A stretch of 50,258 bases of DNA from IMG/VR virus record IMGVR_UViG_3300033153_010050, positions 1 through 50,258 of that record; one strand, given 5' to 3'. The translations under genes and the position numbers were made by a program. Within the stretch, counting starts at the first letter, position 1. Every line of letters begins with the position of its first letter. Shown piece by piece: positions 1 to 50,258 of the stretch. The notes below the pieces were generated by a model. The model was given only the letters and a program-made list of their open reading frames with translations. It ran no database searches and was not told the DNA's origin. Source of the stretch: a virus.

Positions 1-448
1 TGTAGTGGCACAGCTGCGCCATCAGGAACATCCGGTGGCAGGACAGCTCGTCCCGGCGCACCTCGAGGGCGAAGACCTCCAGCTGTGCCCCCTTGAGCTT
101 CACGTTGCACTCGCTGACGATGCGTTCACGCTCAGCGATGGCGTCCCTCATGTTCTTGTTGTTCTCCTCGACAGACTTTTGGAATCCATCGATTGCAGCC
201 TGACGGTCCCTGGCCACGTGCTCGAGCTGCCGAGTGAGGTCCTCCACCTTGGTATTCAACCTGGCGGCCTCCTTACTCTTCACCAGCTCCCTTTCTTTGC
301 GCACATCGTCTGCCTTCACAACGCAGCGTTGGAGCGTCTCTACCTTCTCCCAGAACCCCTTCTTGGCCCTGACTGCCCTCCCACACAAGCACACGTCGGC
401 AATGGCATTGACCGCGCCGAGGTACATGCCTTTACCCCTGCGCTTCAT
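1..448 (-). CDS. Coiled-coil protein, C-terminus beyond window
   Basis: Unrecognised protein that begins in the window and runs off its left edge; 149 residues are visible. A short basic N-terminus with a Cys-Leu-Cys pair (residues 20-22) is followed by a long charged helix, very rich in Glu/Lys/Arg/Gln, likely coiled coil from about residue 35 to the edge. The ATG at 448 is chosen because AGGAG lies 5 bases upstream. It overlaps the end of the upstream gene by 17 bases, so the two are probably translationally coupled. No function can be assigned. Confidence 0.7.
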   Translation of the reverse strand, partial: MKRRGKGMYLGAVNAIADVCLCGRAVRAKKGFWEKVETLQRCVVKADDVRKERELVKSKEAARLNTKVEDLTRQLEHVARDRQAAIDGFQKSVEENNKNMRDAIAERERIVSECNVKLKGAQLEVFALEVRRDELSCHRMFLMAQLCHY

Positions 449-653
449 CGACGCTCCTGTCTGGCTTCCACCTACCGCCGTCGTAGTGACCCGTGTAGGC
501 GTCGTTGGTGTGGTCTATCCCCAGAGCACTGCGTAGGTCGCGCAGGCCCAGACACAGATCGCACAGCGTCGGCATGCCTGGCTGGCTCGAACACTTCGGG
601 CACTCCGGCGGCAGGTTCCGCAGGATGTCCTTCACCTTCCTCGTGATCTTCAC
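432..653 (-). CDS. Small zinc-ribbon protein, GTG start
   Basis: A 73-residue hypothetical protein. Two CxxC pairs (C18/C21 and C31/C34) suggest one structural zinc site in the N-terminal half; the rest is polar. The frame stays open further upstream to 743, but the GTG at 653 has AAGGAGG just ahead of it and shares one base with the TAG stop of the upstream gene. This is the usual packing here, so the shorter form is preferred. No partner or role is evident. Confidence 0.65.
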   Translation of the reverse strand: MKITRKVKDILRNLPPECPKCSSQPGMPTLCDLCLGLRDLRSALGIDHTNDAYTGHYDGGRWKPDRSVDEAQG

Positions 654-1153
654 TATTCGTCCTCCTTGTAGCCTATCTCTAGCTCCACCAGGCGTCTCGT
701 CTCCTGGTGTAGTCTCATGTTGTTCCTGTTCTTGGCGTACCAAGACAAGCAGTCGTTACCGTGGCCCTGGGCTCTACCAGCCCCTCGCCAGTCAGCTATC
801 ATCTCACGCCGGCACCTGTCCGGCATGAGCAGACACTGACTGTTGTCCTTGGGGTCGTATCCCTCCAAGGGAGACAACACATCGCCGATGAGCACCCAGT
901 ACTGCCAGTGGTGTGAGTTGCGGTGCTGATGCTTGATCCACGCGACGTTGAAGTTATCACTCAGCCATTGGGGTCTGTCGTTGTAACTCCAAGGGCCATT
1001 GAAACTCCACGCGTAAGGAGACCACTCCGACGGCAGGAACTTGCTGAGGTCGTGAACGAGGCCACGCCACCATAAGCCAACCTTGACGCACTCAATAAGC
1101 ACGTACCACTTGTGTCGAAGGACATAGCTCAGGTAGAGCAAGTGCTTCTTCAT
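653..1153 (-). CDS. DUF5662-like phage protein
   Basis: A 166-residue protein resembling the DUF5662 family, common in tailed phages and of unknown biochemical function. The features recognised are an N-terminal HKWYV segment, then GLVHDLSKF (about residues 31-39) and a histidine-rich HQHRNSHHW stretch near residue 76. The conserved His-Asp pair hints at a metal-binding all-helical fold, which is inference. ATG at 1153 overlaps the upstream stop (TGATG) and has a GGGGGA ribosome site; a GTG three bases earlier is possible. Confidence 0.75.
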   Translation of the reverse strand: MKKHLLYLSYVLRHKWYVLIECVKVGLWWRGLVHDLSKFLPSEWSPYAWSFNGPWSYNDRPQWLSDNFNVAWIKHQHRNSHHWQYWVLIGDVLSPLEGYDPKDNSQCLLMPDRCRREMIADWRGAGRAQGHGNDCLSWYAKNRNNMRLHQETRRLVELEIGYKEDE

Positions 1154-1740
1154 CACTTTCCCCCCAAAGCAGCAACTTCCTTCCGCAGCTGCTCCCGCTG
1201 TGCGGCCAGCATCACCTGATGGCAGTGCAACGCCTCGGCCTTGAGCTCGAGTGCGTGGATGGTCATGTTGGACTGGTGCAGCTGCAAGGTCAGCTGCTTG
1301 ACCTGCTCACCGTGGTAGTCGAGGGTGACAGACTTCGCGAGGCGCGTGATCAGGTCCTGCACCTGTGCTTTGGCGTCGTGAAGCTGCCACTCGGACGTCT
1401 GCAGCTTCTCCAACTTCTCACCCAGCATCAAGTCCAACCGGTGGTGTTGGTCGTAGAGGTCGTCGATAGCCTCGAGAACGCGTGTGTCGAGGGTATCGTA
1501 AGGATCCTCGGGAATACGCAGCCTGACGGCGATGCCCCTCAGGACCTTGTCCATGTTCGTTCCTTTGGGCTTGCTACTCTCGATGGACTCACGAGCTTTT
1601 CGCCGGCTACCATGCATGTGCGGGGTACTCTCGAACAAGAGGTACTCACCATCCTTCATGTAGTACGACGCGCCTTTGTCGTCCCACCACACCTTCGCTG
1701 GCTTACTGTCGATGACAGTCCATCCATTGTGCTTCAGCAT
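1153..1740 (-). CDS. Hypothetical protein with C-terminal coiled coil
   Basis: A 195-residue protein of unknown function. The first 60 residues are rich in Trp, Tyr and Lys and look like a small beta domain. From about residue 62 (MDKVLRG) the protein is helical, and the last 100 residues form a probable coiled coil. AAGGAACAACGA precedes the ATG. An internal Met at 62 could be a second start. It is coupled to the DUF5662-like gene through a TGATG overlap. Confidence 0.65.
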   Translation of the reverse strand: MLKHNGWTVIDSKPAKVWWDDKGASYYMKDGEYLLFESTPHMHGSRRKARESIESSKPKGTNMDKVLRGIAVRLRIPEDPYDTLDTRVLEAIDDLYDQHHRLDLMLGEKLEKLQTSEWQLHDAKAQVQDLITRLAKSVTLDYHGEQVKQLTLQLHQSNMTIHALELKAEALHCHQVMLAAQREQLRKEVAALGGK

Positions 1741-1773
1741 TCGTTGTTCCTTCTTACTTGTACAGAGTGAGTG

Positions 1774-1965
1774 TCACTCGTCGATCTTGTCGACGCCATC
1801 CTCAAGGTTGCGTCCCACCTTCTTCAAGCGCTCGACCGTCTTCGAGTCTTCACCATCGATCATGCCACCGGCGCCAGGGACGATGTCTCGCACGACGTCC
1901 ACTGGGGTCAGCACCGCCCCGATTGCCGCCTTCCCGAGCTTCTCGAGGCCGTCCAGTATTCCCAT
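1774..1965 (-). CDS. Small hypothetical protein (63 aa)
   Basis: A 63-residue protein with a hydrophobic, glycine-containing first half (AAIGAVLTPVDVVRDIVPG) and an acidic, lysine-rich tail; possibly a membrane-associated peptide. GGAGGG stands a few bases before the ATG. Its first 116 bases overlap the 3' part of the next upstream frame, so one of the two ends is uncertain. Confidence 0.55.
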   Translation of the reverse strand: MGILDGLEKLGKAAIGAVLTPVDVVRDIVPGAGGMIDGEDSKTVERLKKVGRNLEDGVDKIDE

Positions 1966-2101
1966 CTTTTCCCTCCACGAGTATGTCTGTTTGCAAGTCT
2001 GTGAGGTTCATCAGCTCCTTCAAGCGCCCAAGCATGATGCGAGCGTACAAGAGATGGTGTTTCACCTTCTCGTCACTTGCGAGAGCTGTGTCCTGATCCA
2101 T
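1850..2101 (-). CDS. Small hypothetical protein with doubtful C-terminus
   Basis: The 83-residue frame begins with a good ribosome site (GGGGAGACAAAAG, then ATG). About 44 residues of normal-looking helical protein follow (KVKHHLLYARIMLGRLKEL). After that the composition becomes Arg/Gly-rich, as expected for a frame running out of phase through the next gene, with which it overlaps by 116 bases. The N-terminal part is likely real. Whether the tail is translated as read or the true end differs cannot be decided here. Confidence 0.45.
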   Translation of the reverse strand: MDQDTALASDEKVKHHLLYARIMLGRLKELMNLTDLQTDILVEGKDGNTGRPREAREGGNRGGADPSGRRARHRPWRRWHDRW

Positions 2102-2119
2102 CTTTTGTCTCCCCTTTAC

Positions 2120-2338
2120 CTACGCGCCAAACATATGGAACGTACCGCTCTCCCACTTGAACTTCAGGGCGCTGGGGTACTGACGCCGCAGTGCCTGCTC
2201 GAAGTGCCCACGGTTCTCCTTCTTGACCATGTCCTTGACGAGGACGGTCTTCAGCACCTTCTTCTTGGCGCCAAGGATAGTCACCTTGGTCTTGGCAGGC
2301 TCATCATCCAACTTCAACATCCTTCTGCGCTTCTCCAT
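2120..2338 (-). CDS. Small basic hypothetical protein
   Basis: A 72-residue lysine-rich protein (KRRRMLKLDDEPAKTKVTI at the start) of unknown function; the charge pattern would suit nucleic-acid binding, but no motif is recognised. The frame is open to 2494, but the ATG at 2338 has AAGGAG upstream and the extra N-terminal residues are low-complexity Ser/Thr. It overlaps the end of the upstream gene by 35 bases. Confidence 0.6.
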   Translation of the reverse strand: MEKRRRMLKLDDEPAKTKVTILGAKKKVLKTVLVKDMVKKENRGHFEQALRRQYPSALKFKWESGTFHMFGA

Positions 2339-2537
2339 GTCGCTGCTCCTTCTTGGAAAGTGAGAACCAATGATCCTCACAGTCACGCCAGTTGATGACA
2401 ACACCCGGGTTGATGCTGATGCTGAAGAACTCCTTGTTATCGTGGTGCACTGTCCAAGCAACCCCAATCTCTTTGCTGGGCTTGCTCTTATCAATGGGCC
2501 TCATCCTGAGTGAGTGTGTTGGTTTATTGTTCGACAT
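2304..2537 (-). CDS. Hypothetical protein, compact beta-type
   Basis: A 77-residue protein of unknown function. The central section (KEIGVAWTVHHDNKEFFSIS) alternates hydrophobic and polar residues as in a small beta sheet; the C-terminus is charged. The ATG has CAGGAG about 10 bases upstream, in a short spacer that also carries the TTTGCCCGCGGTC motif (2549-2561). Confidence 0.6.
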   Translation of the reverse strand: MSNNKPTHSLRMRPIDKSKPSKEIGVAWTVHHDNKEFFSISINPGVVINWRDCEDHWFSLSKKEQRHGEAQKDVEVG

Positions 2538-2548
2538 TTATTCTCCTG

Positions 2549-2561
2549 TTTGCCCGCGGTC
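2549..2561. repeat. Copy of recurrent 13-mer TTTGCCCGCGGTC (intergenic)
   Basis: This 13-base word occurs in the 23-base spacer between two small leftward genes. Identical copies lie at 13778-13790 (intergenic) and 37154-37166 (inside the protease-like gene). Its function is unknown; in the leftward direction it reads GACCGCGGGCAAA, directly after the stop codon and before the next ribosome site. Confidence 0.5.
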
Positions 2562-2767
2562 TATTCTGGCCAGAGGACGAGCACCTTCTCGTTGCTCTCG
2601 CCACCGACGTGCTCTTCACTTGTGATGTCCCCGCTTCGATGGACGTAGTGCCTCTCGCCCACGTCGTAGAACTTCGAGTAGGTGTTGCCCTCACCGTCTG
2701 AGCTCATCCACACCTCCAGGTCCAGGTCGTGCTTGGCGAGTAGCGCTATCAGTTCGCTCACCTTCAT
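2561..2767 (-). CDS. Small conserved-looking phage protein (68 aa)
   Basis: A 68-residue acidic protein. It begins MKVSELIALLAKHD followed by a DLEVWMSSD segment, the pattern of small phage and bacterial proteins of unknown function annotated as hypothetical. ATG at 2767 overlaps the upstream stop (TGATG), with GGAGAG upstream. Nothing shows its role. Confidence 0.65.
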   Translation of the reverse strand: MKVSELIALLAKHDLDLEVWMSSDGEGNTYSKFYDVGERHYVHRSGDITSEEHVGGESNEKVLVLWPE

Positions 2768-3048
2768 CAAGTCTCTCCCAGGTAGAAGAGGAAGAACGTC
2801 TGGCCGGGCTTGTCACCGTGCTCGCTCGAGGTGCCATGCTCCACCTTCGCCCATCCAGCCTTCTCGTAACGCTCCACGACCTTGTCACGAAGCTGAGGGG
2901 TGTACTCCCCCCCGATTGTGATTCGAACCTTGTCGCTACCGTCCCACTTCCCTTCTTCCTTCACCTCCTTAAACTTCGCCTCCATCAGCTCCACCAGCTG
3001 CTTGGCGGCGGTGTTGTTGCTCATGAACCTCTCAGGTGTCATCACCAT
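2767..3048 (-). CDS. Hypothetical protein (93 aa)
   Basis: An unrecognised 93-residue mixed alpha/beta protein. An amphipathic helix (KQLVELMEAKFKEVKEE) is followed by a strand-like VRITIGGEYT, a second helix and a hydrophobic end (TFFLFYLGE). GGAG lies 7 bases before the ATG. It overlaps the upstream membrane-protein gene by 17 bases. Confidence 0.6.
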   Translation of the reverse strand: MVMTPERFMSNNTAAKQLVELMEAKFKEVKEEGKWDGSDKVRITIGGEYTPQLRDKVVERYEKAGWAKVEHGTSSEHGDKPGQTFFLFYLGET

Positions 3049-3238
3049 TTCGATACTCCTCCAAGTAGTCCTTCACTGCCTCTTGCCACTCGTCCATGAG
3101 GACGTAGCCGTGTGTCCACGCAGCGTATGCTGCTCTTGAAAGGAAGCCCACCACGAACGATGGGATCCAGATGGGAAGGAGCAGAACCCCGAACACGACC
3201 ATGGTGAGCGCGTAGAGTGCGGCCTTGAACAATGCCAT
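3032..3238 (-). CDS. Small membrane protein
   Basis: A 68-residue protein with one long hydrophobic segment (about residues 8-36, including MVVFGVLLLPIWIPSFVVGF) that could cross the membrane once or form a hairpin, then an acidic soluble tail (DEWQEAVKDYLEEY). It probably inserts in the host inner membrane. A holin-like or accessory role is possible, but no lysis genes are seen alongside. The start overlaps the stop of the upstream gene (TGATG). Confidence 0.6.
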   Translation of the reverse strand: MALFKAALYALTMVVFGVLLLPIWIPSFVVGFLSRAAYAAWTHGYVLMDEWQEAVKDYLEEYRNGDDT

Positions 3239-3753
3239 CACCTACTCACAGCATTCAATCTACTCACAGCATTCAGTCGACCCTCGAGCTCCTTGAGCTT
3301 ATTGCCCCTGTCCTTCTTGGGCTTCTTGCGCTTCTTCGCCTTCATCGACTTCCACGTGCATTCGGCGAACTCGCACTCGTGGCCGTTGGGGTAGGACCGG
3401 CACATGTCAGGCCTGTGCTCGTAGATGCTGCAGTCACCGTTGTCACTGAGGTGCTTGCACGTGTAGTAGTGGCCCTTGTTGGGTGGGTCATCCGGGTTGA
3501 TGAGCTTGATAGGAGGTACCATGTAGCCCAAGTAGCGCACCATCGGAGCCACGAGATGGATGTCCCTGAACACACGACCGTAGGACAGACTCGCCTTGAC
3601 GTACTCACGCTGGGGCTGCGGCTTCATGAACATCTCTTCTGCACCACCGTAGAGCCATCTCCGGTAGGCCTCCCATAGCTCATCTGGGTTCATCTCGAGC
3701 ATAAAGTGTCGGCAGCAGTGCCCAGTGCAACGGTCAATCTTCTTCTTGGACAT
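3238..3753 (-). CDS. YkgJ-like cysteine-cluster protein
   Basis: A 171-residue protein resembling the YkgJ-type cysteine-cluster family, which is thought to bind zinc or an iron-sulfur cluster; its substrate is unknown. Visible cysteines are C9, C13, C14 in the N-terminal CxxxCC and C99, C108, C118, C127, C132 in a C-terminal cluster that includes EHRPDMCRSYP, a typical YkgJ signature. A lysine-rich tail ends in an exact peptide duplication (LNAVSRLNAVSR) from an 18-base tandem repeat. GGAGGG precedes the ATG, which overlaps the upstream stop. Confidence 0.75.
   Translation of the reverse strand: MSKKKIDRCTGHCCRHFMLEMNPDELWEAYRRWLYGGAEEMFMKPQPQREYVKASLSYGRVFRDIHLVAPMVRYLGYMVPPIKLINPDDPPNKGHYYTCKHLSDNGDCSIYEHRPDMCRSYPNGHECEFAECTWKSMKAKKRKKPKKDRGNKLKELEGRLNAVSRLNAVSR
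3242..3277. repeat. 18-bp tandem duplication in coding sequence
   Basis: Two 18-base units (3242-3259 and 3260-3277) differ at one position (A3258 versus G3276). They lie in frame at the 3' end of the cysteine-cluster gene and duplicate six residues. The near identity suggests a recent slippage or duplication. Confidence 0.85.
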
Positions 3754-3977
3754 CAGCAGTCCCTCCTTTCGTCGAAAGCTCTTGATGGGATAAAACGAGT
3801 TCCAAGAACAGTCACTTCGGTCCAGTAGTGGTTACACCCTGGATTGTGCCCATCGGGAATGCGGGCCAGGAGGGTGCACTTCCCCTCGTCGTAGTCGTAG
3901 AGCTCAGCCATGTAGACCTCCCCCTGCTCCACGCCGGCGCTCTTGTCGGTCTTCTTGACCTCGACGATGTAGTTCAT
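3753..3977 (-). CDS. Hypothetical protein (74 aa)
   Basis: A 74-residue protein of unknown function that looks like a small beta barrel: NYIVEVKK, then acidic loops and strand-like segments (YMAELYDYDEG, CTLLARIPDG, TEVTVLGTRFI). The frame is open to 4031, but the ATG at 3977 forms an ATGA overlap with the upstream stop, the standard arrangement here, so the shorter form is preferred. No strong ribosome site is visible. Confidence 0.6.
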   Translation of the reverse strand: MNYIVEVKKTDKSAGVEQGEVYMAELYDYDEGKCTLLARIPDGHNPGCNHYWTEVTVLGTRFIPSRAFDERRDC

Positions 3978-4195
3978 GTGCTTTGCTTGAAGTCGATGTG
4001 AACAGGGAACTTGCCCTGAATCTGTCCGCACTCCAGGCAGTAGTAGAACTCGACGTAGTCCCCACCGCCGACGCCGGCGTCACGAGGGACATACCCGAAC
4101 AGCTCCTTGCCCTCTGCCACCAACTGGCAGCAATCAGAGCACTTGGCGTTCAGGAGTGCGACGCGCTCACTCTTGCATCGTTGACACTGACTCAT
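3974..4195 (-). CDS. Small zinc-ribbon protein
   Basis: A 73-residue cysteine-rich protein: CxxC at 4-7, CxxCC at 19-23 and CxxC at 53-56. The arrangement could bind one or two zinc ions. Small zinc ribbons of this kind occur widely in phages; their targets are generally unknown. ATGA overlaps join it to both neighbouring genes. Confidence 0.65.
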   Translation of the reverse strand: MSQCQRCKSERVALLNAKCSDCCQLVAEGKELFGYVPRDAGVGGGDYVEFYYCLECGQIQGKFPVHIDFKQST

Positions 4196-4494
4196 AGCTT
4201 TCCCTTCACCCAGATATGCTCGATTCCCGAGTGCTGGATGTAGTAGCAGGGCAGGCCCCTGTACTGACTCTTGTGATAGGTGACGTGCCAGTCGTCTTTC
4301 AAGCGCAGGCCTCCTCGCTCGTTGCCTACGTCGTACTTCAGGGTCTGCTCCCAGAACCGCACGTCAGCACAATGCTTGCGCACTGTTTGAAGCGTGACCA
4401 CCTCGGCCTGGTCCACCATGTTGTCGATCCAATCCCCACGGCTGTTGACACAGGACGTGTGGTACGTGTACGCCCTCATTCCCTGCTTCATCAT
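4192..4494 (-). CDS. Hypothetical protein (100 aa)
   Basis: An unrecognised 100-residue protein, rich in aromatic residues and histidine, with no cysteine cluster or membrane segment. Two adjacent ATG codons follow AGGTGA; the first is used here. It could be a small enzyme or binding protein but shows no recognisable active site. Confidence 0.6.
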   Translation of the reverse strand: MMKQGMRAYTYHTSCVNSRGDWIDNMVDQAEVVTLQTVRKHCADVRFWEQTLKYDVGNERGGLRLKDDWHVTYHKSQYRGLPCYYIQHSGIEHIWVKGKL

Positions 4495-4499
4495 TCACC

Positions 4500-4931
4500 T
4501 CACAATCTTGGGTTGGGCATACGGCCGTTGACCATCAGCTCCTCGACGAGCAATTGGTCGATACCGAGCACTTGGTCACGGTACGTTGCTTTCTCGTCGT
4601 CTTCGTAAGTGGTGATTAACTGGTTGTCCCAACTGGTGCGCTTGCAGTTATCGAATTGGCGCTTTCGCCACCAGTAGGCGAGAAAGGCAGACCGCCTTTG
4701 CTCCTTCTTGGACCTCCGGTACCTTCGGCGCTTCTTACGGTCACACCAGCACCCATCACAGAGGCAGTCTTCCTCTGGATCGTCATGCGCGCAGCCGAGC
4801 TCCCATGGATGCCAGAGCTTACAGTTGGGGCAGAAGTAGATGTGACAATCAGGGCAGTCCGTCTTTGTGTCCTGGAGCATTGCTTTCTTTGCTCCGCCTT
4901 CGCACTCGATCGTGCAGACTGGACATCTCAC
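4500..4931 (-). CDS. Cysteine-rich zinc-binding protein
   Basis: A 143-residue protein with a zinc-type N-terminal half: CPVC at 3-6, then CPDCHIYFCPNCKLWHPWE with interleaved cysteines and histidines, then CLCDGCWC. This resembles tandem or RING-like treble-clef zinc sites. A strongly basic stretch follows (KKRRRYRRSKKEQRR), suitable for nucleic-acid contact, and then an acidic helical tail. The GTG start has GGGG 5 bases upstream. The function is unknown. Confidence 0.6.
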   Translation of the reverse strand: MRCPVCTIECEGGAKKAMLQDTKTDCPDCHIYFCPNCKLWHPWELGCAHDDPEEDCLCDGCWCDRKKRRRYRRSKKEQRRSAFLAYWWRKRQFDNCKRTSWDNQLITTYEDDEKATYRDQVLGIDQLLVEELMVNGRMPNPRL

Positions 4932-4953
4932 AACATCCCCTTCACGACCTCAG

Positions 4954-5331
4954 TCATCTCCTCAGCTCTTCTCGTACGAAGTCGTTGACGTCTGCGGACA
5001 CAGACAACAGCTTCTTGGCGATCTCTTCTGAGACCTTCTCCACGAAGTAATTCGTGTATTCTCCGACGTGGAGAAGGTTGGTGTGCGAGAACTCCACAGG
5101 GATGTCGAGGCGTTTCCCTTGCTCGATGGCGAGACTGACGTGCATCGTGCTGCCACCCATGTGATTCCGCATGTGCACGACAGACCCTTCGAGGTTGGCC
5201 ACTTTCACAGGCCCAGCGTAGATGATGCGCTTGATCAGCTTCTCTTCCATCTCCATGAGCAAGCGAATCGACTCATCGGTCGGCGCTTTGTGCTCGTGGA
5301 TCTCTGTGATCTGTGTCGGTTTCTCAGTCAT
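4954..5331 (-). CDS. Hypothetical protein (125 aa)
   Basis: An unrecognised acidic, mostly soluble 125-residue protein. A helix (ESIRLLMEMEEKLIKRI) is followed by a beta region and a C-terminal helix ending in a charged tail. ATG at 5331 follows AGGAGAGAGGTG and overlaps the end of the upstream gene. Confidence 0.6.
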   Translation of the reverse strand: MTEKPTQITEIHEHKAPTDESIRLLMEMEEKLIKRIIYAGPVKVANLEGSVVHMRNHMGGSTMHVSLAIEQGKRLDIPVEFSHTNLLHVGEYTNYFVEKVSEEIAKKLLSVSADVNDFVREELRR

Positions 5332-5572
5332 CACCTCTCTCCTCAGCGTCAGCTGCGGCTTTAACTAACCGTCTCAATGTTGGTGTTGCTTTCACGAACT
5401 CCCTCTCGACGACAACGAACCCCTCCCGAAGAAGCGACGCTAGCGTCCGCTCATGGAGGTGCTTCTTGTGTACAGAGCCTTCGTTGTAGACGAACATCGC
5501 GGAATCGAACTGGGCGTCTGTGAAGTAATTGAGCCAACCGTGATTTCTAGCCAGCTTCCTCCTCCTCGCCAT
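5324..5572 (-). CDS. Small hypothetical protein (82 aa)
   Basis: An 82-residue protein with a basic N-terminus and a helical middle (LHERTLASLLREGFVVVEREF) that might be a winged-helix-like DNA-binding unit; this is a weak structural guess. AAGGAG stands before the ATG at 5572, so the longer upstream frame is not used. It overlaps the upstream gene by 26 bases. Confidence 0.6.
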   Translation of the reverse strand: MARRRKLARNHGWLNYFTDAQFDSAMFVYNEGSVHKKHLHERTLASLLREGFVVVEREFVKATPTLRRLVKAAADAEERGDD

Positions 5573-5969
5573 CTCGCTCCTTCCAACGATGCAATGTGAC
5601 GAGGCCGTTGCCGTCACTATCCCTGTTCTTGAAGCTCATGAGGTCGAGGATGCCGCCTGTCCACCCATCCACCCAGAATGGCTCAAGGAGCTTCTTCGCC
5701 ACCGTGTCGTCCATACCGAACTCGGTCTTCTTGGACAGAGGCACTGTGACCTGTTTGCACTCCCGCACCTTTCCGAAATGCTCAGGGAGCTCGAAGGTGC
5801 AAGGCTGAAAAGCCTCGTGGCCGATGGCCCTGGCGAACTCCTCAAGACCCACCTCTATCCTCAGCTCCTGCACCGCCTCAGGGTCCTTCAGAAGAATCCG
5901 CATGACGGACTTCCCAGTTGTGCTGCTGGGCATGGTGATGGTCAGCTTTCCTTTTAGCTCTCGAGTCAA
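5547..5969 (-). CDS. Hypothetical protein with TTG start (140 aa)
   Basis: A 140-residue protein of unknown function. The N-terminal part is strand-rich (LKGKLTITMPS); later segments (VGLEEFARAIGHEAF; FWVDGWTGGILDLMSF) look globular, and the C-terminus is Glu-rich. The start is inferred as TTG at 5967-5969: AGGAGG lies 5 bases upstream and the codon shares two bases with the TGA of the upstream gene, like the ATGA junctions elsewhere. An internal ATG (MPSS) is the alternative. Confidence 0.55.
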   Translation of the reverse strand: MTRELKGKLTITMPSSTTGKSVMRILLKDPEAVQELRIEVGLEEFARAIGHEAFQPCTFELPEHFGKVRECKQVTVPLSKKTEFGMDDTVAKKLLEPFWVDGWTGGILDLMSFKNRDSDGNGLVTLHRWKERDGEEEEAG

Positions 5970-6187
5970 TGGCTCCTCCTCACCCTCACCCTTCCGGCGA
6001 AGATGCTGAACTTCGATACTGGTTTTGGTTTGGGCCTCTCCATGGGAGGGAGGCCAATCTTCTTGCGAAGGAGGTCCGGTCTCTCGTCGATCATCTGCCA
6101 GTGCTTCCAGCACAGCGGCCGATCAAGGTAGACGATCTCTCCCTCGTTCCTGCACTTGGGGTACCTGCATCTATCCCGTCTTGCCAT
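5966..6187 (-). CDS. Small zinc-binding protein
   Basis: A 73-residue protein with a Cys/His pattern near the N-terminus (CRYPKC, then LCWKHW) that could hold one zinc ion, followed by a Pro/Lys-rich linker and a basic tail. ATG at 6187 has GAGGTG upstream; a GTG two codons earlier is possible. This is the first leftward gene downstream of the rightward HU gene's promoter region. Confidence 0.6.
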   Translation of the reverse strand: MARRDRCRYPKCRNEGEIVYLDRPLCWKHWQMIDERPDLLRKKIGLPPMERPKPKPVSKFSIFAGRVRVRRSH

Positions 6188-6276
6188 CGGCACCTCAGTT
6201 TGAGCTTGATTTTACTGGTTGGGTTGAGGATGATGCTCGCTTCACCCCGCCTTTTCAAGGCGAAACGGAGGACAGA
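6188..6276. promoter_or_regulatory. Divergent spacer between leftward small gene and HU gene
   Basis: An 89-base intergenic region between divergently oriented genes. It must carry the start signals for the rightward HU gene. AT-rich ATTTTA/TAAAAT sequence is visible near 6210, but I could not fix a convincing -35/-10 pair on either strand. Confidence 0.35.
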
Positions 6277-6546
6277 ATGTCGAAGGGCGAGTTCATCACC
6301 AAGATCGCAAGTGAGAATGGCATCACCAAGACCGCAGCCACGGAGATCGTCGACGGTGTCTTTCGGGCGGTGACCCACAGCGTGAAGAAGGAGGGGTCGT
6401 TCAGCTACCCGGGCTTCGGCACCTTCAACCTGAAGAAGCGCAAGGCGCGCATGGGCCGCAACCCGCAGACCGGTGACGCGCTCAAGATCGCTGCCAGCAA
6501 GACCGTGAGCTTCAAGCCGGCCCCGGCCCTCAAGCGTTCTCTCTAG
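6277..6546 (+). CDS. HU/IHF family DNA-binding protein
   Basis: An 89-residue histone-like protein of the HU/IHF family, which binds and bends double-stranded DNA as a dimer. The whole family length is present: N-terminal helices (KGEFITKIASENGITKTAA), the FSYPGFGTF strand segment and the DNA-intercalating arm tip GRNPQTG (R61, N62, P63), then the KAASKTV-type C-terminal part. GGAGG is 5 bases before the ATG. It is transcribed opposite to its neighbours and converges with the dCMP deaminase gene, the two ends overlapping by 4 bases. Likely roles are genome compaction, replication or transcription control. Confidence 0.95.
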   Translation: MSKGEFITKIASENGITKTAATEIVDGVFRAVTHSVKKEGSFSYPGFGTFNLKKRKARMGRNPQTGDALKIAASKTVSFKPAPALKRSL

Positions 6547-7007
6547 CCCTCGTCGAGCTTCAGCTGCTCGATCACCACTCCAGCTTCCACCATCATCTCT
6601 AGGCCCAATGGGTCGTCGTACATGTCCAGGTAGTAGACGTGTCGAATGCCTGCGTTGATGATCATTTTGGTGCAGATGGAGCAGGGGGTGAGCGTCGTGT
6701 AGAGCGTGCTGCCCTTCAGGCTCGTACCTTGGTAGGCGGCCTGAACGATGGCATTCTGCTCTGCGTGGGTGCCACGACAGACTTCATGGCAAGTCCCACT
6801 CTTCACATTCTGTTGGTCTCGCAGGCAGCCTGTCTCAGCGCAGTGCCTCACTCCCTTGGGTGCTCCGTTGTAACCGGTCGACAGTAGCTGCTTGTCCCTC
6901 ACAATCACAGCCCCCACATGGCGGCCGCTCTTCCTGATGCACGTGCTCCGGGTTGCTGCCAGAACCGCAAACCTCATGAAGTACTCGTTCCACGATGGTC
7001 TCGTCAT
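6543..7007 (-). CDS. dCMP deaminase
   Basis: Converts dCMP to dUMP, the substrate of thymidylate synthase. This 154-residue protein carries the zinc-dependent cytidine/deoxycytidylate deaminase signature: HAEQNA with ligand H81 and catalytic E83, and TPCSICTKMIINAG with zinc ligands C109 and C112. The N-terminal GYNGAP segment is typical of dCMP deaminases. The length matches the ComEB/phage family. GGAGAG precedes the ATG. It fits with the ThyA, nucleoside kinase and dNMP kinase genes at 14-16.5 kb. Confidence 0.95.
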   Translation of the reverse strand: MTRPSWNEYFMRFAVLAATRSTCIRKSGRHVGAVIVRDKQLLSTGYNGAPKGVRHCAETGCLRDQQNVKSGTCHEVCRGTHAEQNAIVQAAYQGTSLKGSTLYTTLTPCSICTKMIINAGIRHVYYLDMYDDPLGLEMMVEAGVVIEQLKLDEG

Positions 7008-7045
7008 TGTCTCTCCGTTTAGGGTGCTTCCACTTGGCCCATGGT

Positions 7046-7402
7046 CTAACCCGCCGACTCCACATCGCTTGCCCCCGGACGTTGGTAGTTCCCCATGAAG
7101 AAGTGAGCGCTATAGGGAACGCCCTTAATGTCCCACTTCCCCGTATCAGAGGTGTACCACAATGCCTCTAGGCAGAGAAAAGCCTTGCCGCCAGCCTCAG
7201 GATGCCCTTTCTGGTCAAAGACCTTGAAGACATCACCATTCTTGATGTCGTCCCTGTCCACCGGCTCCCAGAGTCCTTCGACGAGTCTCTCGTACTTCCA
7301 CAACTTCGCCATGTCCACTTTGTTGGGAAGCGGTCTCGATCTTGCCGGTTTGCTAGTCGTCACGGTTTCTTCTGTCTTCTTCTTCGGCAGCTTCAGGATC
7401 AT
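7046..7402 (-). CDS. Hypothetical protein (118 aa)
   Basis: An unrecognised 118-residue protein with a lysine-rich N-terminal 30 residues, then a compact domain with many Trp, Tyr and Gly (WKYERLVEGLWEPVDRDDI; ALWYTSDTGKWDIKGV). It might be an SH3-like small domain, but this is only a guess. GGAG lies before the ATG; the start overlaps the upstream gene by 50 bases. Confidence 0.6.
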   Translation of the reverse strand: MILKLPKKKTEETVTTSKPARSRPLPNKVDMAKLWKYERLVEGLWEPVDRDDIKNGDVFKVFDQKGHPEAGGKAFLCLEALWYTSDTGKWDIKGVPYSAHFFMGNYQRPGASDVESAG

Positions 7403-7841
7403 GGTTCTCCTTTGCTTGCAGCTCCAACCATTTGTGTTGGTGAGACCCCAATCTAACGTCGACGAACATCATCAGTTGAGTACACTGATCGAAACCCATC
7501 TTGCCGATGTGAGCCTCTGTCTTCGTCATCTTCATGGCGCGTCGCATCCACCGATAGGCGGCGGAACGACTCATCGCTCCACTCTTCCACATCCGGTCGA
7601 AGGATGCGTGCGCAGCGATACGGGCCTGCTTCACTTCTTTCGTGGCCGGGTGGCCCAGGGGTGCGCCATCAGGATGTGCGCCGTGAGTCCCAGAACAAAC
7701 TGGGTATCTCGAACACCCGTAGAATAGACCGTACTTGCTCTTGCGCAGCGTCATCTGACTGCCGCACTCAGCACATTTCACGTCTCGTTGGTGGCGTTCG
7801 AACCAGGCGCGTGGGTCGGTAGGTGTATTGCCTGCGGTCAA
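7353..7841 (-). CDS. DUF3268-like zinc-finger protein
   Basis: A 162-residue protein resembling the DUF3268 zinc-finger-containing family of phages and bacteria. A topoisomerase-type zinc ribbon comes first (C23, C26, C43, C49, with KYGLFYGCSRYPVC between), then a helical module with FDRMWKSG, SRSAAYRWM and EAHIGKM, all recognised in that family. The function is unknown. The frame has no ATG nearby; TTG at 7841 is chosen because AGGAGG sits 9 bases upstream, just after the preceding stop. Confidence 0.75.
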   Translation of the reverse strand: MTAGNTPTDPRAWFERHQRDVKCAECGSQMTLRKSKYGLFYGCSRYPVCSGTHGAHPDGAPLGHPATKEVKQARIAAHASFDRMWKSGAMSRSAAYRWMRRAMKMTKTEAHIGKMGFDQCTQLMMFVDVRLGSHQHKWLELQAKENHDPEAAEEEDRRNRDD

Positions 7842-7845
7842 ATCA

Positions 7846-8364
7846 TCATTCCTCCTGGCCTTGGTGTTGTTCTTGAACCCAGGGTTCACCGATCTCAGCC
7901 TGCTCTTGTACCTGCTCGAATGAAACTTCCTCCATGGGGGGAGGAGTAGGCTTTGGTACAGCCATCGCGGGCATGATGTCTGCAATGCCCTCGTCGTCAT
8001 CGTCGAGCATGACAGCAGGCTTTCGTGACGCCTTCGGCGATGCCTTGGCAGCCTTGGGCCTATATTTAACCTTCTTATTCCCGCAACTGCCCATTGCTTT
8101 CATCACCTTGAGCTCGGACTGGAGGTCTTTGAGCTCAAGCAGTAAGGCAGTGTGCTTGTCGCTGAGCGCGTCGATCTTCTTCGCGTGTGCATTGAAGACC
8201 CCCTGGGCCAGCACAATGCCGTACTGCTTGGTCTCAGAGTTCTTCTGGTTGTTGTTCTGAATGCCATACATCGTAGCGAGAGCTGCAGGGATGGCAGTCA
8301 CCAATGCAGCGATGCCAACGTAGTCGATTGCCCTCTTCTTCTCTTTCTTCGGCGCCTCGGACAT
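7846..8364 (-). CDS. Membrane-anchored coiled-coil protein
   Basis: A 172-residue protein. A short charged N-terminus is followed by a single probable membrane segment (YVGIAALVTAIPAALATMYG, about residues 15-34), a coiled-coil stretch (about 55-90), a basic Lys/Ala/Pro linker and an acidic C-terminus. The topology suits an inner-membrane anchor. A lysis or membrane-docking role is possible, but no spanin or holin signature is seen. AGGGAGGG precedes ATG 8364, immediately after a strong terminator hairpin, so expression needs either read-through or a promoter inside the hairpin region. Confidence 0.6.
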   Translation of the reverse strand: MSEAPKKEKKRAIDYVGIAALVTAIPAALATMYGIQNNNQKNSETKQYGIVLAQGVFNAHAKKIDALSDKHTALLLELKDLQSELKVMKAMGSCGNKKVKYRPKAAKASPKASRKPAVMLDDDDEGIADIMPAMAVPKPTPPPMEEVSFEQVQEQAEIGEPWVQEQHQGQEE

Positions 8365-8376
8365 GGTGCCCTCCCT

Positions 8377-8417
8377 AAAAAGATGGGTGAGCTCGGCCGA
8401 AGCCAAGCCCACCCATC
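8377..8417 (-). terminator. Rho-independent terminator with UUCG loop
   Basis: In the leftward direction, a 16-base-pair stem (8410-8417 and 8402-8409 pairing with 8382-8389 and 8390-8397, two G-T wobbles) is closed by a TTCG tetraloop and followed by TTTTT (8381-8377). It is a textbook intrinsic terminator for the RavA/ViaA-side transcript. Unusually, the ribosome binding site of the next gene begins right after the T run. Confidence 0.9.
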
Positions 8418-8426
8418 CTAGCACCC

Positions 8427-8948
8427 CTAGTCGTCCGTGGGAGCGATACCCTGAGCCATCTCACCAAGGCCAGTCGGACTCTCGTTCAGTACCGAGTTGA
8501 CCTTCATGAAGAGCTCTTTCACCTGAGCCGACGAAGTGGCGACCCACACGGTCTCGAGCATGTGCTCCTGCTCCGCCTGCAAGCGCAGGATCTCCTTGCC
8601 CACGTCGTTATCCGCCATCATCTTACCCTTGACCACGCCCGTGGCCTTCTCTATGCGATCCTCGATCTGCTCCTCACGACGCCAGTTGTCCTTCAGCTCC
8701 AGCTTCTCCGCCGTGTCCTTCTGCAGTTTCTCCTGCTCCTTCTTCAGGCGCTCCTGGGTGGCAGTCAGGTCGTCGTTCCGCTGAACGTATTCCACCAGCT
8801 CCAGGTCTTTGATAGCCTGCTCCCGAGCCATCTCGGCCATCGCCTCCAAGCCTGCCACGTTCTCGTGCTCGATCTGGGTGATGCGCTTCTCCACCCGAGT
8901 GTTGATGATGTCGCGCAACTCCTGCTTTTCCGTGACCGTGATGCCCAT
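8427..8948 (-). CDS. Coiled-coil protein downstream of the ViaA-like gene
   Basis: A 173-residue, mostly helical, highly charged protein of unknown function; residues 1-115 are likely continuous coiled coil (TEKQELRDIINTRVEKRI onward). GGAGGAACC precedes the ATG. It is the last gene before the strong terminator at 8377-8417, so it probably shares a transcript with the VWA/AAA+ pair and may be a partner of that machine. Confidence 0.65.
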   Translation of the reverse strand: MGITVTEKQELRDIINTRVEKRITQIEHENVAGLEAMAEMAREQAIKDLELVEYVQRNDDLTATQERLKKEQEKLQKDTAEKLELKDNWRREEQIEDRIEKATGVVKGKMMADNDVGKEILRLQAEQEHMLETVWVATSSAQVKELFMKVNSVLNESPTGLGEMAQGIAPTDD

Positions 8949-8957
8949 GGTTCCTCC

Positions 8958-10420
8958 TCAAATATCGAAGACTGTGTCCGTGACGTCGGAGTCGTCCGAG
9001 AAGTTACTCACGTTGACTACCTTGTCACAAAACCGATTCAGTCCCAGGTTCTTGTACCCAATGTGGACGCCGAAGCAGGTGAACTCCTTCTCATGCTTCC
9101 GCTTCTTCCACTCCTCGACAAACTCGTCGCTCACATCACACTCTCCATCGGTGATGAAGACGACATCAGCCTTTTTGTACTCATCCTCCTTGATAGCCTC
9201 GAGCGCGCGCCGAAGCGGCTGCTCGAACTCAGTCCCGCCACTGTAGAACGGAAGCATACTCTCCATGAGCTTGATCGGGTCGATCTTCCCTCGAGGCCAA
9301 TCGTCCACCTGACGAACAGACGAGTCGAAATGGATAACCCGGGCGCTCCTCTTCTGTTGGGCAGCGATCTGAATGAGGGCCAATGCGATACCCTTGGCCC
9401 AGACCTCTGGGTTTCCACTCATGCTGCCTGAGTTATCGATGCAGATGATCACTGGCCCTCGCCCCTGCTTCTCTCGGCCTATGAGCTTGTACTGCAAGAG
9501 CGAACGCTCCTGATACGAGCGCATGAAGTCGATCCGCATCATCGGGTCGGCCAGCTTCACCATCTCTGAAGGAAGCAGCCGTGCGAAGTCGTTGCCGCAC
9601 TCGATGTCAGAGATCTCACTACGATGGGGCGTGACCTTCGACTTCTGCTTCTGAGACGCCAGACGACGCATGCGGCCGGCGATCTTGGCCAGTCGTTGCA
9701 ACTTGTGATTGGCCCTGATGCGCTTGGCCAACGCAGCCTTCACGTCTGCTGTGGTGTTGTCAGGGGTCCCAGGCTGGTTGCCCCACCCACAGAATGCTGA
9801 GGAGGTCTCCTCGGCCTCATCAGCTGCAGCATGCCCAGCAGCAAGAGCGTCCCGAAGAGTGTTCCTCAGGTCAGTCTCGTCTATCTGCTTGGCGTACTGC
9901 TGGTAAGCCTCCACCAGCTCCTTGCCCTGCTGCCGCATGGCCTCGAGCTGTTCCTTGATCTTCTCGTCCTCCTCCTTCCCAGCGGACTTGGCCATGTCCA
10001 TGAGCCCTTTGATCTGGTCCCTGATGTCCTGTGGATCCATGGTTGATGGTGGGTCCGGTAGGTTGTCGAAGATGTGGTCCGCCAAGGCATTCGTGGCCTC
10101 AGCGGAGACGTAGGACTGACCCACACACTTCCTCCGAAGCGTCTCGAAGTCAGGCAGGTTGTCGATCTCGCCGTGAGCCTTGACGGCCCACACGTCCTCC
10201 GGCCGCATCTCTTCGACCGGGTCAGCGTCGTAGGAGTACAGACGGTGAAAGAGCTCCCGCATGAACCGCGGAAATGAGTTCACCTTCTTCTTCCCCTTGT
10301 CGAACAGGGCTTTCAAGTGAGGGAGGTCGTGGAGTTGCTTGTTCCACTGGTAGGTCGACCACCTGCTCACCTTGTAGACCTGGTCGTGGTCCTGGGTGAA
10401 ACCCCAGCCCTTCCAACGCC

Positions 10421-10424
<4 letters not shown>
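8958..10424 (-). CDS. ViaA-like VWA-domain protein
   Basis: A 488-residue protein matching the ViaA family, the VWA partner of the RavA AAA+ ATPase (E. coli ViaA is close to this length). The N-terminal two thirds are helical. LLPSEMVKLAD (about 283-293) and a region ending QYKLIGREKQGRGP precede the VWA domain, as in ViaA. The metal-ion-dependent adhesion site is intact: DNSGS at 330-334, GGT near 397 and ITDGE near 424. GTG overlaps the stop of the AAA+ gene (GTGA), so the two are translationally coupled. Bacterial RavA-ViaA acts on membrane and respiratory complexes; the phage target is unknown. Confidence 0.85.
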
Positions 10425-11596
<1,172 letters not shown>

Positions 11597-11598
11597 AT

Positions 11599-12216
11599 TC
11601 AGTTCTCCGGGGTGAGTTCGTTGACGACGTCGTCGATGTTGTCAGCGAGATTGTCGGTCACGTTCTGGTGGGGGATACCTGCGGCGTTCAAGCGCGTGTC
11701 GATAGCCTTGAGTGCCTTTGCCATCTCCTCGTGGACGATCTCCTTCCGCTTCTCTGCCTTCCTCACCGCTTCTGGGCGCATGTCTGATTTGTACTTCTCC
11801 CACGTCGCGTCAGCACGCCGGAGAATCTCTGCAACTCTCTCCGGTTCGCCGACTAGGTCCATGCTCGAAAGGACCGCCTGGAAGTCGACGTTTATCGTGT
11901 GATGAGCCAAGTCGATGGTGCTCGCTGCACAGATCTCGCCCAGCAGCCGTGCGAACTGCACGTCGTACAGGCTCCACGGGTCCTCGTCGTCACGGCCGAC
12001 CATGAACGATGGGATAGGCCGCATGTCGAACCCGAAGTCCCCTTCACAGTGGTCGCAGTAGTAGTGCGGGTGGTAGAGCTCGTTCCCCCACTCCCTCAAG
12101 CGGTTACCCGCGACAGGAAGAGATGGGTCGTCCATCTCGAACTCGTCCACCTCACTGAGAGTGAAGAACTGCTCTTGAATGAACAGCTCATCCTCACAGT
12201 TAGGGCACTTTGCCAT
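11599..12216 (-). CDS. Zinc-ribbon protein in the AAA+/VWA cluster
   Basis: A 205-residue protein of unknown function. The N-terminal half carries two CxxC pairs (CPNC near residue 4, CDHC near residue 57) that probably form one zinc site; the C-terminal half is charged helix. GAGGTG precedes ATG 12216, which lies inside the 3' end of the methyltransferase gene. It sits directly ahead of the AAA+ gene and so could be an adaptor; this is inferred only from position. Confidence 0.65.
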   Translation of the reverse strand: MAKCPNCEDELFIQEQFFTLSEVDEFEMDDPSLPVAGNRLREWGNELYHPHYYCDHCEGDFGFDMRPIPSFMVGRDDEDPWSLYDVQFARLLGEICAASTIDLAHHTINVDFQAVLSSMDLVGEPERVAEILRRADATWEKYKSDMRPEAVRKAEKRKEIVHEEMAKALKAIDTRLNAAGIPHQNVTDNLADNIDDVVNELTPEN

Positions 12217-12823
12217 TCTGCACCTCGTTCCCATGGGCATCCCACCCTGGGCGTTGAATCCTTGCGAACATCTCCAGCCGTGGACCGAGAGACACTCGCT
12301 CGAAGTGGTCGTAGGCAGCCTGTGGCTTCTCGCTGTGCTCCCCTGTCTCGGCCAGGCAGGCGTCGCGCACGTTGCGTGGCTTCTTGGAAGGCAGACGCCC
12401 CATCACACCGAAGAGGGCAGTCTCATGCTGCCCCCTGGTGTACTGGCCAATACCCATGCGGGAGAGCTTCCACAACCCGGTCTTCGGGTCCTGCTTGGCC
12501 TTCGTCCAGCAGAAGTCGTTGACGTGACGGAAGCCCAGGGCCTCCATCAGCTTGAACCCCTCCTTGATGTGGTTCTTCGTGACCCACAACCACAGGTGGC
12601 ACCCATCCGGGTTGGGCCGCCACACAGGGGACTGCAGCATCACACGCAGGATGTCAGGCCACTTCTTGATGAGCGAGTAGTGCCGGTCGGCTCCTCGCTT
12701 GATTCTCCCACCACCAGTCTCGTTCCACGGTGGGTCCGCAGCGATGCACCGGTACAGCTCCTTGCTGTAGACCGGCTTAGAAGCCCGCTTGGGCGTCGAA
12801 TGCTTTCTGATTCGGTATGGCAT
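12200..12823 (-). CDS. MT-A70 family adenine N6-methyltransferase
   Basis: A 207-residue protein of the MT-A70 family, which transfers a methyl group from S-adenosylmethionine to adenine N6, in DNA for most phage members. The catalytic DPPW is at 30-33 (CIAADPPWNE); HLWLWVTKNH and the C-terminal SEKPQAAYDHFERVS and RPGWDAHGNE segments are standard for the family. ATG 12823 has AGGAGG 8 bases upstream and overlaps the preceding gene by 47 bases. It may protect phage DNA from host nucleases or mark sites; no cognate restriction gene is present. Confidence 0.9.
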   Translation of the reverse strand: MPYRIRKHSTPKRASKPVYSKELYRCIAADPPWNETGGGRIKRGADRHYSLIKKWPDILRVMLQSPVWRPNPDGCHLWLWVTKNHIKEGFKLMEALGFRHVNDFCWTKAKQDPKTGLWKLSRMGIGQYTRGQHETALFGVMGRLPSKKPRNVRDACLAETGEHSEKPQAAYDHFERVSLGPRLEMFARIQRPGWDAHGNEVQNGKVP

Positions 12824-13712
12824 CCTCAGCCTCCTCCTCATCCTCGGGCTGCTTGGGAATGGGCTCCCCACGGATGACAGCCTGCATGTGGCCGATCTTG
12901 CCGTTCAGCTCGTCGGCCTGGAAGCTGAGCAGATTGGAGAAGAGCAGCACGCGGCCGCGCAGATCGTCGAACTGCTTGAGCTTGCGGTCGAGAGAACTCT
13001 GCCGCACCTTCTTGACGTCGAACTTGTCGATCTCGTCCTTGAGCTGGCGGATCTCATCCTCCAACCCCTTCTGCGCCACCTCCTGCAAGGCTTCCTTCCC
13101 GTCAGGCGTGTCGATGATGGGAAGCTGGTAGGTGTTGTTCTTGCCTGTCTCATCGGTCACAGAGCACACGGCGTTGAGAGTGGGCAGCCCGCTCCGTGCC
13201 ACGAAGTAGACCCCGCCACTCTCTCGTAGCTTGACCCCGGAGTCGCTCAGGAAGCTCGTCACCATCTTCCTGATGTCGTCGGTCATGTGGTTCAGATGCT
13301 GCTGGTAGAGCTCGACGATGATGTCGTAGACCTTCGTCTCCAGACCCTCGTGCAGGAACTTGCCAGTGATCTTCTCGAAGATGACCTTCTCGATTGTGGC
13401 GTAGGACAAATCCTTCTGCGCCTTGAGCTGCTCCTCCTTGACCAGGCCCACCACGATCTCGGCGTCGTTGTCGTCGATGTAGCGAAGCATCAACCCCTTG
13501 TCGAGCAGCGTAGCTGCATGCTTCACCGCGCGCTTGAACGCCTGGTGTGGCTTGATGTCGCTCGGCAGATACTTCTCCGGCACCCCGTGCTGCCGGGCCA
13601 GCTGCCGAAGCACAGCGTGGGAGACCGAGTTGTCGTTGAGGGACCACCAGAACACCGAACCGAGGAGATCTCCCTCGAGTTTGGCCTGAGTGTCCTTGAG
13701 CTTGTTGAACAT
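12777..13712 (-). CDS. Phage protein upstream of the methyltransferase (311 aa)
   Basis: A 311-residue protein of unknown function, conserved in style with other large-phage proteins (possibly the DUF6744 group, uncertain). The N-terminal half is helical (KDTQAKLEGDLLGSVFWWSL), the middle has strands (GVYFVARSGLPTLNAV), and about residues 215-290 form a coiled coil. An acidic PKQPEDEEEAED linker precedes the C-terminus. AGGAGGAGG stands before the ATG. It heads a run of overlapping genes that includes the methyltransferase and AAA+/VWA pair. Confidence 0.65.
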   Translation of the reverse strand: MFNKLKDTQAKLEGDLLGSVFWWSLNDNSVSHAVLRQLARQHGVPEKYLPSDIKPHQAFKRAVKHAATLLDKGLMLRYIDDNDAEIVVGLVKEEQLKAQKDLSYATIEKVIFEKITGKFLHEGLETKVYDIIVELYQQHLNHMTDDIRKMVTSFLSDSGVKLRESGGVYFVARSGLPTLNAVCSVTDETGKNNTYQLPIIDTPDGKEALQEVAQKGLEDEIRQLKDEIDKFDVKKVRQSSLDRKLKQFDDLRGRVLLFSNLLSFQADELNGKIGHMQAVIRGEPIPKQPEDEEEAEDAIPNQKAFDAQAGF

Positions 13713-13788
13713 ACCTATCCTCCTCCTGTCGCTAAACAGGTGCTACTTGAACTACTTATTCCAAAGGAATGCAGGCTTTTGCCCGCGG
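13713..13788 (-). other. Intergenic leader with hairpin and 13-mer copy
   Basis: A 76-base spacer. Reading leftward, just after a stop codon, GCGGGC-AAAA-GCCTGC can form a 6-pair hairpin (one G-T pair) followed by ATTCCTTT, possibly a weak terminator. The spacer also contains most of the second copy of TTTGCCCGCGGTC (13778-13790), an ATTCC/GGAAT inverted repeat, and the strong AGGAGG site of the next gene. Confidence 0.45.
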
Positions 13789-13995
13789 TCAAATAGTGAT
13801 GTCGACCTTGATGTGGTCGCACACCACGGGCGGGGACAGCTTAGCGTCGATGGATGCGGTCTCGGTTGCTGAGTCGTACCGAATGCTGGCGAGGTCCACG
13901 TCGAGCCTCCCACCAAGAGACTCGACGTAGGCCTCTGCCGCAATGGCCCAAACGAGCATGTCCCAGATGCTAATTCGCTTCGCCATCCGCCCCAT
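13789..13995 (-). CDS. Small hypothetical protein (68 aa)
   Basis: An unrecognised 68-residue protein with an N-terminal amphipathic helix (WDMLVWAIAAEAYVESLGG) and a C-terminal strand-rich half ending in DHIKVDITI. GGAG lies 7 bases before ATG 13995; a second in-frame ATG at 13986 is possible. It overlaps the upstream gene by 26 bases. Confidence 0.6.
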   Translation of the reverse strand: MGRMAKRISIWDMLVWAIAAEAYVESLGGRLDVDLASIRYDSATETASIDAKLSPPVVCDHIKVDITI

Positions 13996-14215
13996 CCTTC
14001 AACTCCTCGAGCTTCTTCGAGCACAACTCGAGGTGCCGTTTCTTGTGCTCGAGTGCCAACGCCCCGGACGCTGTGACCGGTGCCATGCTGTCGAGGTCCT
14101 TGCGGGCATACCCCATGAGGGACACAGCCTCACAGATAGCTTCATCCTTCGTGACGGTCATCTCCTTTGACCATCGCTTCTCCGCAGCTTCGACCTGCTT
14201 GTCGAGGTCAGTCAT
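13970..14215 (-). CDS. Small helical protein (81 aa)
   Basis: An 81-residue, all-helical, charged protein with probable coiled coil in both halves; no function is recognised. GGAGG precedes ATG 14215, which lies within the end of the nucleoside kinase gene, so the two are probably translated together. Confidence 0.6.
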   Translation of the reverse strand: MTDLDKQVEAAEKRWSKEMTVTKDEAICEAVSLMGYARKDLDSMAPVTASGALALEHKKRHLELCSKKLEELKDGADGEAN

Positions 14216-14885
14216 TCGATTCCTCCGCAATATGGTACTTGTCCTTCAGAGCTTCGATGAGCGGATCCACCGGAAGGTGGTCCGTATTCCACGCCATGCG
14301 GTAAACCTCCATCCCACGGGCCCAAGGGTGGTAGCCACTCTCAATCTCCACCATGAGGTCAAGGTAGCCCTTGCGTAGGTCCTGCAGGTACTTGAGGGGG
14401 ATGCCGGCTTCCGCATTCCGGCTGCGCTCCTTCACCCGCTCGTAGGCGATCTCAGGCTCCACGTCCAAGAAGATGAGCATGGATGGGGGAATCAACGAGC
14501 AGGTCATGGTGTCGTAGAAACGCTGATAGGTCTCCCACTCAAGCTCGCTGATATTTCCTGCCAGCGTGTGCAGACGAGCGAAGACGCGGTCCCCTGGTAG
14601 CCCGCGGTCAAGAAGAACCCCATTGTGAGTACCAGAGATAGCCTCGTAAGCGGCCAGCTGTTGCATACCGTACCGAACGGCGAGGAGATGGATCTGCATG
14701 GCGTAGGCCCACCGCTTCTGATCCTCGTAGAACAGCTCCAGGTAGGGGTTACTGTTCACCGGTTCCTCAAGCACGCGCATAGCAAGCGCGTCGCCCAAGA
14801 TACGAGCAAGCGTGGTCTTCCCCGCCCCGATGATGCCCTCAACCCAGATGATGGGCCTCGACCACTTCGACATTTTTGCTTGCAA
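14208..14885 (-). CDS. Deoxynucleoside kinase
   Basis: A 225-residue kinase of the deoxynucleoside kinase family, which phosphorylates deoxynucleosides using ATP. It shows the P-loop GIIGAGKTT (17-25), the DRG motif (DRGLPGD, near 93) and a lid-type ERVKERSR. The length is close to dGK/dAK-type enzymes; base specificity cannot be read safely. The start is placed at TTG 14885 because AGGAGG is 5 bases upstream. ATG 14873, with no site at proper distance, is the alternative. It belongs to the leftward dTTP/dNTP supply cluster with the dNMP kinase and ThyA. Confidence 0.9.
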   Translation of the reverse strand: MQAKMSKWSRPIIWVEGIIGAGKTTLARILGDALAMRVLEEPVNSNPYLELFYEDQKRWAYAMQIHLLAVRYGMQQLAAYEAISGTHNGVLLDRGLPGDRVFARLHTLAGNISELEWETYQRFYDTMTCSLIPPSMLIFLDVEPEIAYERVKERSRNAEAGIPLKYLQDLRKGYLDLMVEIESGYHPWARGMEVYRMAWNTDHLPVDPLIEALKDKYHIAEESND

Positions 14886-14894
14886 GATGGCCTC

Positions 14895-15650
14895 CTAGCC
14901 TTGCCCGAGCTGCCCCGAGCTGTTGGTTGTGTGCACCGTAGGCTTCACCGCGTATTCGTCCATGAGCTTGTCGACCTTATCGTACAGGTCTTCCAAGGTA
15001 CCGTTGTTCAGGATGTGTTGGTCCCATCCGGTGAAGTTGTCCAGGGCGACCTCGGACGGGTGCTGGGGGATCCCAACGTTCGTGTCACCGCCGGCGCCGG
15101 GCCGAGTCATGCAGACCACAACCCCACCCCAGTCCTTGATGGCCTTGGCCTCGTTTGCGAACCGAACGTCAGGAACGACCCAGTCGTGGATGTTGGGATT
15201 ATTCATGATGTGACGACGGACAGCCTGAACCCACACCTGCTGGTCATAGCCGTTCCTCATGCACTCGGTACCTACCTTCTGGAGGATGAACCTCAGGGTC
15301 TGCCCCCAGAAGTGGTCGACCTGTTCCTTCTTCACACCGTCGTAAAAGTCGTTGAGAGGGATACCGAAGATGGCAGCGGCTCCCTCCTTCAGCGCATCCC
15401 CAAAAGCTCGACGGGTGAACCCGTACTTCTTGATGAGGTGTTCTGCCGCTGCGTCCTTGCCGGACTGGGCCCGGTGCCCGAAGCCAATGATCATCTTCGT
15501 CTCCATCTGCATCGTTCGAGCGAGGGACTCGAACATTTCCTGCTTCGCACAGACCCCAGGCGCTCGAAGACCCTCAACGATCTTCGCCTCTACTTCCCTC
15601 GCGATCTCAAGTGCATGGGGCCAACTGCTTGGGAACTTGCGCTGCACCAT
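14895..15650 (-). CDS. Deoxynucleoside monophosphate kinase, T4 gp1-like
   Basis: A 251-residue protein of the phage dNMP kinase type, which converts dNMPs to dNDPs. The P-loop-like GHRAQSGKD lies at 58-66 after a hydrophobic IIGFG strand. PDVRFANEAKAIKDWGG and a VVCMTRP strand are typical of the family. The first 50 residues are an extra helical segment that usual members lack; an internal start at Met 49 or Met 53 would give a conventional N-terminus. No strong ribosome site is seen. It follows thyA directly. Confidence 0.8.
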   Translation of the reverse strand: MVQRKFPSSWPHALEIAREVEAKIVEGLRAPGVCAKQEMFESLARTMQMETKMIIGFGHRAQSGKDAAAEHLIKKYGFTRRAFGDALKEGAAAIFGIPLNDFYDGVKKEQVDHFWGQTLRFILQKVGTECMRNGYDQQVWVQAVRRHIMNNPNIHDWVVPDVRFANEAKAIKDWGGVVVCMTRPGAGGDTNVGIPQHPSEVALDNFTGWDQHILNNGTLEDLYDKVDKLMDEYAVKPTVHTTNSSGQLGQG

Positions 15651-15651
15651 C

Positions 15652-16551
15652 TCACACCGAGATTGGTGCCTTGATGGTCTTGTCAGAAGTATAACCCCGC
15701 ACCTCGATGTCCTCGAAGAGGAAGTCGTCAATGTTCTTCACGTCCGGGTTGAGCCATAGCTCAGGCAGCGAATGTGGCTTACGACTGAGCTGCAACTTCA
15801 CCTGCTCCAGATGGTTGAGGTAAATGTGCAGGTCCCCGTAGGTGTGGATGAAGTCCTCAGGCACCATGTTCACGCACTGCGCCACCATGTGGAGCAGTAT
15901 GGCGAAGCTGGCGATGTTGAAGGGCACGCCCAGGAAGGTGTCACAGCTGCGCTGGTACATCTGCATGCTGAGCGCTCTCTCCGGCACATCCCTCGAGGTA
16001 AGCCACTCACTCATCGCGTCGAACTCCGCTGAGGAATGGGGCATCTCCGCGGTGTGACCGTGGTCATGGGCCCACCGGACTCGCTCCACCATCGATAGCT
16101 CACGGCTCCAGAACTGAAACAGGATGTGGCAGGGGTGCAACGCCATCATGTGCAGCTCGGAGACGTTCCAGGAGCAGACAATCTGCCGCCGGCAGTCCGG
16201 TGTCTTCTTGATCTGCTCGATGACCCCTGCCAGCTGGTCGATACCATCCCACGCACGCCACTGAGCGCCGTAGACCGGGCCAAGGTCCCCGTTCTCGTCG
16301 GCCCACTCATCCCAGATGGAAACACCGTGCTCGTTGAGATAGCTGATGTTGGTGTCGCCACGAATGAACCACAGCAGCTCCCGCAAGATGCTCTTGAGGT
16401 GCATCTTCTTCGTCGTGAGGAGCGGGAACCCATCCATCATGTTGAAGCGCTCCTGGTACCCGAAGACGCTGATGGTTCCGGTCCCGGTCCTGTCACCCTT
16501 CTTCACGCCCTTGTCCAGAATGTGCTGGAGCATGTCGAGATATTTCTTCAT
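15652..16551 (-). CDS. thyA: Thymidylate synthase (ThyA) with internal insertion
   Basis: Makes dTMP from dUMP with methylenetetrahydrofolate. The 299-residue protein has DRTGTGT near the N-terminus, catalytic C141 in LHPCH, the phosphate-binding YQRSCD (199-204) and GVPFNIAS (208-215). E. coli ThyA has 264 residues. The excess is mainly an insertion of about 45 residues (149-193, charged, including [13 protein letters not shown]) between the catalytic loop strand and the YQRS strand. GTGAGGGC precedes ATG 16551. It is next to the dNMP kinase and works after the dCMP deaminase at 6.5-7.0 kb. Confidence 0.95.
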
Positions 16552-16742
16552 GCCCTCACCCACCCCGGGCCGCCATCGGCTTTCTTGAGGTACTTGATCT
16601 TGCCCTTGCGACGCAGAGCCTGCAGAGCTCGGTCGATTTCCCTCTCCCCAAGAAATCCGGGAACACGGTGGCGGACGTCCCAAAACAGCCGCGGGGTCTT
16701 GGGCGCGATGGCCTTGTACACGTTCTTCTGCACGTCGTTCAT
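16548..16742 (-). CDS. Small winged-helix-like protein (64 aa)
   Basis: A 64-residue basic protein. Helices ([30 protein letters not shown]) followed by [15 protein letters not shown] resemble a small winged-helix fold, so DNA binding is possible. ATG 16742 follows GGTGAG; a GTG at 16751 is possible. ATGA overlap with thyA suggests coupled translation. Confidence 0.55.
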
Positions 16743-16765
16743 ATCACTCACCTACCCTTCCAGAC

Positions 16766-16999
16766 TCATGGCCTGCGATCTCTCGTCTTCGCGTACTTGT
16801 CGAGCCACTCTTCGAACTTGTTGAGCCCCTTCAGCGCGTAGCGCTTGCCCTTGTGGAATGTGGCCAGCTTGGTGCTGTACGACTTCAGCTCAGCCCGGCC
16901 GGAGGCCTGGACGATGACGCAAAGAGCATCGGGTTCCTCATTGCGGTACGACCACCGCACACTGTCTTTCGACAGCTTCTGAACGTAGAGCTTCCTCAT
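16766..16999 (-). CDS. Hypothetical protein (77 aa)
   Basis: An unrecognised 77-residue basic protein: strand-rich first half (RKLYVQKLSKDSVRWSY) with a central ALCVIVQASG strand and a C-terminal helix (NKFEEWLDKYAKTRDRR). It overlaps the HTH gene by an ATGA junction. Confidence 0.6.
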   Translation of the reverse strand: MRKLYVQKLSKDSVRWSYRNEEPDALCVIVQASGRAELKSYSTKLATFHKGKRYALKGLNKFEEWLDKYAKTRDRRP

Positions 17000-17202
17000 C
17001 CATCCCCCTTCCCCGGAGCGGCTACGAAATGTTTGAACGCCGCCATGGTGACGACGTAGGCCCTTCCGATCTTCTTCGCCTTCAGCTTCCCCTCACTGAT
17101 GTACCTCCGGACGACTCGAGGCTGGATGTTCAGCTTCGCAGCTATCTCATTCACCCGGAGGACCTCTCCGTAGTCGTCGGGGGTGATGACCGGATTGCTC
17201 AT
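16996..17202 (-). CDS. Excisionase/MerR-like helix-turn-helix protein
   Basis: A 68-residue DNA-binding protein of the helix-turn-helix 17 (excisionase-like) type. It shows VLRVNEIAAKLNIQPRVVRRYI followed by SEGKLKAKKIGRAYVV, the usual helix-turn-helix plus wing. Such proteins act as small transcription regulators or recombination directionality factors; no integrase is nearby, so regulation is more likely. GGAGGCAACC precedes the ATG. Confidence 0.8.
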   Translation of the reverse strand: MSNPVITPDDYGEVLRVNEIAAKLNIQPRVVRRYISEGKLKAKKIGRAYVVTMAAFKHFVAAPGKGDG

Positions 17203-17211
17203 GGTTGCCTC

Positions 17212-17775
17212 CTACAGGTGTTTGAGCGCGAGCATGAGCGGCTCAGGATGGTCCCAGGTGAACCTGGCGAAGTCCGCGCCCTCCTTCTCGTTGTACGGTT
17301 GCGCGTAGAGGAGTGCTGCCCCGTAAGGGTTAGCGGTCAACCAGTCCTTGACCTTGTCGGGGCGGTCGTCAACGAAGACATCGCCCTGGACCAACTCCTT
17401 ACGATGGATGGGGATGACGTGCTTGTAATCCGCACCGAAGTGCATGGCGAGCCAGGTACGGCGCTCATGCTCCCAGGTCTCACAGTCGATCCAGGGGGAG
17501 GTGACGTAGAACACCTCGTGAGCAGCGTCCTCGATGGCCCTGATGCCCTCTTGGGCGCCAGGGATGACCGGCAGGGTGGCCCAGAACGTCGGCCCAGACA
17601 GCATGATCTTGAGGAGCTCCTCCTGCTCCTCGTCCAGAAGAGCCATGATGTCATATCCCTTTGTCAGCTCCTCCAGCTTGGGGGATGGGCGGCTGAGCAC
17701 CAGCTCGATCTCATCGAACGCATGATTCGCCCACCGGTTGAGGGTGCTATCTACGTCGCAGAGCAACCTCGCCAT
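17212..17775 (-). CDS. 5'(3')-deoxyribonucleotidase, NT5C type
   Basis: A 187-residue HAD-superfamily phosphatase resembling the cytosolic NT5C/5'-nucleotidase type C family, which dephosphorylates deoxyribonucleoside monophosphates. It shows the nucleophile motif LCDVDSTLN (D7, D9), VTSPW as motif II and GDVFVDDRPDKV as motif IV. In phages it may degrade particular dNMPs to reshape the pool. The ATG overlaps the stop of the ParB-like gene (TGATG). Confidence 0.8.
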   Translation of the reverse strand: MARLLCDVDSTLNRWANHAFDEIELVLSRPSPKLEELTKGYDIMALLDEEQEELLKIMLSGPTFWATLPVIPGAQEGIRAIEDAAHEVFYVTSPWIDCETWEHERRTWLAMHFGADYKHVIPIHRKELVQGDVFVDDRPDKVKDWLTANPYGAALLYAQPYNEKEGADFARFTWDHPEPLMLALKHL

Positions 17776-18632
17776 CAGCTGCCCGCCTTGAACGCACGCA
17801 TGGACTTGCGACCCATCAGGACGTCCAAGATCTCACGCTGGCCCTGGCGGGTCTTGTTGCGGGTGCTGTTCGCCAGCTCCTCCTGGAGGAACTTGTCGAG
17901 CTGCTTCATCACCTTCTTCATGTCCTTGACCATCGGGAAGTCATCAGGCTTGGGACCACGGATGCCCTTGGACTCCCCGTTCTTGGTCGACTTCTTGACC
18001 TGCTTCTCGCGGGCCTGACGAACGATCTTGAGTCCCTCCTCACGGTCGGCCTTCTCCAGCTTGGGTACCAGGTCCTTCTGCGTGGCCTTGGGCAGCGCGG
18101 CCGCCATGGAGGCCACCCGGGGCTCGATCTTCTTGGAGTTGAGGATCTCGGACGCACCCTTGGTGTAGAGCCGACGTATCTCGGTCAGCTTGCGGACACT
18201 GAGACCCACCATGTCCGCGACCTTCTGGTCGGTCAGGGGCTCGTCCAGCTCCTTCTCGGACAGCTTCATGATGCGACTGAGAGCCCGGGCCAGCTCCTTG
18301 TCGGTGTAGGTCTCCCGGGCCTGGCTGGTCAGGTTCATCACCGCGGCCTCGAGATCACTGACCTCGGAGTGGACCACGGCCGGGACAGTTTCCAGCTTGG
18401 CAGCTTTGGCAGCACGCCAGCGGCGCTCACCATCGATCAGGAAGTAGCCCTCCTTGTCCTTCCTTGTCCGCAGCAAGATGGGCTGCACAACAGCCTGGAG
18501 CTCCTTCACCGAGGCCAGCAGCTCGGTATCGGGTCGAGCGACGTCACGGAACTGCGCCACGGACGGGTCGGGCTGGATGTCCCCGACAGGAACCTCGATC
18601 GCGCCTTCGGTCTTCTCAGTCTTCTCGGTCAT
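17775..18632 (-). CDS. ParB/Spo0J-like DNA-binding protein
   Basis: A 285-residue ParB-family protein. The N-terminal ParB/sulfiredoxin-like domain has PDPSVAQFR and YFLIDGERRWRAAKAAKLETVPAVV (box II GERRWRA at 68-74). A helix-turn-helix lies around 138-160 (LTDQKVADMVGLSVRKL) and the C-terminus is basic. ParB proteins bind palindromic DNA sites and, in many cases, CTP. No ParA is present here. GGAGG precedes the ATG. A perfect palindrome (18649-18669) lies directly upstream of the gene, suggesting autoregulation or a centromere-like site. Confidence 0.85.
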   Translation of the reverse strand: MTEKTEKTEGAIEVPVGDIQPDPSVAQFRDVARPDTELLASVKELQAVVQPILLRTRKDKEGYFLIDGERRWRAAKAAKLETVPAVVHSEVSDLEAAVMNLTSQARETYTDKELARALSRIMKLSEKELDEPLTDQKVADMVGLSVRKLTEIRRLYTKGASEILNSKKIEPRVASMAAALPKATQKDLVPKLEKADREEGLKIVRQAREKQVKKSTKNGESKGIRGPKPDDFPMVKDMKKVMKQLDKFLQEELANSTRNKTRQGQREILDVLMGRKSMRAFKAGS

Positions 18633-18648
18633 GTCTTCCTCCTTGTGC

Positions 18649-18669
18649 TATACATACAGCGTATGTATA
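18649..18669. promoter_or_regulatory. 21-bp palindrome, candidate operator
   Basis: A perfect inverted repeat: TATACATAC, spacer AGC, GTATGTATA. It lies 16 bases upstream of the ParB-like start codon, between divergent genes, overlapping the place expected for the leftward transcript start. A dimeric helix-turn-helix protein, plausibly the ParB-like protein itself, is the likely ligand. Confidence 0.75.
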
Positions 18670-18740
18670 ACGATGAGATGGGCTGCCGAATTCGACAGCG
18701 ACGAATACAAGCACAAAATGGGCGTGAAAGATACCAGTAC

Positions 18741-18746
18741 TATACT
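18741..18746 (+). promoter_or_regulatory. Candidate -10 element for the gene at 18773
   Basis: TATACT matches the sigma-70 -10 consensus at five of six positions and stands 26 bases before the ATG, leaving room for the GCGGAG ribosome site. No good -35 is seen, so an activator or a phage-specific factor may be involved. GTAC repeats flank it (18737-18751). Confidence 0.4.
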
Positions 18747-18772
18747 TGTACCACCGCATAGCGGAGTTTTTC

Positions 18773-19039
18773 ATGGCCAGACCGAAGAGACACAGATTCT
18801 ACATCGAGCTCGATGAGCTCGAGAGCCGGATGATCCGTCAGCTCCAGGATGACTTCCGAGAGCACATGGACCAAAAGGTGACAGTGAACGAGCTCGTGCG
18901 TGGCTTCATCCGCCAACTACTGCACGACTACCTGGGGATTGACTATGGCCTGCCGGTCGACATGCGGGACAAGCTGAAGAAAACAGCGGTCAAGATTGCA
19001 GCCGAGGAGCGTATGCCCGGGGGCCCTCGACCTTCGTAG
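18773..19039 (+). CDS. Small basic rightward protein, possible regulator
   Basis: An 88-residue basic, helical protein. It begins ARPKRHRFYIELDELESRM, which recalls the start of ribbon-helix-helix regulators, followed by VTVNELVRGFIRQLLHDYL. A DNA-binding role is plausible because it is divergent from the ParB-like gene across a shared control region. GGAG stands 7 bases before ATG. Its end overlaps the convergent leftward small gene by 50 bases. Confidence 0.6.
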   Translation: MARPKRHRFYIELDELESRMIRQLQDDFREHMDQKVTVNELVRGFIRQLLHDYLGIDYGLPVDMRDKLKKTAVKIAAEERMPGGPRPS

Positions 19040-19220
19040 GACCCCGCTGCCGGCTACGCTTCCCCACCATCCCCTTACGACGTAGACGCCCCTCGACACC
19101 GTGAGGAACCTCGTCCACCACGGTGCCAGGGGCGTAGTTGGGGATTTCAGGCACAGCTGTGCTGAGCTTGAGGATGGCCTGGGCCCGCCTGGAAAGGCGC
19201 AGCAGCGTCAACGACTCCAT
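18990..19220 (-). CDS. Small basic protein after tail tube gene
   Basis: A 76-residue frame starting one base inside the tail tube stop (TGATG). The N-terminal half looks normal (LRLSRRAQAILKLSTAV, then EIPNYAPGTVVDEVP); the C-terminal half is Arg/Gly-rich and runs 50 bases into the opposite gene. It is probably real because of the coupled start, but it could be shorter or not expressed. Confidence 0.45.
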   Translation of the reverse strand: MESLTLLRLSRRAQAILKLSTAVPEIPNYAPGTVVDEVPHGVEGRLRRKGMVGKRSRQRGPTKVEGPRAYAPRLQS

Positions 19221-19945
19221 CAGGCGGGCATCACGGCCCCGTGGACGTTGATCGCGGCCAGGGCGTTGACCTGCACCGGGAGGAGACGCTCGAACTGCAC
19301 CGCCACGTTCTCCTGGATGATCGTGCCCTGAGCGTCCGTGGCGATGGTGTGGTTCGGCAGCACACAGTGCTCCATGAACGCTGCACCCACCGTGGCCACG
19401 TCGCTGTCCCTGAAGTACGCCAAGAGCCCCACCGGCTGGCTGAACAGATCGCTCGCCAGGTTCAGATAGAGGTTGTCGTACCCAGGCGGAACCACCACAT
19501 CGTGGCGCTGGGCCACCGCGGCCGCCGGGTTGGCGTTCCCCAGCAAGCTGTGGATGGTGGTCGCCCCCACCGTGTCGACGTAGTAGGCGTACATCACCCG
19601 CAGAAGCGAGGGACCGTGATACATGATCCGGCTGAGCCCCAGCTGTCCGACGGTCCGACCGCTGATGAAGAAACTCCGCTCCGAGCCGATCTCGAACACC
19701 CGGTTGAACTGCCGGTTGTGGCTCAGGTTGAAGTTCTGCACGATGCCGATCGGGAAGACGATGTCATCCGCGCCCTGGACCTCGCCCTGGGTCATGCCTG
19801 ACTGGATGAAGCCCTGACCACCGACGGCGGCGAGACGAGGCGGTCCAGCTGCGAGGAGCGTGAACCCTGCGTTCAGGAACTTGCCGTCCGTGAGGCCGCT
19901 CTGAACGTAGTTCTCGTAGGGTCTCCACTCGCTGATTGTGGCCAT
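19220..19945 (-). CDS. Putative tail tube protein
   Basis: A 241-residue structural protein, the probable inner tube of the contractile tail. The segment IGIVQNFNLSHNRQFNRVFE followed by IGSERSFFISGRTVGQLGLSR resembles the beta-hairpin and strand core of myovirus tail tube proteins, and the gene follows the sheath gene closely, the usual sheath-tube order. The remainder is strand-rich with many Gly and Ala. GGGAG stands before ATG. Confidence 0.65.
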   Translation of the reverse strand: MATISEWRPYENYVQSGLTDGKFLNAGFTLLAAGPPRLAAVGGQGFIQSGMTQGEVQGADDIVFPIGIVQNFNLSHNRQFNRVFEIGSERSFFISGRTVGQLGLSRIMYHGPSLLRVMYAYYVDTVGATTIHSLLGNANPAAAVAQRHDVVVPPGYDNLYLNLASDLFSQPVGLLAYFRDSDVATVGAAFMEHCVLPNHTIATDAQGTIIQENVAVQFERLLPVQVNALAAINVHGAVMPA

Positions 19946-20011
19946 ACTGTTCTCCCTTCAAAGCGGCCGAAGGCCGTCACTCCAGCGTATCATGCCCCGT
20001 CGTCAGGTCGC

Positions 20012-20533
20012 CTACGCGTCGTGGATCTTGTAGCTGACCCAGACGTCCAGGGTCGCATCGTCCGAGACGTTGCCACCGATCTCGGCGCCGAGGTTGTGGA
20101 GCACCAGGGGCTGGTTCTCAGCACTGGCGGCCACCACGAAAGCATCCGCAGCCACCACGCCGTTGATGTAGGCGTCCACTGCCGAGATGATGAAACTGGC
20201 CATGGCAACAGCGCCGGACACCTGCAGGCCAGCGCCATCGGTGTGCTTGACGGCCAGATCGCCACCGACCACGAGAACCTCGGAGCCAGCCTGCAGCTTG
20301 AAGAAGGCGCCCATGAACTGCAGCACCTTGCCAGCGCCCGGGGTCGGCACCAGCTCCTGCGGGGTGGCGGCCAGCGCCTTGATCTGCGCCGCGGTCAGCG
20401 TCACCTTCTCCACGGGGGTCTCGACACGAGCAAACGCGTCGTCGACGTCCGAGCGAAGATCCCCGATCTCACTGGTCGGGGGTGCCAGGTGGGGAATTCG
20501 TGGGCTCTCGAGTGCCATTGCCTTGGATGCCAT
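20012..20533 (-). CDS. Virion structural protein (173 aa)
   Basis: A 173-residue protein between sheath and tube. The region LTAAQIKALAATPQELVPTP, then GAGKVLQFMGAFFKL and HTDGAGLQVSG, is a recurrent phage structural pattern in small beta-rich virion proteins of unassigned place in the particle. The N-terminal 45 residues are flexible and polar. GAGGAGGACAAG precedes ATG 20533. A tail-associated role is inferred from position. Confidence 0.6.
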   Translation of the reverse strand: MASKAMALESPRIPHLAPPTSEIGDLRSDVDDAFARVETPVEKVTLTAAQIKALAATPQELVPTPGAGKVLQFMGAFFKLQAGSEVLVVGGDLAVKHTDGAGLQVSGAVAMASFIISAVDAYINGVVAADAFVVAASAENQPLVLHNLGAEIGGNVSDDATLDVWVSYKIHDA

Positions 20534-20583
20534 CTTGTCCTCCTCGTTGTCCCTCACTCAAGAGGGGTCAAGTCCTTGGTTTC

Positions 20584-23500
20584 TCAGACGATCAGGGTGA
20601 CCCTGATGTAGTTACAGGGGTACGGAACGTCCAGGGTGACATCGATCAGGATGGTGTCCGGGGCGTTCTCATCCTGCATGATGTTGTTGATGTCGGCCCC
20701 GATGAGCACATGGTTGTCCACCAGGAAGGCGATGAGCCCCTGGACCACCGTGCTCAGCTGGTCGATGAAGGCCGGCGTGATGTTGTACCGGCCGATGAAG
20801 TTGCGCAGACCCGCGCGGATGAACTTGGCGGTGTAGTCCACCACCTTGGTGATGCTGAACTCCCGCTTCTCGATGGACGAGGTGTCCGTGGAGAGCTGGT
20901 GACGACAGAGGACGGGAGCACCCTGAGTGTCCTGCACCAGGATGTACACGCCGCCGGCCGCCATGACGTTCATCTGGCGGTTGGTGAAGTTGTCGTTGGA
21001 CCCGAGGACCGTGGTCAGCCCGGTGATCGGGTAGTTGGTGAAGCCCTGCTGGGGCGGCAGGCTGCCGGACATGCCGGCGACACAGGCCGCGGCGTAGTAG
21101 CCCGGGCCCTGCTGCTCCAGACCGCCCACGTTGAACGCACAAGTGTCGGGGAACACCATGTAGCCACGGCGGTTGCCGTAGGCTGAGGCGGCGCCCTGGA
21201 TGGTCTCAGCGACCGCATCCCGGTCCTTCAGGTCACTGCCCGGGATGGTCAGCGAGTCACCCCGGATGTAGACCGACCAGTCATCGCTGATGACCGTGCC
21301 CGGGCCGGAGGTGGAGTAGAAGCTGTCGGCGTTGCCGTCGCCCGTGGCGAAGGCGGTCCGCAGCACCAGGTCGATGCCGTTGGCGACCGACTTGACCAGG
21401 TAGACGTTGTCGTCCCCGCCCAGGTCCAGGTAGACCTCGTTCTCGATCGCTCCCGTGTCCGGGTTGATCGGCGCGTTGGGGTCAATGCCCGCGGCGATGA
21501 GTGCTGGGGCGATGTTCACGTCCAGCGTGACCTCGTTGACCACACCGGTGCTGTTGGCGTCCGTGCCAGAGCCGACCGAAGTCGGGTTCTCACGGTCGGG
21601 CTCCTCCGGGTTGAAGATGAGGACGCGCTCACCCTTCTGCTCCGGCTCGCTCATGAAGTCGACGTGGGTCAGCCAGGCCTGGTGCACCACTGCCGACTGC
21701 GAAGCCACAGCGATGGCGTAGACCTCCTTGGACTCCAGGAACTCGGCACATCTGGCGTAGCCCAGCGGCGTACCGTCGGGGGCATCGGCCGAGACCTCGG
21801 GAACACCGATGGAGGCCACACTCACACCCGGGGCGTTGAGCAGGGCCAGGTAGCTCATCAGGGAACCAGGGTTGTCCAGGCTGATGGGGTCCGCCACCTG
21901 CTCGAGCACTCCGACGTCGTTCCAGGTGATCAGGTCCGGGTTATCCGCTGCCGGGCTCATGTCCAGACGAAGGGCCTTGTAGGCCATGTAGAGCGGCGCG
22001 AAACCGCCGGCGAACGGCCAACCGGTGAGACCATCTCGGAGAACCTGCCCGGAGAGCAGCGCGTTCCCGCTGATGTCGATAGCCAGGTCCGGCGCCGGGC
22101 GGCCGTTCCCAACCTCGGAGACGTCGTCTGTGAAGCCCAGAAAGACGTTGGCGGTGCCGTCGTGAACCTCGATCTCCGAGCCGCCACCCACCTTGTTGGA
22201 CTCGAGCATGAGCGCCGGGGGAGAGCTCGTGCTGGCCGCAGCCACGCCCGGGGTGAGCTCGTTGACCTTGTCGATGATCTGCTGCTGCGAGACGCCACTG
22301 TCGTCCTCGTCAGCGTTGAGAATCACCTCGTAGATCCAGGAGTTCTTGTCGATGGACCACTTGAAGGTGGTGCCGTTGACCACGACAGCAGCACCGCCCA
22401 CCGAGACATCCGGCAGGGTAGCGCCCGTGTCGGTAGCGGTGATGTCGATAATGGCAGTGACGCCGATGTTCTCGCCCTTGGTGCGGATGGCGAAGTAGCC
22501 ACCGAGGGCGGTCTCGACACCAGCGTTGTTGGACTCATAGGCCTCGGTGAAGATGGCCTGGCTGTTCCAGTCGGCAATAGCCGCTGTGAGCCCGGCCGCG
22601 TCACCCGCGTGGGACAAAGTCCACTCGATGGTCTCAGCGCCCTTGGCGACACCCAGCACCGTGGGGGTGTAGACGATGGTCTGGGTCGCCACAACCGCGC
22701 CACCGGCCACCCAGGTCTCGGGGATGGCGACTCCACCCTGAATCTGCCAGGCCGGGGTACCGTCGCGGTAGCGGATGTTCTCGCCGATGTCCTGGGTGTT
22801 GGCGGTGTAGCCCAGGGTCATACCTGTCGTGCCCTGCACGTAGGTGATCACCGAACCAGACCCGGTGTTGGACGGCAGCGTACGGAGCCCCACATGGGTG
22901 CCGTTACCAGCTGCCACCTCGTCGCCGGCATCGTTGGCTTCGAAGGCCTGGAAGTTGATGGCCGTGCTGTTGATGTCAGTGACCGCCGTGGTCACGTCAG
23001 CCCATGGAACGCTTGCCACCAGAGTCTCATCCGCCATCGCCACGCCATCCTCGGCGCCGGCCAAGGTGAGGGACTCCCCCAATGCGATCGGAAGAGTCGG
23101 CGTGAGCTGGCTGACGATGTAGGCCGGGACCGCGGCCGTGGCCGGCACAGTACCGGTCTGAATCGCCTCGGTGCTCGCCGCGGGGGCCGGGTAGCTGAGG
23201 TCCTTCGCCTGGGCCCAGAAGTAGTGCGGGGCGAAGTTGTTGGCGTGGGTCATCAGGTTCTGCTCGACCTCCATGGTCAAGCGATCCGTGGCAACCTCCT
23301 CGATGTCACCGATGTTCACGCCATCTGCGTAGATGGTGTCACCCGCCTCGAAGCCCATGCTGATGAAGTCGTAATTGGAGGTAACGACCACCGCCGAGCC
23401 GGGAGTGCCGAGCGGCCCCTGCAGGTTACCGCCGTAGAGCTGCAGCCTGGCGCTGGTGAGGTCACCGTCCGAGTCGTCCACGGCGTAGAAGCCTGGTCCG

Positions 23501-24273
23501 ATCGCGAATTCGTCCAGGTTGGTCGCGCAGAAGCCGAGGATGACGTTGGCGTCCGCACCCACATAGCGCACGACCACCGAGGCGCCCGCGCCGTACCGGG
23601 TGGACTTCAGGCCAAGGTGGTGGTCGCCGAGGGTCCAGGGGGTACCATCCGAGTTCGCCACGTAGGCCGCGCCAGGAATGACCGCGTTGATCTGTGCGAC
23701 CACCTCGGAGATGGTCAGCGGAGACCCCACAGTCGTCGCTGCGAAGGTGACCTCCACATCGGCCGAGGCCAGGAGACCAGTGCCGTCAACCGCCGGCGGG
23801 AGAGCCTGGTGGCTGTCGAACTGCAGCTTCAGCTTCCGGCCGTCGAGGTCGAAGCCCGCGGGGGCATAGTCCTCTTCCGCCTGAGAACTGACCAACCATG
23901 GGTGCCAGTTCTGGTCGTCGGTGACCAGCGTCTCGACGTTCATGTCGAGGAGGAACGCCTCGTCGCGTTGCAGCTCGACCAGGGTACCGCCCCACTCGAG
24001 GAACGCGCGGATGCTGTCCTCGTCGACGTCGACCTCGTCGATGTTGCCACGAGGCGACGGGAGCGAGGCCTGAGGGATGGTCAGCTCAAGCTGCTGGTAT
24101 GGGTCGGCCACCAGAGCGTCGCTGTTCGCCGTGCCATCCGAGTTCAGAACCTCGATGAGCTCGAAATAGGGGGCAACGACACAGGGCACGAGTGCCGGCG
24201 TGACAACAGTCGGGGATGTCGACTGAAACTCCTGGACGACTTCGACGCCTGGGCGTGGTAGCTGGCTAGCCAT
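20584..24273 (-). CDS. Giant contractile tail sheath protein
   Basis: A 1229-residue protein identified as tail sheath by its two ends: a short N-terminal arm with PRPGVEVVQEF, and a conserved-type C-terminal domain from about 1010 (AYGNRRGYMVFPD; ITKVVDYTAKFIRAGLRNFI near 1141-1160). Known sheaths are usually 400-700 residues. The extra length is carried between about residues 160 and 715 by four related modules (about 162-250, 402-490, 530-620, 630-715). Each has an I.xxIN helix segment, then L.L.S/T..G and usually a closing LGF/LGY. These probably decorate the outer surface of the tail. AAGGAG precedes the ATG. Confidence 0.85.
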   Translation of the reverse strand: MASQLPRPGVEVVQEFQSTSPTVVTPALVPCVVAPYFELIEVLNSDGTANSDALVADPYQQLELTIPQASLPSPRGNIDEVDVDEDSIRAFLEWGGTLVELQRDEAFLLDMNVETLVTDDQNWHPWLVSSQAEEDYAPAGFDLDGRKLKLQFDSHQALPPAVDGTGLLASADVEVTFAATTVGSPLTISEVVAQINAVIPGAAYVANSDGTPWTLGDHHLGLKSTRYGAGASVVVRYVGADANVILGFCATNLDEFAIGPGFYAVDDSDGDLTSARLQLYGGNLQGPLGTPGSAVVVTSNYDFISMGFEAGDTIYADGVNIGDIEEVATDRLTMEVEQNLMTHANNFAPHYFWAQAKDLSYPAPAASTEAIQTGTVPATAAVPAYIVSQLTPTLPIALGESLTLAGAEDGVAMADETLVASVPWADVTTAVTDINSTAINFQAFEANDAGDEVAAGNGTHVGLRTLPSNTGSGSVITYVQGTTGMTLGYTANTQDIGENIRYRDGTPAWQIQGGVAIPETWVAGGAVVATQTIVYTPTVLGVAKGAETIEWTLSHAGDAAGLTAAIADWNSQAIFTEAYESNNAGVETALGGYFAIRTKGENIGVTAIIDITATDTGATLPDVSVGGAAVVVNGTTFKWSIDKNSWIYEVILNADEDDSGVSQQQIIDKVNELTPGVAAASTSSPPALMLESNKVGGGSEIEVHDGTANVFLGFTDDVSEVGNGRPAPDLAIDISGNALLSGQVLRDGLTGWPFAGGFAPLYMAYKALRLDMSPAADNPDLITWNDVGVLEQVADPISLDNPGSLMSYLALLNAPGVSVASIGVPEVSADAPDGTPLGYARCAEFLESKEVYAIAVASQSAVVHQAWLTHVDFMSEPEQKGERVLIFNPEEPDRENPTSVGSGTDANSTGVVNEVTLDVNIAPALIAAGIDPNAPINPDTGAIENEVYLDLGGDDNVYLVKSVANGIDLVLRTAFATGDGNADSFYSTSGPGTVISDDWSVYIRGDSLTIPGSDLKDRDAVAETIQGAASAYGNRRGYMVFPDTCAFNVGGLEQQGPGYYAAACVAGMSGSLPPQQGFTNYPITGLTTVLGSNDNFTNRQMNVMAAGGVYILVQDTQGAPVLCRHQLSTDTSSIEKREFSITKVVDYTAKFIRAGLRNFIGRYNITPAFIDQLSTVVQGLIAFLVDNHVLIGADINNIMQDENAPDTILIDVTLDVPYPCNYIRVTLIV

Positions 24274-24286
24274 CGTCTCACTCCTT

Positions 24287-25048
24287 CTAATCGTGATCTG
24301 ACTCGTTCTCGGTCACGACTTGTACAAAAGCTTCTTCGATCGGGACGGTTGTGACAGGCCTTCCTCCAACCGTAGGCGGCCGAATCTGCTGAGGCTGCTC
24401 CCGATAGGGACTGACCTCATTCACCGAAAGATTCATCACCATGCTCTTCCACAACTCTGCAGGCTTCTTTATACGCCACTGGGGTTGCCAATAGAAGGGG
24501 ACGGTGACCACGACGGAGACGATTTCATTCTCTGCTTTGGCGCCCGTAAACGCCGTTGCGCCTGACACTGCAGAGATAGAGTGGTTTGGCGCCAGGTGAT
24601 GAATGTTCCCCGCCCGGTGGATTTGTCTGCGAAAGACGTTGGTGTAGAACGACGTGTTCCACGCAAGACGCTGCGCGTCGAGGTCCTCTTTTGCCTGGCA
24701 ATGATAGGCGATCGTCATGGACATGAGGTCTGTGTGTGTACGTTGTGCGTCCCACGACCGCAGGTGCTGCAGCTGGTCCAGCCCGAGGTTGCCCCACCGG
24801 CCAGCACCAAGGATGCAGGTGACGTGAGGAAGAACCTCCACCTCTGTGAGCATAGGCTTCTCGGCGGAGATAACCAGCTCGGTGGTACTCACATCGGGGT
24901 CCCACCGTAGACCGTGCCCAGAAGGGAAGGTGCGGAAGAGATTCTGCAGGAAGTACGTGAAGAGCTTCTGCAGGAAGTAGAACGGGTCGTGGGCAAGCGT
25001 TCCGTCCTGCGGATTGAACTCTGGAATTTTAACAGCAGGCCTAGTCAC
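24287..25048 (-). CDS. Putative neck/tail-completion protein
   Basis: A 253-residue protein of unassigned virion role. The N-terminal FNPQDGTLAHDPFYFLQKLF helix leads to a strand-rich body (LTEVEVLPHVTCILGAGR; NEIVSVVVTVPFYWQPQW). Its position immediately upstream of the sheath suits a tail terminator or neck protein. The start is GTG 25048, overlapping the upstream gene by 8 bases, with GGGAG 10 bases before. Confidence 0.5.
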   Translation of the reverse strand: MTRPAVKIPEFNPQDGTLAHDPFYFLQKLFTYFLQNLFRTFPSGHGLRWDPDVSTTELVISAEKPMLTEVEVLPHVTCILGAGRWGNLGLDQLQHLRSWDAQRTHTDLMSMTIAYHCQAKEDLDAQRLAWNTSFYTNVFRRQIHRAGNIHHLAPNHSISAVSGATAFTGAKAENEIVSVVVTVPFYWQPQWRIKKPAELWKSMVMNLSVNEVSPYREQPQQIRPPTVGGRPVTTVPIEEAFVQVVTENESDHD

Positions 25049-25373
25049 TTTCGAGCTGCTCCCTTCTCCTCATACCTTGAGCCAGTGCCAGAGCACTGCC
25101 GGCAGTCAGGAGGCCAGAAGCTGTACCGATGGCCAGCCGCTGGGTGGGAGACAGCGAGGGGAGAAGGCGAGGTAGTATCGCACGACGTGCGGCCGCGGAC
25201 GTAGCTGAGCCGAGACCGTAGGCCCCAGCACCAAGCACCAGGTTCTTGAGCGCCCGATTGACGTTCGTTTCTGACAAGTTCTTACGCTGCTGCTTGGCAG
25301 CCTTGATGAGCGTGAACTCGTCAGCGAACCCCTCTCGGGTAGCCCTACCGTATTTGACCGCGGTCATTTCCAT
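25041..25373 (-). CDS. Small hydrophobic virion-region protein
   Basis: A 110-residue protein. An N-terminal GFADEFTLIKAAK (about residues 15-27) resembles the DEL-type peptide seen on other proteins of this region. Two hydrophobic Gly/Ala segments follow (LVLGAGAYGLGSATSAAA; TASGLLTAGSALALAQGM) that could insert in a membrane. The start is at the first ATG, inside the upstream gene, without a clear ribosome site; an in-frame ATG two codons later begins MTAVK. Confidence 0.5.
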   Translation of the reverse strand: MEMTAVKYGRATREGFADEFTLIKAAKQQRKNLSETNVNRALKNLVLGAGAYGLGSATSAAARRAILPRLLPSLSPTQRLAIGTASGLLTAGSALALAQGMRRREQLESD

Positions 25374-26211
25374 AGTTCAGGCTCATCGGTCGTGTAAACT
25401 CTCGACTATTCTTTAGATTCTCCAACACTGAGAGGTCGATGGGAATCTTGTACCGTACATCCGACTTTGGGATCTGGTGTAGGACCGGCTCCTGGTGCAC
25501 TACAGCACGGAGCTTTTGGGTGGAAGGAACTCTCTCCACCTGCCATCGAATGTTCTCTATCTCTATGATGACGTCCCGGGGAGAGACAGGTGGGTAGCCA
25601 CTTGTCCTCGCGCTTGTATCCACCGGTTGCCGTTCCGAGATGCTAATGGGCTGCGGAGATACCGGCGAAGGGTCGATCTGGATGTAGAAGATGATCGGCG
25701 TACCGTAGCCAGTCACGAACCCGGTGTCGAAGCAGGTGACACAGTTGCCTCTCCGCTTCTTGCCAAGACTGTTCCCTGCATTGTTCATGTCCCAACAGTG
25801 AGGGCATCGCTGACCGAAGGTAAGCCGTGGAAGGAGTATCGCTGGGCGACCGTTAAACTCCCTCTGGGCCATCCCCATCCGCCGACGGATCTCCATGTTG
25901 ATGAGGTCCGGAGGTGCGGCCAGCCACGCGGGACCAAACTCCCTCTCGTCCCCTGTGTCCTTGTGGACCGCACGAATCTTGTAGAAGTACTGCCGCCACT
26001 TGTGGAACGCCCGAATGTCTGGGTCGCGGAAGAGGAAGGTGTATCCAAACGGCCCAGCGTGGACCTGGAATGGTCCTTCTGAACCATCCACGCTCCGCAG
26101 CAAGAAGAAGCTGTAGCGTTCGAGGTCCTCGTTGGTGTCGCGGACCTTCCAGGAGATGTCGAGGTGGTCTAGGTCGTAAGCCGTAACCGTGATGTCGAAG
26201 ACCTCAATCAC
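25345..26211 (-). CDS. Virion protein with FN3-like and zinc-binding segments
   Basis: A 288-residue protein. The N-terminal 95 residues look like a fibronectin-type domain (AYDLDHLDISWKVRD; YFYKIRAVH). A central CPHCWDMNNAG and NCVTCFDTGF form a four-cysteine zinc site; the C-terminal part is strand-rich (DVIIEIENIRWQVERVPS). It is likely a neck or connector component by position. GTG 26211 shares a base with the upstream TAG, with GGAAGG before it. Confidence 0.55.
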   Translation of the reverse strand: MIEVFDITVTAYDLDHLDISWKVRDTNEDLERYSFFLLRSVDGSEGPFQVHAGPFGYTFLFRDPDIRAFHKWRQYFYKIRAVHKDTGDEREFGPAWLAAPPDLINMEIRRRMGMAQREFNGRPAILLPRLTFGQRCPHCWDMNNAGNSLGKKRRGNCVTCFDTGFVTGYGTPIIFYIQIDPSPVSPQPISISERQPVDTSARTSGYPPVSPRDVIIEIENIRWQVERVPSTQKLRAVVHQEPVLHQIPKSDVRYKIPIDLSVLENLKNSREFTRPMSLNYGNDRGQIR

Positions 26212-27476
26212 TACCTTCCACCTCGAGCCCAAGACACGCCCATCTGCCAGCCCTTCTGGAAGATGTTCTTGTTGCCCGCGCCTCGGACGACCTCCTGGGC
26301 GATGTCAGCTCGGCCCGCCTGGAACGCCTGGTTGAGTGCCCCGGACTGCCGGAACTTCTCCCCCATCTGAGCTGCGGCACCCTCGGAGATGGCGCCAATA
26401 GCACCACCAAGGGTGCCACCGGCCACACCACCGATGATTGCGCTGCGTGCCAAACCCTTGCTGCTCGAGTCCTCAGAGGTCAGAGCTCCGATCCCCGCAC
26501 CCAGCACTGTGCCAGCAGCAAGACCGGTCAATGTCCGCGCATGTGCCTCCTTGGCCAAGATGCGCCCGATCTGGTCACCCGCAGTGACGAGGTCTTGAGC
26601 ATGGGACTCCTTGATAGGGTCCTCCCTGAGCCGGTCCTTGATGTACTTCAGGCCGCTGCGGTCCTGCTTGCCCTTCCCCGGGCCCAGGCCCCGACCCCCG
26701 CCACGCTTGGCACCCATGCCAGGCCGCGGACCCATTCGCATCCTGCCGCCGCCCGGGCAGCCCTCCGCCGCAGTCTTCGCGTCTTGTTTGACAGGCGCCG
26801 GCCGCGTGCGCTTCAGCAGACTGAGGAACTCGCTCATGGTGTGCCCTTGAGGCGCTACGGTCTGATCTTCCTTCTTCTTTCGACTCATGTACAAGGCTAT
26901 GCCGCCAGCCTGCCCCATCGAACCCTTCTTGCTGAGCTCATGGGCCATGTCGTAGGCCACAGCCTCCGCTTTGTGGGTGTTGACCCCCATCTTCTCAGCG
27001 AGGGCGTGGAAGTCCTCGTCCTTGGCGTTGTCGTGTCGTGACAGCCACTCTCGGATCGAGACCTTGTCCTGCTTGGTTGGCGCCCGACCACCCTCGTCCG
27101 CGGAGGCCTTCTTCACGAGCTCTACAGCTGCGCCGCACTTGGGACACTTGCCGTTCTTGAGCTCGGACCCCTTGCCTCGCCAGCCGCAGGGCGGGCAGTG
27201 GTAGGTGTCATCGGCACCGGCCTTCTTCTCTTTCTCAGCCTTCGCCTCCATCTTGTGGAGCCTGGAGTAGTAGTCCGGGAACTCCTCGAGGTGGTCACGA
27301 CTGATCTCCCGCGCCATCTTGGGGTCAGTGGTGTGCTCCATCTCGACCTGCTGGCCCATGGCCATCTGCTTGGGCGAGAAGTCATCGTCCAGCTTCTTGT
27401 CCGCCTTGCCGCCAGGGATAGCGTCCTTGGCATCCTCAGCCAACTTGCGGAGCTCCTGCAGATACTCTTCGAACAT
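26211..27476 (-). CDS. Multi-segment virion protein with DUF5661-like region
   Basis: A 421-residue protein. The N-terminus (MFEEYLQELRKLAEDA) fits the recurrent DEL-type peptide. A DUF5661-like segment follows (VEMEHTTDPKMAREISRDHL; FPDYYSRLHKMEA, about 44-77), then a CPPC/CPKC zinc ribbon (about 94-114). A helical segment (HALAEKMGVNTHKAEAVAYD) precedes a basic Gly/Arg/Met-rich linker and a Gly/Ala hydrophobic region with glycine-zipper character (about 315-370). It may be an ejected or internal protein; its function is unknown. Confidence 0.6.
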   Translation of the reverse strand: MFEEYLQELRKLAEDAKDAIPGGKADKKLDDDFSPKQMAMGQQVEMEHTTDPKMAREISRDHLEEFPDYYSRLHKMEAKAEKEKKAGADDTYHCPPCGWRGKGSELKNGKCPKCGAAVELVKKASADEGGRAPTKQDKVSIREWLSRHDNAKDEDFHALAEKMGVNTHKAEAVAYDMAHELSKKGSMGQAGGIALYMSRKKKEDQTVAPQGHTMSEFLSLLKRTRPAPVKQDAKTAAEGCPGGGRMRMGPRPGMGAKRGGGRGLGPGKGKQDRSGLKYIKDRLREDPIKESHAQDLVTAGDQIGRILAKEAHARTLTGLAAGTVLGAGIGALTSEDSSSKGLARSAIIGGVAGGTLGGAIGAISEGAAAQMGEKFRQSGALNQAFQAGRADIAQEVVRGAGNKNIFQKGWQMGVSWARGGR

Positions 27477-27478
27477 GA

Positions 27479-28465
27479 CTAGTACCTCGGCTGCTGCCCC
27501 TGAGTGGGCTTGAACGTCTGGTAAGCCGCCACGGGGGCAGACAGCACCCCCGCACCAATAGCCGCGTTGAGGAGCTGCTTCTTCCGCTCGGGGGACACCA
27601 ATGGCGCGTCAGGGGCTGCGGCGCCGGCGTCAGTGGTCGCGGGGGCTGCCGCGCTACCTGCGGTCTCAACCGGTACATCAGCTGAGGGCTTCTTCGGCGC
27701 GGGGGCCTGCTTCTGCGGCGCGGGCGTACGAGACGCCTGCTGCCCCAGCTGTTGCCGCCCCATCTGCTGGGCTTGGGAAGGAGCTGGAGGCAGAGGAACC
27801 GAGGCTGCCGGCTGCGTGGCGAGCTGAGGCTGACCGGTCGGCCCGGCCTGGACAGGTGCGGGCGCACCAGCCGGGGCTGGCTTGGGAGCACCAGTGGGGG
27901 CCGCCTTGGGACTCCCGATGGTGGTCTGGGGACCCTTGAGCTTGGTCGGGTCGACCCCACCCGTCTCGGCTTTCATGAGCTTCTTGCCACGGCTGTAGCT
28001 TCCGCCACCGGTCGCTTGGACCTGCCTGGTCTGCTTGACAGACGCCTTGAACGCTTTGCCCATGCCACCTGTCCCGGGGGACGGTGCGACGGACCGGAAC
28101 CGGGCGGGCTTGACGGCCCTACCCAGTCCCTTGACGCCGGCCTTGGCCGCCGCCCCAAGCCCGCGGAGCAGTGCGATCCCCGCGCGCTTCTCCATGTCGT
28201 CCGCCCACTCGAGGTAGTAGCGGAAGAGGGGCATCTGGTTGGCCACCTTCTCCAGACGACCCATGGAGTTGGCGATCTGGTACGCGAGCTCCCAGGGGTC
28301 CTTCCCCTGCATCTGGGCCACCTTGATGAACTTGCTGGTGAGAAACTCCTCCTCAGCCGCCTCCTTGGTGAGACCCTGGTAGTACTCGAGGCCTGCTACC
28401 TTCGTCATCTCCTGCTCGTAGCGGAAGGCGTCAAAGGCTTGAATGAGAATGTCGCGGTCTGCCAT
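27479..28465 (-). CDS. Pro/Ala/Gln-rich virion-region protein
   Basis: A 328-residue protein with a helical N-terminal 95 residues (including FRYEQEMTKVAGLEYYQGL) and a basic Gly-rich region. About 120 residues of low-complexity Pro/Ala/Gln/Thr sequence follow, and then a short hydrophobic C-terminal segment (AAIGAGVLSAPVAAY). This looks like an extended internal or ejection-type protein rather than an enzyme. GGAG lies 6 bases before the ATG. Confidence 0.55.
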   Translation of the reverse strand: MADRDILIQAFDAFRYEQEMTKVAGLEYYQGLTKEAAEEEFLTSKFIKVAQMQGKDPWELAYQIANSMGRLEKVANQMPLFRYYLEWADDMEKRAGIALLRGLGAAAKAGVKGLGRAVKPARFRSVAPSPGTGGMGKAFKASVKQTRQVQATGGGSYSRGKKLMKAETGGVDPTKLKGPQTTIGSPKAAPTGAPKPAPAGAPAPVQAGPTGQPQLATQPAASVPLPPAPSQAQQMGRQQLGQQASRTPAPQKQAPAPKKPSADVPVETAGSAAAPATTDAGAAAPDAPLVSPERKKQLLNAAIGAGVLSAPVAAYQTFKPTQGQQPRY

Positions 28466-28468
28466 GGG

Positions 28469-28855
28469 TTACTCCGCCCAGCCTGAGGTTAGCCCCTTCC
28501 ACATAGCACCCTGGCGGCCCCCAATCGTGTTGTAGGAGCTCTGTCGAACCTTGTCCATCTCCTGGGGCGCGAACCGGTTACCGTAGCTCTCAGCCTTGCG
28601 GACACCCTTGCCGTAGCTCTTGGACGCGGCCCGGCCAATCTGGCTCAGACCACCCTTGCCCTTCGAGCCGCCAAGGACGTGCGACAGGCCTTGCTGCCAC
28701 CCACCCTTCTTGGCCCCCTTGCGGTACAACCCGGCCAGAGTCTTGCCACCAGCCCCCAGGGCCTTGGCCGCCCCGTAGAGATACTGGATGCCGGCCTCCT
28801 TCTCGATGGAGGACAGCTCATCTGCAAAGGCTCTCATCTCAGCTGGCGTCATCAT
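28469..28855 (-). CDS. Small basic Gly/Lys-rich virion-region protein
   Basis: A 128-residue protein starting with a clear DEL-type peptide (AFADELSSIEKEAG, residues 9-22), then a basic, Gly-, Lys- and Ser-rich body without recognisable domains. Its composition resembles small internal head proteins that contact DNA. ATG overlaps the stop of the upstream gene. Confidence 0.55.
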   Translation of the reverse strand: MMTPAEMRAFADELSSIEKEAGIQYLYGAAKALGAGGKTLAGLYRKGAKKGGWQQGLSHVLGGSKGKGGLSQIGRAASKSYGKGVRKAESYGNRFAPQEMDKVRQSSYNTIGGRQGAMWKGLTSGWAE

Positions 28856-29208
28856 GGCACCCAGTAAAATAGTGCGAACACGTTGTCACGGCGGACGATC
28901 TCGGAGATGTCCGCTTTGGCCACCGGTGCCACTACCACGTCTCCGTCGACTGTGGGGTCGATGATGTTACCAGTCACCACGATCTCGGTGGCGACCCCGT
29001 TGTAAGTGACCGTGCTCACGGTGTAGGTCCCGTCGTTGCCTGTCGACCCGACGATGTCGAAGGTGTCGGTGGGGGCGAGCATCCCCGTGAGGTCCCGGCC
29101 GACCACTACCTTCTCCGCAACATCGTCGATACCCACGATTGGGTACAGCGAGTTCACGAAAATGGCGAGCTCTTCCGGGCTCTCAAAGATCTGCTCAACG
29201 AGTGGCAT
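28852..29208 (-). CDS. Small structural protein with Ig-like insert
   Basis: A 118-residue protein. Its ends (IFESPEELAIFVNS at the start; VAKADISEIVRRDNVFALFYW at the end) align with the whole of the 44-residue protein encoded just upstream. Between them is a 70-residue strand-rich insert (FDIVGSTGNDGTYTVSTVTY) of immunoglobulin-like character. A neck or tail fibre-associated role is possible. GGGGGA precedes ATG 29208. Confidence 0.6.
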   Translation of the reverse strand: MPLVEQIFESPEELAIFVNSLYPIVGIDDVAEKVVVGRDLTGMLAPTDTFDIVGSTGNDGTYTVSTVTYNGVATEIVVTGNIIDPTVDGDVVVAPVAKADISEIVRRDNVFALFYWVP

Positions 29209-29216
29209 CAGTCCCC

Positions 29217-29351
29217 CTACGCCCAGTAGAACAAGACCCAAATGTTGTCACGCCGAACGATGGCTGTGATGTTGGCCTGGGCGATTGGCGCGGCATTGAC
29301 GAAGGCCGCCAGCTCACGCGGGTTGCCAAAAGACTGCTCGTAGAAGGTCAT
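29217..29351 (-). CDS. 44-residue mini-paralog
   Basis: A 44-residue gene: it starts MTFYEQSFGNPRELAAFVN and ends with ANITAIVRRDNIWVLFYWA. Both halves match the two ends of the 118-residue protein downstream, so this is a paralog without the Ig-like insert. ATG 29351 lies 1 base after the upstream stop, with GGGGAG 9 bases before; the stop TAG ends at 29217. The clear paralogy makes it a real gene despite its size. Confidence 0.75.
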   Translation of the reverse strand: MTFYEQSFGNPRELAAFVNAAPIAQANITAIVRRDNIWVLFYWA

Positions 29352-29352
29352 G

Positions 29353-29862
29353 TCACCACGCTCCCCAGAACGAATTCACGTACGCCAACTCGCTGTGCAC
29401 ACCACCGCCACCCAGGGCGTTGGCGATGTTCTGCGCGATCAGGATACGCTGCTTCTTCTGCTCGTACTCATTCTTGAACATCGTCAGCCAGGCCTGGATC
29501 ATCTGTGGGTTCTCCGTCTGCACGTTCACTCCTCCATCAGAGTAGGAGAGGTGGTTGCGCATGTGGAGGATCCCCAGGCTCTCCAAGAGGGTGATAACGA
29601 CTCCCCGAAGGAAGACGCTCCACCAACCGTGCTCCGCCACCATCCTCAGGTCCTGCCCGATGAACGGGGGCGTCGAAGCCCAGTCACTGCTCGTGTCAAG
29701 GATCGCCCAGAGGATGTGTCGATCGCTGTGGTCCAGGCCAGTGGTGAGGCGGTTGAGCTCTGGGTAGTCCCGGACGAAGAAGCGAACCTCTTCGATCATC
29801 CTCCGCAGGAGGGGATCGTTGAGGTCCGGCATCGAAGGAATCGTCGGGACATTTTCACTCAT
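29353..29862 (-). CDS. Putative neck/connector protein (169 aa)
   Basis: A 169-residue helical protein (LLRRMIEEVRFFVRDYPEL; FLRGVVITLLESLGILH), resembling head-completion or connector proteins in size and location, but with no specific family recognised. ATG 29862 forms a TGATG junction with the upstream gene. Confidence 0.5.
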   Translation of the reverse strand: MSENVPTIPSMPDLNDPLLRRMIEEVRFFVRDYPELNRLTTGLDHSDRHILWAILDTSSDWASTPPFIGQDLRMVAEHGWWSVFLRGVVITLLESLGILHMRNHLSYSDGGVNVQTENPQMIQAWLTMFKNEYEQKKQRILIAQNIANALGGGGVHSELAYVNSFWGAW

Positions 29863-30251
29863 CACTTCCCGCCAGACTTCTCGTCACCCTTCTTCTTCTT
29901 GATGGGCAGCGTGACAGGCTTGCCCGCCATCTTCACCGGCTCCTTCACCGGCTCCGCCTTCTTGGGCGATGCCGGGGTGGGAGCGGCCACAGCCTTTGAA
30001 CCATGACCCGCGACGCGCTTGGGCGAAGACGCCACGCGTGGGATGTTGAGCATCCCCGGGTAGCCCTTCGGCAGCTTGTCGCCGATGTGCACAAAGCCGA
30101 GCTCTGCGTCCTTCTTGGTCTTGTGGGCACGCTTGAGCAGGTCATCCTCGACCTTCGTGTAGCGCCCAGGCCGGACCGACTGGCCGAAGAGCATGAGGGT
30201 GCGCGCCGGATGTCCACCCGGCATACCCGTGACGTTCCACACCTTCTTCAT
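29862..30251 (-). CDS. Small structural-region protein with Lys/Pro-rich tail
   Basis: A 129-residue protein with a compact N-terminal half (KKVWNVTGMPGGHPARTLML; VRPGRYTKVEDDLLKRAHK) and a Pro/Ala/Lys-rich disordered tail. It is probably a minor virion protein. AAGGAG is 5 bases before ATG 30251. Confidence 0.55.
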   Translation of the reverse strand: MKKVWNVTGMPGGHPARTLMLFGQSVRPGRYTKVEDDLLKRAHKTKKDAELGFVHIGDKLPKGYPGMLNIPRVASSPKRVAGHGSKAVAAPTPASPKKAEPVKEPVKMAGKPVTLPIKKKKGDEKSGGK

Positions 30252-30253
30252 GA

Positions 30254-30658
30254 TCACTCCTTCGACCGGCGCTTGCGGGCCTTGATCTTGGGCTCAACCT
30301 TCTCAGCCTTGGGAGGCTCGGGCTCGGGCTCAGGCTCAGGCTCGGGTTCTGGCGCGGGCTCTGGCGCGGGTTTGGGGGCCGGGCCGCCCGCCAACACATG
30401 GAGGTCGGCGAGCGACAGGACCTTCTCTTTGTGGTCATGGATCTCGATGTGACCACTCTCGACCGCAGCCAGCAGGGTGTCAGCATCCTGCTGGAGAGTC
30501 GAGATGGCGATCTCGGTGGTGCGCCGGCCACGCCGCCTGATGCGGGTGCCGTCGCTGAGGAGGACGCCTGTGCGGCGCGTGTGGCGCATGGCGCGCGAGG
30601 TACGGACCAACGCGGACCGTGCAAGATTCCGAACGTACAAGGTCTGGGGCGCGCCCAT
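30254..30658 (-). CDS. Protein with Pro-Glu repeat tail
   Basis: A 134-residue protein immediately downstream of the major capsid gene. The N-terminal 60 residues are basic (ARSALVRTSRAMRHTRRTG), and a middle helix-strand region is followed by a Pro-Glu/Pro-Ala repeat and a basic end. The repeat is a stiff linker type. AGGAGGAG precedes ATG 30658, itself preceded by a GC-rich hairpin. Confidence 0.6.
   Translation of the reverse strand: MGAPQTLYVRNLARSALVRTSRAMRHTRRTGVLLSDGTRIRRRGRRTTEIAISTLQQDADTLLAAVESGHIEIHDHKEKVLSLADLHVLAGGPAPKPAPEPAPEPEPEPEPEPEPPKAEKVEPKIKARKRRSKE
30315..30371. repeat. Hexanucleotide-type repeat coding Pro-Glu/Pro-Ala
   Basis: A run of imperfect six-base units of the type GGCTCG/GGCTCA/GGCGCG in coding sequence, giving alternating Pro-Glu and Pro-Ala residues in the protein after the capsid gene. 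Length variation between relatives would be expected. Confidence 0.7.
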
Positions 30659-30682
30659 GGCTCCTCCTGAAGAAGGGGGGCC

Positions 30683-30708
30683 CCCCGGGCGGCCAAGACC
30701 ACCCGGGG
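30683..30708 (-). terminator. GC-rich hairpin after the major capsid gene
   Basis: A ten-pair stem (30683-30692 with 30699-30708, one G-T pair) with a six-base loop, between the capsid stop and the next ribosome site. No U tract follows, only TTCTTC after six C residues. It may therefore reduce read-through or protect the capsid mRNA 3' end rather than terminate fully. Confidence 0.5.
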
Positions 30709-30739
30709 AGCCTTACCCGTTGTACCCCCGCAGAAGCAG

Positions 30740-31867
30740 CTAGTACTGCTCAACCTGCGGGAAGTGGAGGTTGGCGTCGACGCGGTTGTTCTCCGCTCCG
30801 AGGTCTTCCTCCTCGACCGGGATGCGGGCCTCGAAGCCCGTGTCGGTCTGGGTCGGCCGCACCGAGCCGCGGTACAGCTCGAGCTTCCGGCTGCCGGCGA
30901 TGTTGATGGTGGACATGCCGATGTCCTCCCAGCTCCACCAGACGATCCGGTTGCCGATCTTGTCGATGTAGAACTTCGTGTTGTTCAGGATGTAGAACTT
31001 CCCGTAGAACTCGGGAGCCGCGAACACGTACACGTTACCGCGCCGCAGGATGTCGGACTTGATGGTACGGACCACCTTGCGCCCGAGCAGGGTGTTGTAC
31101 TTGTAGCCGTCCACCACGGTCTCGGACTGGATGCGGTCACCCATGTCCTCGACGGTCCAGTTCAGGATGTCGTTGTGGTCGGCCTCGGTGATCAGGATGC
31201 GCTCCGAGCGCAGCCGGTTGTCATCGAGCAGGTTGAAGAGCTTCACCAGGTCGGGGCGCTGGACGGGGCGGACCAGGAAGTCCACGCCGTCAGCGGCCAG
31301 GGCCAGCTCGCCCTTCGCGACCGAGATCTCCTGCGCGTTGGCGTCCAGCGCGCGCACGTTGGTGGCGTTGAACGCCACGGTCGTGGTGGCGTTGGTCTCG
31401 GTCTGCAGCGCCTGGATGCCAGCCTCGTTGTGGCGGAGACCCTCGCGGTCCTCGATCTCCTGGATGTCCTTCACCGTGTTGTCTTCGATGACCTTGGTGA
31501 TGGGCATCTCGTAGGCGAGCAGCTCCTGCTCGGTCTTCTCGAACTTCTCGGACATGATGGTGAAGAAGGGGACCTCGGCGCGAGGCGCACGGATGAACCG
31601 CGCGGTGCCTTGGCCGCGGAAGTCGACAGCCAGAGCCTTGCTCTGGGGCTCGACGTCCACGATCTTCACCAGGGTGTCGTGGTTGACGGAACGCTGGCAG
31701 TCCGCACGGGTCACGTTCTCCGGCGGCACGATGTGACGCCAGAAGGACTGCTCGCGCAGCCGGTCGCGGATGAAGACCCCGCCGTACTCGGCCAGCTTGT
31801 CTTTGCCATCGGGGGAATCGAGGCGCGTGTTGAACGCTTCGATGACCGCCTGAACCTTGCTACTCAT
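30740..31867 (-). CDS. Major capsid protein, HK97 type
   Basis: A 375-residue head protein judged to be the major capsid subunit. Its size suits an HK97-fold capsid protein. An N-terminal helical region (KVQAVIEAFNTRLDSPDGK) is followed by strand-rich domains (TLVKIVDVEPQSKALAVDFR), a long helix region and a C-terminal part with FYILNNTKFYIDKIGNRIVW and ELYRGSVRP. Position supports it: scaffold candidates and a small decoration-like gene lie just upstream. GGAG is 6 bases before ATG 31867. A strong hairpin follows the stop. Confidence 0.75.
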   Translation of the reverse strand: MSSKVQAVIEAFNTRLDSPDGKDKLAEYGGVFIRDRLREQSFWRHIVPPENVTRADCQRSVNHDTLVKIVDVEPQSKALAVDFRGQGTARFIRAPRAEVPFFTIMSEKFEKTEQELLAYEMPITKVIEDNTVKDIQEIEDREGLRHNEAGIQALQTETNATTTVAFNATNVRALDANAQEISVAKGELALAADGVDFLVRPVQRPDLVKLFNLLDDNRLRSERILITEADHNDILNWTVEDMGDRIQSETVVDGYKYNTLLGRKVVRTIKSDILRRGNVYVFAAPEFYGKFYILNNTKFYIDKIGNRIVWWSWEDIGMSTINIAGSRKLELYRGSVRPTQTDTGFEARIPVEEEDLGAENNRVDANLHFPQVEQY

Positions 31868-31911
31868 CACGATCTCCTTTGATCAGGTCATCAGCTCATC
31901 CACCAGGCGGT

Positions 31912-32376
31912 CTAGGCCGTGCGGAGGAAGCGGAGCCATCCCTTGTTGTCGGCAGGGGCCCGGGTGACGTACCCGACGACGTGGTCGGTGCCAGGCGTGG
32001 TCACGTTCACGAGGCCACGTCGATTGGCCACGCCTCCGATGGTCACGTCGCCGATGGCGACCTTGGTGCCATAGGCGAAGCTGCCGCCCGAATCGAAGAT
32101 CATGGTGTCGGCCTCGTAGCCGTGCAGCATGAGGATCGGGCCCTTCCCGAGGCCCTGCGCCGTGTAGGCGCCCTGCTCCAGGAAGTAGGCGAAGCTGATG
32201 AGCGGAGCGATGCCTGACGCGCCACGCGTCAGCTTGTACTTGCTGTTCAGCTCCAGGAACTCGCCATCGAGCAGCGGGTTGGCGTTGGACGGCAACACGA
32301 TGCCTGCGTCGGCGAACGGAAACGCGCGAACACCCAGATCAATGAATGGGGTCACGAGCTTGAAGTTGAGACTCAT
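31912..32376 (-). CDS. Putative capsid decoration protein
   Basis: A 154-residue beta-rich protein directly upstream of the major capsid gene, the usual place of head decoration or stabilisation proteins. Segments such as LGVRAFPFADAGIVLPSNA and KVAIGDVTIGGVANRRG suggest a small barrel. The family is not recognised. GGAGGGAAAGGACA precedes the ATG. Confidence 0.55.
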   Translation of the reverse strand: MSLNFKLVTPFIDLGVRAFPFADAGIVLPSNANPLLDGEFLELNSKYKLTRGASGIAPLISFAYFLEQGAYTAQGLGKGPILMLHGYEADTMIFDSGGSFAYGTKVAIGDVTIGGVANRRGLVNVTTPGTDHVVGYVTRAPADNKGWLRFLRTA

Positions 32377-32433
32377 TGTCCTTTCCCTCCAGAACGGTAG
32401 TTGTCAATTCTCTCGGTTGCCTCGAGCCAGGCT

Positions 32434-32799
32434 CTAGTCCTGATCGTCACCAGTCATGATGACAGCCTCGAAGCGCGTTGCGGGGTCCCCGCCCGCGGCG
32501 GAGGGAATGTCCCCCTCATCTCCGAACACGAACCCCTGCGGTGTGGCCAGCTTGACAGCCTCTTCCACAGCCGCAAGGCTCCCCGCGTCACGCACGTGCG
32601 CGAGCTTCTGCTCGAAGGTGAGATCGGGAGCAAGCTCCTTCTCCTCCATCATGGACGCGACACCCCGAACCCGGTTCTCGCGCACGTTGCTCGCCACCTT
32701 CTCCTTGAGGATGACGTTCTCCGCGTGCAAGTCCCGGATCGTGGCCCCCGCCGTCTTCAGGAGGGCCTGGGCCTTCTCGGTACTGATCTTTTCCATCAT
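32434..32799 (-). CDS. Small head-region protein, possible scaffold component
   Basis: A 121-residue protein with an N-terminal helix (EKISTEKAQALLKTAGATI), a coiled-coil-like middle and a polar acidic C-terminus. Size, charge and place between the large Pro/Ala-rich protein and the capsid genes suit a scaffolding or assembly factor. GGAG lies 7 bases before the ATG pair at 32799. Confidence 0.5.
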   Translation of the reverse strand: MMEKISTEKAQALLKTAGATIRDLHAENVILKEKVASNVRENRVRGVASMMEEKELAPDLTFEQKLAHVRDAGSLAAVEEAVKLATPQGFVFGDEGDIPSAAGGDPATRFEAVIMTGDDQD

Positions 32800-32824
32800 C
32801 GGGCTTCTCCTTCGGTGGCTGAGC

Positions 32825-34306
32825 CTACGCAACCGGCGCTTGTGGTGCCGCCGGGGCAGGGGCCGCCTCCGGCGCCGCCTGGGCGCCTGCTGCTGGTGCC
32901 GGCGGAGTTGCTGCCGCCGCCGCCTGGTTGGCCAACATCACTTGGGCTGTGGCCAACTCATCCGTGGTCACCCCATCTGCAGCTGCCTGCATTGCCTCTT
33001 CAGACGTGGGTGGGGTCGCGCCGAGCGCCTGTGCGGCTCCGGTCACTTCCTCACCCGGGGGTGGTAAAGGGACGCCGCCCTCCGCAGCCTTGACCATCTT
33101 GGTCAGCTGCTCTCGAGCTTCGGGCGACGACGCGGCGATCTTCGCCAACACTTCCCGCAGTGCCGAGATCTTCACACCCGCATTGGAGGTGTTATCGAGC
33201 GCCTGCTGAAGCACATTGTCCTTGCTCGCCGACAGGGCGGGCTCGGTCAGGACCTCTGCCAAGGCACCCTTCTGGGGCTTCTTGGCCTGTCCTTTGGTGT
33301 AACCGATGGCCGAGTCGATGGAGGAGATGAGACCCCGACCACCGCTTTGGCCGCTGCTGGGGGTGTGCGCCGGCTGCTTGGCCTCACCGGTCGCGGTCCC
33401 CTGGGACTGAACGGGAGAGGCCCCAGGAGCGCTCTGGAGATCCGGCTTGCTGCCGGCAGAGATCTTCGCGGGGTTCTCGGCGTCCGCTGCGAACTTGCCG
33501 ATCAGAGCGTGCGCCATGCGAGGCGGAACGCCCTTGGCAATGGCATCGTCGACCATCGCCTTCTTGTCCTTGCCCTTGGGCAGGTCACCACCCTGGGGCT
33601 TCTCAGCGCCGGGACTTGCGTCCTGGGTGCCGACGACGCGAGCCACGTTGGCACGCATCTCGGGGGTGAGCGCACCCTCCTTCACCCAGCCGCGCTGCGC
33701 GAACCGGGCGATGAGGATGGCAGCCTTCTCGTCCGAAGACTGCTTGAGCACTTCTTCCGGCTGCTCGGGGAACATCATGCCCTTGTTGGTCTCCAGGGCA
33801 TTCCCCGCATCGGTCGGGTAGTTGTGCTCGGTCGGGGTCACCTTCTTGGGTGACTGGTGCTTGGTGGTGGCACTGCCGGTATCGCCCCCATCGAACTGGT
33901 TCTCACCAGACGTGGTGTTGGGCGCCACCTCCAGGCCGGACTGGGAACCGCCATGACCCGTGCCCGGAGCGGACTTGGGGTGCATCGGCGGGTCCTCGGC
34001 GCTCTTGAGCAGCGCCTCCTGAATGGCGGCGTACTCCGCCAGCTTTTCGGTCGGGGAGCGAGTGTCGATGACCTCGTGGATGTTGTCGGCGAGGAGATCG
34101 CAAGCAGTCGCGACCTTCAGGGCCGATGACTCCTTCTCTTTCTCTTCCTCCTCGGCCTCTTCATCCTCTTCGGCCGTCGCCTTGGAGCCGTTGGTCTTCG
34201 GCTCCTTCTCATCCTTCTCGCCGCCCTCCTGGGCCATTTTCATGAGCCCGGCTTCGGAGTCGGCGAGGACCTTGTGGACCATCTCTGAGACGGTTGGACG
34301 CGACAT
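32825..34306 (-). CDS. Large acidic/low-complexity head protein, scaffold candidate
   Basis: A 493-residue protein. It has an N-terminal helix (VSEMVHKVLADSEAGLMKMA), a Glu/Lys-rich stretch (about 28-62), a helical segment (ACDLLADNIHEVIDTRSP) and long Gly/Ser/Pro linkers. Two further helical sections follow (VLKQSSDEKAAILIARFAQR; ALREVLAKIAASSPEAREQL) and an Ala/Pro-rich tail. Such composition with repeated helices is usual for scaffolding or internal core proteins. AAGGAG precedes the ATG. It could also be an ejected core protein. Confidence 0.5.
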   Translation of the reverse strand: MSRPTVSEMVHKVLADSEAGLMKMAQEGGEKDEKEPKTNGSKATAEEDEEAEEEEKEKESSALKVATACDLLADNIHEVIDTRSPTEKLAEYAAIQEALLKSAEDPPMHPKSAPGTGHGGSQSGLEVAPNTTSGENQFDGGDTGSATTKHQSPKKVTPTEHNYPTDAGNALETNKGMMFPEQPEEVLKQSSDEKAAILIARFAQRGWVKEGALTPEMRANVARVVGTQDASPGAEKPQGGDLPKGKDKKAMVDDAIAKGVPPRMAHALIGKFAADAENPAKISAGSKPDLQSAPGASPVQSQGTATGEAKQPAHTPSSGQSGGRGLISSIDSAIGYTKGQAKKPQKGALAEVLTEPALSASKDNVLQQALDNTSNAGVKISALREVLAKIAASSPEAREQLTKMVKAAEGGVPLPPPGEEVTGAAQALGATPPTSEEAMQAAADGVTTDELATAQVMLANQAAAAATPPAPAAGAQAAPEAAPAPAAPQAPVA

Positions 34307-34317
34307 GTGGTCTCTCC

Positions 34318-34581
34318 TTAGGTTCTCACCGGCGGCGGAGGTACTGCCTTAGACGCCGAAGCTGCCCCGTACGCCGCCGCTGGCTCTGTGCTGTGAACCA
34401 CAGAGTAGTTGGTGGGCTTTTTATCAATCTTCATGGTCGACTTGATTTTAGCCCCAGTGGACTGGGCTGCAGGCTTCATCCCCGAGATGATGTTCTTCGA
34501 GGCCGACGCGCCTGCGGTAAACACATTCGCGCCGATCTTGACGAGCTCGTCTAGGAATGAAGCCCACATCACCCGGTCCAT
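34318..34581 (-). CDS. Small protein with DEL-type N-terminal peptide
   Basis: An 87-residue protein that begins VMWASFLDELVKIGA (residues 4-18), one of the clearest examples of the recurrent DEL-type peptide. The rest is Ala/Lys/Ser-rich with low complexity. It looks like a small internal head protein. GGAGGAG is 9 bases before ATG. Confidence 0.6.
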   Translation of the reverse strand: MDRVMWASFLDELVKIGANVFTAGASASKNIISGMKPAAQSTGAKIKSTMKIDKKPTNYSVVHSTEPAAAYGAASASKAVPPPPVRT

Positions 34582-34587
34582 GACCTA

Positions 34588-35466
34588 CTACTCCTCCTCG
34601 ATGTAGCCGGCGTTGGAGAGCATCTCGTATGCCCGCATCTCCACGGCCTCGGCGAGCTTGTCCTGCCCACCGTCGTCGTCGAAGGTGTAGCCGTTCTGCT
34701 CGAGGATCTCCATGGCACGGTTCTCGGCCAGCGTGTCGAGAGCGGCCTTCTTCTTCTTGCCGTCCTTGGTCACGGCGCTGTGGATGGCCTTGCCACCGGC
34801 GCCAACGGCGGCCACGCCAGCGGCGGGAGCCGCGACGCGCAGACCGAATTGCTTCGCGTACTCACCACGAAGACCCTCGTAGGCCTTCTGGTCGGACTTG
34901 GACCCACGGGCGGAGCGAGCGAGCGAACGAGTCGAATCGGTCGCCTTGTCGCCCTTGCTCTTCAGAGTCCTGATGCCCTGGGTGAGCTTACCATGCTCCT
35001 TGCCAGCCTTGCTGGCGAGACGGTGGGCCTCGAGGCCGGGGGTGACGCCAGTCCACTCGCCGACGGCCTTGCCAGCCTGACGAGCTTTCGCGCCGATACC
35101 CTTGAGGCTCAGTGCCTCTTTCTCGAGCTCGATCGCGTCGAGCTCCTGGTTGAAGGAGTGGGCCATGACGCGGCCAGCGAAGTCAGCCTCGGCGAACTTC
35201 TCCTGGGCGTCGGGCTCGGTCTCCCCCTCGTCCTCGTCCGAGGCAGCCTTGGTCAGCTCCTCGGCGGTGATCTGGTTCTCGTCGCCGAACATCTCCTGGG
35301 CGACCTTCTCGACGGTGTCCGCGTCCAGCGCACTCCAGTCGACCTCCTCCGCTTCGAACATCTGGTCGAGGATCTCGGCCTGGGCCAATTTCTCGACGTC
35401 GTTCTGCTCGGGGGAGCTGCCGATGTCCTCGCCGGTGCCATACATCTCTGCCAACCACTCGTGCAT
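34588..35466 (-). CDS. Virion-region protein with helical repeats (292 aa)
   Basis: A 292-residue protein. The acidic helical N-terminal half contains VEKLAQAEILDQMFE and VEKVAQEMFGDENQI, which resemble each other, then DFAGRVMAHSFNQELDAIEL, a segment type I associate with proteins of large phages. A basic middle with Ser/Arg/Lys, a short hydrophobic Ala/Gly stretch and an acidic end with AENRAMEILEQNGYTFDDD follow. The function is unknown; an internal head role is suggested. ATG 35466 follows AAGGAGAGAACA. Confidence 0.55.
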   Translation of the reverse strand: MHEWLAEMYGTGEDIGSSPEQNDVEKLAQAEILDQMFEAEEVDWSALDADTVEKVAQEMFGDENQITAEELTKAASDEDEGETEPDAQEKFAEADFAGRVMAHSFNQELDAIELEKEALSLKGIGAKARQAGKAVGEWTGVTPGLEAHRLASKAGKEHGKLTQGIRTLKSKGDKATDSTRSLARSARGSKSDQKAYEGLRGEYAKQFGLRVAAPAAGVAAVGAGGKAIHSAVTKDGKKKKAALDTLAENRAMEILEQNGYTFDDDGGQDKLAEAVEMRAYEMLSNAGYIEEE

Positions 35467-35573
35467 TGTTCTCTCCTTGTTTTTTGTCTTCGAGGTTGAC
35501 CGACACGAATTAGGCACTTCGCCGAGGTTGAAAACCTCTCGTGCCGAATGTGATCAACAAACTAAAAGTGGAC
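35467..35573 (-). other. Structured intergenic spacer
   Basis: A 107-base gap between the protease-like gene and the next gene. Leftward, a GAGGTT-TTC-AACCTC hairpin (35524-35538) sits inside a wider GGCAC/GTGCC pairing. The word CGAGGTTGA occurs twice (about 35491 and 35523). No U tract follows. It may be a processing or regulatory leader; no promoter could be fixed. Confidence 0.4.
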
Positions 35574-38117
35574 TCACCCTCTGGGAGTCACACCTCCCTT
35601 CAACAATTCTCTTAGCGCAGCTGCGGTGCCAAGGGAAGAAACGTAGGGATGATTTGCCAAGAAACGCTCCACGTCACCTAGCCGCTTCCCCTTCTGGGCC
35701 TCCCCCCGCAAGTGTGCTGAGTACATCAGAGTGGCAGGAAAAGCGCTCAACGGCGCCCACACCTTGGCCGAGATAGCCTCCTTCGAGAAGACATCCCCCG
35801 TATCAACGCCCATGACCTCAGCTTGCAGCTGGGGGTTGGTCGCCATGATTGCTTCGGCGTCGGCTGCCACCTTCAACATCTCCCTCCGGTACCAATTATA
35901 GGCGGCACCGATCTTCGACAGAAGCGGAGAATTCTCTTCACTCGGAGAAGAGCCCAACCGAGGCTTGATGTGAATGACGATGATGCGCTTGCGGACGACA
36001 GGGCCGAAGTAGGACTTGTCCTTCAACATCGGCATGAGCTTCTGCATCAGACCGTGCCGCATATGGTGACGGCCAAGGCCCTCACAAGGAGCTTCCTCTT
36101 CGCCATCCCGAGGCGGCCCGAAAGTAACTCCGCGCTCATCCAGGTCGTCAGCCATCTCAGACTTGCCGGCGTGAGAGAGCATCATGCGTTGGAACTCTCG
36201 GGGTTTGAGTACCATCCCCATGCCAGACATAGTGGACAGCGAGTCGCGTAGATCCCCACGCCCCATCTCGTTGAGCATCTCGTGAGGGCACTCAGGCTCA
36301 CGGTCAGACAAGTCATCAATGACCCGGCCAGCGTTTCCCTTGGGGTAGATGCGCTTGAGAATCTCCGCCCACTTCTTCTGCTCGGCACTCTTGAGCGCAC
36401 TGACCTTGGTGTTACCCCAGATCTCCTCGTCCTTGAGCCCCGGGGCCTCTACGCTGGCGGTCTTCTCCATGTTGCGGAAGCTGGTGCCCAGACCTGACCC
36501 GGTGTGGTTGGTCTCCTCACCGGTAACCTTGTTTCTCCAGGTGCGCTGACGGCGCCGGGCGAACGAAGCGGTGTTGAAGAGGTCCTCGAGCTTGAGTTCC
36601 TCCGCGACCTTCGTGAGCTCGTTGGCCACCTTCTCTCCCTTCACCTCTCGGTAGATGGAGGTCTTGAACTGATCGAAGGGCATGATGGTCATGCTGCGGA
36701 AGAAGTCAGCCCTATCGTAGTGCTCGAGGTAGGCCTCCTTCGCCGCATCGGGCGACTCGAAGCCTAGCATCACCTTGTCCTCGTCGTACTTCCCAGCCTT
36801 CGGGTGGTTCCCAGGGTGATTCTGGTGGACGATGTAGACCTCATCCACGTTGGGCTCGGGCCCCACGTAGACATCCAGCTTGTCGAGGTCGACACCCTTC
36901 GTGCCTACGATCTCACCGTAGTGGTGGAGCATCTTGGTGCTCCACTTCTTGCCGCCAGGGCCAGTACCCTCACGAGTCTCACCACGCTTGTTCTCGACAT
37001 GGATCCGGATGCCCTTGTAGTCGATGGTGCCAGTGAACGGGTACTCTTTGCGGTTGGGCTTCGGCGGTGGGCCGACCTCGATGTTGTGCTTGTTCGCCTT
37101 GTAGTCCAGCATGTCGCCGTTGGCCTTCTTCTCCTTCGACTCCTTCGACTCCTTTTGCCCGCGGTCAATCTTGTCCCGCTGCTTCTGCTTGGCCACCATG
37201 ATGGCGATGTCGTCAGTCCACGGGAGTACAGGCCTCACCGTCTTGAAAACACCCCGCGCCACGTCTTTGGCTGCCTCGGGACTCATCGCTGCTTTCACCA
37301 ACCCGTCACTGCGGTTGATACCGTAGAGCTCCTCGGCGTCGAGCACCGAGACAGGAATGTGGCCGAAGCCTTCCGATGCCAGCTTGGCCATCATCTTGGA
37401 CGTCTTGTCCGCACCGATGTAGACGAAGCTGATGTCGAAGAATCGCGGGTGGGGGTTGTCGACGCCGACGATGCGGCCGTCGGGGAGGATGGTGCCCATC
37501 CCCAAACCCTTCACGCATCCGCAGTAGTCCGCCCGAGTCTTCGACTTGTGCCCGCAGATGAGACACACGTCGTACGGCACCCGGCAGCCCATGCTGCAGT
37601 CCGGATAGTCGCCAGCGTCGATGCGGTCGATGACGTGGGCTCCACCGAACTCGTAGGCCTTGGCTCGGTTGACCAGGGCGACCAGCTCCACCCGGCGCAT
37701 GCGGCGATTGAGCGCGACCGCAGGCACGGTACCAAACGCACGACCCTTGTCCTTGTTGCGGTGGTGGGCAAAAGGGTGAGCCTGGAGGAAGGTCCGGTAT
37801 CCGTAGGGCGGAATGATCTTCTTGGCGAAGTCGTCGTATTCGTGGGGCACGCCCGGGTGATTGCGGCAATCATGGGTCAGCGGAGCCCAACGAAAATGGT
37901 CGCCATTGCTGTTCTGCCCCCAGTACTCACTGGCACCGAGGGCACTGATCAGGACCGGCACGTTCTCTTTGTCGGACTTGTACGTGGAAAGCCAGTCCTG
38001 GATCTCTGGCATCATGTGGCCGGCGTACTTGGAGATGGAACCACCTTGAGGGAACGGCCGGACGAGGGGCTCCCCAGAGTCTGAGACTCCACTAAAAGTG
38101 GCGAGTTTGGTGATCAC
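35574..38117 (-). CDS. Prohead-protease-like / pyrophosphatase-like fusion protein
   Basis: An 847-residue protein. Residues 50-235 resemble phage prohead maturation proteases: a His-rich segment (QAHPFAHHRNKDKG; H118/H119 candidate) and CSMGCRVPYDVC with S175 as candidate nucleophile, plus two CxxC-type pairs. Residues 360-490 match the inorganic-pyrophosphatase-like (InPase) domain of phage polyvalent proteins: HHYGEIVGTKGVDLDKLDVY, VYIVHQN, KVMLGFESPDAAKEAY. The last 300 residues are helical and unassigned. It starts at GTG 38117, overlapping the upstream stop. It lies between terminase and capsid genes, as expected for a maturation protease. Confidence 0.65.
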   Translation of the reverse strand: MITKLATFSGVSDSGEPLVRPFPQGGSISKYAGHMMPEIQDWLSTYKSDKENVPVLISALGASEYWGQNSNGDHFRWAPLTHDCRNHPGVPHEYDDFAKKIIPPYGYRTFLQAHPFAHHRNKDKGRAFGTVPAVALNRRMRRVELVALVNRAKAYEFGGAHVIDRIDAGDYPDCSMGCRVPYDVCLICGHKSKTRADYCGCVKGLGMGTILPDGRIVGVDNPHPRFFDISFVYIGADKTSKMMAKLASEGFGHIPVSVLDAEELYGINRSDGLVKAAMSPEAAKDVARGVFKTVRPVLPWTDDIAIMVAKQKQRDKIDRGQKESKESKEKKANGDMLDYKANKHNIEVGPPPKPNRKEYPFTGTIDYKGIRIHVENKRGETREGTGPGGKKWSTKMLHHYGEIVGTKGVDLDKLDVYVGPEPNVDEVYIVHQNHPGNHPKAGKYDEDKVMLGFESPDAAKEAYLEHYDRADFFRSMTIMPFDQFKTSIYREVKGEKVANELTKVAEELKLEDLFNTASFARRRQRTWRNKVTGEETNHTGSGLGTSFRNMEKTASVEAPGLKDEEIWGNTKVSALKSAEQKKWAEILKRIYPKGNAGRVIDDLSDREPECPHEMLNEMGRGDLRDSLSTMSGMGMVLKPREFQRMMLSHAGKSEMADDLDERGVTFGPPRDGEEEAPCEGLGRHHMRHGLMQKLMPMLKDKSYFGPVVRKRIIVIHIKPRLGSSPSEENSPLLSKIGAAYNWYRREMLKVAADAEAIMATNPQLQAEVMGVDTGDVFSKEAISAKVWAPLSAFPATLMYSAHLRGEAQKGKRLGDVERFLANHPYVSSLGTAAALRELLKGGVTPRG
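37154..37166. repeat. Copy of recurrent 13-mer TTTGCCCGCGGTC (coding)
   Basis: The third exact copy of the word found in two intergenic spacers (2549-2561, 13778-13790). Here it lies inside the protease-like gene, coding for part of KIDRGQK. Confidence 0.5.
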
Positions 38118-38695
38118 GACTTCTGGAGGTTCTTCGCAATGGACGCGATGGCGTTCATCGGCTGGAGGAAGTCTGGCGCCTGAGGACGACCCTTCTGGAT
38201 CTTCGCCTGTGCGTCAACGACCGCGTTGATGGTGCCAACGTCCACGCGCTCCTGCGCCATGGCGTTGTCCACGAAGGTACCCGCGACCAGTGGATCCTTC
38301 GCATAGTCCACGTTGAACCGGTGAAGGGTGGAGTAGATCGCCTTCATGCGCTTCGGGTCGCCCTGGCGCTTCAGCCCGGGGTTGGCCGCCAGCATCGTTG
38401 CGTAGCCGTCCTTCAGCTCCTTCTTGGAGGTGTACGCCTTGAGGGCGTCCTGGCCAGCTCCTACGCCGGCGCTGACGACACCGAGTGCTCCAGCCAAAGC
38501 CACACCACTGATGACGTTCTTGCCGATCTCGGTACCCAACCTGCCCCAGTCCATCGACATCTTTTCCATGGCCTCTCGATGGAATTCGGGGTCGTCGTGG
38601 GCCAACTTCATGAAGTTGTATACGCGCTCCCGCACGCGGGAGACCTGCTCGGGGGTGAGCTTACCGGCCTCAGCCAACTTATCGATCATGTCCAT
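38114..38695 (-). CDS. Virion-region protein (193 aa)
   Basis: A 193-residue helical protein. An N-terminal segment DKLAEAGKLTPEQVSRVRE leads to a hydrophobic Gly/Ala segment (VISGVALAGALGVVSAGVG) that could cross a membrane, and then a C-terminal part with STLHRFNVDYAKDPLVAGTF. Membrane-compatible virion proteins of this type may take part in DNA ejection; this is inference. GAGGGACACC precedes the ATG. Confidence 0.55.
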   Translation of the reverse strand: MDMIDKLAEAGKLTPEQVSRVRERVYNFMKLAHDDPEFHREAMEKMSMDWGRLGTEIGKNVISGVALAGALGVVSAGVGAGQDALKAYTSKKELKDGYATMLAANPGLKRQGDPKRMKAIYSTLHRFNVDYAKDPLVAGTFVDNAMAQERVDVGTINAVVDAQAKIQKGRPQAPDFLQPMNAIASIAKNLQKS

Positions 38696-38703
38696 GGTGT
38701 CCC

Positions 38704-38982
38704 TCAGACCCGTTGGCGTTTGGGAGCGCCGCCGGGGGCTCTCCCTGCCATTCGGGCACGGAAGTTTTCTTCAGACAACCCAGCTTTGGACCGCTTGAGT
38801 GCGGTTGCTCCCTCGATACCGATAGCGGGAACAGCCAAGCCTCCAATCAGAATCTTGCCGCCGTGACGTCGCGTAATGTCACCGATGCGCGAACCCTTTT
38901 GGCCTACAGAAGCCAGAGCTGGAATGACATTGATCGCAAGCTTCTCGAGCTCAGCGATAATCCGACTCCGCCTGAGCAGCAT
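38704..38982 (-). CDS. Small protein with DEL-like N-terminal peptide
   Basis: A 92-residue protein beginning LLRRSRIIAELEKLAINV, close to the recurrent N-terminal pattern, followed by a Gly/Ala hydrophobic segment (ILIGGLAVPAIGIEGATAL) and a basic end. ATG 38982 overlaps the upstream stop (TGATG); the longer upstream open frame runs through the neighbouring gene and is not used. Confidence 0.6.
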   Translation of the reverse strand: MLLRRSRIIAELEKLAINVIPALASVGQKGSRIGDITRRHGGKILIGGLAVPAIGIEGATALKRSKAGLSEENFRARMAGRAPGGAPKRQRV

Positions 38983-40004
38983 CAGACCTCCCTTGCCACC
39001 TTCGCGATCATGGTGTTGGTCTTGCCCAGGAGGTCTTCCATCTGCTGGTGCGCACTGTCGATCTTGGCCTGGGCCAACTTGGTCCGCACAACGGCGCCGA
39101 ACGCCTGAACGATGGGGTGATCGCTGTTCGGCAACCGGGCGTTGGCCCCCTTGACCATCTCGTACTCGATCATCTCGGCACGAGCCTTGGTGGGATTGAA
39201 CGTGTTCCCAGCCAGCTTGGTCGCCAAGCCCTCCATCGCCGTCTTGGTCCACTCAGCTCCGCCCGTGGCGTGCATCAGGTGAACCAGCTCTCCGAAGTTG
39301 CCATCGTTCAGGAGGTACTGCTTCACCTCGTGGGCGAGCTTCTCAGTGGCCTCATTGTGCATCTGCACATTCTTGAAGCGGGCGGCGCGAGAGTCATCGG
39401 CCATCTTCTCGAGCATCTGCTTGGTGCGGTAGAGCTCGCCGAAAGGGTTGGCCTGGGGGTAGTCCGGCCGCGCGGCCGCGGTCTTCTTGGCCTCCTCCAC
39501 CGAGAGGCTGTCTCGCAACGAGGACGCAACCTTCTCTCCAGCGACGCCCCCAATCTTCAGCTGCTTCAGCTCAGCCATCTTGGCGTCGCCGTCGACCATG
39601 CCGAACTCGGTTGCGAGGAGGGTGTCGGCCTCCACGCTCTTGACGGAGTGACCCAGCTTGGATGCGTCCTCACTGTAGTCCGGGGTGACGACGCCCTGTG
39701 CAGGGCGCCCAGTGTTGTCGAGGGCTCGAAGGACTTCCCGCGGGTCGGCGACGTCGAAGTCGATGTTCTTGTCCTCGGCCTGTTTCTCGAACAGCGCCTG
39801 GAAGGTGGTGTTGTTGGCCATCGACACCATGCGCTTGACGTGTTCGACCGTCAGCCCACACTGCTCAGAGGCCAGCTTGACGATGGCCCTGTTCAAAGAC
39901 ACGCCTTCCCGGAGGAACATGCCCGAAGCACGTTTCGCAAGACCCTGAAGGTCCGAAGACGAGATGTCTCCCGAACTCTTGATATGGCCAAGCAGATCGT
40001 CCAT
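38982..40004 (-). CDS. Virion-region protein downstream of terminase (340 aa)
   Basis: A 340-residue mostly helical protein of unknown function, next after the rightward HTH gene. Segments include SLNRAIVKLASEQCGLTVEH, PYDSED-like acidic loops and NPFGELYRTKQMLEKMADD. It is probably an internal or structural head protein. GGAGCAGAAG precedes ATG 40004; an in-frame ATG at 40037 without a site is rejected. Confidence 0.55.
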   Translation of the reverse strand: MDDLLGHIKSSGDISSSDLQGLAKRASGMFLREGVSLNRAIVKLASEQCGLTVEHVKRMVSMANNTTFQALFEKQAEDKNIDFDVADPREVLRALDNTGRPAQGVVTPDYSEDASKLGHSVKSVEADTLLATEFGMVDGDAKMAELKQLKIGGVAGEKVASSLRDSLSVEEAKKTAAARPDYPQANPFGELYRTKQMLEKMADDSRAARFKNVQMHNEATEKLAHEVKQYLLNDGNFGELVHLMHATGGAEWTKTAMEGLATKLAGNTFNPTKARAEMIEYEMVKGANARLPNSDHPIVQAFGAVVRTKLAQAKIDSAHQQMEDLLGKTNTMIAKVAREV

Positions 40005-40042
40005 CTTCTGCTCCTTTGACGGAGGTTTGCCCGTCAAGATAG

Positions 40043-40048
40043 TATAAC
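40043..40048 (+). promoter_or_regulatory. Candidate -10 element (TATAAC)
   Basis: TATAAC, five of six matches to the sigma-70 -10 consensus, 20 bases before the rightward HTH gene. A TTGACG lies 21 bases upstream, too far for a standard promoter, so the assignment is tentative. Confidence 0.35.
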
Positions 40049-40068
40049 CCTAGCAGAGGGTCCACATT

Positions 40069-40398
40069 ATGGGAATGATACATGAAGAGGAAGAGCTCTT
40101 CACCACAGATGAGGCGGCCAAGCTCCTGCAGGTCCACCCATCGACTGTACGAAAGCTGGCTAAAGAGGGGGTGCTCGTACGCCGAAGGGCATACAGACAC
40201 CATTTGTTCGTCACTGCAGACAGCGTCAGGGCCTTCGAGGAGGCTCGCCACCTCAGCCTCAACGACCTCTCCACTCGTTTGCTACTCCTGGAACGGAAGG
40301 TCGACAGGTTCATTGTCATGAAGACCGTAACTCAAGACGACGAGATGCTATCACAGATCTCCGGGGTCTTTGAGAAGAACCACCCGCACTCAGGCTAG
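40069..40398 (+). CDS. Excisionase-like helix-turn-helix protein
   Basis: A 109-residue DNA-binding protein. LFTTDEAAKLLQVHPSTVRK, then LAKEGVLVRRRAYRHHLF, is a standard HTH-17/excisionase-type domain (about residues 10-52), followed by a helical tail that may dimerise. It is rightward within a leftward cluster and converges with the terminase gene (4-base overlap). The first ATG is used, but ATG codons at 40075 and 40081 are possible. The likely role is transcription control at the head gene cluster. Confidence 0.8.
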   Translation: MGMIHEEEELFTTDEAAKLLQVHPSTVRKLAKEGVLVRRRAYRHHLFVTADSVRAFEEARHLSLNDLSTRLLLLERKVDRFIVMKTVTQDDEMLSQISGVFEKNHPHSG

Positions 40399-42143
40399 TA
40401 GAGGACCTCGTCGTCCTCGGAGTCGTAGTCGTCGTCATCCAGGTCTTGGTCGACGTCCTTAAACGGCAGCAGAATGTCAGGCCGTGGGTACTTCGCGAAG
40501 GACCCCAAGAGGCAGAACATCGCAGAGTGGGCGGTGTCGTCGGGCTGTTTTGGTGCGTGCTTGAAGACGTTCATCTTCAGCTTCTCGTTGTACTCACTGA
40601 AGATATTGAGGAAGTCAGCTGCGAAAGGATCGTTGAACTCATCCCACCGTGGGAATCGGATCAAGCTGCCCTTCTTGATGGCGTTGAAGATGTCGGACAT
40701 GATCTCGGTGCGGTGGCAGAGGAACCTGAGGAGCTTGGGGTCCCACCTCAGCTTGTCCCGAACATTCCCCACCCACTGGAACTTCCGGATGCGTTGCACA
40801 CCGAAGGCCCGCATCAGCTTGTCGTTCGGCCAATGACCTCCACCATAGTCGACGCCGACAGTGTGAACCTTGAACCGTTTGATGAGGTGTTTGATGACCC
40901 TCAGCTGCACTTCTGGTTCAGACTCCATCCCTGAGAACCGCTTGAAGTAGAAAAAGGTGAACTTGTCCATGTCCCAGGGCATGTACCCACCAAGGGACAC
41001 CACTGTGTAGCTGCCCTCCCCGGTACCCCAGTCAATGCCCATGAAGACCGACGTCGTGGACAGGTACCGGTTGGCCACTTCCAGGTAGTGGTCCATGGAC
41101 AATTCTTCATTGGCGCATTTCTGCATCTGGGCGCGGGTGAGGGGGCGGGTGCCGGAGTCGTAGCTGCGGCCAAGAACCTCGTTGTAGAACTTGGCGCGTG
41201 AGTAGCTCCGCTGCTTGTGAAGGATGTCGTCCCATTCGATCCAGGGCACCATCAGCTGTGGGATACGGTAACCCTCAAAGGGCTTCTCCACTTTCGGCTT
41301 TGGATTCATCGACGCCCAGCACGCGTCGGGGTCTGCTGGGTTGATGATGTTGCCGCACTTGTCGCAGATGAGCCCATCCGTGCCGATGTTGTCCTCTTCC
41401 AGAATGTTCCAATGCCATGAAGATGGGTCCTTCGGTGTCCCGTGGTGGCGGCATGGTACGGCCCATTCATTCTGCGTAGAGAACTGGGACCAGTAGTACT
41501 CAAGTGTCCCGTCCAGCGACTTGGGCGTCCCTAGATAGTTGAAGAGCTTCCACTCACTGTGTGACGCACACTCCTCGATGACCGGCACATTATCTTGGAT
41601 GATGTCCTGGAACTCGTCGATGTTGATGAGGTCGGCCGGGATACCGCGAACACGGTCAGCGTTCAAGAACACGAAGCGCAATGTGACCTGGCTGCGGTTG
41701 ATGAACTTCTTCTCGAGGATGTTTGAGAGCAGCTTGGAGTTAGTGAACTGGCTCAGGATTTCCGAAGTCTCGATGGGCTCTTTGATGCGGTCGCGGCTGA
41801 AGACCTTCGTCTGCATATGTGAAGGGGAGACGTACAGAGCTCGGAACCCAGAAGTGAGGGAGCAGTAGGACAAGATCATGTTGCCGAGCAGCGTACTCTT
41901 CTCGACCTGACGGCCGGCAACGATGAGCTTCCTCTTCGCAGGCGAGTCGTAGATGGTGCGTAGGTACCGGCGGCCATCGAACGAGAAGTTCCGCAGCTTG
42001 CCCCCGGAGGGCATCATCATGCCGAACTCAGTGAACTGTGAGGGGGTGGTCGGGTACTCGCTCGTGTCAACTTGAGCTATCGACCCGAACTCTTCCTCTT
42101 CAACAGACTCACCGTACCAGTTGTAGTCCTCAGCGATCGCCAT
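40395..42143 (-). CDS. Terminase large subunit
   Basis: The DNA-packaging motor ATPase and nuclease, 582 residues. The Walker A variant is AGRQVEKSTLL (76-86), Walker B and catalytic acid LINIDEFQD (172-180). Nuclease-domain aspartates lie in MGIDWGTGEG (D371) and VGVDYGGGHW (D442), and a conserved-type DTAHSAMFCLL lies near the end. A CxxC zinc-type insert (CDKCGNII, about 260) sits between ATPase and nuclease domains, as in some GpA-like terminases. The tail is very acidic. GGAG is 7 bases before ATG. No small subunit was recognised. Confidence 0.9.
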   Translation of the reverse strand: MAIAEDYNWYGESVEEEEFGSIAQVDTSEYPTTPSQFTEFGMMMPSGGKLRNFSFDGRRYLRTIYDSPAKRKLIVAGRQVEKSTLLGNMILSYCSLTSGFRALYVSPSHMQTKVFSRDRIKEPIETSEILSQFTNSKLLSNILEKKFINRSQVTLRFVFLNADRVRGIPADLINIDEFQDIIQDNVPVIEECASHSEWKLFNYLGTPKSLDGTLEYYWSQFSTQNEWAVPCRHHGTPKDPSSWHWNILEEDNIGTDGLICDKCGNIINPADPDACWASMNPKPKVEKPFEGYRIPQLMVPWIEWDDILHKQRSYSRAKFYNEVLGRSYDSGTRPLTRAQMQKCANEELSMDHYLEVANRYLSTTSVFMGIDWGTGEGSYTVVSLGGYMPWDMDKFTFFYFKRFSGMESEPEVQLRVIKHLIKRFKVHTVGVDYGGGHWPNDKLMRAFGVQRIRKFQWVGNVRDKLRWDPKLLRFLCHRTEIMSDIFNAIKKGSLIRFPRWDEFNDPFAADFLNIFSEYNEKLKMNVFKHAPKQPDDTAHSAMFCLLGSFAKYPRPDILLPFKDVDQDLDDDDYDSEDDEVLY

Positions 42144-42165
42144 TCAAAAGCTCCGGCCTTCCTGG

Positions 42166-42171
42166 TATAAG
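42166..42171 (+). promoter_or_regulatory. Candidate -10 element (TATAAG) in CCTTCCTGG context
   Basis: TATAAG preceded by TGG makes an extended -10-like element. The same CCTTCCTGG..TATAAG arrangement recurs at 45971-45987. The first rightward ATG is only 6 bases downstream, so a transcript from here would be leaderless, or the motif may act otherwise. The complement of CCTTCCTGG lies just upstream of the terminase GGAG site. Confidence 0.35.
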
Positions 42172-42176
42172 GACTG

Positions 42177-42650
42177 ATGTCTGTCCTTAGGCGTCGTATG
42201 GAGTGGATTGAGGAAGCTCGGTTGGGTCTCCTCCGCGCACTCGGTGACGACATTCTTCATCCCGTATTCAACATCTTCTCGACAGGCGACCCTCTCAAGG
42301 TAATTCTTCAAGCTCGCCTACGGTTCCCTATCGCAAAACTATCACGGCACCCACTGCGGACTTATCTGCGCTGCTGGGCGGCGCTGAACGGTTGCGAGAT
42401 CCCCATCATACGGATCGAAGATCGCAAAGTGCAAGCGGAGGTGCTCACGAAGCATCGACACCCTCGGAGGAAGAATGCAAAAGGAAGAGAGCCCGAGAAG
42501 CTCGTACCCCCTGATCGCCGGCCTGGACGAAGTGGGGTACGGAGCGCTGGCGGGACCGATGGTGGTAGTGGTGACAGCCTTCCACGGTCCTCGCCCGGAC
42601 GAACTGAAACCAATCACCGATTCGAAGAAGCTGACGAAGAAGAAGCGTGA
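42177..42650 (+). CDS. Hypothetical protein overlapping RNase HII
   Basis: A 157-residue frame. The first 95 residues look like a genuine protein (LLRALGDDILHPVFNIFSTG; PIAKLSRHPLRTYLRCWAAL). After the RNase HII start the composition turns Arg/Gly/Pro-rich, as expected for out-of-phase reading of that gene, with a 176-base overlap in a +1 relation. AAGGA precedes ATG. The 3' end is therefore uncertain; function unknown. Confidence 0.5.
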   Translation: MSVLRRRMEWIEEARLGLLRALGDDILHPVFNIFSTGDPLKVILQARLRFPIAKLSRHPLRTYLRCWAALNGCEIPIIRIEDRKVQAEVLTKHRHPRRKNAKGREPEKLVPPDRRPGRSGVRSAGGTDGGSGDSLPRSSPGRTETNHRFEEADEEEA

Positions 42651-43083
42651 ATTGTTCGCACCCATTATTCTGAGGCACGCCACCTTCTTCGGGTACGGGT
42701 GGGCCAACAATGAGATGATCGACGACAAAGGAGTAACCATCAGCTGGAACCACGCCTGCATGCAAGCCCTCGAGGGCGGGGTATTCGGGACGCTCATCGT
42801 CGACGGAAACAAGCGGGTGCAGCAGTATCGTGGGGAGCAAATGACCGCGGTCAAGGGAGACCTCCACCACTGGCAGATCTCCGCTGCCAGTATCGTGGCC
42901 AAGGTCATTCGTGACCAGGAGATGACCTACCTGCACGAGTTCTACCCGGCGTATGGCTGGGACAGCAACAGTGGCTATGGCGGGGCGAAGACCCACGTCG
43001 AGGCGCTGAAGCGGTTGGGCGCCACCCCGTTCCACCGCGAACTCTACCTCAGGAAGCTCCGAAGCAAGCACGACATTCCCTGA
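42475..43083 (+). CDS. rnhB: Ribonuclease HII
   Basis: Cleaves the RNA strand of RNA-DNA hybrids and single ribonucleotides in DNA. This 202-residue protein has LIAGLDEVGYGALAGPM with catalytic D18 and E19, the ITDSKKL segment, LIVDGN with D110, and ISAASIVAKVIRDQEM with the last acidic residue D147. The usual GRG is GYG here. The length matches bacterial RNase HII. GAGGAAGA precedes the ATG. It lies on a short rightward island beside the terminase. A role in primer removal or ribonucleotide repair is likely. Confidence 0.93.
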   Translation: MQKEESPRSSYPLIAGLDEVGYGALAGPMVVVVTAFHGPRPDELKPITDSKKLTKKKRELFAPIILRHATFFGYGWANNEMIDDKGVTISWNHACMQALEGGVFGTLIVDGNKRVQQYRGEQMTAVKGDLHHWQISAASIVAKVIRDQEMTYLHEFYPAYGWDSNSGYGGAKTHVEALKRLGATPFHRELYLRKLRSKHDIP

Positions 43084-43272
43084 AAAATCAGCACCTTTCT
43101 GGGCATAAGAAAAGTGTCGGGGAATACCTGGCATCCTTTGCTGGGGCGTTTTTGACCCCAGCTTTCGGCCTAAGCCCACGGCCTAAAAATGCTTGGGACC
43201 AACGGACCTGGGAAGTACAGGTCGGCGCTACGCCACAGGCGCTGTCAATACGTGGTGGGAAAGGGAGAACTC
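43084..43272 (+). other. 189-base structured intergenic region
   Basis: It holds a CTTTCTGGGCATAAG element (about 43096-43105) like the TATAAG motifs elsewhere and a GCTGGGG/CCCCAGC hairpin with a 9-base loop (43140-43162) followed by TTTCGG. It also has a repeated GGCCTAA (about 43167 and 43180) and a GACCTG/CAGGTC hairpin (43205-43223). The first hairpin may end the RNase HII transcript; the rest may be a leader or small RNA for the next gene. Confidence 0.4.
43140..43162 (+). terminator. Hairpin downstream of RNase HII, weak terminator
   Basis: A perfect seven-pair stem GCTGGGG/CCCCAGC around a nine-base loop that itself contains TTTTT. Only TTT follows the stem, so termination would be partial. 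Confidence 0.4.
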
Positions 43273-43578
43273 ATGTCGCAGTTCATCCACATCGACACCC
43301 TTGGTGACCTTATCCGCAGCCGGCCGGATATCGTCTCGAACCTCAACAGCCGCATCGCCGAGGGCCGCAAGTCCTTCAAGCTCGTCCAGGACGAGAACAT
43401 GAAGGCGGTGGCGAGGGGCGAGAACACGGTGCAGGTCGCCGAGGCCACGGCCCGCCTCGCCACCGCGGATGCAGCGTTCCAGCGGGAGCTCCAGGAGGCG
43501 GGGGACTACCTCACGGTCGCCACTCGCAACGACAACCTCTCGGGGTTCGAGTTGGTGTGGAAGGGGCTGTGGAGCTAA
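43273..43578 (+). CDS. Small rightward protein (101 aa)
   Basis: A 101-residue helical protein of unknown function (DLIRSRPDIVSNLNSRIAEG; VAEATARLATADAAFQREL), with FELVWKGLWS at the end. GGGAG precedes the ATG at 43273; the frame is open from 43189, but without a start supported by a ribosome site. It ends before a bidirectional terminator. Its separate rightward transcription and long leader suggest expression apart from the virion genes. Confidence 0.65.
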   Translation: MSQFIHIDTLGDLIRSRPDIVSNLNSRIAEGRKSFKLVQDENMKAVARGENTVQVAEATARLATADAAFQRELQEAGDYLTVATRNDNLSGFELVWKGLWS

Positions 43579-43623
43579 GCGGGGCCATCACCTACGAGCC
43601 AGCAGGTGCACTGCAGGGTGGGG

Positions 43624-43658
43624 AAAGCAAAGGGTCATTATGACCCCGCGCTTTTCTT
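43624..43658. terminator. Bidirectional terminator between convergent genes
   Basis: Nested inverted repeats: AAAGC/GCTTT (43624-43628 and 43650-43654) around GGGTCA-TTA-TGACCC (43632-43646). TTTTCTT follows on the + strand, and A-rich sequence on the other side gives U residues leftward. It separates the rightward 101-residue gene from the leftward 768-residue gene, whose stop overlaps it. Confidence 0.8.
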
Positions 43659-45963
43659 AGCCTTTGTCGAATCCGTGGATCTGAGACTTGCGGTACGCTG
43701 CGGCCGCGCGGCCAATCTGCTCTCCCACATACTTGGTGTTCCGCGCAACATGACCCAAGGTCTCGTCTGCTCTGGTGGGGGTGAACGTCTCCATGAACTG
43801 TTTGTACTGCTTACGCGCTTCTCTCTTGTTCATGCCGTGTGCCCCCTGCAGCGTTGCCATGAGGTCCTTCCTCACCGCCTTGCCGTACCCCTTTTGTCGT
43901 TTGACAGCCAGCTGGTCGATGGGGTTCTTCGTACTGAGAGAGTCGATGCGACGCTTGGATTGAAGGTGCTCGACGAGAGAAGGGATCGAACCGCCAAAGC
44001 CGTCAGGGAAGAAGTTCCCAACAGCGCGCACCACTGACTCCCCCTTGGCTACGGGCTTCTCCATGTGCGCGGAGATGTCGGCCAGTGTGTGGGAACCCTG
44101 ACCGATGTCGAGCAGCCCTCCCACGGCGTCTCGGGCGGTACCCTTCCCGGCCATAGCCGCTGCCACAGCCGCCACACCACGCCCCTTGACCTTCTCCACT
44201 TCCTTGAAGGCGTCCGTTTTCCTCATGTTCGGGAAGGCGTGAACTGGATCGTTGACCATGAACCAAGGCCCACGAATTCCGTAGTCTGAGTCGTGCGACC
44301 CTTTGACAACCAAACGCTTCACCTCGGTGGAGACTCCCTTTCCCATCTCCTTGACCGCGTTGCCGGTAAGCCGCTTGTGGTTGCTGTCGTGGTAAGCCGT
44401 CTTCTCGTACTCTGGCCGAGCACGCATGATCTTCCGCACGGCCTGGTCAGAGGGGTTCCCGAATCGCTGTTGAGCCCGCCGAGACCTCCGCAGAAGTGTG
44501 GAGTGGCGTTTAACCGCAGTACCCACTGCCTCTGGGATGTTCTCCAGCCCAATGGCGGTGGGGTTTCCCACGGTCCGGCCTCCGAACTCCGCCGTACCCT
44601 TTGTCAGTTTGCCCTGGAGGTCAGTCATCTCAGGATCGGGGGCGTAGTAGACCGCGGGCTTTCCCGACGCCTGAGTCTCCGCAAAGGTAGTGCCGTGGGA
44701 GCGAATGACGTTGATGTCTGCCTCTTGCATCATCGAGGGCAGTGGGGCGAAACCATGCGCCACCAACCGGGAGTCCTTCTTGGACATTCGCTGCAGCTTC
44801 TTGAGGATGCCCGGGTTCTTCCCCGCCACTGCATGGATTCGAGCATTCGACGGCAGGTCCGACCGTAGAACGCGCTCCACCATCTCAGGGACCTCAGCCC
44901 CCATGCCGCCACCACTGACCGTGAGGTTGAAGGTCTTTCGGTCCATCAGCCCGCTGCGCTTCTGCTTACGTGTGACCTTCGGGTGAACTGGGAGACCAGT
45001 GAGCGTCTCCTTGTGGCGCGCGCCCAGGGACTTGAGCACCTCCCGAGTACCGACGTGGATACGCTTCCCCTTCACAGACGGATAGTCGTAGTCCATCGGC
45101 CAGTTCACAGGGTCGGTATGCAACACGTGGACGGGGTGGTCTGCCTGGATGAACGGGGCCTGAAGGGTAGTGTTGGTGAGGACGATAGCCTTGTCCTTGT
45201 TGGCCTCAACGTACTTCTTGATCCTCTCCTGATTGGGGCCAAAGATGTGGGACTTCAGGTAGGCTTTCCCCACACCAGTGAACGAGTCATTCTTGCCCTG
45301 AACGAAATCGCGGTACTTGTTCGAGAACTGACGAACCTCTCCTGGGTTGCCGAACGTAGGCTCGAACTCAACGAGCTCTGCGTCGACGCCGCGCTCTTTC
45401 GCCGCAGCCGCGAGGTTCTTCGCCTGCGACATGTGCCCAGCACCAGTCATGGGACCGGTGTAGATGATCTTCATCCCCGTAGGCTTCGCCGCTGTCTTTG
45501 TTAGCGCCTTGAGCTTGGCGATGTCTGCCTGGTCTTTTGGCCGGTTCATGCGCTGCTTCCAATCAAGGGTCTTCTCTGGAGACCAGTGAGGAACGCCATG
45601 GTAGTCGATAGCTCCTGACCGAGAAGCGAAGTTCTTACCGTCCACCACCCATGGCCCGTGGAACGCCTCAATCTCGCCCATTGGAGTCTGGAACGCCACG
45701 CGACGAGCACCACCCTTCTGGCCAACCTCGGCGTCAGGCAGCTTGGCAAGTTGGTTGAATGCACGTGACGATGAGATATTGATGTCCAAGTCACTTGTGG
45801 CCTTGGCGCCTAACGCCCCCAGAACTCCACTACCCCCTACTTGCACATGGCGTGTGCTCACCCCCGCAGCGTTCAATCTCTGCTTGAGCTCACCGAGAAA
45901 CTTCTCATGTCTTCCAACAGCAGCGAGTTTTGCCTTCTCCAATATGGCCTCGTCATACTGCAT
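43657..45963 (-). CDS. Nucleotidyltransferase–glycosyltransferase–PLC-like fusion
   Basis: A 768-residue protein with three apparent enzyme parts. Residues 1-155 resemble the nucleotidyltransferase fold: GGSGVLGALGAKATSDLDI (G44, S45, D58, D60), GEIEAF as third acidic position, and RPKDQADIAKL. Residues 163-485 resemble a GT-B glycosyltransferase of the MurG/MGDG-synthase kind: KIIYTGPMTGAGHMSQA, then SHGTTFAETQASGKPAVYY as donor-site loop. Residues 520-640 carry a phospholipase C or S1/P1-like zinc pattern: HDS (525), GSHDSDYGIRGPW, H575, and GSHTLADISAH (H625, D629, H633). AGGAAGG precedes the ATG. Activities are predicted, not proven. Confidence 0.65.
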   Translation of the reverse strand: MQYDEAILEKAKLAAVGRHEKFLGELKQRLNAAGVSTRHVQVGGSGVLGALGAKATSDLDINISSSRAFNQLAKLPDAEVGQKGGARRVAFQTPMGEIEAFHGPWVVDGKNFASRSGAIDYHGVPHWSPEKTLDWKQRMNRPKDQADIAKLKALTKTAAKPTGMKIIYTGPMTGAGHMSQAKNLAAAAKERGVDAELVEFEPTFGNPGEVRQFSNKYRDFVQGKNDSFTGVGKAYLKSHIFGPNQERIKKYVEANKDKAIVLTNTTLQAPFIQADHPVHVLHTDPVNWPMDYDYPSVKGKRIHVGTREVLKSLGARHKETLTGLPVHPKVTRKQKRSGLMDRKTFNLTVSGGGMGAEVPEMVERVLRSDLPSNARIHAVAGKNPGILKKLQRMSKKDSRLVAHGFAPLPSMMQEADINVIRSHGTTFAETQASGKPAVYYAPDPEMTDLQGKLTKGTAEFGGRTVGNPTAIGLENIPEAVGTAVKRHSTLLRRSRRAQQRFGNPSDQAVRKIMRARPEYEKTAYHDSNHKRLTGNAVKEMGKGVSTEVKRLVVKGSHDSDYGIRGPWFMVNDPVHAFPNMRKTDAFKEVEKVKGRGVAAVAAAMAGKGTARDAVGGLLDIGQGSHTLADISAHMEKPVAKGESVVRAVGNFFPDGFGGSIPSLVEHLQSKRRIDSLSTKNPIDQLAVKRQKGYGKAVRKDLMATLQGAHGMNKREARKQYKQFMETFTPTRADETLGHVARNTKYVGEQIGRAAAAYRKSQIHGFDKG

Positions 45964-45981
45964 TTCAGCGCCTTCCTGGGG

Positions 45982-45987
45982 TATAAG
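45982..45987 (+). promoter_or_regulatory. Candidate -10 element (TATAAG) for the 34-residue gene
   Basis: TATAAG, preceded by CCTTCCTGGGG, ends 26 bases before the ATG at 46014 with the AAGGAGG site between. This spacing suits a normal promoter for the small rightward gene. The motif matches the one before 42177. Confidence 0.5.
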
Positions 45988-46013
45988 AAGAGTACAACAA
46001 CAAGGAGGCCACC

Positions 46014-46118
46014 ATGTCAGCGCTGCAAATCCTCGAAGGTCTGTTCGGGTTCATGTTCATCATGCCCATCTACGCTCTCAGCAAGCTGTTTGAGCTACTG
46101 ACCGGTTCCGCATTCTAG
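46014..46118 (+). CDS. 34-residue membrane peptide
   Basis: A very small rightward gene with a full set of signals: promoter-like TATAAG, AAGGAGG five bases before ATG, and a 34-residue product that is mostly hydrophobic (ILEGLFGFMFIMPIYALSKL). It is probably a single-span membrane peptide. Its stop overlaps the convergent PLC-like gene by 4 bases. Such peptides can be holin-like, regulate host membrane enzymes or block superinfection; none of these can be chosen here. Confidence 0.65.
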   Translation: MSALQILEGLFGFMFIMPIYALSKLFELLTGSAF

Positions 46119-47059
46119 AATACCGCGCGAGCGATTCGTCCGAGCAAGGGCTTGGCCTTGGAAACTTCCCGGGCCACAGCTCTTGGTCGGACGCGTTCAA
46201 CCACTTGCCTTTTAACATGGCCTACGTTGCGTGCGGCACGACCCCGGAGCTGAGAGGCGCGCCCCGGCGCCTGGCCCTTTGCAGCCGTCTCGTACATCTG
46301 AGCAGCCTGCTCAGGGCTGAGACCCTGATTGCGAACCATGCTGTTGATGACGCGGCGCTTGTTCGACGACGCCATACTTTTAGCCTTGTCTAGACTGGCA
46401 GCGTCGGCCTTGTAACGATCCGGCTGCATGAGATCCAGGTTCGGTGACTCGAGGGGGTTTATCCCCGTTATCTTCAGTCCGGACTGCACATGCTCTGCAG
46501 CGGAGATCGGGAACCCGAGGGCTTCCCCGCCGGGCACTTTCTGGGCGACACGCCTCACCTGCTGCGTGACCTTCTCCGCACCTTTCTGGGCCTTCTGGGC
46601 GTAAGCCTGCGCCCTCGACTTTGGCGCAGGTTTCGAAGCCTTCGCGATCTCGAGTGGCTTGTCGGTATGTGCGCCCAGGTCCATATACGAGTGTTGGGCC
46701 TCCCCTAGATTCATGAGGCCCTTCGTTCTTTTTGAACCACTGCCACTGGCGATGCCACTGGCGATATCGTCCACGGCAGACCTACGCCGCTTCGCAATGT
46801 CCCGAAGAGTCTGAAACCGGGTCTGCCCGGGCATGCTGTGGATTCGTGTGTTCATGGGGTTCCAGGGATGGCGGATGCCCGCATCGGCGTCAACTGCACC
46901 GCGGCGAAGAAGAGCACCAGTACCTTTCCCAAGGCCCATTCCTTTTGACGTGATGTCTGCAAGATCGCTATGAACTGCGGGACCGTAAGCCTCCTTCACC
47001 GCTGCGATCTTCTGCAACTCGTCTTGCATGGCGTTGTAGATGATGTCCTTCTCGACCAT
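46115..47059 (-). CDS. PLC/S1-P1-like metal-site protein with DEL peptide
   Basis: A 314-residue protein. It begins IIYNAMQDELQKIAAVKEA (DEL-type peptide, about 6-24). Residues 29-135 align with the C-terminal domain of the 768-residue fusion: VHSD (H30), GAVDADAGIRHPW (D57, D59), RIHSMPG (H74), and AQHSYMDLGAH (H123, D127, H131). The HxxxDxxxH plus upstream His/Asp pattern is of the zinc-dependent phospholipase C/S1-P1 type. The rest is a basic Ala/Lys-rich tail. ATG 47059 follows GGGAG; the open frame beyond it runs antisense-like and is not used. Confidence 0.65.
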   Translation of the reverse strand: MVEKDIIYNAMQDELQKIAAVKEAYGPAVHSDLADITSKGMGLGKGTGALLRRGAVDADAGIRHPWNPMNTRIHSMPGQTRFQTLRDIAKRRRSAVDDIASGIASGSGSKRTKGLMNLGEAQHSYMDLGAHTDKPLEIAKASKPAPKSRAQAYAQKAQKGAEKVTQQVRRVAQKVPGGEALGFPISAAEHVQSGLKITGINPLESPNLDLMQPDRYKADAASLDKAKSMASSNKRRVINSMVRNQGLSPEQAAQMYETAAKGQAPGRASQLRGRAARNVGHVKRQVVERVRPRAVAREVSKAKPLLGRIARAVF

Positions 47060-47211
47060 GGGGTCTCCCGCAGCGGTCTTCACGCCAGGCTCAGTATAGG
47101 GCAACGTATGGTCACTGCTCCCGGGCACACAAGAAGACTCCCGAGTTCTGAGCATTCTCCCAGGAACAGCGCCTACCTTTTGACTGAGCTTGAGCAGAGA
47201 CACACCTACTC
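47060..47211 (-). other. Intergenic region before the PLC-like gene
   Basis: A 152-base gap between two leftward genes, large for this window. Leftward it contains TATACT (47098-47093), about 34 bases before the ATG, a possible -10 element without a clear -35. No terminator hairpin was recognised. Confidence 0.35.
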
Positions 47212-47871
47212 CTACGCAGGGGCAGCGACGGCGCCACGTGGTGGTCGTGGGGGCTGCGTCAACGACGGCACCCAGCTCCGGGACTTGACCATGCGCGGGG
47301 CCACATGCTTCCCGACCCACCTGTCGACGAAGGTGGACCGTGGAGCCTCGGTCTTGGCCTTGTAGCCGAGCGCGTGCTCCATCTGCTGCCCCATGTTGGA
47401 GATGCGACCAGGGTTGACCTGCATCTCAACCGGGGTGCCCTGGTACAGCCCCTTGATGTTCACCCCATGGTAGCCCGGGCGAGCCTTGGCCGAGGAGCTC
47501 AACCCCGTGACACCTTGGTCCTGCAGCGCCTTCATCGCACGCTGCACATCTTCAGGACCCTTCCCGTACATCTGCATGCCGAGGAGGTCGTCGGGCACAT
47601 CGGTGAGGCCCTTCGCCTGAATGGACTGTGGCGTCTTGACCCGGGCACGATGGATCTTCAGCCCCTTCCCCTCGAGGTTGTGGATGAGGTTCTTCCCCGA
47701 CTTCGCAGCCTGCATGCGAGGAGCCTGCATCACACCAGGGTTGGCGACGAGCTTGGTGCCACCAAGTAGCGACCCCTTCAATGCCTTGAATCCGTGACGG
47801 ATCGTCTCCCACTGCGCTTCTTTGATGAGACGCAACTCGTCGCTGAAGGCAAAGTAGGCGACGTTGTTCAT
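47212..47871 (-). CDS. RelA/SpoT-like synthetase-domain protein
   Basis: A 219-residue protein with a RelA/SpoT (ppGpp synthetase) type core. RVKTPQSIQAKG (R77, K79, S83, K87) matches the R.K...S...K motif; DVPDDLLGMQMYG (D95) the DL.G.R motif; RPGYHGVN (131-138) the GY.S.H motif; GTPVEMQV (E149, Q151) the catalytic E-x-Q motif; and MEHALGYK (164-171) the H..GYK end. No hydrolase or regulatory domain is attached. The first 20 residues (VAYFAFSDELRLIKEAQWE) are a DEL-type peptide. It probably makes an alarmone or pyrophosphorylates another substrate. ATGA overlap joins it to the upstream gene. Confidence 0.7.
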   Translation of the reverse strand: MNNVAYFAFSDELRLIKEAQWETIRHGFKALKGSLLGGTKLVANPGVMQAPRMQAAKSGKNLIHNLEGKGLKIHRARVKTPQSIQAKGLTDVPDDLLGMQMYGKGPEDVQRAMKALQDQGVTGLSSSAKARPGYHGVNIKGLYQGTPVEMQVNPGRISNMGQQMEHALGYKAKTEAPRSTFVDRWVGKHVAPRMVKSRSWVPSLTQPPRPPRGAVAAPA

Positions 47872-48425
47872 GGCTGGAGCTCATCGTGAAAAGCCTGAAA
47901 GAACGGCAGCAGGAACTGCTCGGGCTTCATGTCCTCAGTACCCTGGAACTGCAGGGCGAGGGCGCCAATCTCAGGGATGTGCTCGACCGCGACATTCCCG
48001 AGGAAGCTCTTGTCCAATGCCGATTTGACCGCGGTCATTACATCAGCGTGAGGGAAGGTGACGCGGGACTGGTACTCGACGCGACCAGGCACGTAGATGA
48101 GGCCGGTGTAGCCGCAGCGTGAGCAGGGCTTCTTGCCCGCGTGCTCCAACGGGAGCTCGGTTCGGCACTGAGCACAGCGGTTGATGTAGTGGCCCTCAGT
48201 CCACTCATCCTCTGCACTGGCGCGGGGAAAGAGGTGCACAATGTGTGTACTGTCCCGCTGCACCCACTCCGCAAAGAACTGTGGGTAGTCCGAGATTCTG
48301 TTGAACTCGAGCATCGCGAAGTTGCCACCAGGGGCAGCGTCATTCAAGGTCTCGCCCAGCTTCTCACGGTCTTCCTTCGATGCCCAGTCAGGCATGGGCA
48401 TTCCGCCCTCTTCAGTTGACTTCAT
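47868..48425 (-). CDS. Zinc-ribbon virion-region protein (185 aa)
   Basis: A 185-residue protein with a CAQC (about 83-86) and CSRC (about 99-102) zinc ribbon, flanked by regions such as ISDYPQFFAEWVQRDSTHIV and VEHIPEIGALALQFQGT. The function is unknown; an assembly or baseplate-type role is possible given the location. GGAG is 7 bases before ATG. The end overlaps the RelA/SpoT-like gene. Confidence 0.55.
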   Translation of the reverse strand: MKSTEEGGMPMPDWASKEDREKLGETLNDAAPGGNFAMLEFNRISDYPQFFAEWVQRDSTHIVHLFPRASAEDEWTEGHYINRCAQCRTELPLEHAGKKPCSRCGYTGLIYVPGRVEYQSRVTFPHADVMTAVKSALDKSFLGNVAVEHIPEIGALALQFQGTEDMKPEQFLLPFFQAFHDELQP

Positions 48426-49350
48426 GCTTCTTCTCCTTCGATTTCACACCAGAGTTACTGAAGTTCCCGTTTGGAGCCAAGTTTCTGATGTCGACGACAT
48501 TGGGGTCCTTGTTCGCCATCCGCAGCTGCTGGAACTTGCGGAGGACTTCTTCGAGACCAGCGCCCTCTCCGTAGAGCACCTGGTGGATGGCGGCCAACTC
48601 CTTCGCCAAGCGAGAGATGATGCTAGCCGTCTCCGAGTTATCTGGCATCGAACGAGTAGCCTCGAGCCTGAAGTGGATCGACCGCTGCACGTCCGTGAGT
48701 GCCCGCTTCCCGTCGATGCGAGGGTTGAACCCAGCGCGGTAGAGCGCTTGGGCGGGGCTACCGGAGTACGCAGAGAGCAGGTGGTGTTTCGACGCAGTGC
48801 TCCGCAGATAGATCGACCACTCATCGTAGCTGGCCGCGTCTGTGTCCCAAAAGTAGTGCTGGAAGAGGTGGAGAGTCTTGGGGTCGATGTCCACCTTGTG
48901 TTTCTGCCTCACCCAGTCTGGGATCTCCGCCACGTTGATGCGACCCATGACAAGCAGCTTCACCGTGTCGACGACAGGCTTGAGCGCCAGCATATCAAAG
49001 AGGCGCTTGTCGTCGTTGGATGGCACCCACATCTCGTAGATGTTGTGCTTGCGCATGAACGTCGCGCTCGGCTTGTGGCCGGCGTTCCAGAACTGAAAGT
49101 TGCGGGGCAGCTTGACCTGCCGGAGGTGCCTCTCAAGTTCCCACTCACCCAGGAGAGGAGGCAGCTGCAGAGTGAGGAGGTCTCTTGTCACCTCTTCACA
49201 GAAGAACTCCAACGCCTCGTCCTCTGCACACTTGAGGCCGCGTGGGTTCGCTTCTCGAGCCTTCGTCAAAGTCTTGGCGTCAACGATCTTCTTCTCAGCC
49301 AAGCCCTTTACCAGAAGGTATCGAACGTAGTTCGATGCTGGGTGGGACAT
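48412..49350 (-). CDS. Virion-region protein (312 aa)
   Basis: A 312-residue, mainly helical protein of unknown function, with aromatic segments (WELERHLRQVKLPRNFQFW; DWVRQKHKVDIDPKTLHLFQ) and a polar, Asn/Lys-rich C-terminus. It might be a small-terminase-like or connector protein, but no family motif supports that. GGAG is 10 bases before the ATG; the end overlaps the next gene by 14 bases. Confidence 0.55.
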   Translation of the reverse strand: MSHPASNYVRYLLVKGLAEKKIVDAKTLTKAREANPRGLKCAEDEALEFFCEEVTRDLLTLQLPPLLGEWELERHLRQVKLPRNFQFWNAGHKPSATFMRKHNIYEMWVPSNDDKRLFDMLALKPVVDTVKLLVMGRINVAEIPDWVRQKHKVDIDPKTLHLFQHYFWDTDAASYDEWSIYLRSTASKHHLLSAYSGSPAQALYRAGFNPRIDGKRALTDVQRSIHFRLEATRSMPDNSETASIISRLAKELAAIHQVLYGEGAGLEEVLRKFQQLRMANKDPNVVDIRNLAPNGNFSNSGVKSKEKKHEVN

Positions 49351-49352
49351 GA

Positions 49353-50258
49353 CTACTCTTCTCCGAAGCGGAGCTCCTTCTGCTGCAGCGAACGCAGGCC
49401 GTGGACGACGTCGTCCAGTGCAACCAGCATGCGCTCCACCGCCGTCTCCGGCACCTCTTTGATGCCGAGGCGGACCGCCAGCAGAAGCTCCGCCATCTTG
49501 GACGACGTCTCTTCGAGGGAGGGGAGCATGTCCACGAAGGTGGCCACATTCTCAGAGTTGATGAAGCCCAGGCCGAGGATCTTGTCGGCCATCATGGCGT
49601 CGTCCAGGACGCTTGCCTCCTTCAGCAGGAAGTAGTTGCGGATGGGGACCTCGAGGCTGCCCAGCTCAGCCTTCACCCTCGTCCGGGCCGCGGCCACCTT
49701 CTCCGCCAAGGGAGTGGGCTGACGCAGGCCGTCGAACGAGATGGTCTTGCTGGTACCAGCCCGGTCGAGCGCGACCTTCATGGCGTCCGGGCGGATGCCA
49801 ATCAGCGCACCCACCCACGTGGCCTGACTGCGGTCCACGAACTTGGTCTCGTCACGAGCGAGCTTGGCGATGGCCGGACCACTCCAAGAGTAGGTGCTGC
49901 CATCCCCGCGGAGCTCTGCCGTGGCGGACCACTTGCGGCTCGCGGTCTTCATCAGCAGGCTGGGGTCGGAGACCAGCTCGGTCTCAGCCTTGAGGGGCAT
50001 CCAGCTGTAGAGCGAGGGCACAGCGATCTGACCCTCCGACACCTGGGTGAGCTCCTTCAGCATGTCGGTGAAGTAGAAGGTGTACTGCTCACCATCGTCT
50101 GTCTGCGAGATGAACTGAGTCTGCCCCTCCGGGGTCTGGAAGGAGCTGATCACACGCAGTGGGAGGAACACCTTGGCGGTCCCGTCCTTCACGGTGTAGA
50201 GCGCGCCGTACCCCTGCGGAGGTCCCTTCGGAAGGTCAGTGGCCTTGCCCACCACGCG
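49353..50258 (-). CDS. Virion-region protein, N-terminus beyond window
   Basis: An incomplete gene entering from the right edge; 301 codons are visible. The N-terminal visible part is strand-rich (ALYTVKDGTAKVFLPLRVIS; ISQTDDGEQYTFYFTDMLK) and the C-terminal 110 residues helical (DDAMMADKILGLGFINSENV; VERMLVALDDVVHGLRSLQQ). The valine codons at 50255 and 50252 could be GTG starts, but no ribosome site can be checked. The family is not recognised. Confidence 0.55.
   Translation of the reverse strand, partial: RVVGKATDLPKGPPQGYGALYTVKDGTAKVFLPLRVISSFQTPEGQTQFISQTDDGEQYTFYFTDMLKELTQVSEGQIAVPSLYSWMPLKAETELVSDPSLLMKTASRKWSATAELRGDGSTYSWSGPAIAKLARDETKFVDRSQATWVGALIGIRPDAMKVALDRAGTSKTISFDGLRQPTPLAEKVAAARTRVKAELGSLEVPIRNYFLLKEASVLDDAMMADKILGLGFINSENVATFVDMLPSLEETSSKMAELLLAVRLGIKEVPETAVERMLVALDDVVHGLRSLQQKELRFGEE

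What the first reader, a model, noticed from the sequence alone, without database searches (positions are those of the whole stretch)
47212..47871. RelA/SpoT-like synthetase domain in a virion-gene neighbourhood
All main synthetase motifs can be read in order: R-x-K...S...K, D-L-x-G, G-Y-H-G-V-N, E-x-Q and H-x2-GYK, without hydrolase or regulatory domains. The protein starts with the DEL-type peptide shared by neighbouring virion-region proteins. A packaged alarmone synthetase could halt host growth or translation directly after DNA entry, or pyrophosphorylate nucleotides or tRNA as some small RelA-like toxins do.
Basis: partly seen in the sequence, partly recalled or inferred. Interest (0 to 1): 0.8.

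Follow-up and report, generated by a model that had tools for sequence, protein, structure and literature searches.

The report
Tagged RelA-like enzyme in uncultured phages
An uncultured phage carries a very divergent, stand-alone relative of the enzymes that make the bacterial "stop growing" signal, and its front end bears a short tag shared with many proteins of the same phages' particle-building region, which suggests (not yet shown) that the enzyme is packed into the virus and injected into the host.

Summary
On the minus strand, 47212-47871 encodes a 219-aa protein with all the RelA/SpoT synthetase motifs in order. No profile library recognises it, so the case rests on other evidence. A motif pattern and one follow-up search found three relatives (55-57% identical) in other uncultured phages. 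Motifs R-x-K, S, D-x-x-G, G-Y, E-x-Q, E-H and Y-K are invariant across all four. Profile-profile comparison with 14 RelA/SpoT synthetase domains scores 48, against 13 +/- 2 for shuffles and 10-14 for other nucleotidyltransferases. An AlphaFold model from the four sequences (modest confidence) finds SpoT, FaRel2 and Rel among its first hits. Two departures: the usual H (H323 in E. coli RelA) is N, and the second lysine is K or N.

The tag claim is also supported, and is larger than stated. F-x-D-E-L-x-K-I near the N-terminus recurs across this myovirus lineage (20 genes, about 0-1 expected), including on a SNF2 helicase. In the 156-kb relative the RelA-like protein carries a different tag, the one that phage uses on its other proteins.

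Most likely: a virion-targeted pyrophosphokinase injected to arrest the host. Injected RelA/SpoT domains were already proposed (MuF-Apk2, polyvalent proteins), so this is a new variant. Packaging and product are untested.

The parts
47212..47871 (-). RelA/SpoT-like pyrophosphokinase, 219 aa, starts ATG at 47871
   Evidence: ORF and codon-position G+C; family alignment A2; hhalign; AlphaFold/Foldseek
47824..47847 (-). N-terminal tag F-S-D-E-L-R-L-I (residues 9-16), shared with other virion-region proteins
47611..47643 (-). R77-V-K79-T-P-Q-S83-I-Q-A-K87, pyrophosphate-donor (ATP) site motif
   Evidence: R, K, S invariant in 4 members, K87 is K/N/K/N; lines up with R252/K254/S258/K262 of E. coli RelA
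47572..47589 (-). D95-L-L-G-M-Q, first Mg-binding acidic residue (D275 of E. coli RelA)
47458..47475 (-). G133-Y134-H-G-V-N138, acceptor-base site; N138 replaces the usual H (H323 of E. coli RelA)
47419..47427 (-). E149-M-Q151, second Mg-binding acidic residue (E335 of E. coli RelA)
47359..47379 (-). E165-H166-A-L-G-Y170-K171, C-terminal synthetase motif, same spacing as EHSLNYK of SAS proteins
46115..47059 (-). next gene, start at 47059, tag M-Q-D-E-L-Q-K-I; looks by eye like a zinc-dependent phospholipase C/S1-P1 fold protein
   Evidence: sequence; no Pfam hit
34318..34581 (-). tagged small virion-region protein (FLDELVKI)
28469..28855 (-). tagged virion-region protein (FADELSSI)
27479..28465 (-). 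tagged virion-region protein (YEQEMTKV)
26211..27476 (-). tagged virion-region protein (YLQELRKL)
25041..25373 (-). tagged virion-region protein (FADEFTLI)
40395..42143 (-). terminase large subunit, lineage marker
   Evidence: phrog_675 E=4e-62
30740..31870 (-). major head protein
   Evidence: phrog_2522 E=7e-12
35574..38117 (-). head-region protein with an inorganic-pyrophosphatase-like (InPase) domain
   Evidence: PF18823 E=3e-38; phrog_4660 minor head protein

Best explanation
The gene encodes a compact, very divergent, stand-alone RelA/SpoT-type pyrophosphokinase. It is a late-region cargo protein: its first ~20 residues (AYFAFSDELRLIKEA) are a phage-specific virion-targeting peptide that brings it into the assembling head. 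It then enters the next host with the DNA and moves pyrophosphate from ATP onto the 3'-hydroxyl of a purine nucleotide ((p)ppGpp or (p)ppApp) or of tRNA, damping host transcription, replication and translation while the phage's own RNA polymerase takes over. Shown here: gene, motifs, homology, fold class, relatives, shared and phage-specific tag, virion neighbourhood, and a phage RNA polymerase in two relatives. Inferred: catalytic activity, packaging, injection, acceptor, effect.
For: Synthetase motifs invariant in four divergent members. hhalign to 14 reference RelA/SpoT domains: score 48.2, E 1.7e-6, against shuffles max 21; PcnB, Cca and GlnE score 10-14. AlphaFold from the 4-row alignment: best core blocks at pLDDT ~70-87, pTM 0.52, alpha-beta-alpha-beta-alpha-beta-beta-beta-alpha order. 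First PDB hits include SpoT 7qpr (E 1.1e-3, prob 1.00), FaRel2, RelSeq; VIA best 2be3 GTP pyrophosphokinase Z 7.9, 2.7 A over 106; viral library RelA/SpoT of phage phiN3 and a phage Tas1. Tag: window 6/66 genes against 0.33 by shuffle; strict F-x-D-E-L-x-K-I in 20 of 1231 genes of the lineage against 0.02 by shuffle and ~1 by internal frequency, on unlike proteins such as a SNF2 helicase. In the 156-kb relative the RelA-like protein instead carries F-x-x-G-V-x-x-G-x-x-K, found on 6 of that phage's proteins (shuffle 0.27, max 2) and on none in the other three records. RelA-like gene 56-58% identical while terminase and head protein of the same phages are 31-51% and 29%. beta-beta' RNA polymerase in both larger relatives.
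Against: No Pfam, NCBIfam or PADLOC match, and only a chance-level PHROG hit. Canonical H is N and the second K is not invariant. The fold match is modest and other Pol-beta nucleotidyltransferases score nearly as high. No virion mass spectrometry; the tag could act in scaffold binding or proteolysis rather than cargo loading. The gene is rare: only four members found.
Confidence: 0.55

Rival explanations
1. It is a RelA-like enzyme made during infection and acting inside the same cell (host shut-off, superinfection exclusion or anti-competitor toxin), and is not packaged; the tag reflects something else, such as scaffold contact.
For: toxSAS enzymes act this way in toxin-antitoxin and defence systems (PMC11782079, PMC11559606); nothing shows packaging here.
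Against: The tag is shared with unrelated proteins, and the enzyme wears whichever tag its phage uses, including four tagged genes ~75 kb from the terminase in G002; the gene sits among virion genes in the window and G003; no conserved neighbour that could be an antitoxin in four loci.
Confidence: 0.2
2. It is a structural or assembly protein that keeps a RelA-like fold but has lost catalysis.
For: H to N and K to N changes at two usual active-site positions; location among head and baseplate genes.
Against: Both Mg-binding acidic residues, R-x-K, Y, Q, E-H and Y-K are invariant at ~55% overall identity; accessory distribution: found near only one of 70 terminase loci of the lineage, unlike a structural part.
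Confidence: 0.15
3. It pyrophosphorylates the 3'-CCA end of tRNA like FaRel2, so the arrest is of translation directly (a sub-case of the best explanation that differs in the acceptor).
For: FaRel2 is among the best fold matches; acceptor-site changes (N138, short loop before G133) fit a changed acceptor.
Against: SpoT and RelSeq rank as high or higher; the basic tRNA-binding surface of FaRel2 was not tested.
Confidence: 0.25
4. The motif resemblance is accidental or reflects another Pol-beta nucleotidyltransferase family.
For: No profile library hit; terminal uridylyltransferases and CCA-adding enzymes reach Z 7.0-7.6 in the fold comparison.
Against: hhalign 16 standard deviations above shuffles, with motif-by-motif register, and null-level scores for PcnB, Cca, GlnE.
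Confidence: 0.05

Closest known systems
Apk2 (MuF-fused (p)ppApp synthetases of temperate phages; PMC12226406, PMC11699363)
   Same: RelA/SpoT-type synthetase tied to a phage head component and thought to travel in the virion
   Different: Here no MuF domain but a ~20-residue tag on a stand-alone enzyme; no conserved adjacent immunity gene and no HD hydrolase in the records; no detectable pairwise sequence match in phage or plasmid collections
Phage polyvalent proteins with RelA/SpoT domains (PMC5512222)
   Same: RelA/SpoT domain proposed to be injected with phage DNA; an InPase domain occurs in the same head region here
   Different: Polyvalent proteins are multidomain chains (2-15 domains); this is one 219-aa domain with a tag
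Small alarmone synthetases (RelQ/SAS1, RelP/SAS2) and toxSAS (FaRel2, CapRel)
   Same: Single synthetase domain, same motif order and E-H-x-L-x-Y-K spacing
   Different: Shorter loop before GYHG, N in place of H, K/N variation; no recognisable antitoxin partner
T4 capsid targeting sequence on Alt and internal proteins (PMC9026906, PMC5694885)
   Same: Short N-terminal peptide shared by unlike head-cargo proteins, one of them a host-modifying enzyme
   Different: Different phage lineage; proteolytic removal and head loading not shown here; sequences not compared by tool

Membership tests
RelA/SpoT synthetase superfamily (RSH) | Match to curated profile PF04607 | tested here: not met
   No hit for the window protein or two relatives at loose thresholds; positive control L007 hits at 1e-22
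RelA/SpoT synthetase superfamily (RSH) | Synthetase motifs R-x-K, S, D-x-x-G, G-Y, E-x-Q, E-H...Y-K in order and conserved | tested here: met
   Invariant in four members, register confirmed by hhalign
RelA/SpoT synthetase superfamily (RSH) | His of the GYxSxH acceptor motif and second Lys of R-x-K...K | tested here: not met
   N138 in place of H in all four; K87 is K/N/K/N
RelA/SpoT synthetase superfamily (RSH) | Pol-beta-type synthetase fold closest to RSH enzymes | tested here: inconclusive
   First Foldseek hits are SpoT, with FaRel2 and RelSeq in the top ten, but E about 1e-3 and other Pol-beta folds reach similar Z
RelA/SpoT synthetase superfamily (RSH) | 3'-pyrophosphokinase activity | not testable with these tools
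   needs an enzyme assay
Long RSH (RelA, SpoT, Rel) | HD hydrolase and TGS/ACT domains | tested here: not met
   219 aa; no Pfam hit in the protein; no HD_4 in the four records
MuF-Apk2 phage toxins | N-terminal MuF domain | tested here: not met
   No Pfam match
MuF-Apk2 phage toxins | Adjacent immunity protein or (p)ppApp hydrolase | tested here: not met
   No conserved neighbour in four loci; no HD_4 hit
toxSAS toxin-antitoxin | Adjacent antitoxin gene | tested here: inconclusive
   Neighbours differ between the four loci; an unrecognised small antitoxin cannot be excluded
Capsid targeting sequence (T4-like) | Short N-terminal peptide shared by several virion-region proteins | tested here: met
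Capsid targeting sequence (T4-like) | Peptide directs loading into heads and is cleaved by the prohead protease | not testable with these tools
   needs virion mass spectrometry or a reporter fusion

The most novel reading that the evidence does not exclude
F-x-D-E-L-x-K-I-[AS] and its counterpart F-x-x-G-V-x-x-G-x-x-K are two undescribed virion-loading signals used by a widespread, uncultured myovirus lineage with its own RNA polymerase. Swapping the tag lets different phages load the same enzymes, here an alarmone synthetase, elsewhere a SNF2 helicase and others, for injection at the start of infection.
Probability: 0.4. Interest if true: 0.78.

Novelty: new variant of a known kind. Interest (0 to 1): 0.6.

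Why it matters
If right, phages of this lineage deliver the host's own starvation signal, or a poison built on the same chemistry, in the first moments of infection using a stand-alone enzyme rather than a MuF fusion. The tag would also offer a simple sequence rule for reading the injected protein set of phages that nobody has cultured, and a candidate handle for loading chosen proteins into phage heads.

Tried and rejected
Pfam, PHROG, NCBIfam, PADLOC and PDB sequence searches with the single protein gave nothing usable; the PDB profile search with the family gave none. tblastn in phages and plasmids: no relative. Single-protein and alignment searches of genome contigs: no relative. Single-sequence AlphaFold: pLDDT 41 and meaningless fold hits. 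One motif pattern returned only an unrelated locus (L003); another was mis-spaced and returned only chance hits. Searches for an alarmone hydrolase (HD_4) and MazG in the four records: none. I generated scrambled-background copies of the protein as search bait but did not use them. Rejected: chance motif match; long RSH; MuF toxin; a recognised defence gene.

Full report
What is there. The window is a 50,258-base uncultured virus record. Nearly all genes read on the minus strand. The finding's span encodes, on the minus strand, a 219-aa protein whose start codon overlaps the stop of the upstream gene; the plus strand of the span is closed.

Is it more than chance? No library profile matches the protein, so relatives were needed. 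A DNA pattern built on GYxGxN followed at fixed spacing by E-x-Q found two relatives among viral contigs, and an alignment search found a third. They are 55-57% identical to the window protein, and all four keep R77, K79, S83, D95, G98, G133, Y134, E149, Q151, E165, H166, Y170 and K171 without exception. Against an alignment of 14 RelA/SpoT synthetase domains (E. coli RelA, several small alarmone synthetases found in phage records, and two RelA/SpoT proteins picked up by the same pattern), hhalign gives score 48.2, E 1.7e-6, probability 90; 200 column-shuffled versions give 12.9 +/- 2.2 and at most 21.0. Other nucleotidyltransferases (PcnB, Cca, GlnE, single sequences) score 10-14; single RelA-like sequences score 15-31, so the strength of the match comes from profile against profile. 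By motif order and spacing, R77/K79/S83/D95/Y134/E149/Q151 correspond to R252/K254/S258/D275/Y319/E335/Q337 of E. coli RelA.

Fold. A single-sequence AlphaFold model was useless. With the four-member alignment the best core blocks reach pLDDT of about 70-87, overall 59, pTM 0.52. The first solved structures found include SpoT, FaRel2 and RelSeq, and the structural aligner puts two small alarmone synthetases on top (2be3, Z 7.9, 2.7 A over 106 residues; 6fgk, Z 7.8), tied with uridylyltransferases of the wider Pol-beta superfamily. So the superfamily is likely, and RelA/SpoT is the best match within it chiefly because of the motifs.

Departures. The histidine that ends the acceptor motif is N138 in all members, K87 is K or N, and the loop before GYHG is short. 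The acceptor may therefore differ from GTP/GDP; (p)ppApp or tRNA are open.

Surroundings. The head-tail region holds terminase, major head protein, tail sheath and a head-region protein with an InPase domain. Two of the relatives (G003, 50 kb; G002, 156 kb) share several of these genes at roughly 25-51% identity, while the RelA-like gene is 56-58% identical, so it is the best conserved protein among these phages. In the window and G003 it lies upstream of the terminase region and next to homologous virion-region genes. In G002 it lies about 75 kb from the terminase. G002 and G003 encode a large beta-beta' RNA polymerase; the window record stops before the place where G003 has it. Within 10 kb of 70 terminase loci of the lineage the gene appears only once, in G003 itself, so it is accessory at that site, as cargo would be.

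The tag. Six of 66 window genes, all in the virion half, have F-x-D-E-L-x-x-I-like peptides in their first 40 residues (shuffle mean 0.33, max 3), and the gene at 46115 has one when started at 47059. In the whole lineage the strict form occurs at 20 N-termini of 1231 genes against 0.02 by shuffling and about 1 from internal frequencies; some loci are near-duplicates. The tagged proteins are unlike one another, among them a SNF2-type helicase. In G002 the RelA-like protein carries another peptide, F-x-x-G-V-x-x-G-x-x-K, present on six proteins of that phage (two near the terminase, four in a distant cluster) and on none in the other three records. That the same enzyme wears whichever tag its phage uses is the strongest argument that the tag is a targeting signal tied to the particle. 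T4 provides the model: a 10-19 residue capsid targeting sequence on the internal proteins and Alt (PMC9026906, PMC5694885). Short K-[ILVM]-A motifs are also enriched in the virion half of the window (56 against 27 expected), which could be maturation protease sites; that is a guess.

How it most likely works. Made late, drawn into the head by its tag, injected, then moving pyrophosphate from ATP to an acceptor, stalling host transcription, replication and translation while the phage's own RNA polymerase works. Sequence, fold class, tag and neighbourhood are shown; packaging, injection, activity and acceptor are inferred.

Known context. RelA/SpoT domains fused to MuF were predicted to be phage-delivered toxins (PMC3482391) and shown to make (p)ppApp (PMC12226406); RelA/SpoT domains in injected polyvalent proteins were proposed in 2017 (PMC5512222). 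The idea of a phage-delivered alarmone synthetase is therefore not new. New here are the stand-alone, profile-invisible family, the lineage-specific tags, and the absence of MuF and of any conserved immunity partner.

Noticed in passing
43657-45963 (-): 768-aa protein that seems to join a Pol-beta-type nucleotidyltransferase start (GSG...SDLDI), a glycosyltransferase middle (weak Pfam hits, E 0.003-0.02) and a C-terminal part resembling the neighbouring 46115 protein; reads like a multidomain effector.
   Followed up: partly
L012:32-6085; G002:63520-64464: Large single-chain beta-beta' RNA polymerase in the virion region of two relatives, with a LAGLIDADG match in G003 that suggests an intein.
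   Followed up: partly
8958-11596 (-): MoxR ATPase (bpMoxR, 2e-55) next to a VWA-domain protein, an unusual pair for a phage.
   Followed up: no
window 19000-50258; G003 1-24000: K-[ILVM]-A tripeptides twice to three times as frequent as shuffled expectation in virion-region proteins, not in the window's replication half; possible protease sites.
   Followed up: partly
L050:4604-5131: Tagged small protein (FVDELEKI) whose start YYHGTSPEAEKSILQEGLK looks by eye like an ADP-ribosyltransferase; no Pfam hit.
   Followed up: partly
L011:4730-6235: P-loop kinase-like protein (AAA_18, 4e-7) in the G002 cluster that holds the RelA-like gene and its tagged neighbours; possible further injected enzyme.
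   Followed up: no
17775-18632 (-): ParB-like protein by eye, which could hint at a plasmid-like prophage state.
   Followed up: no
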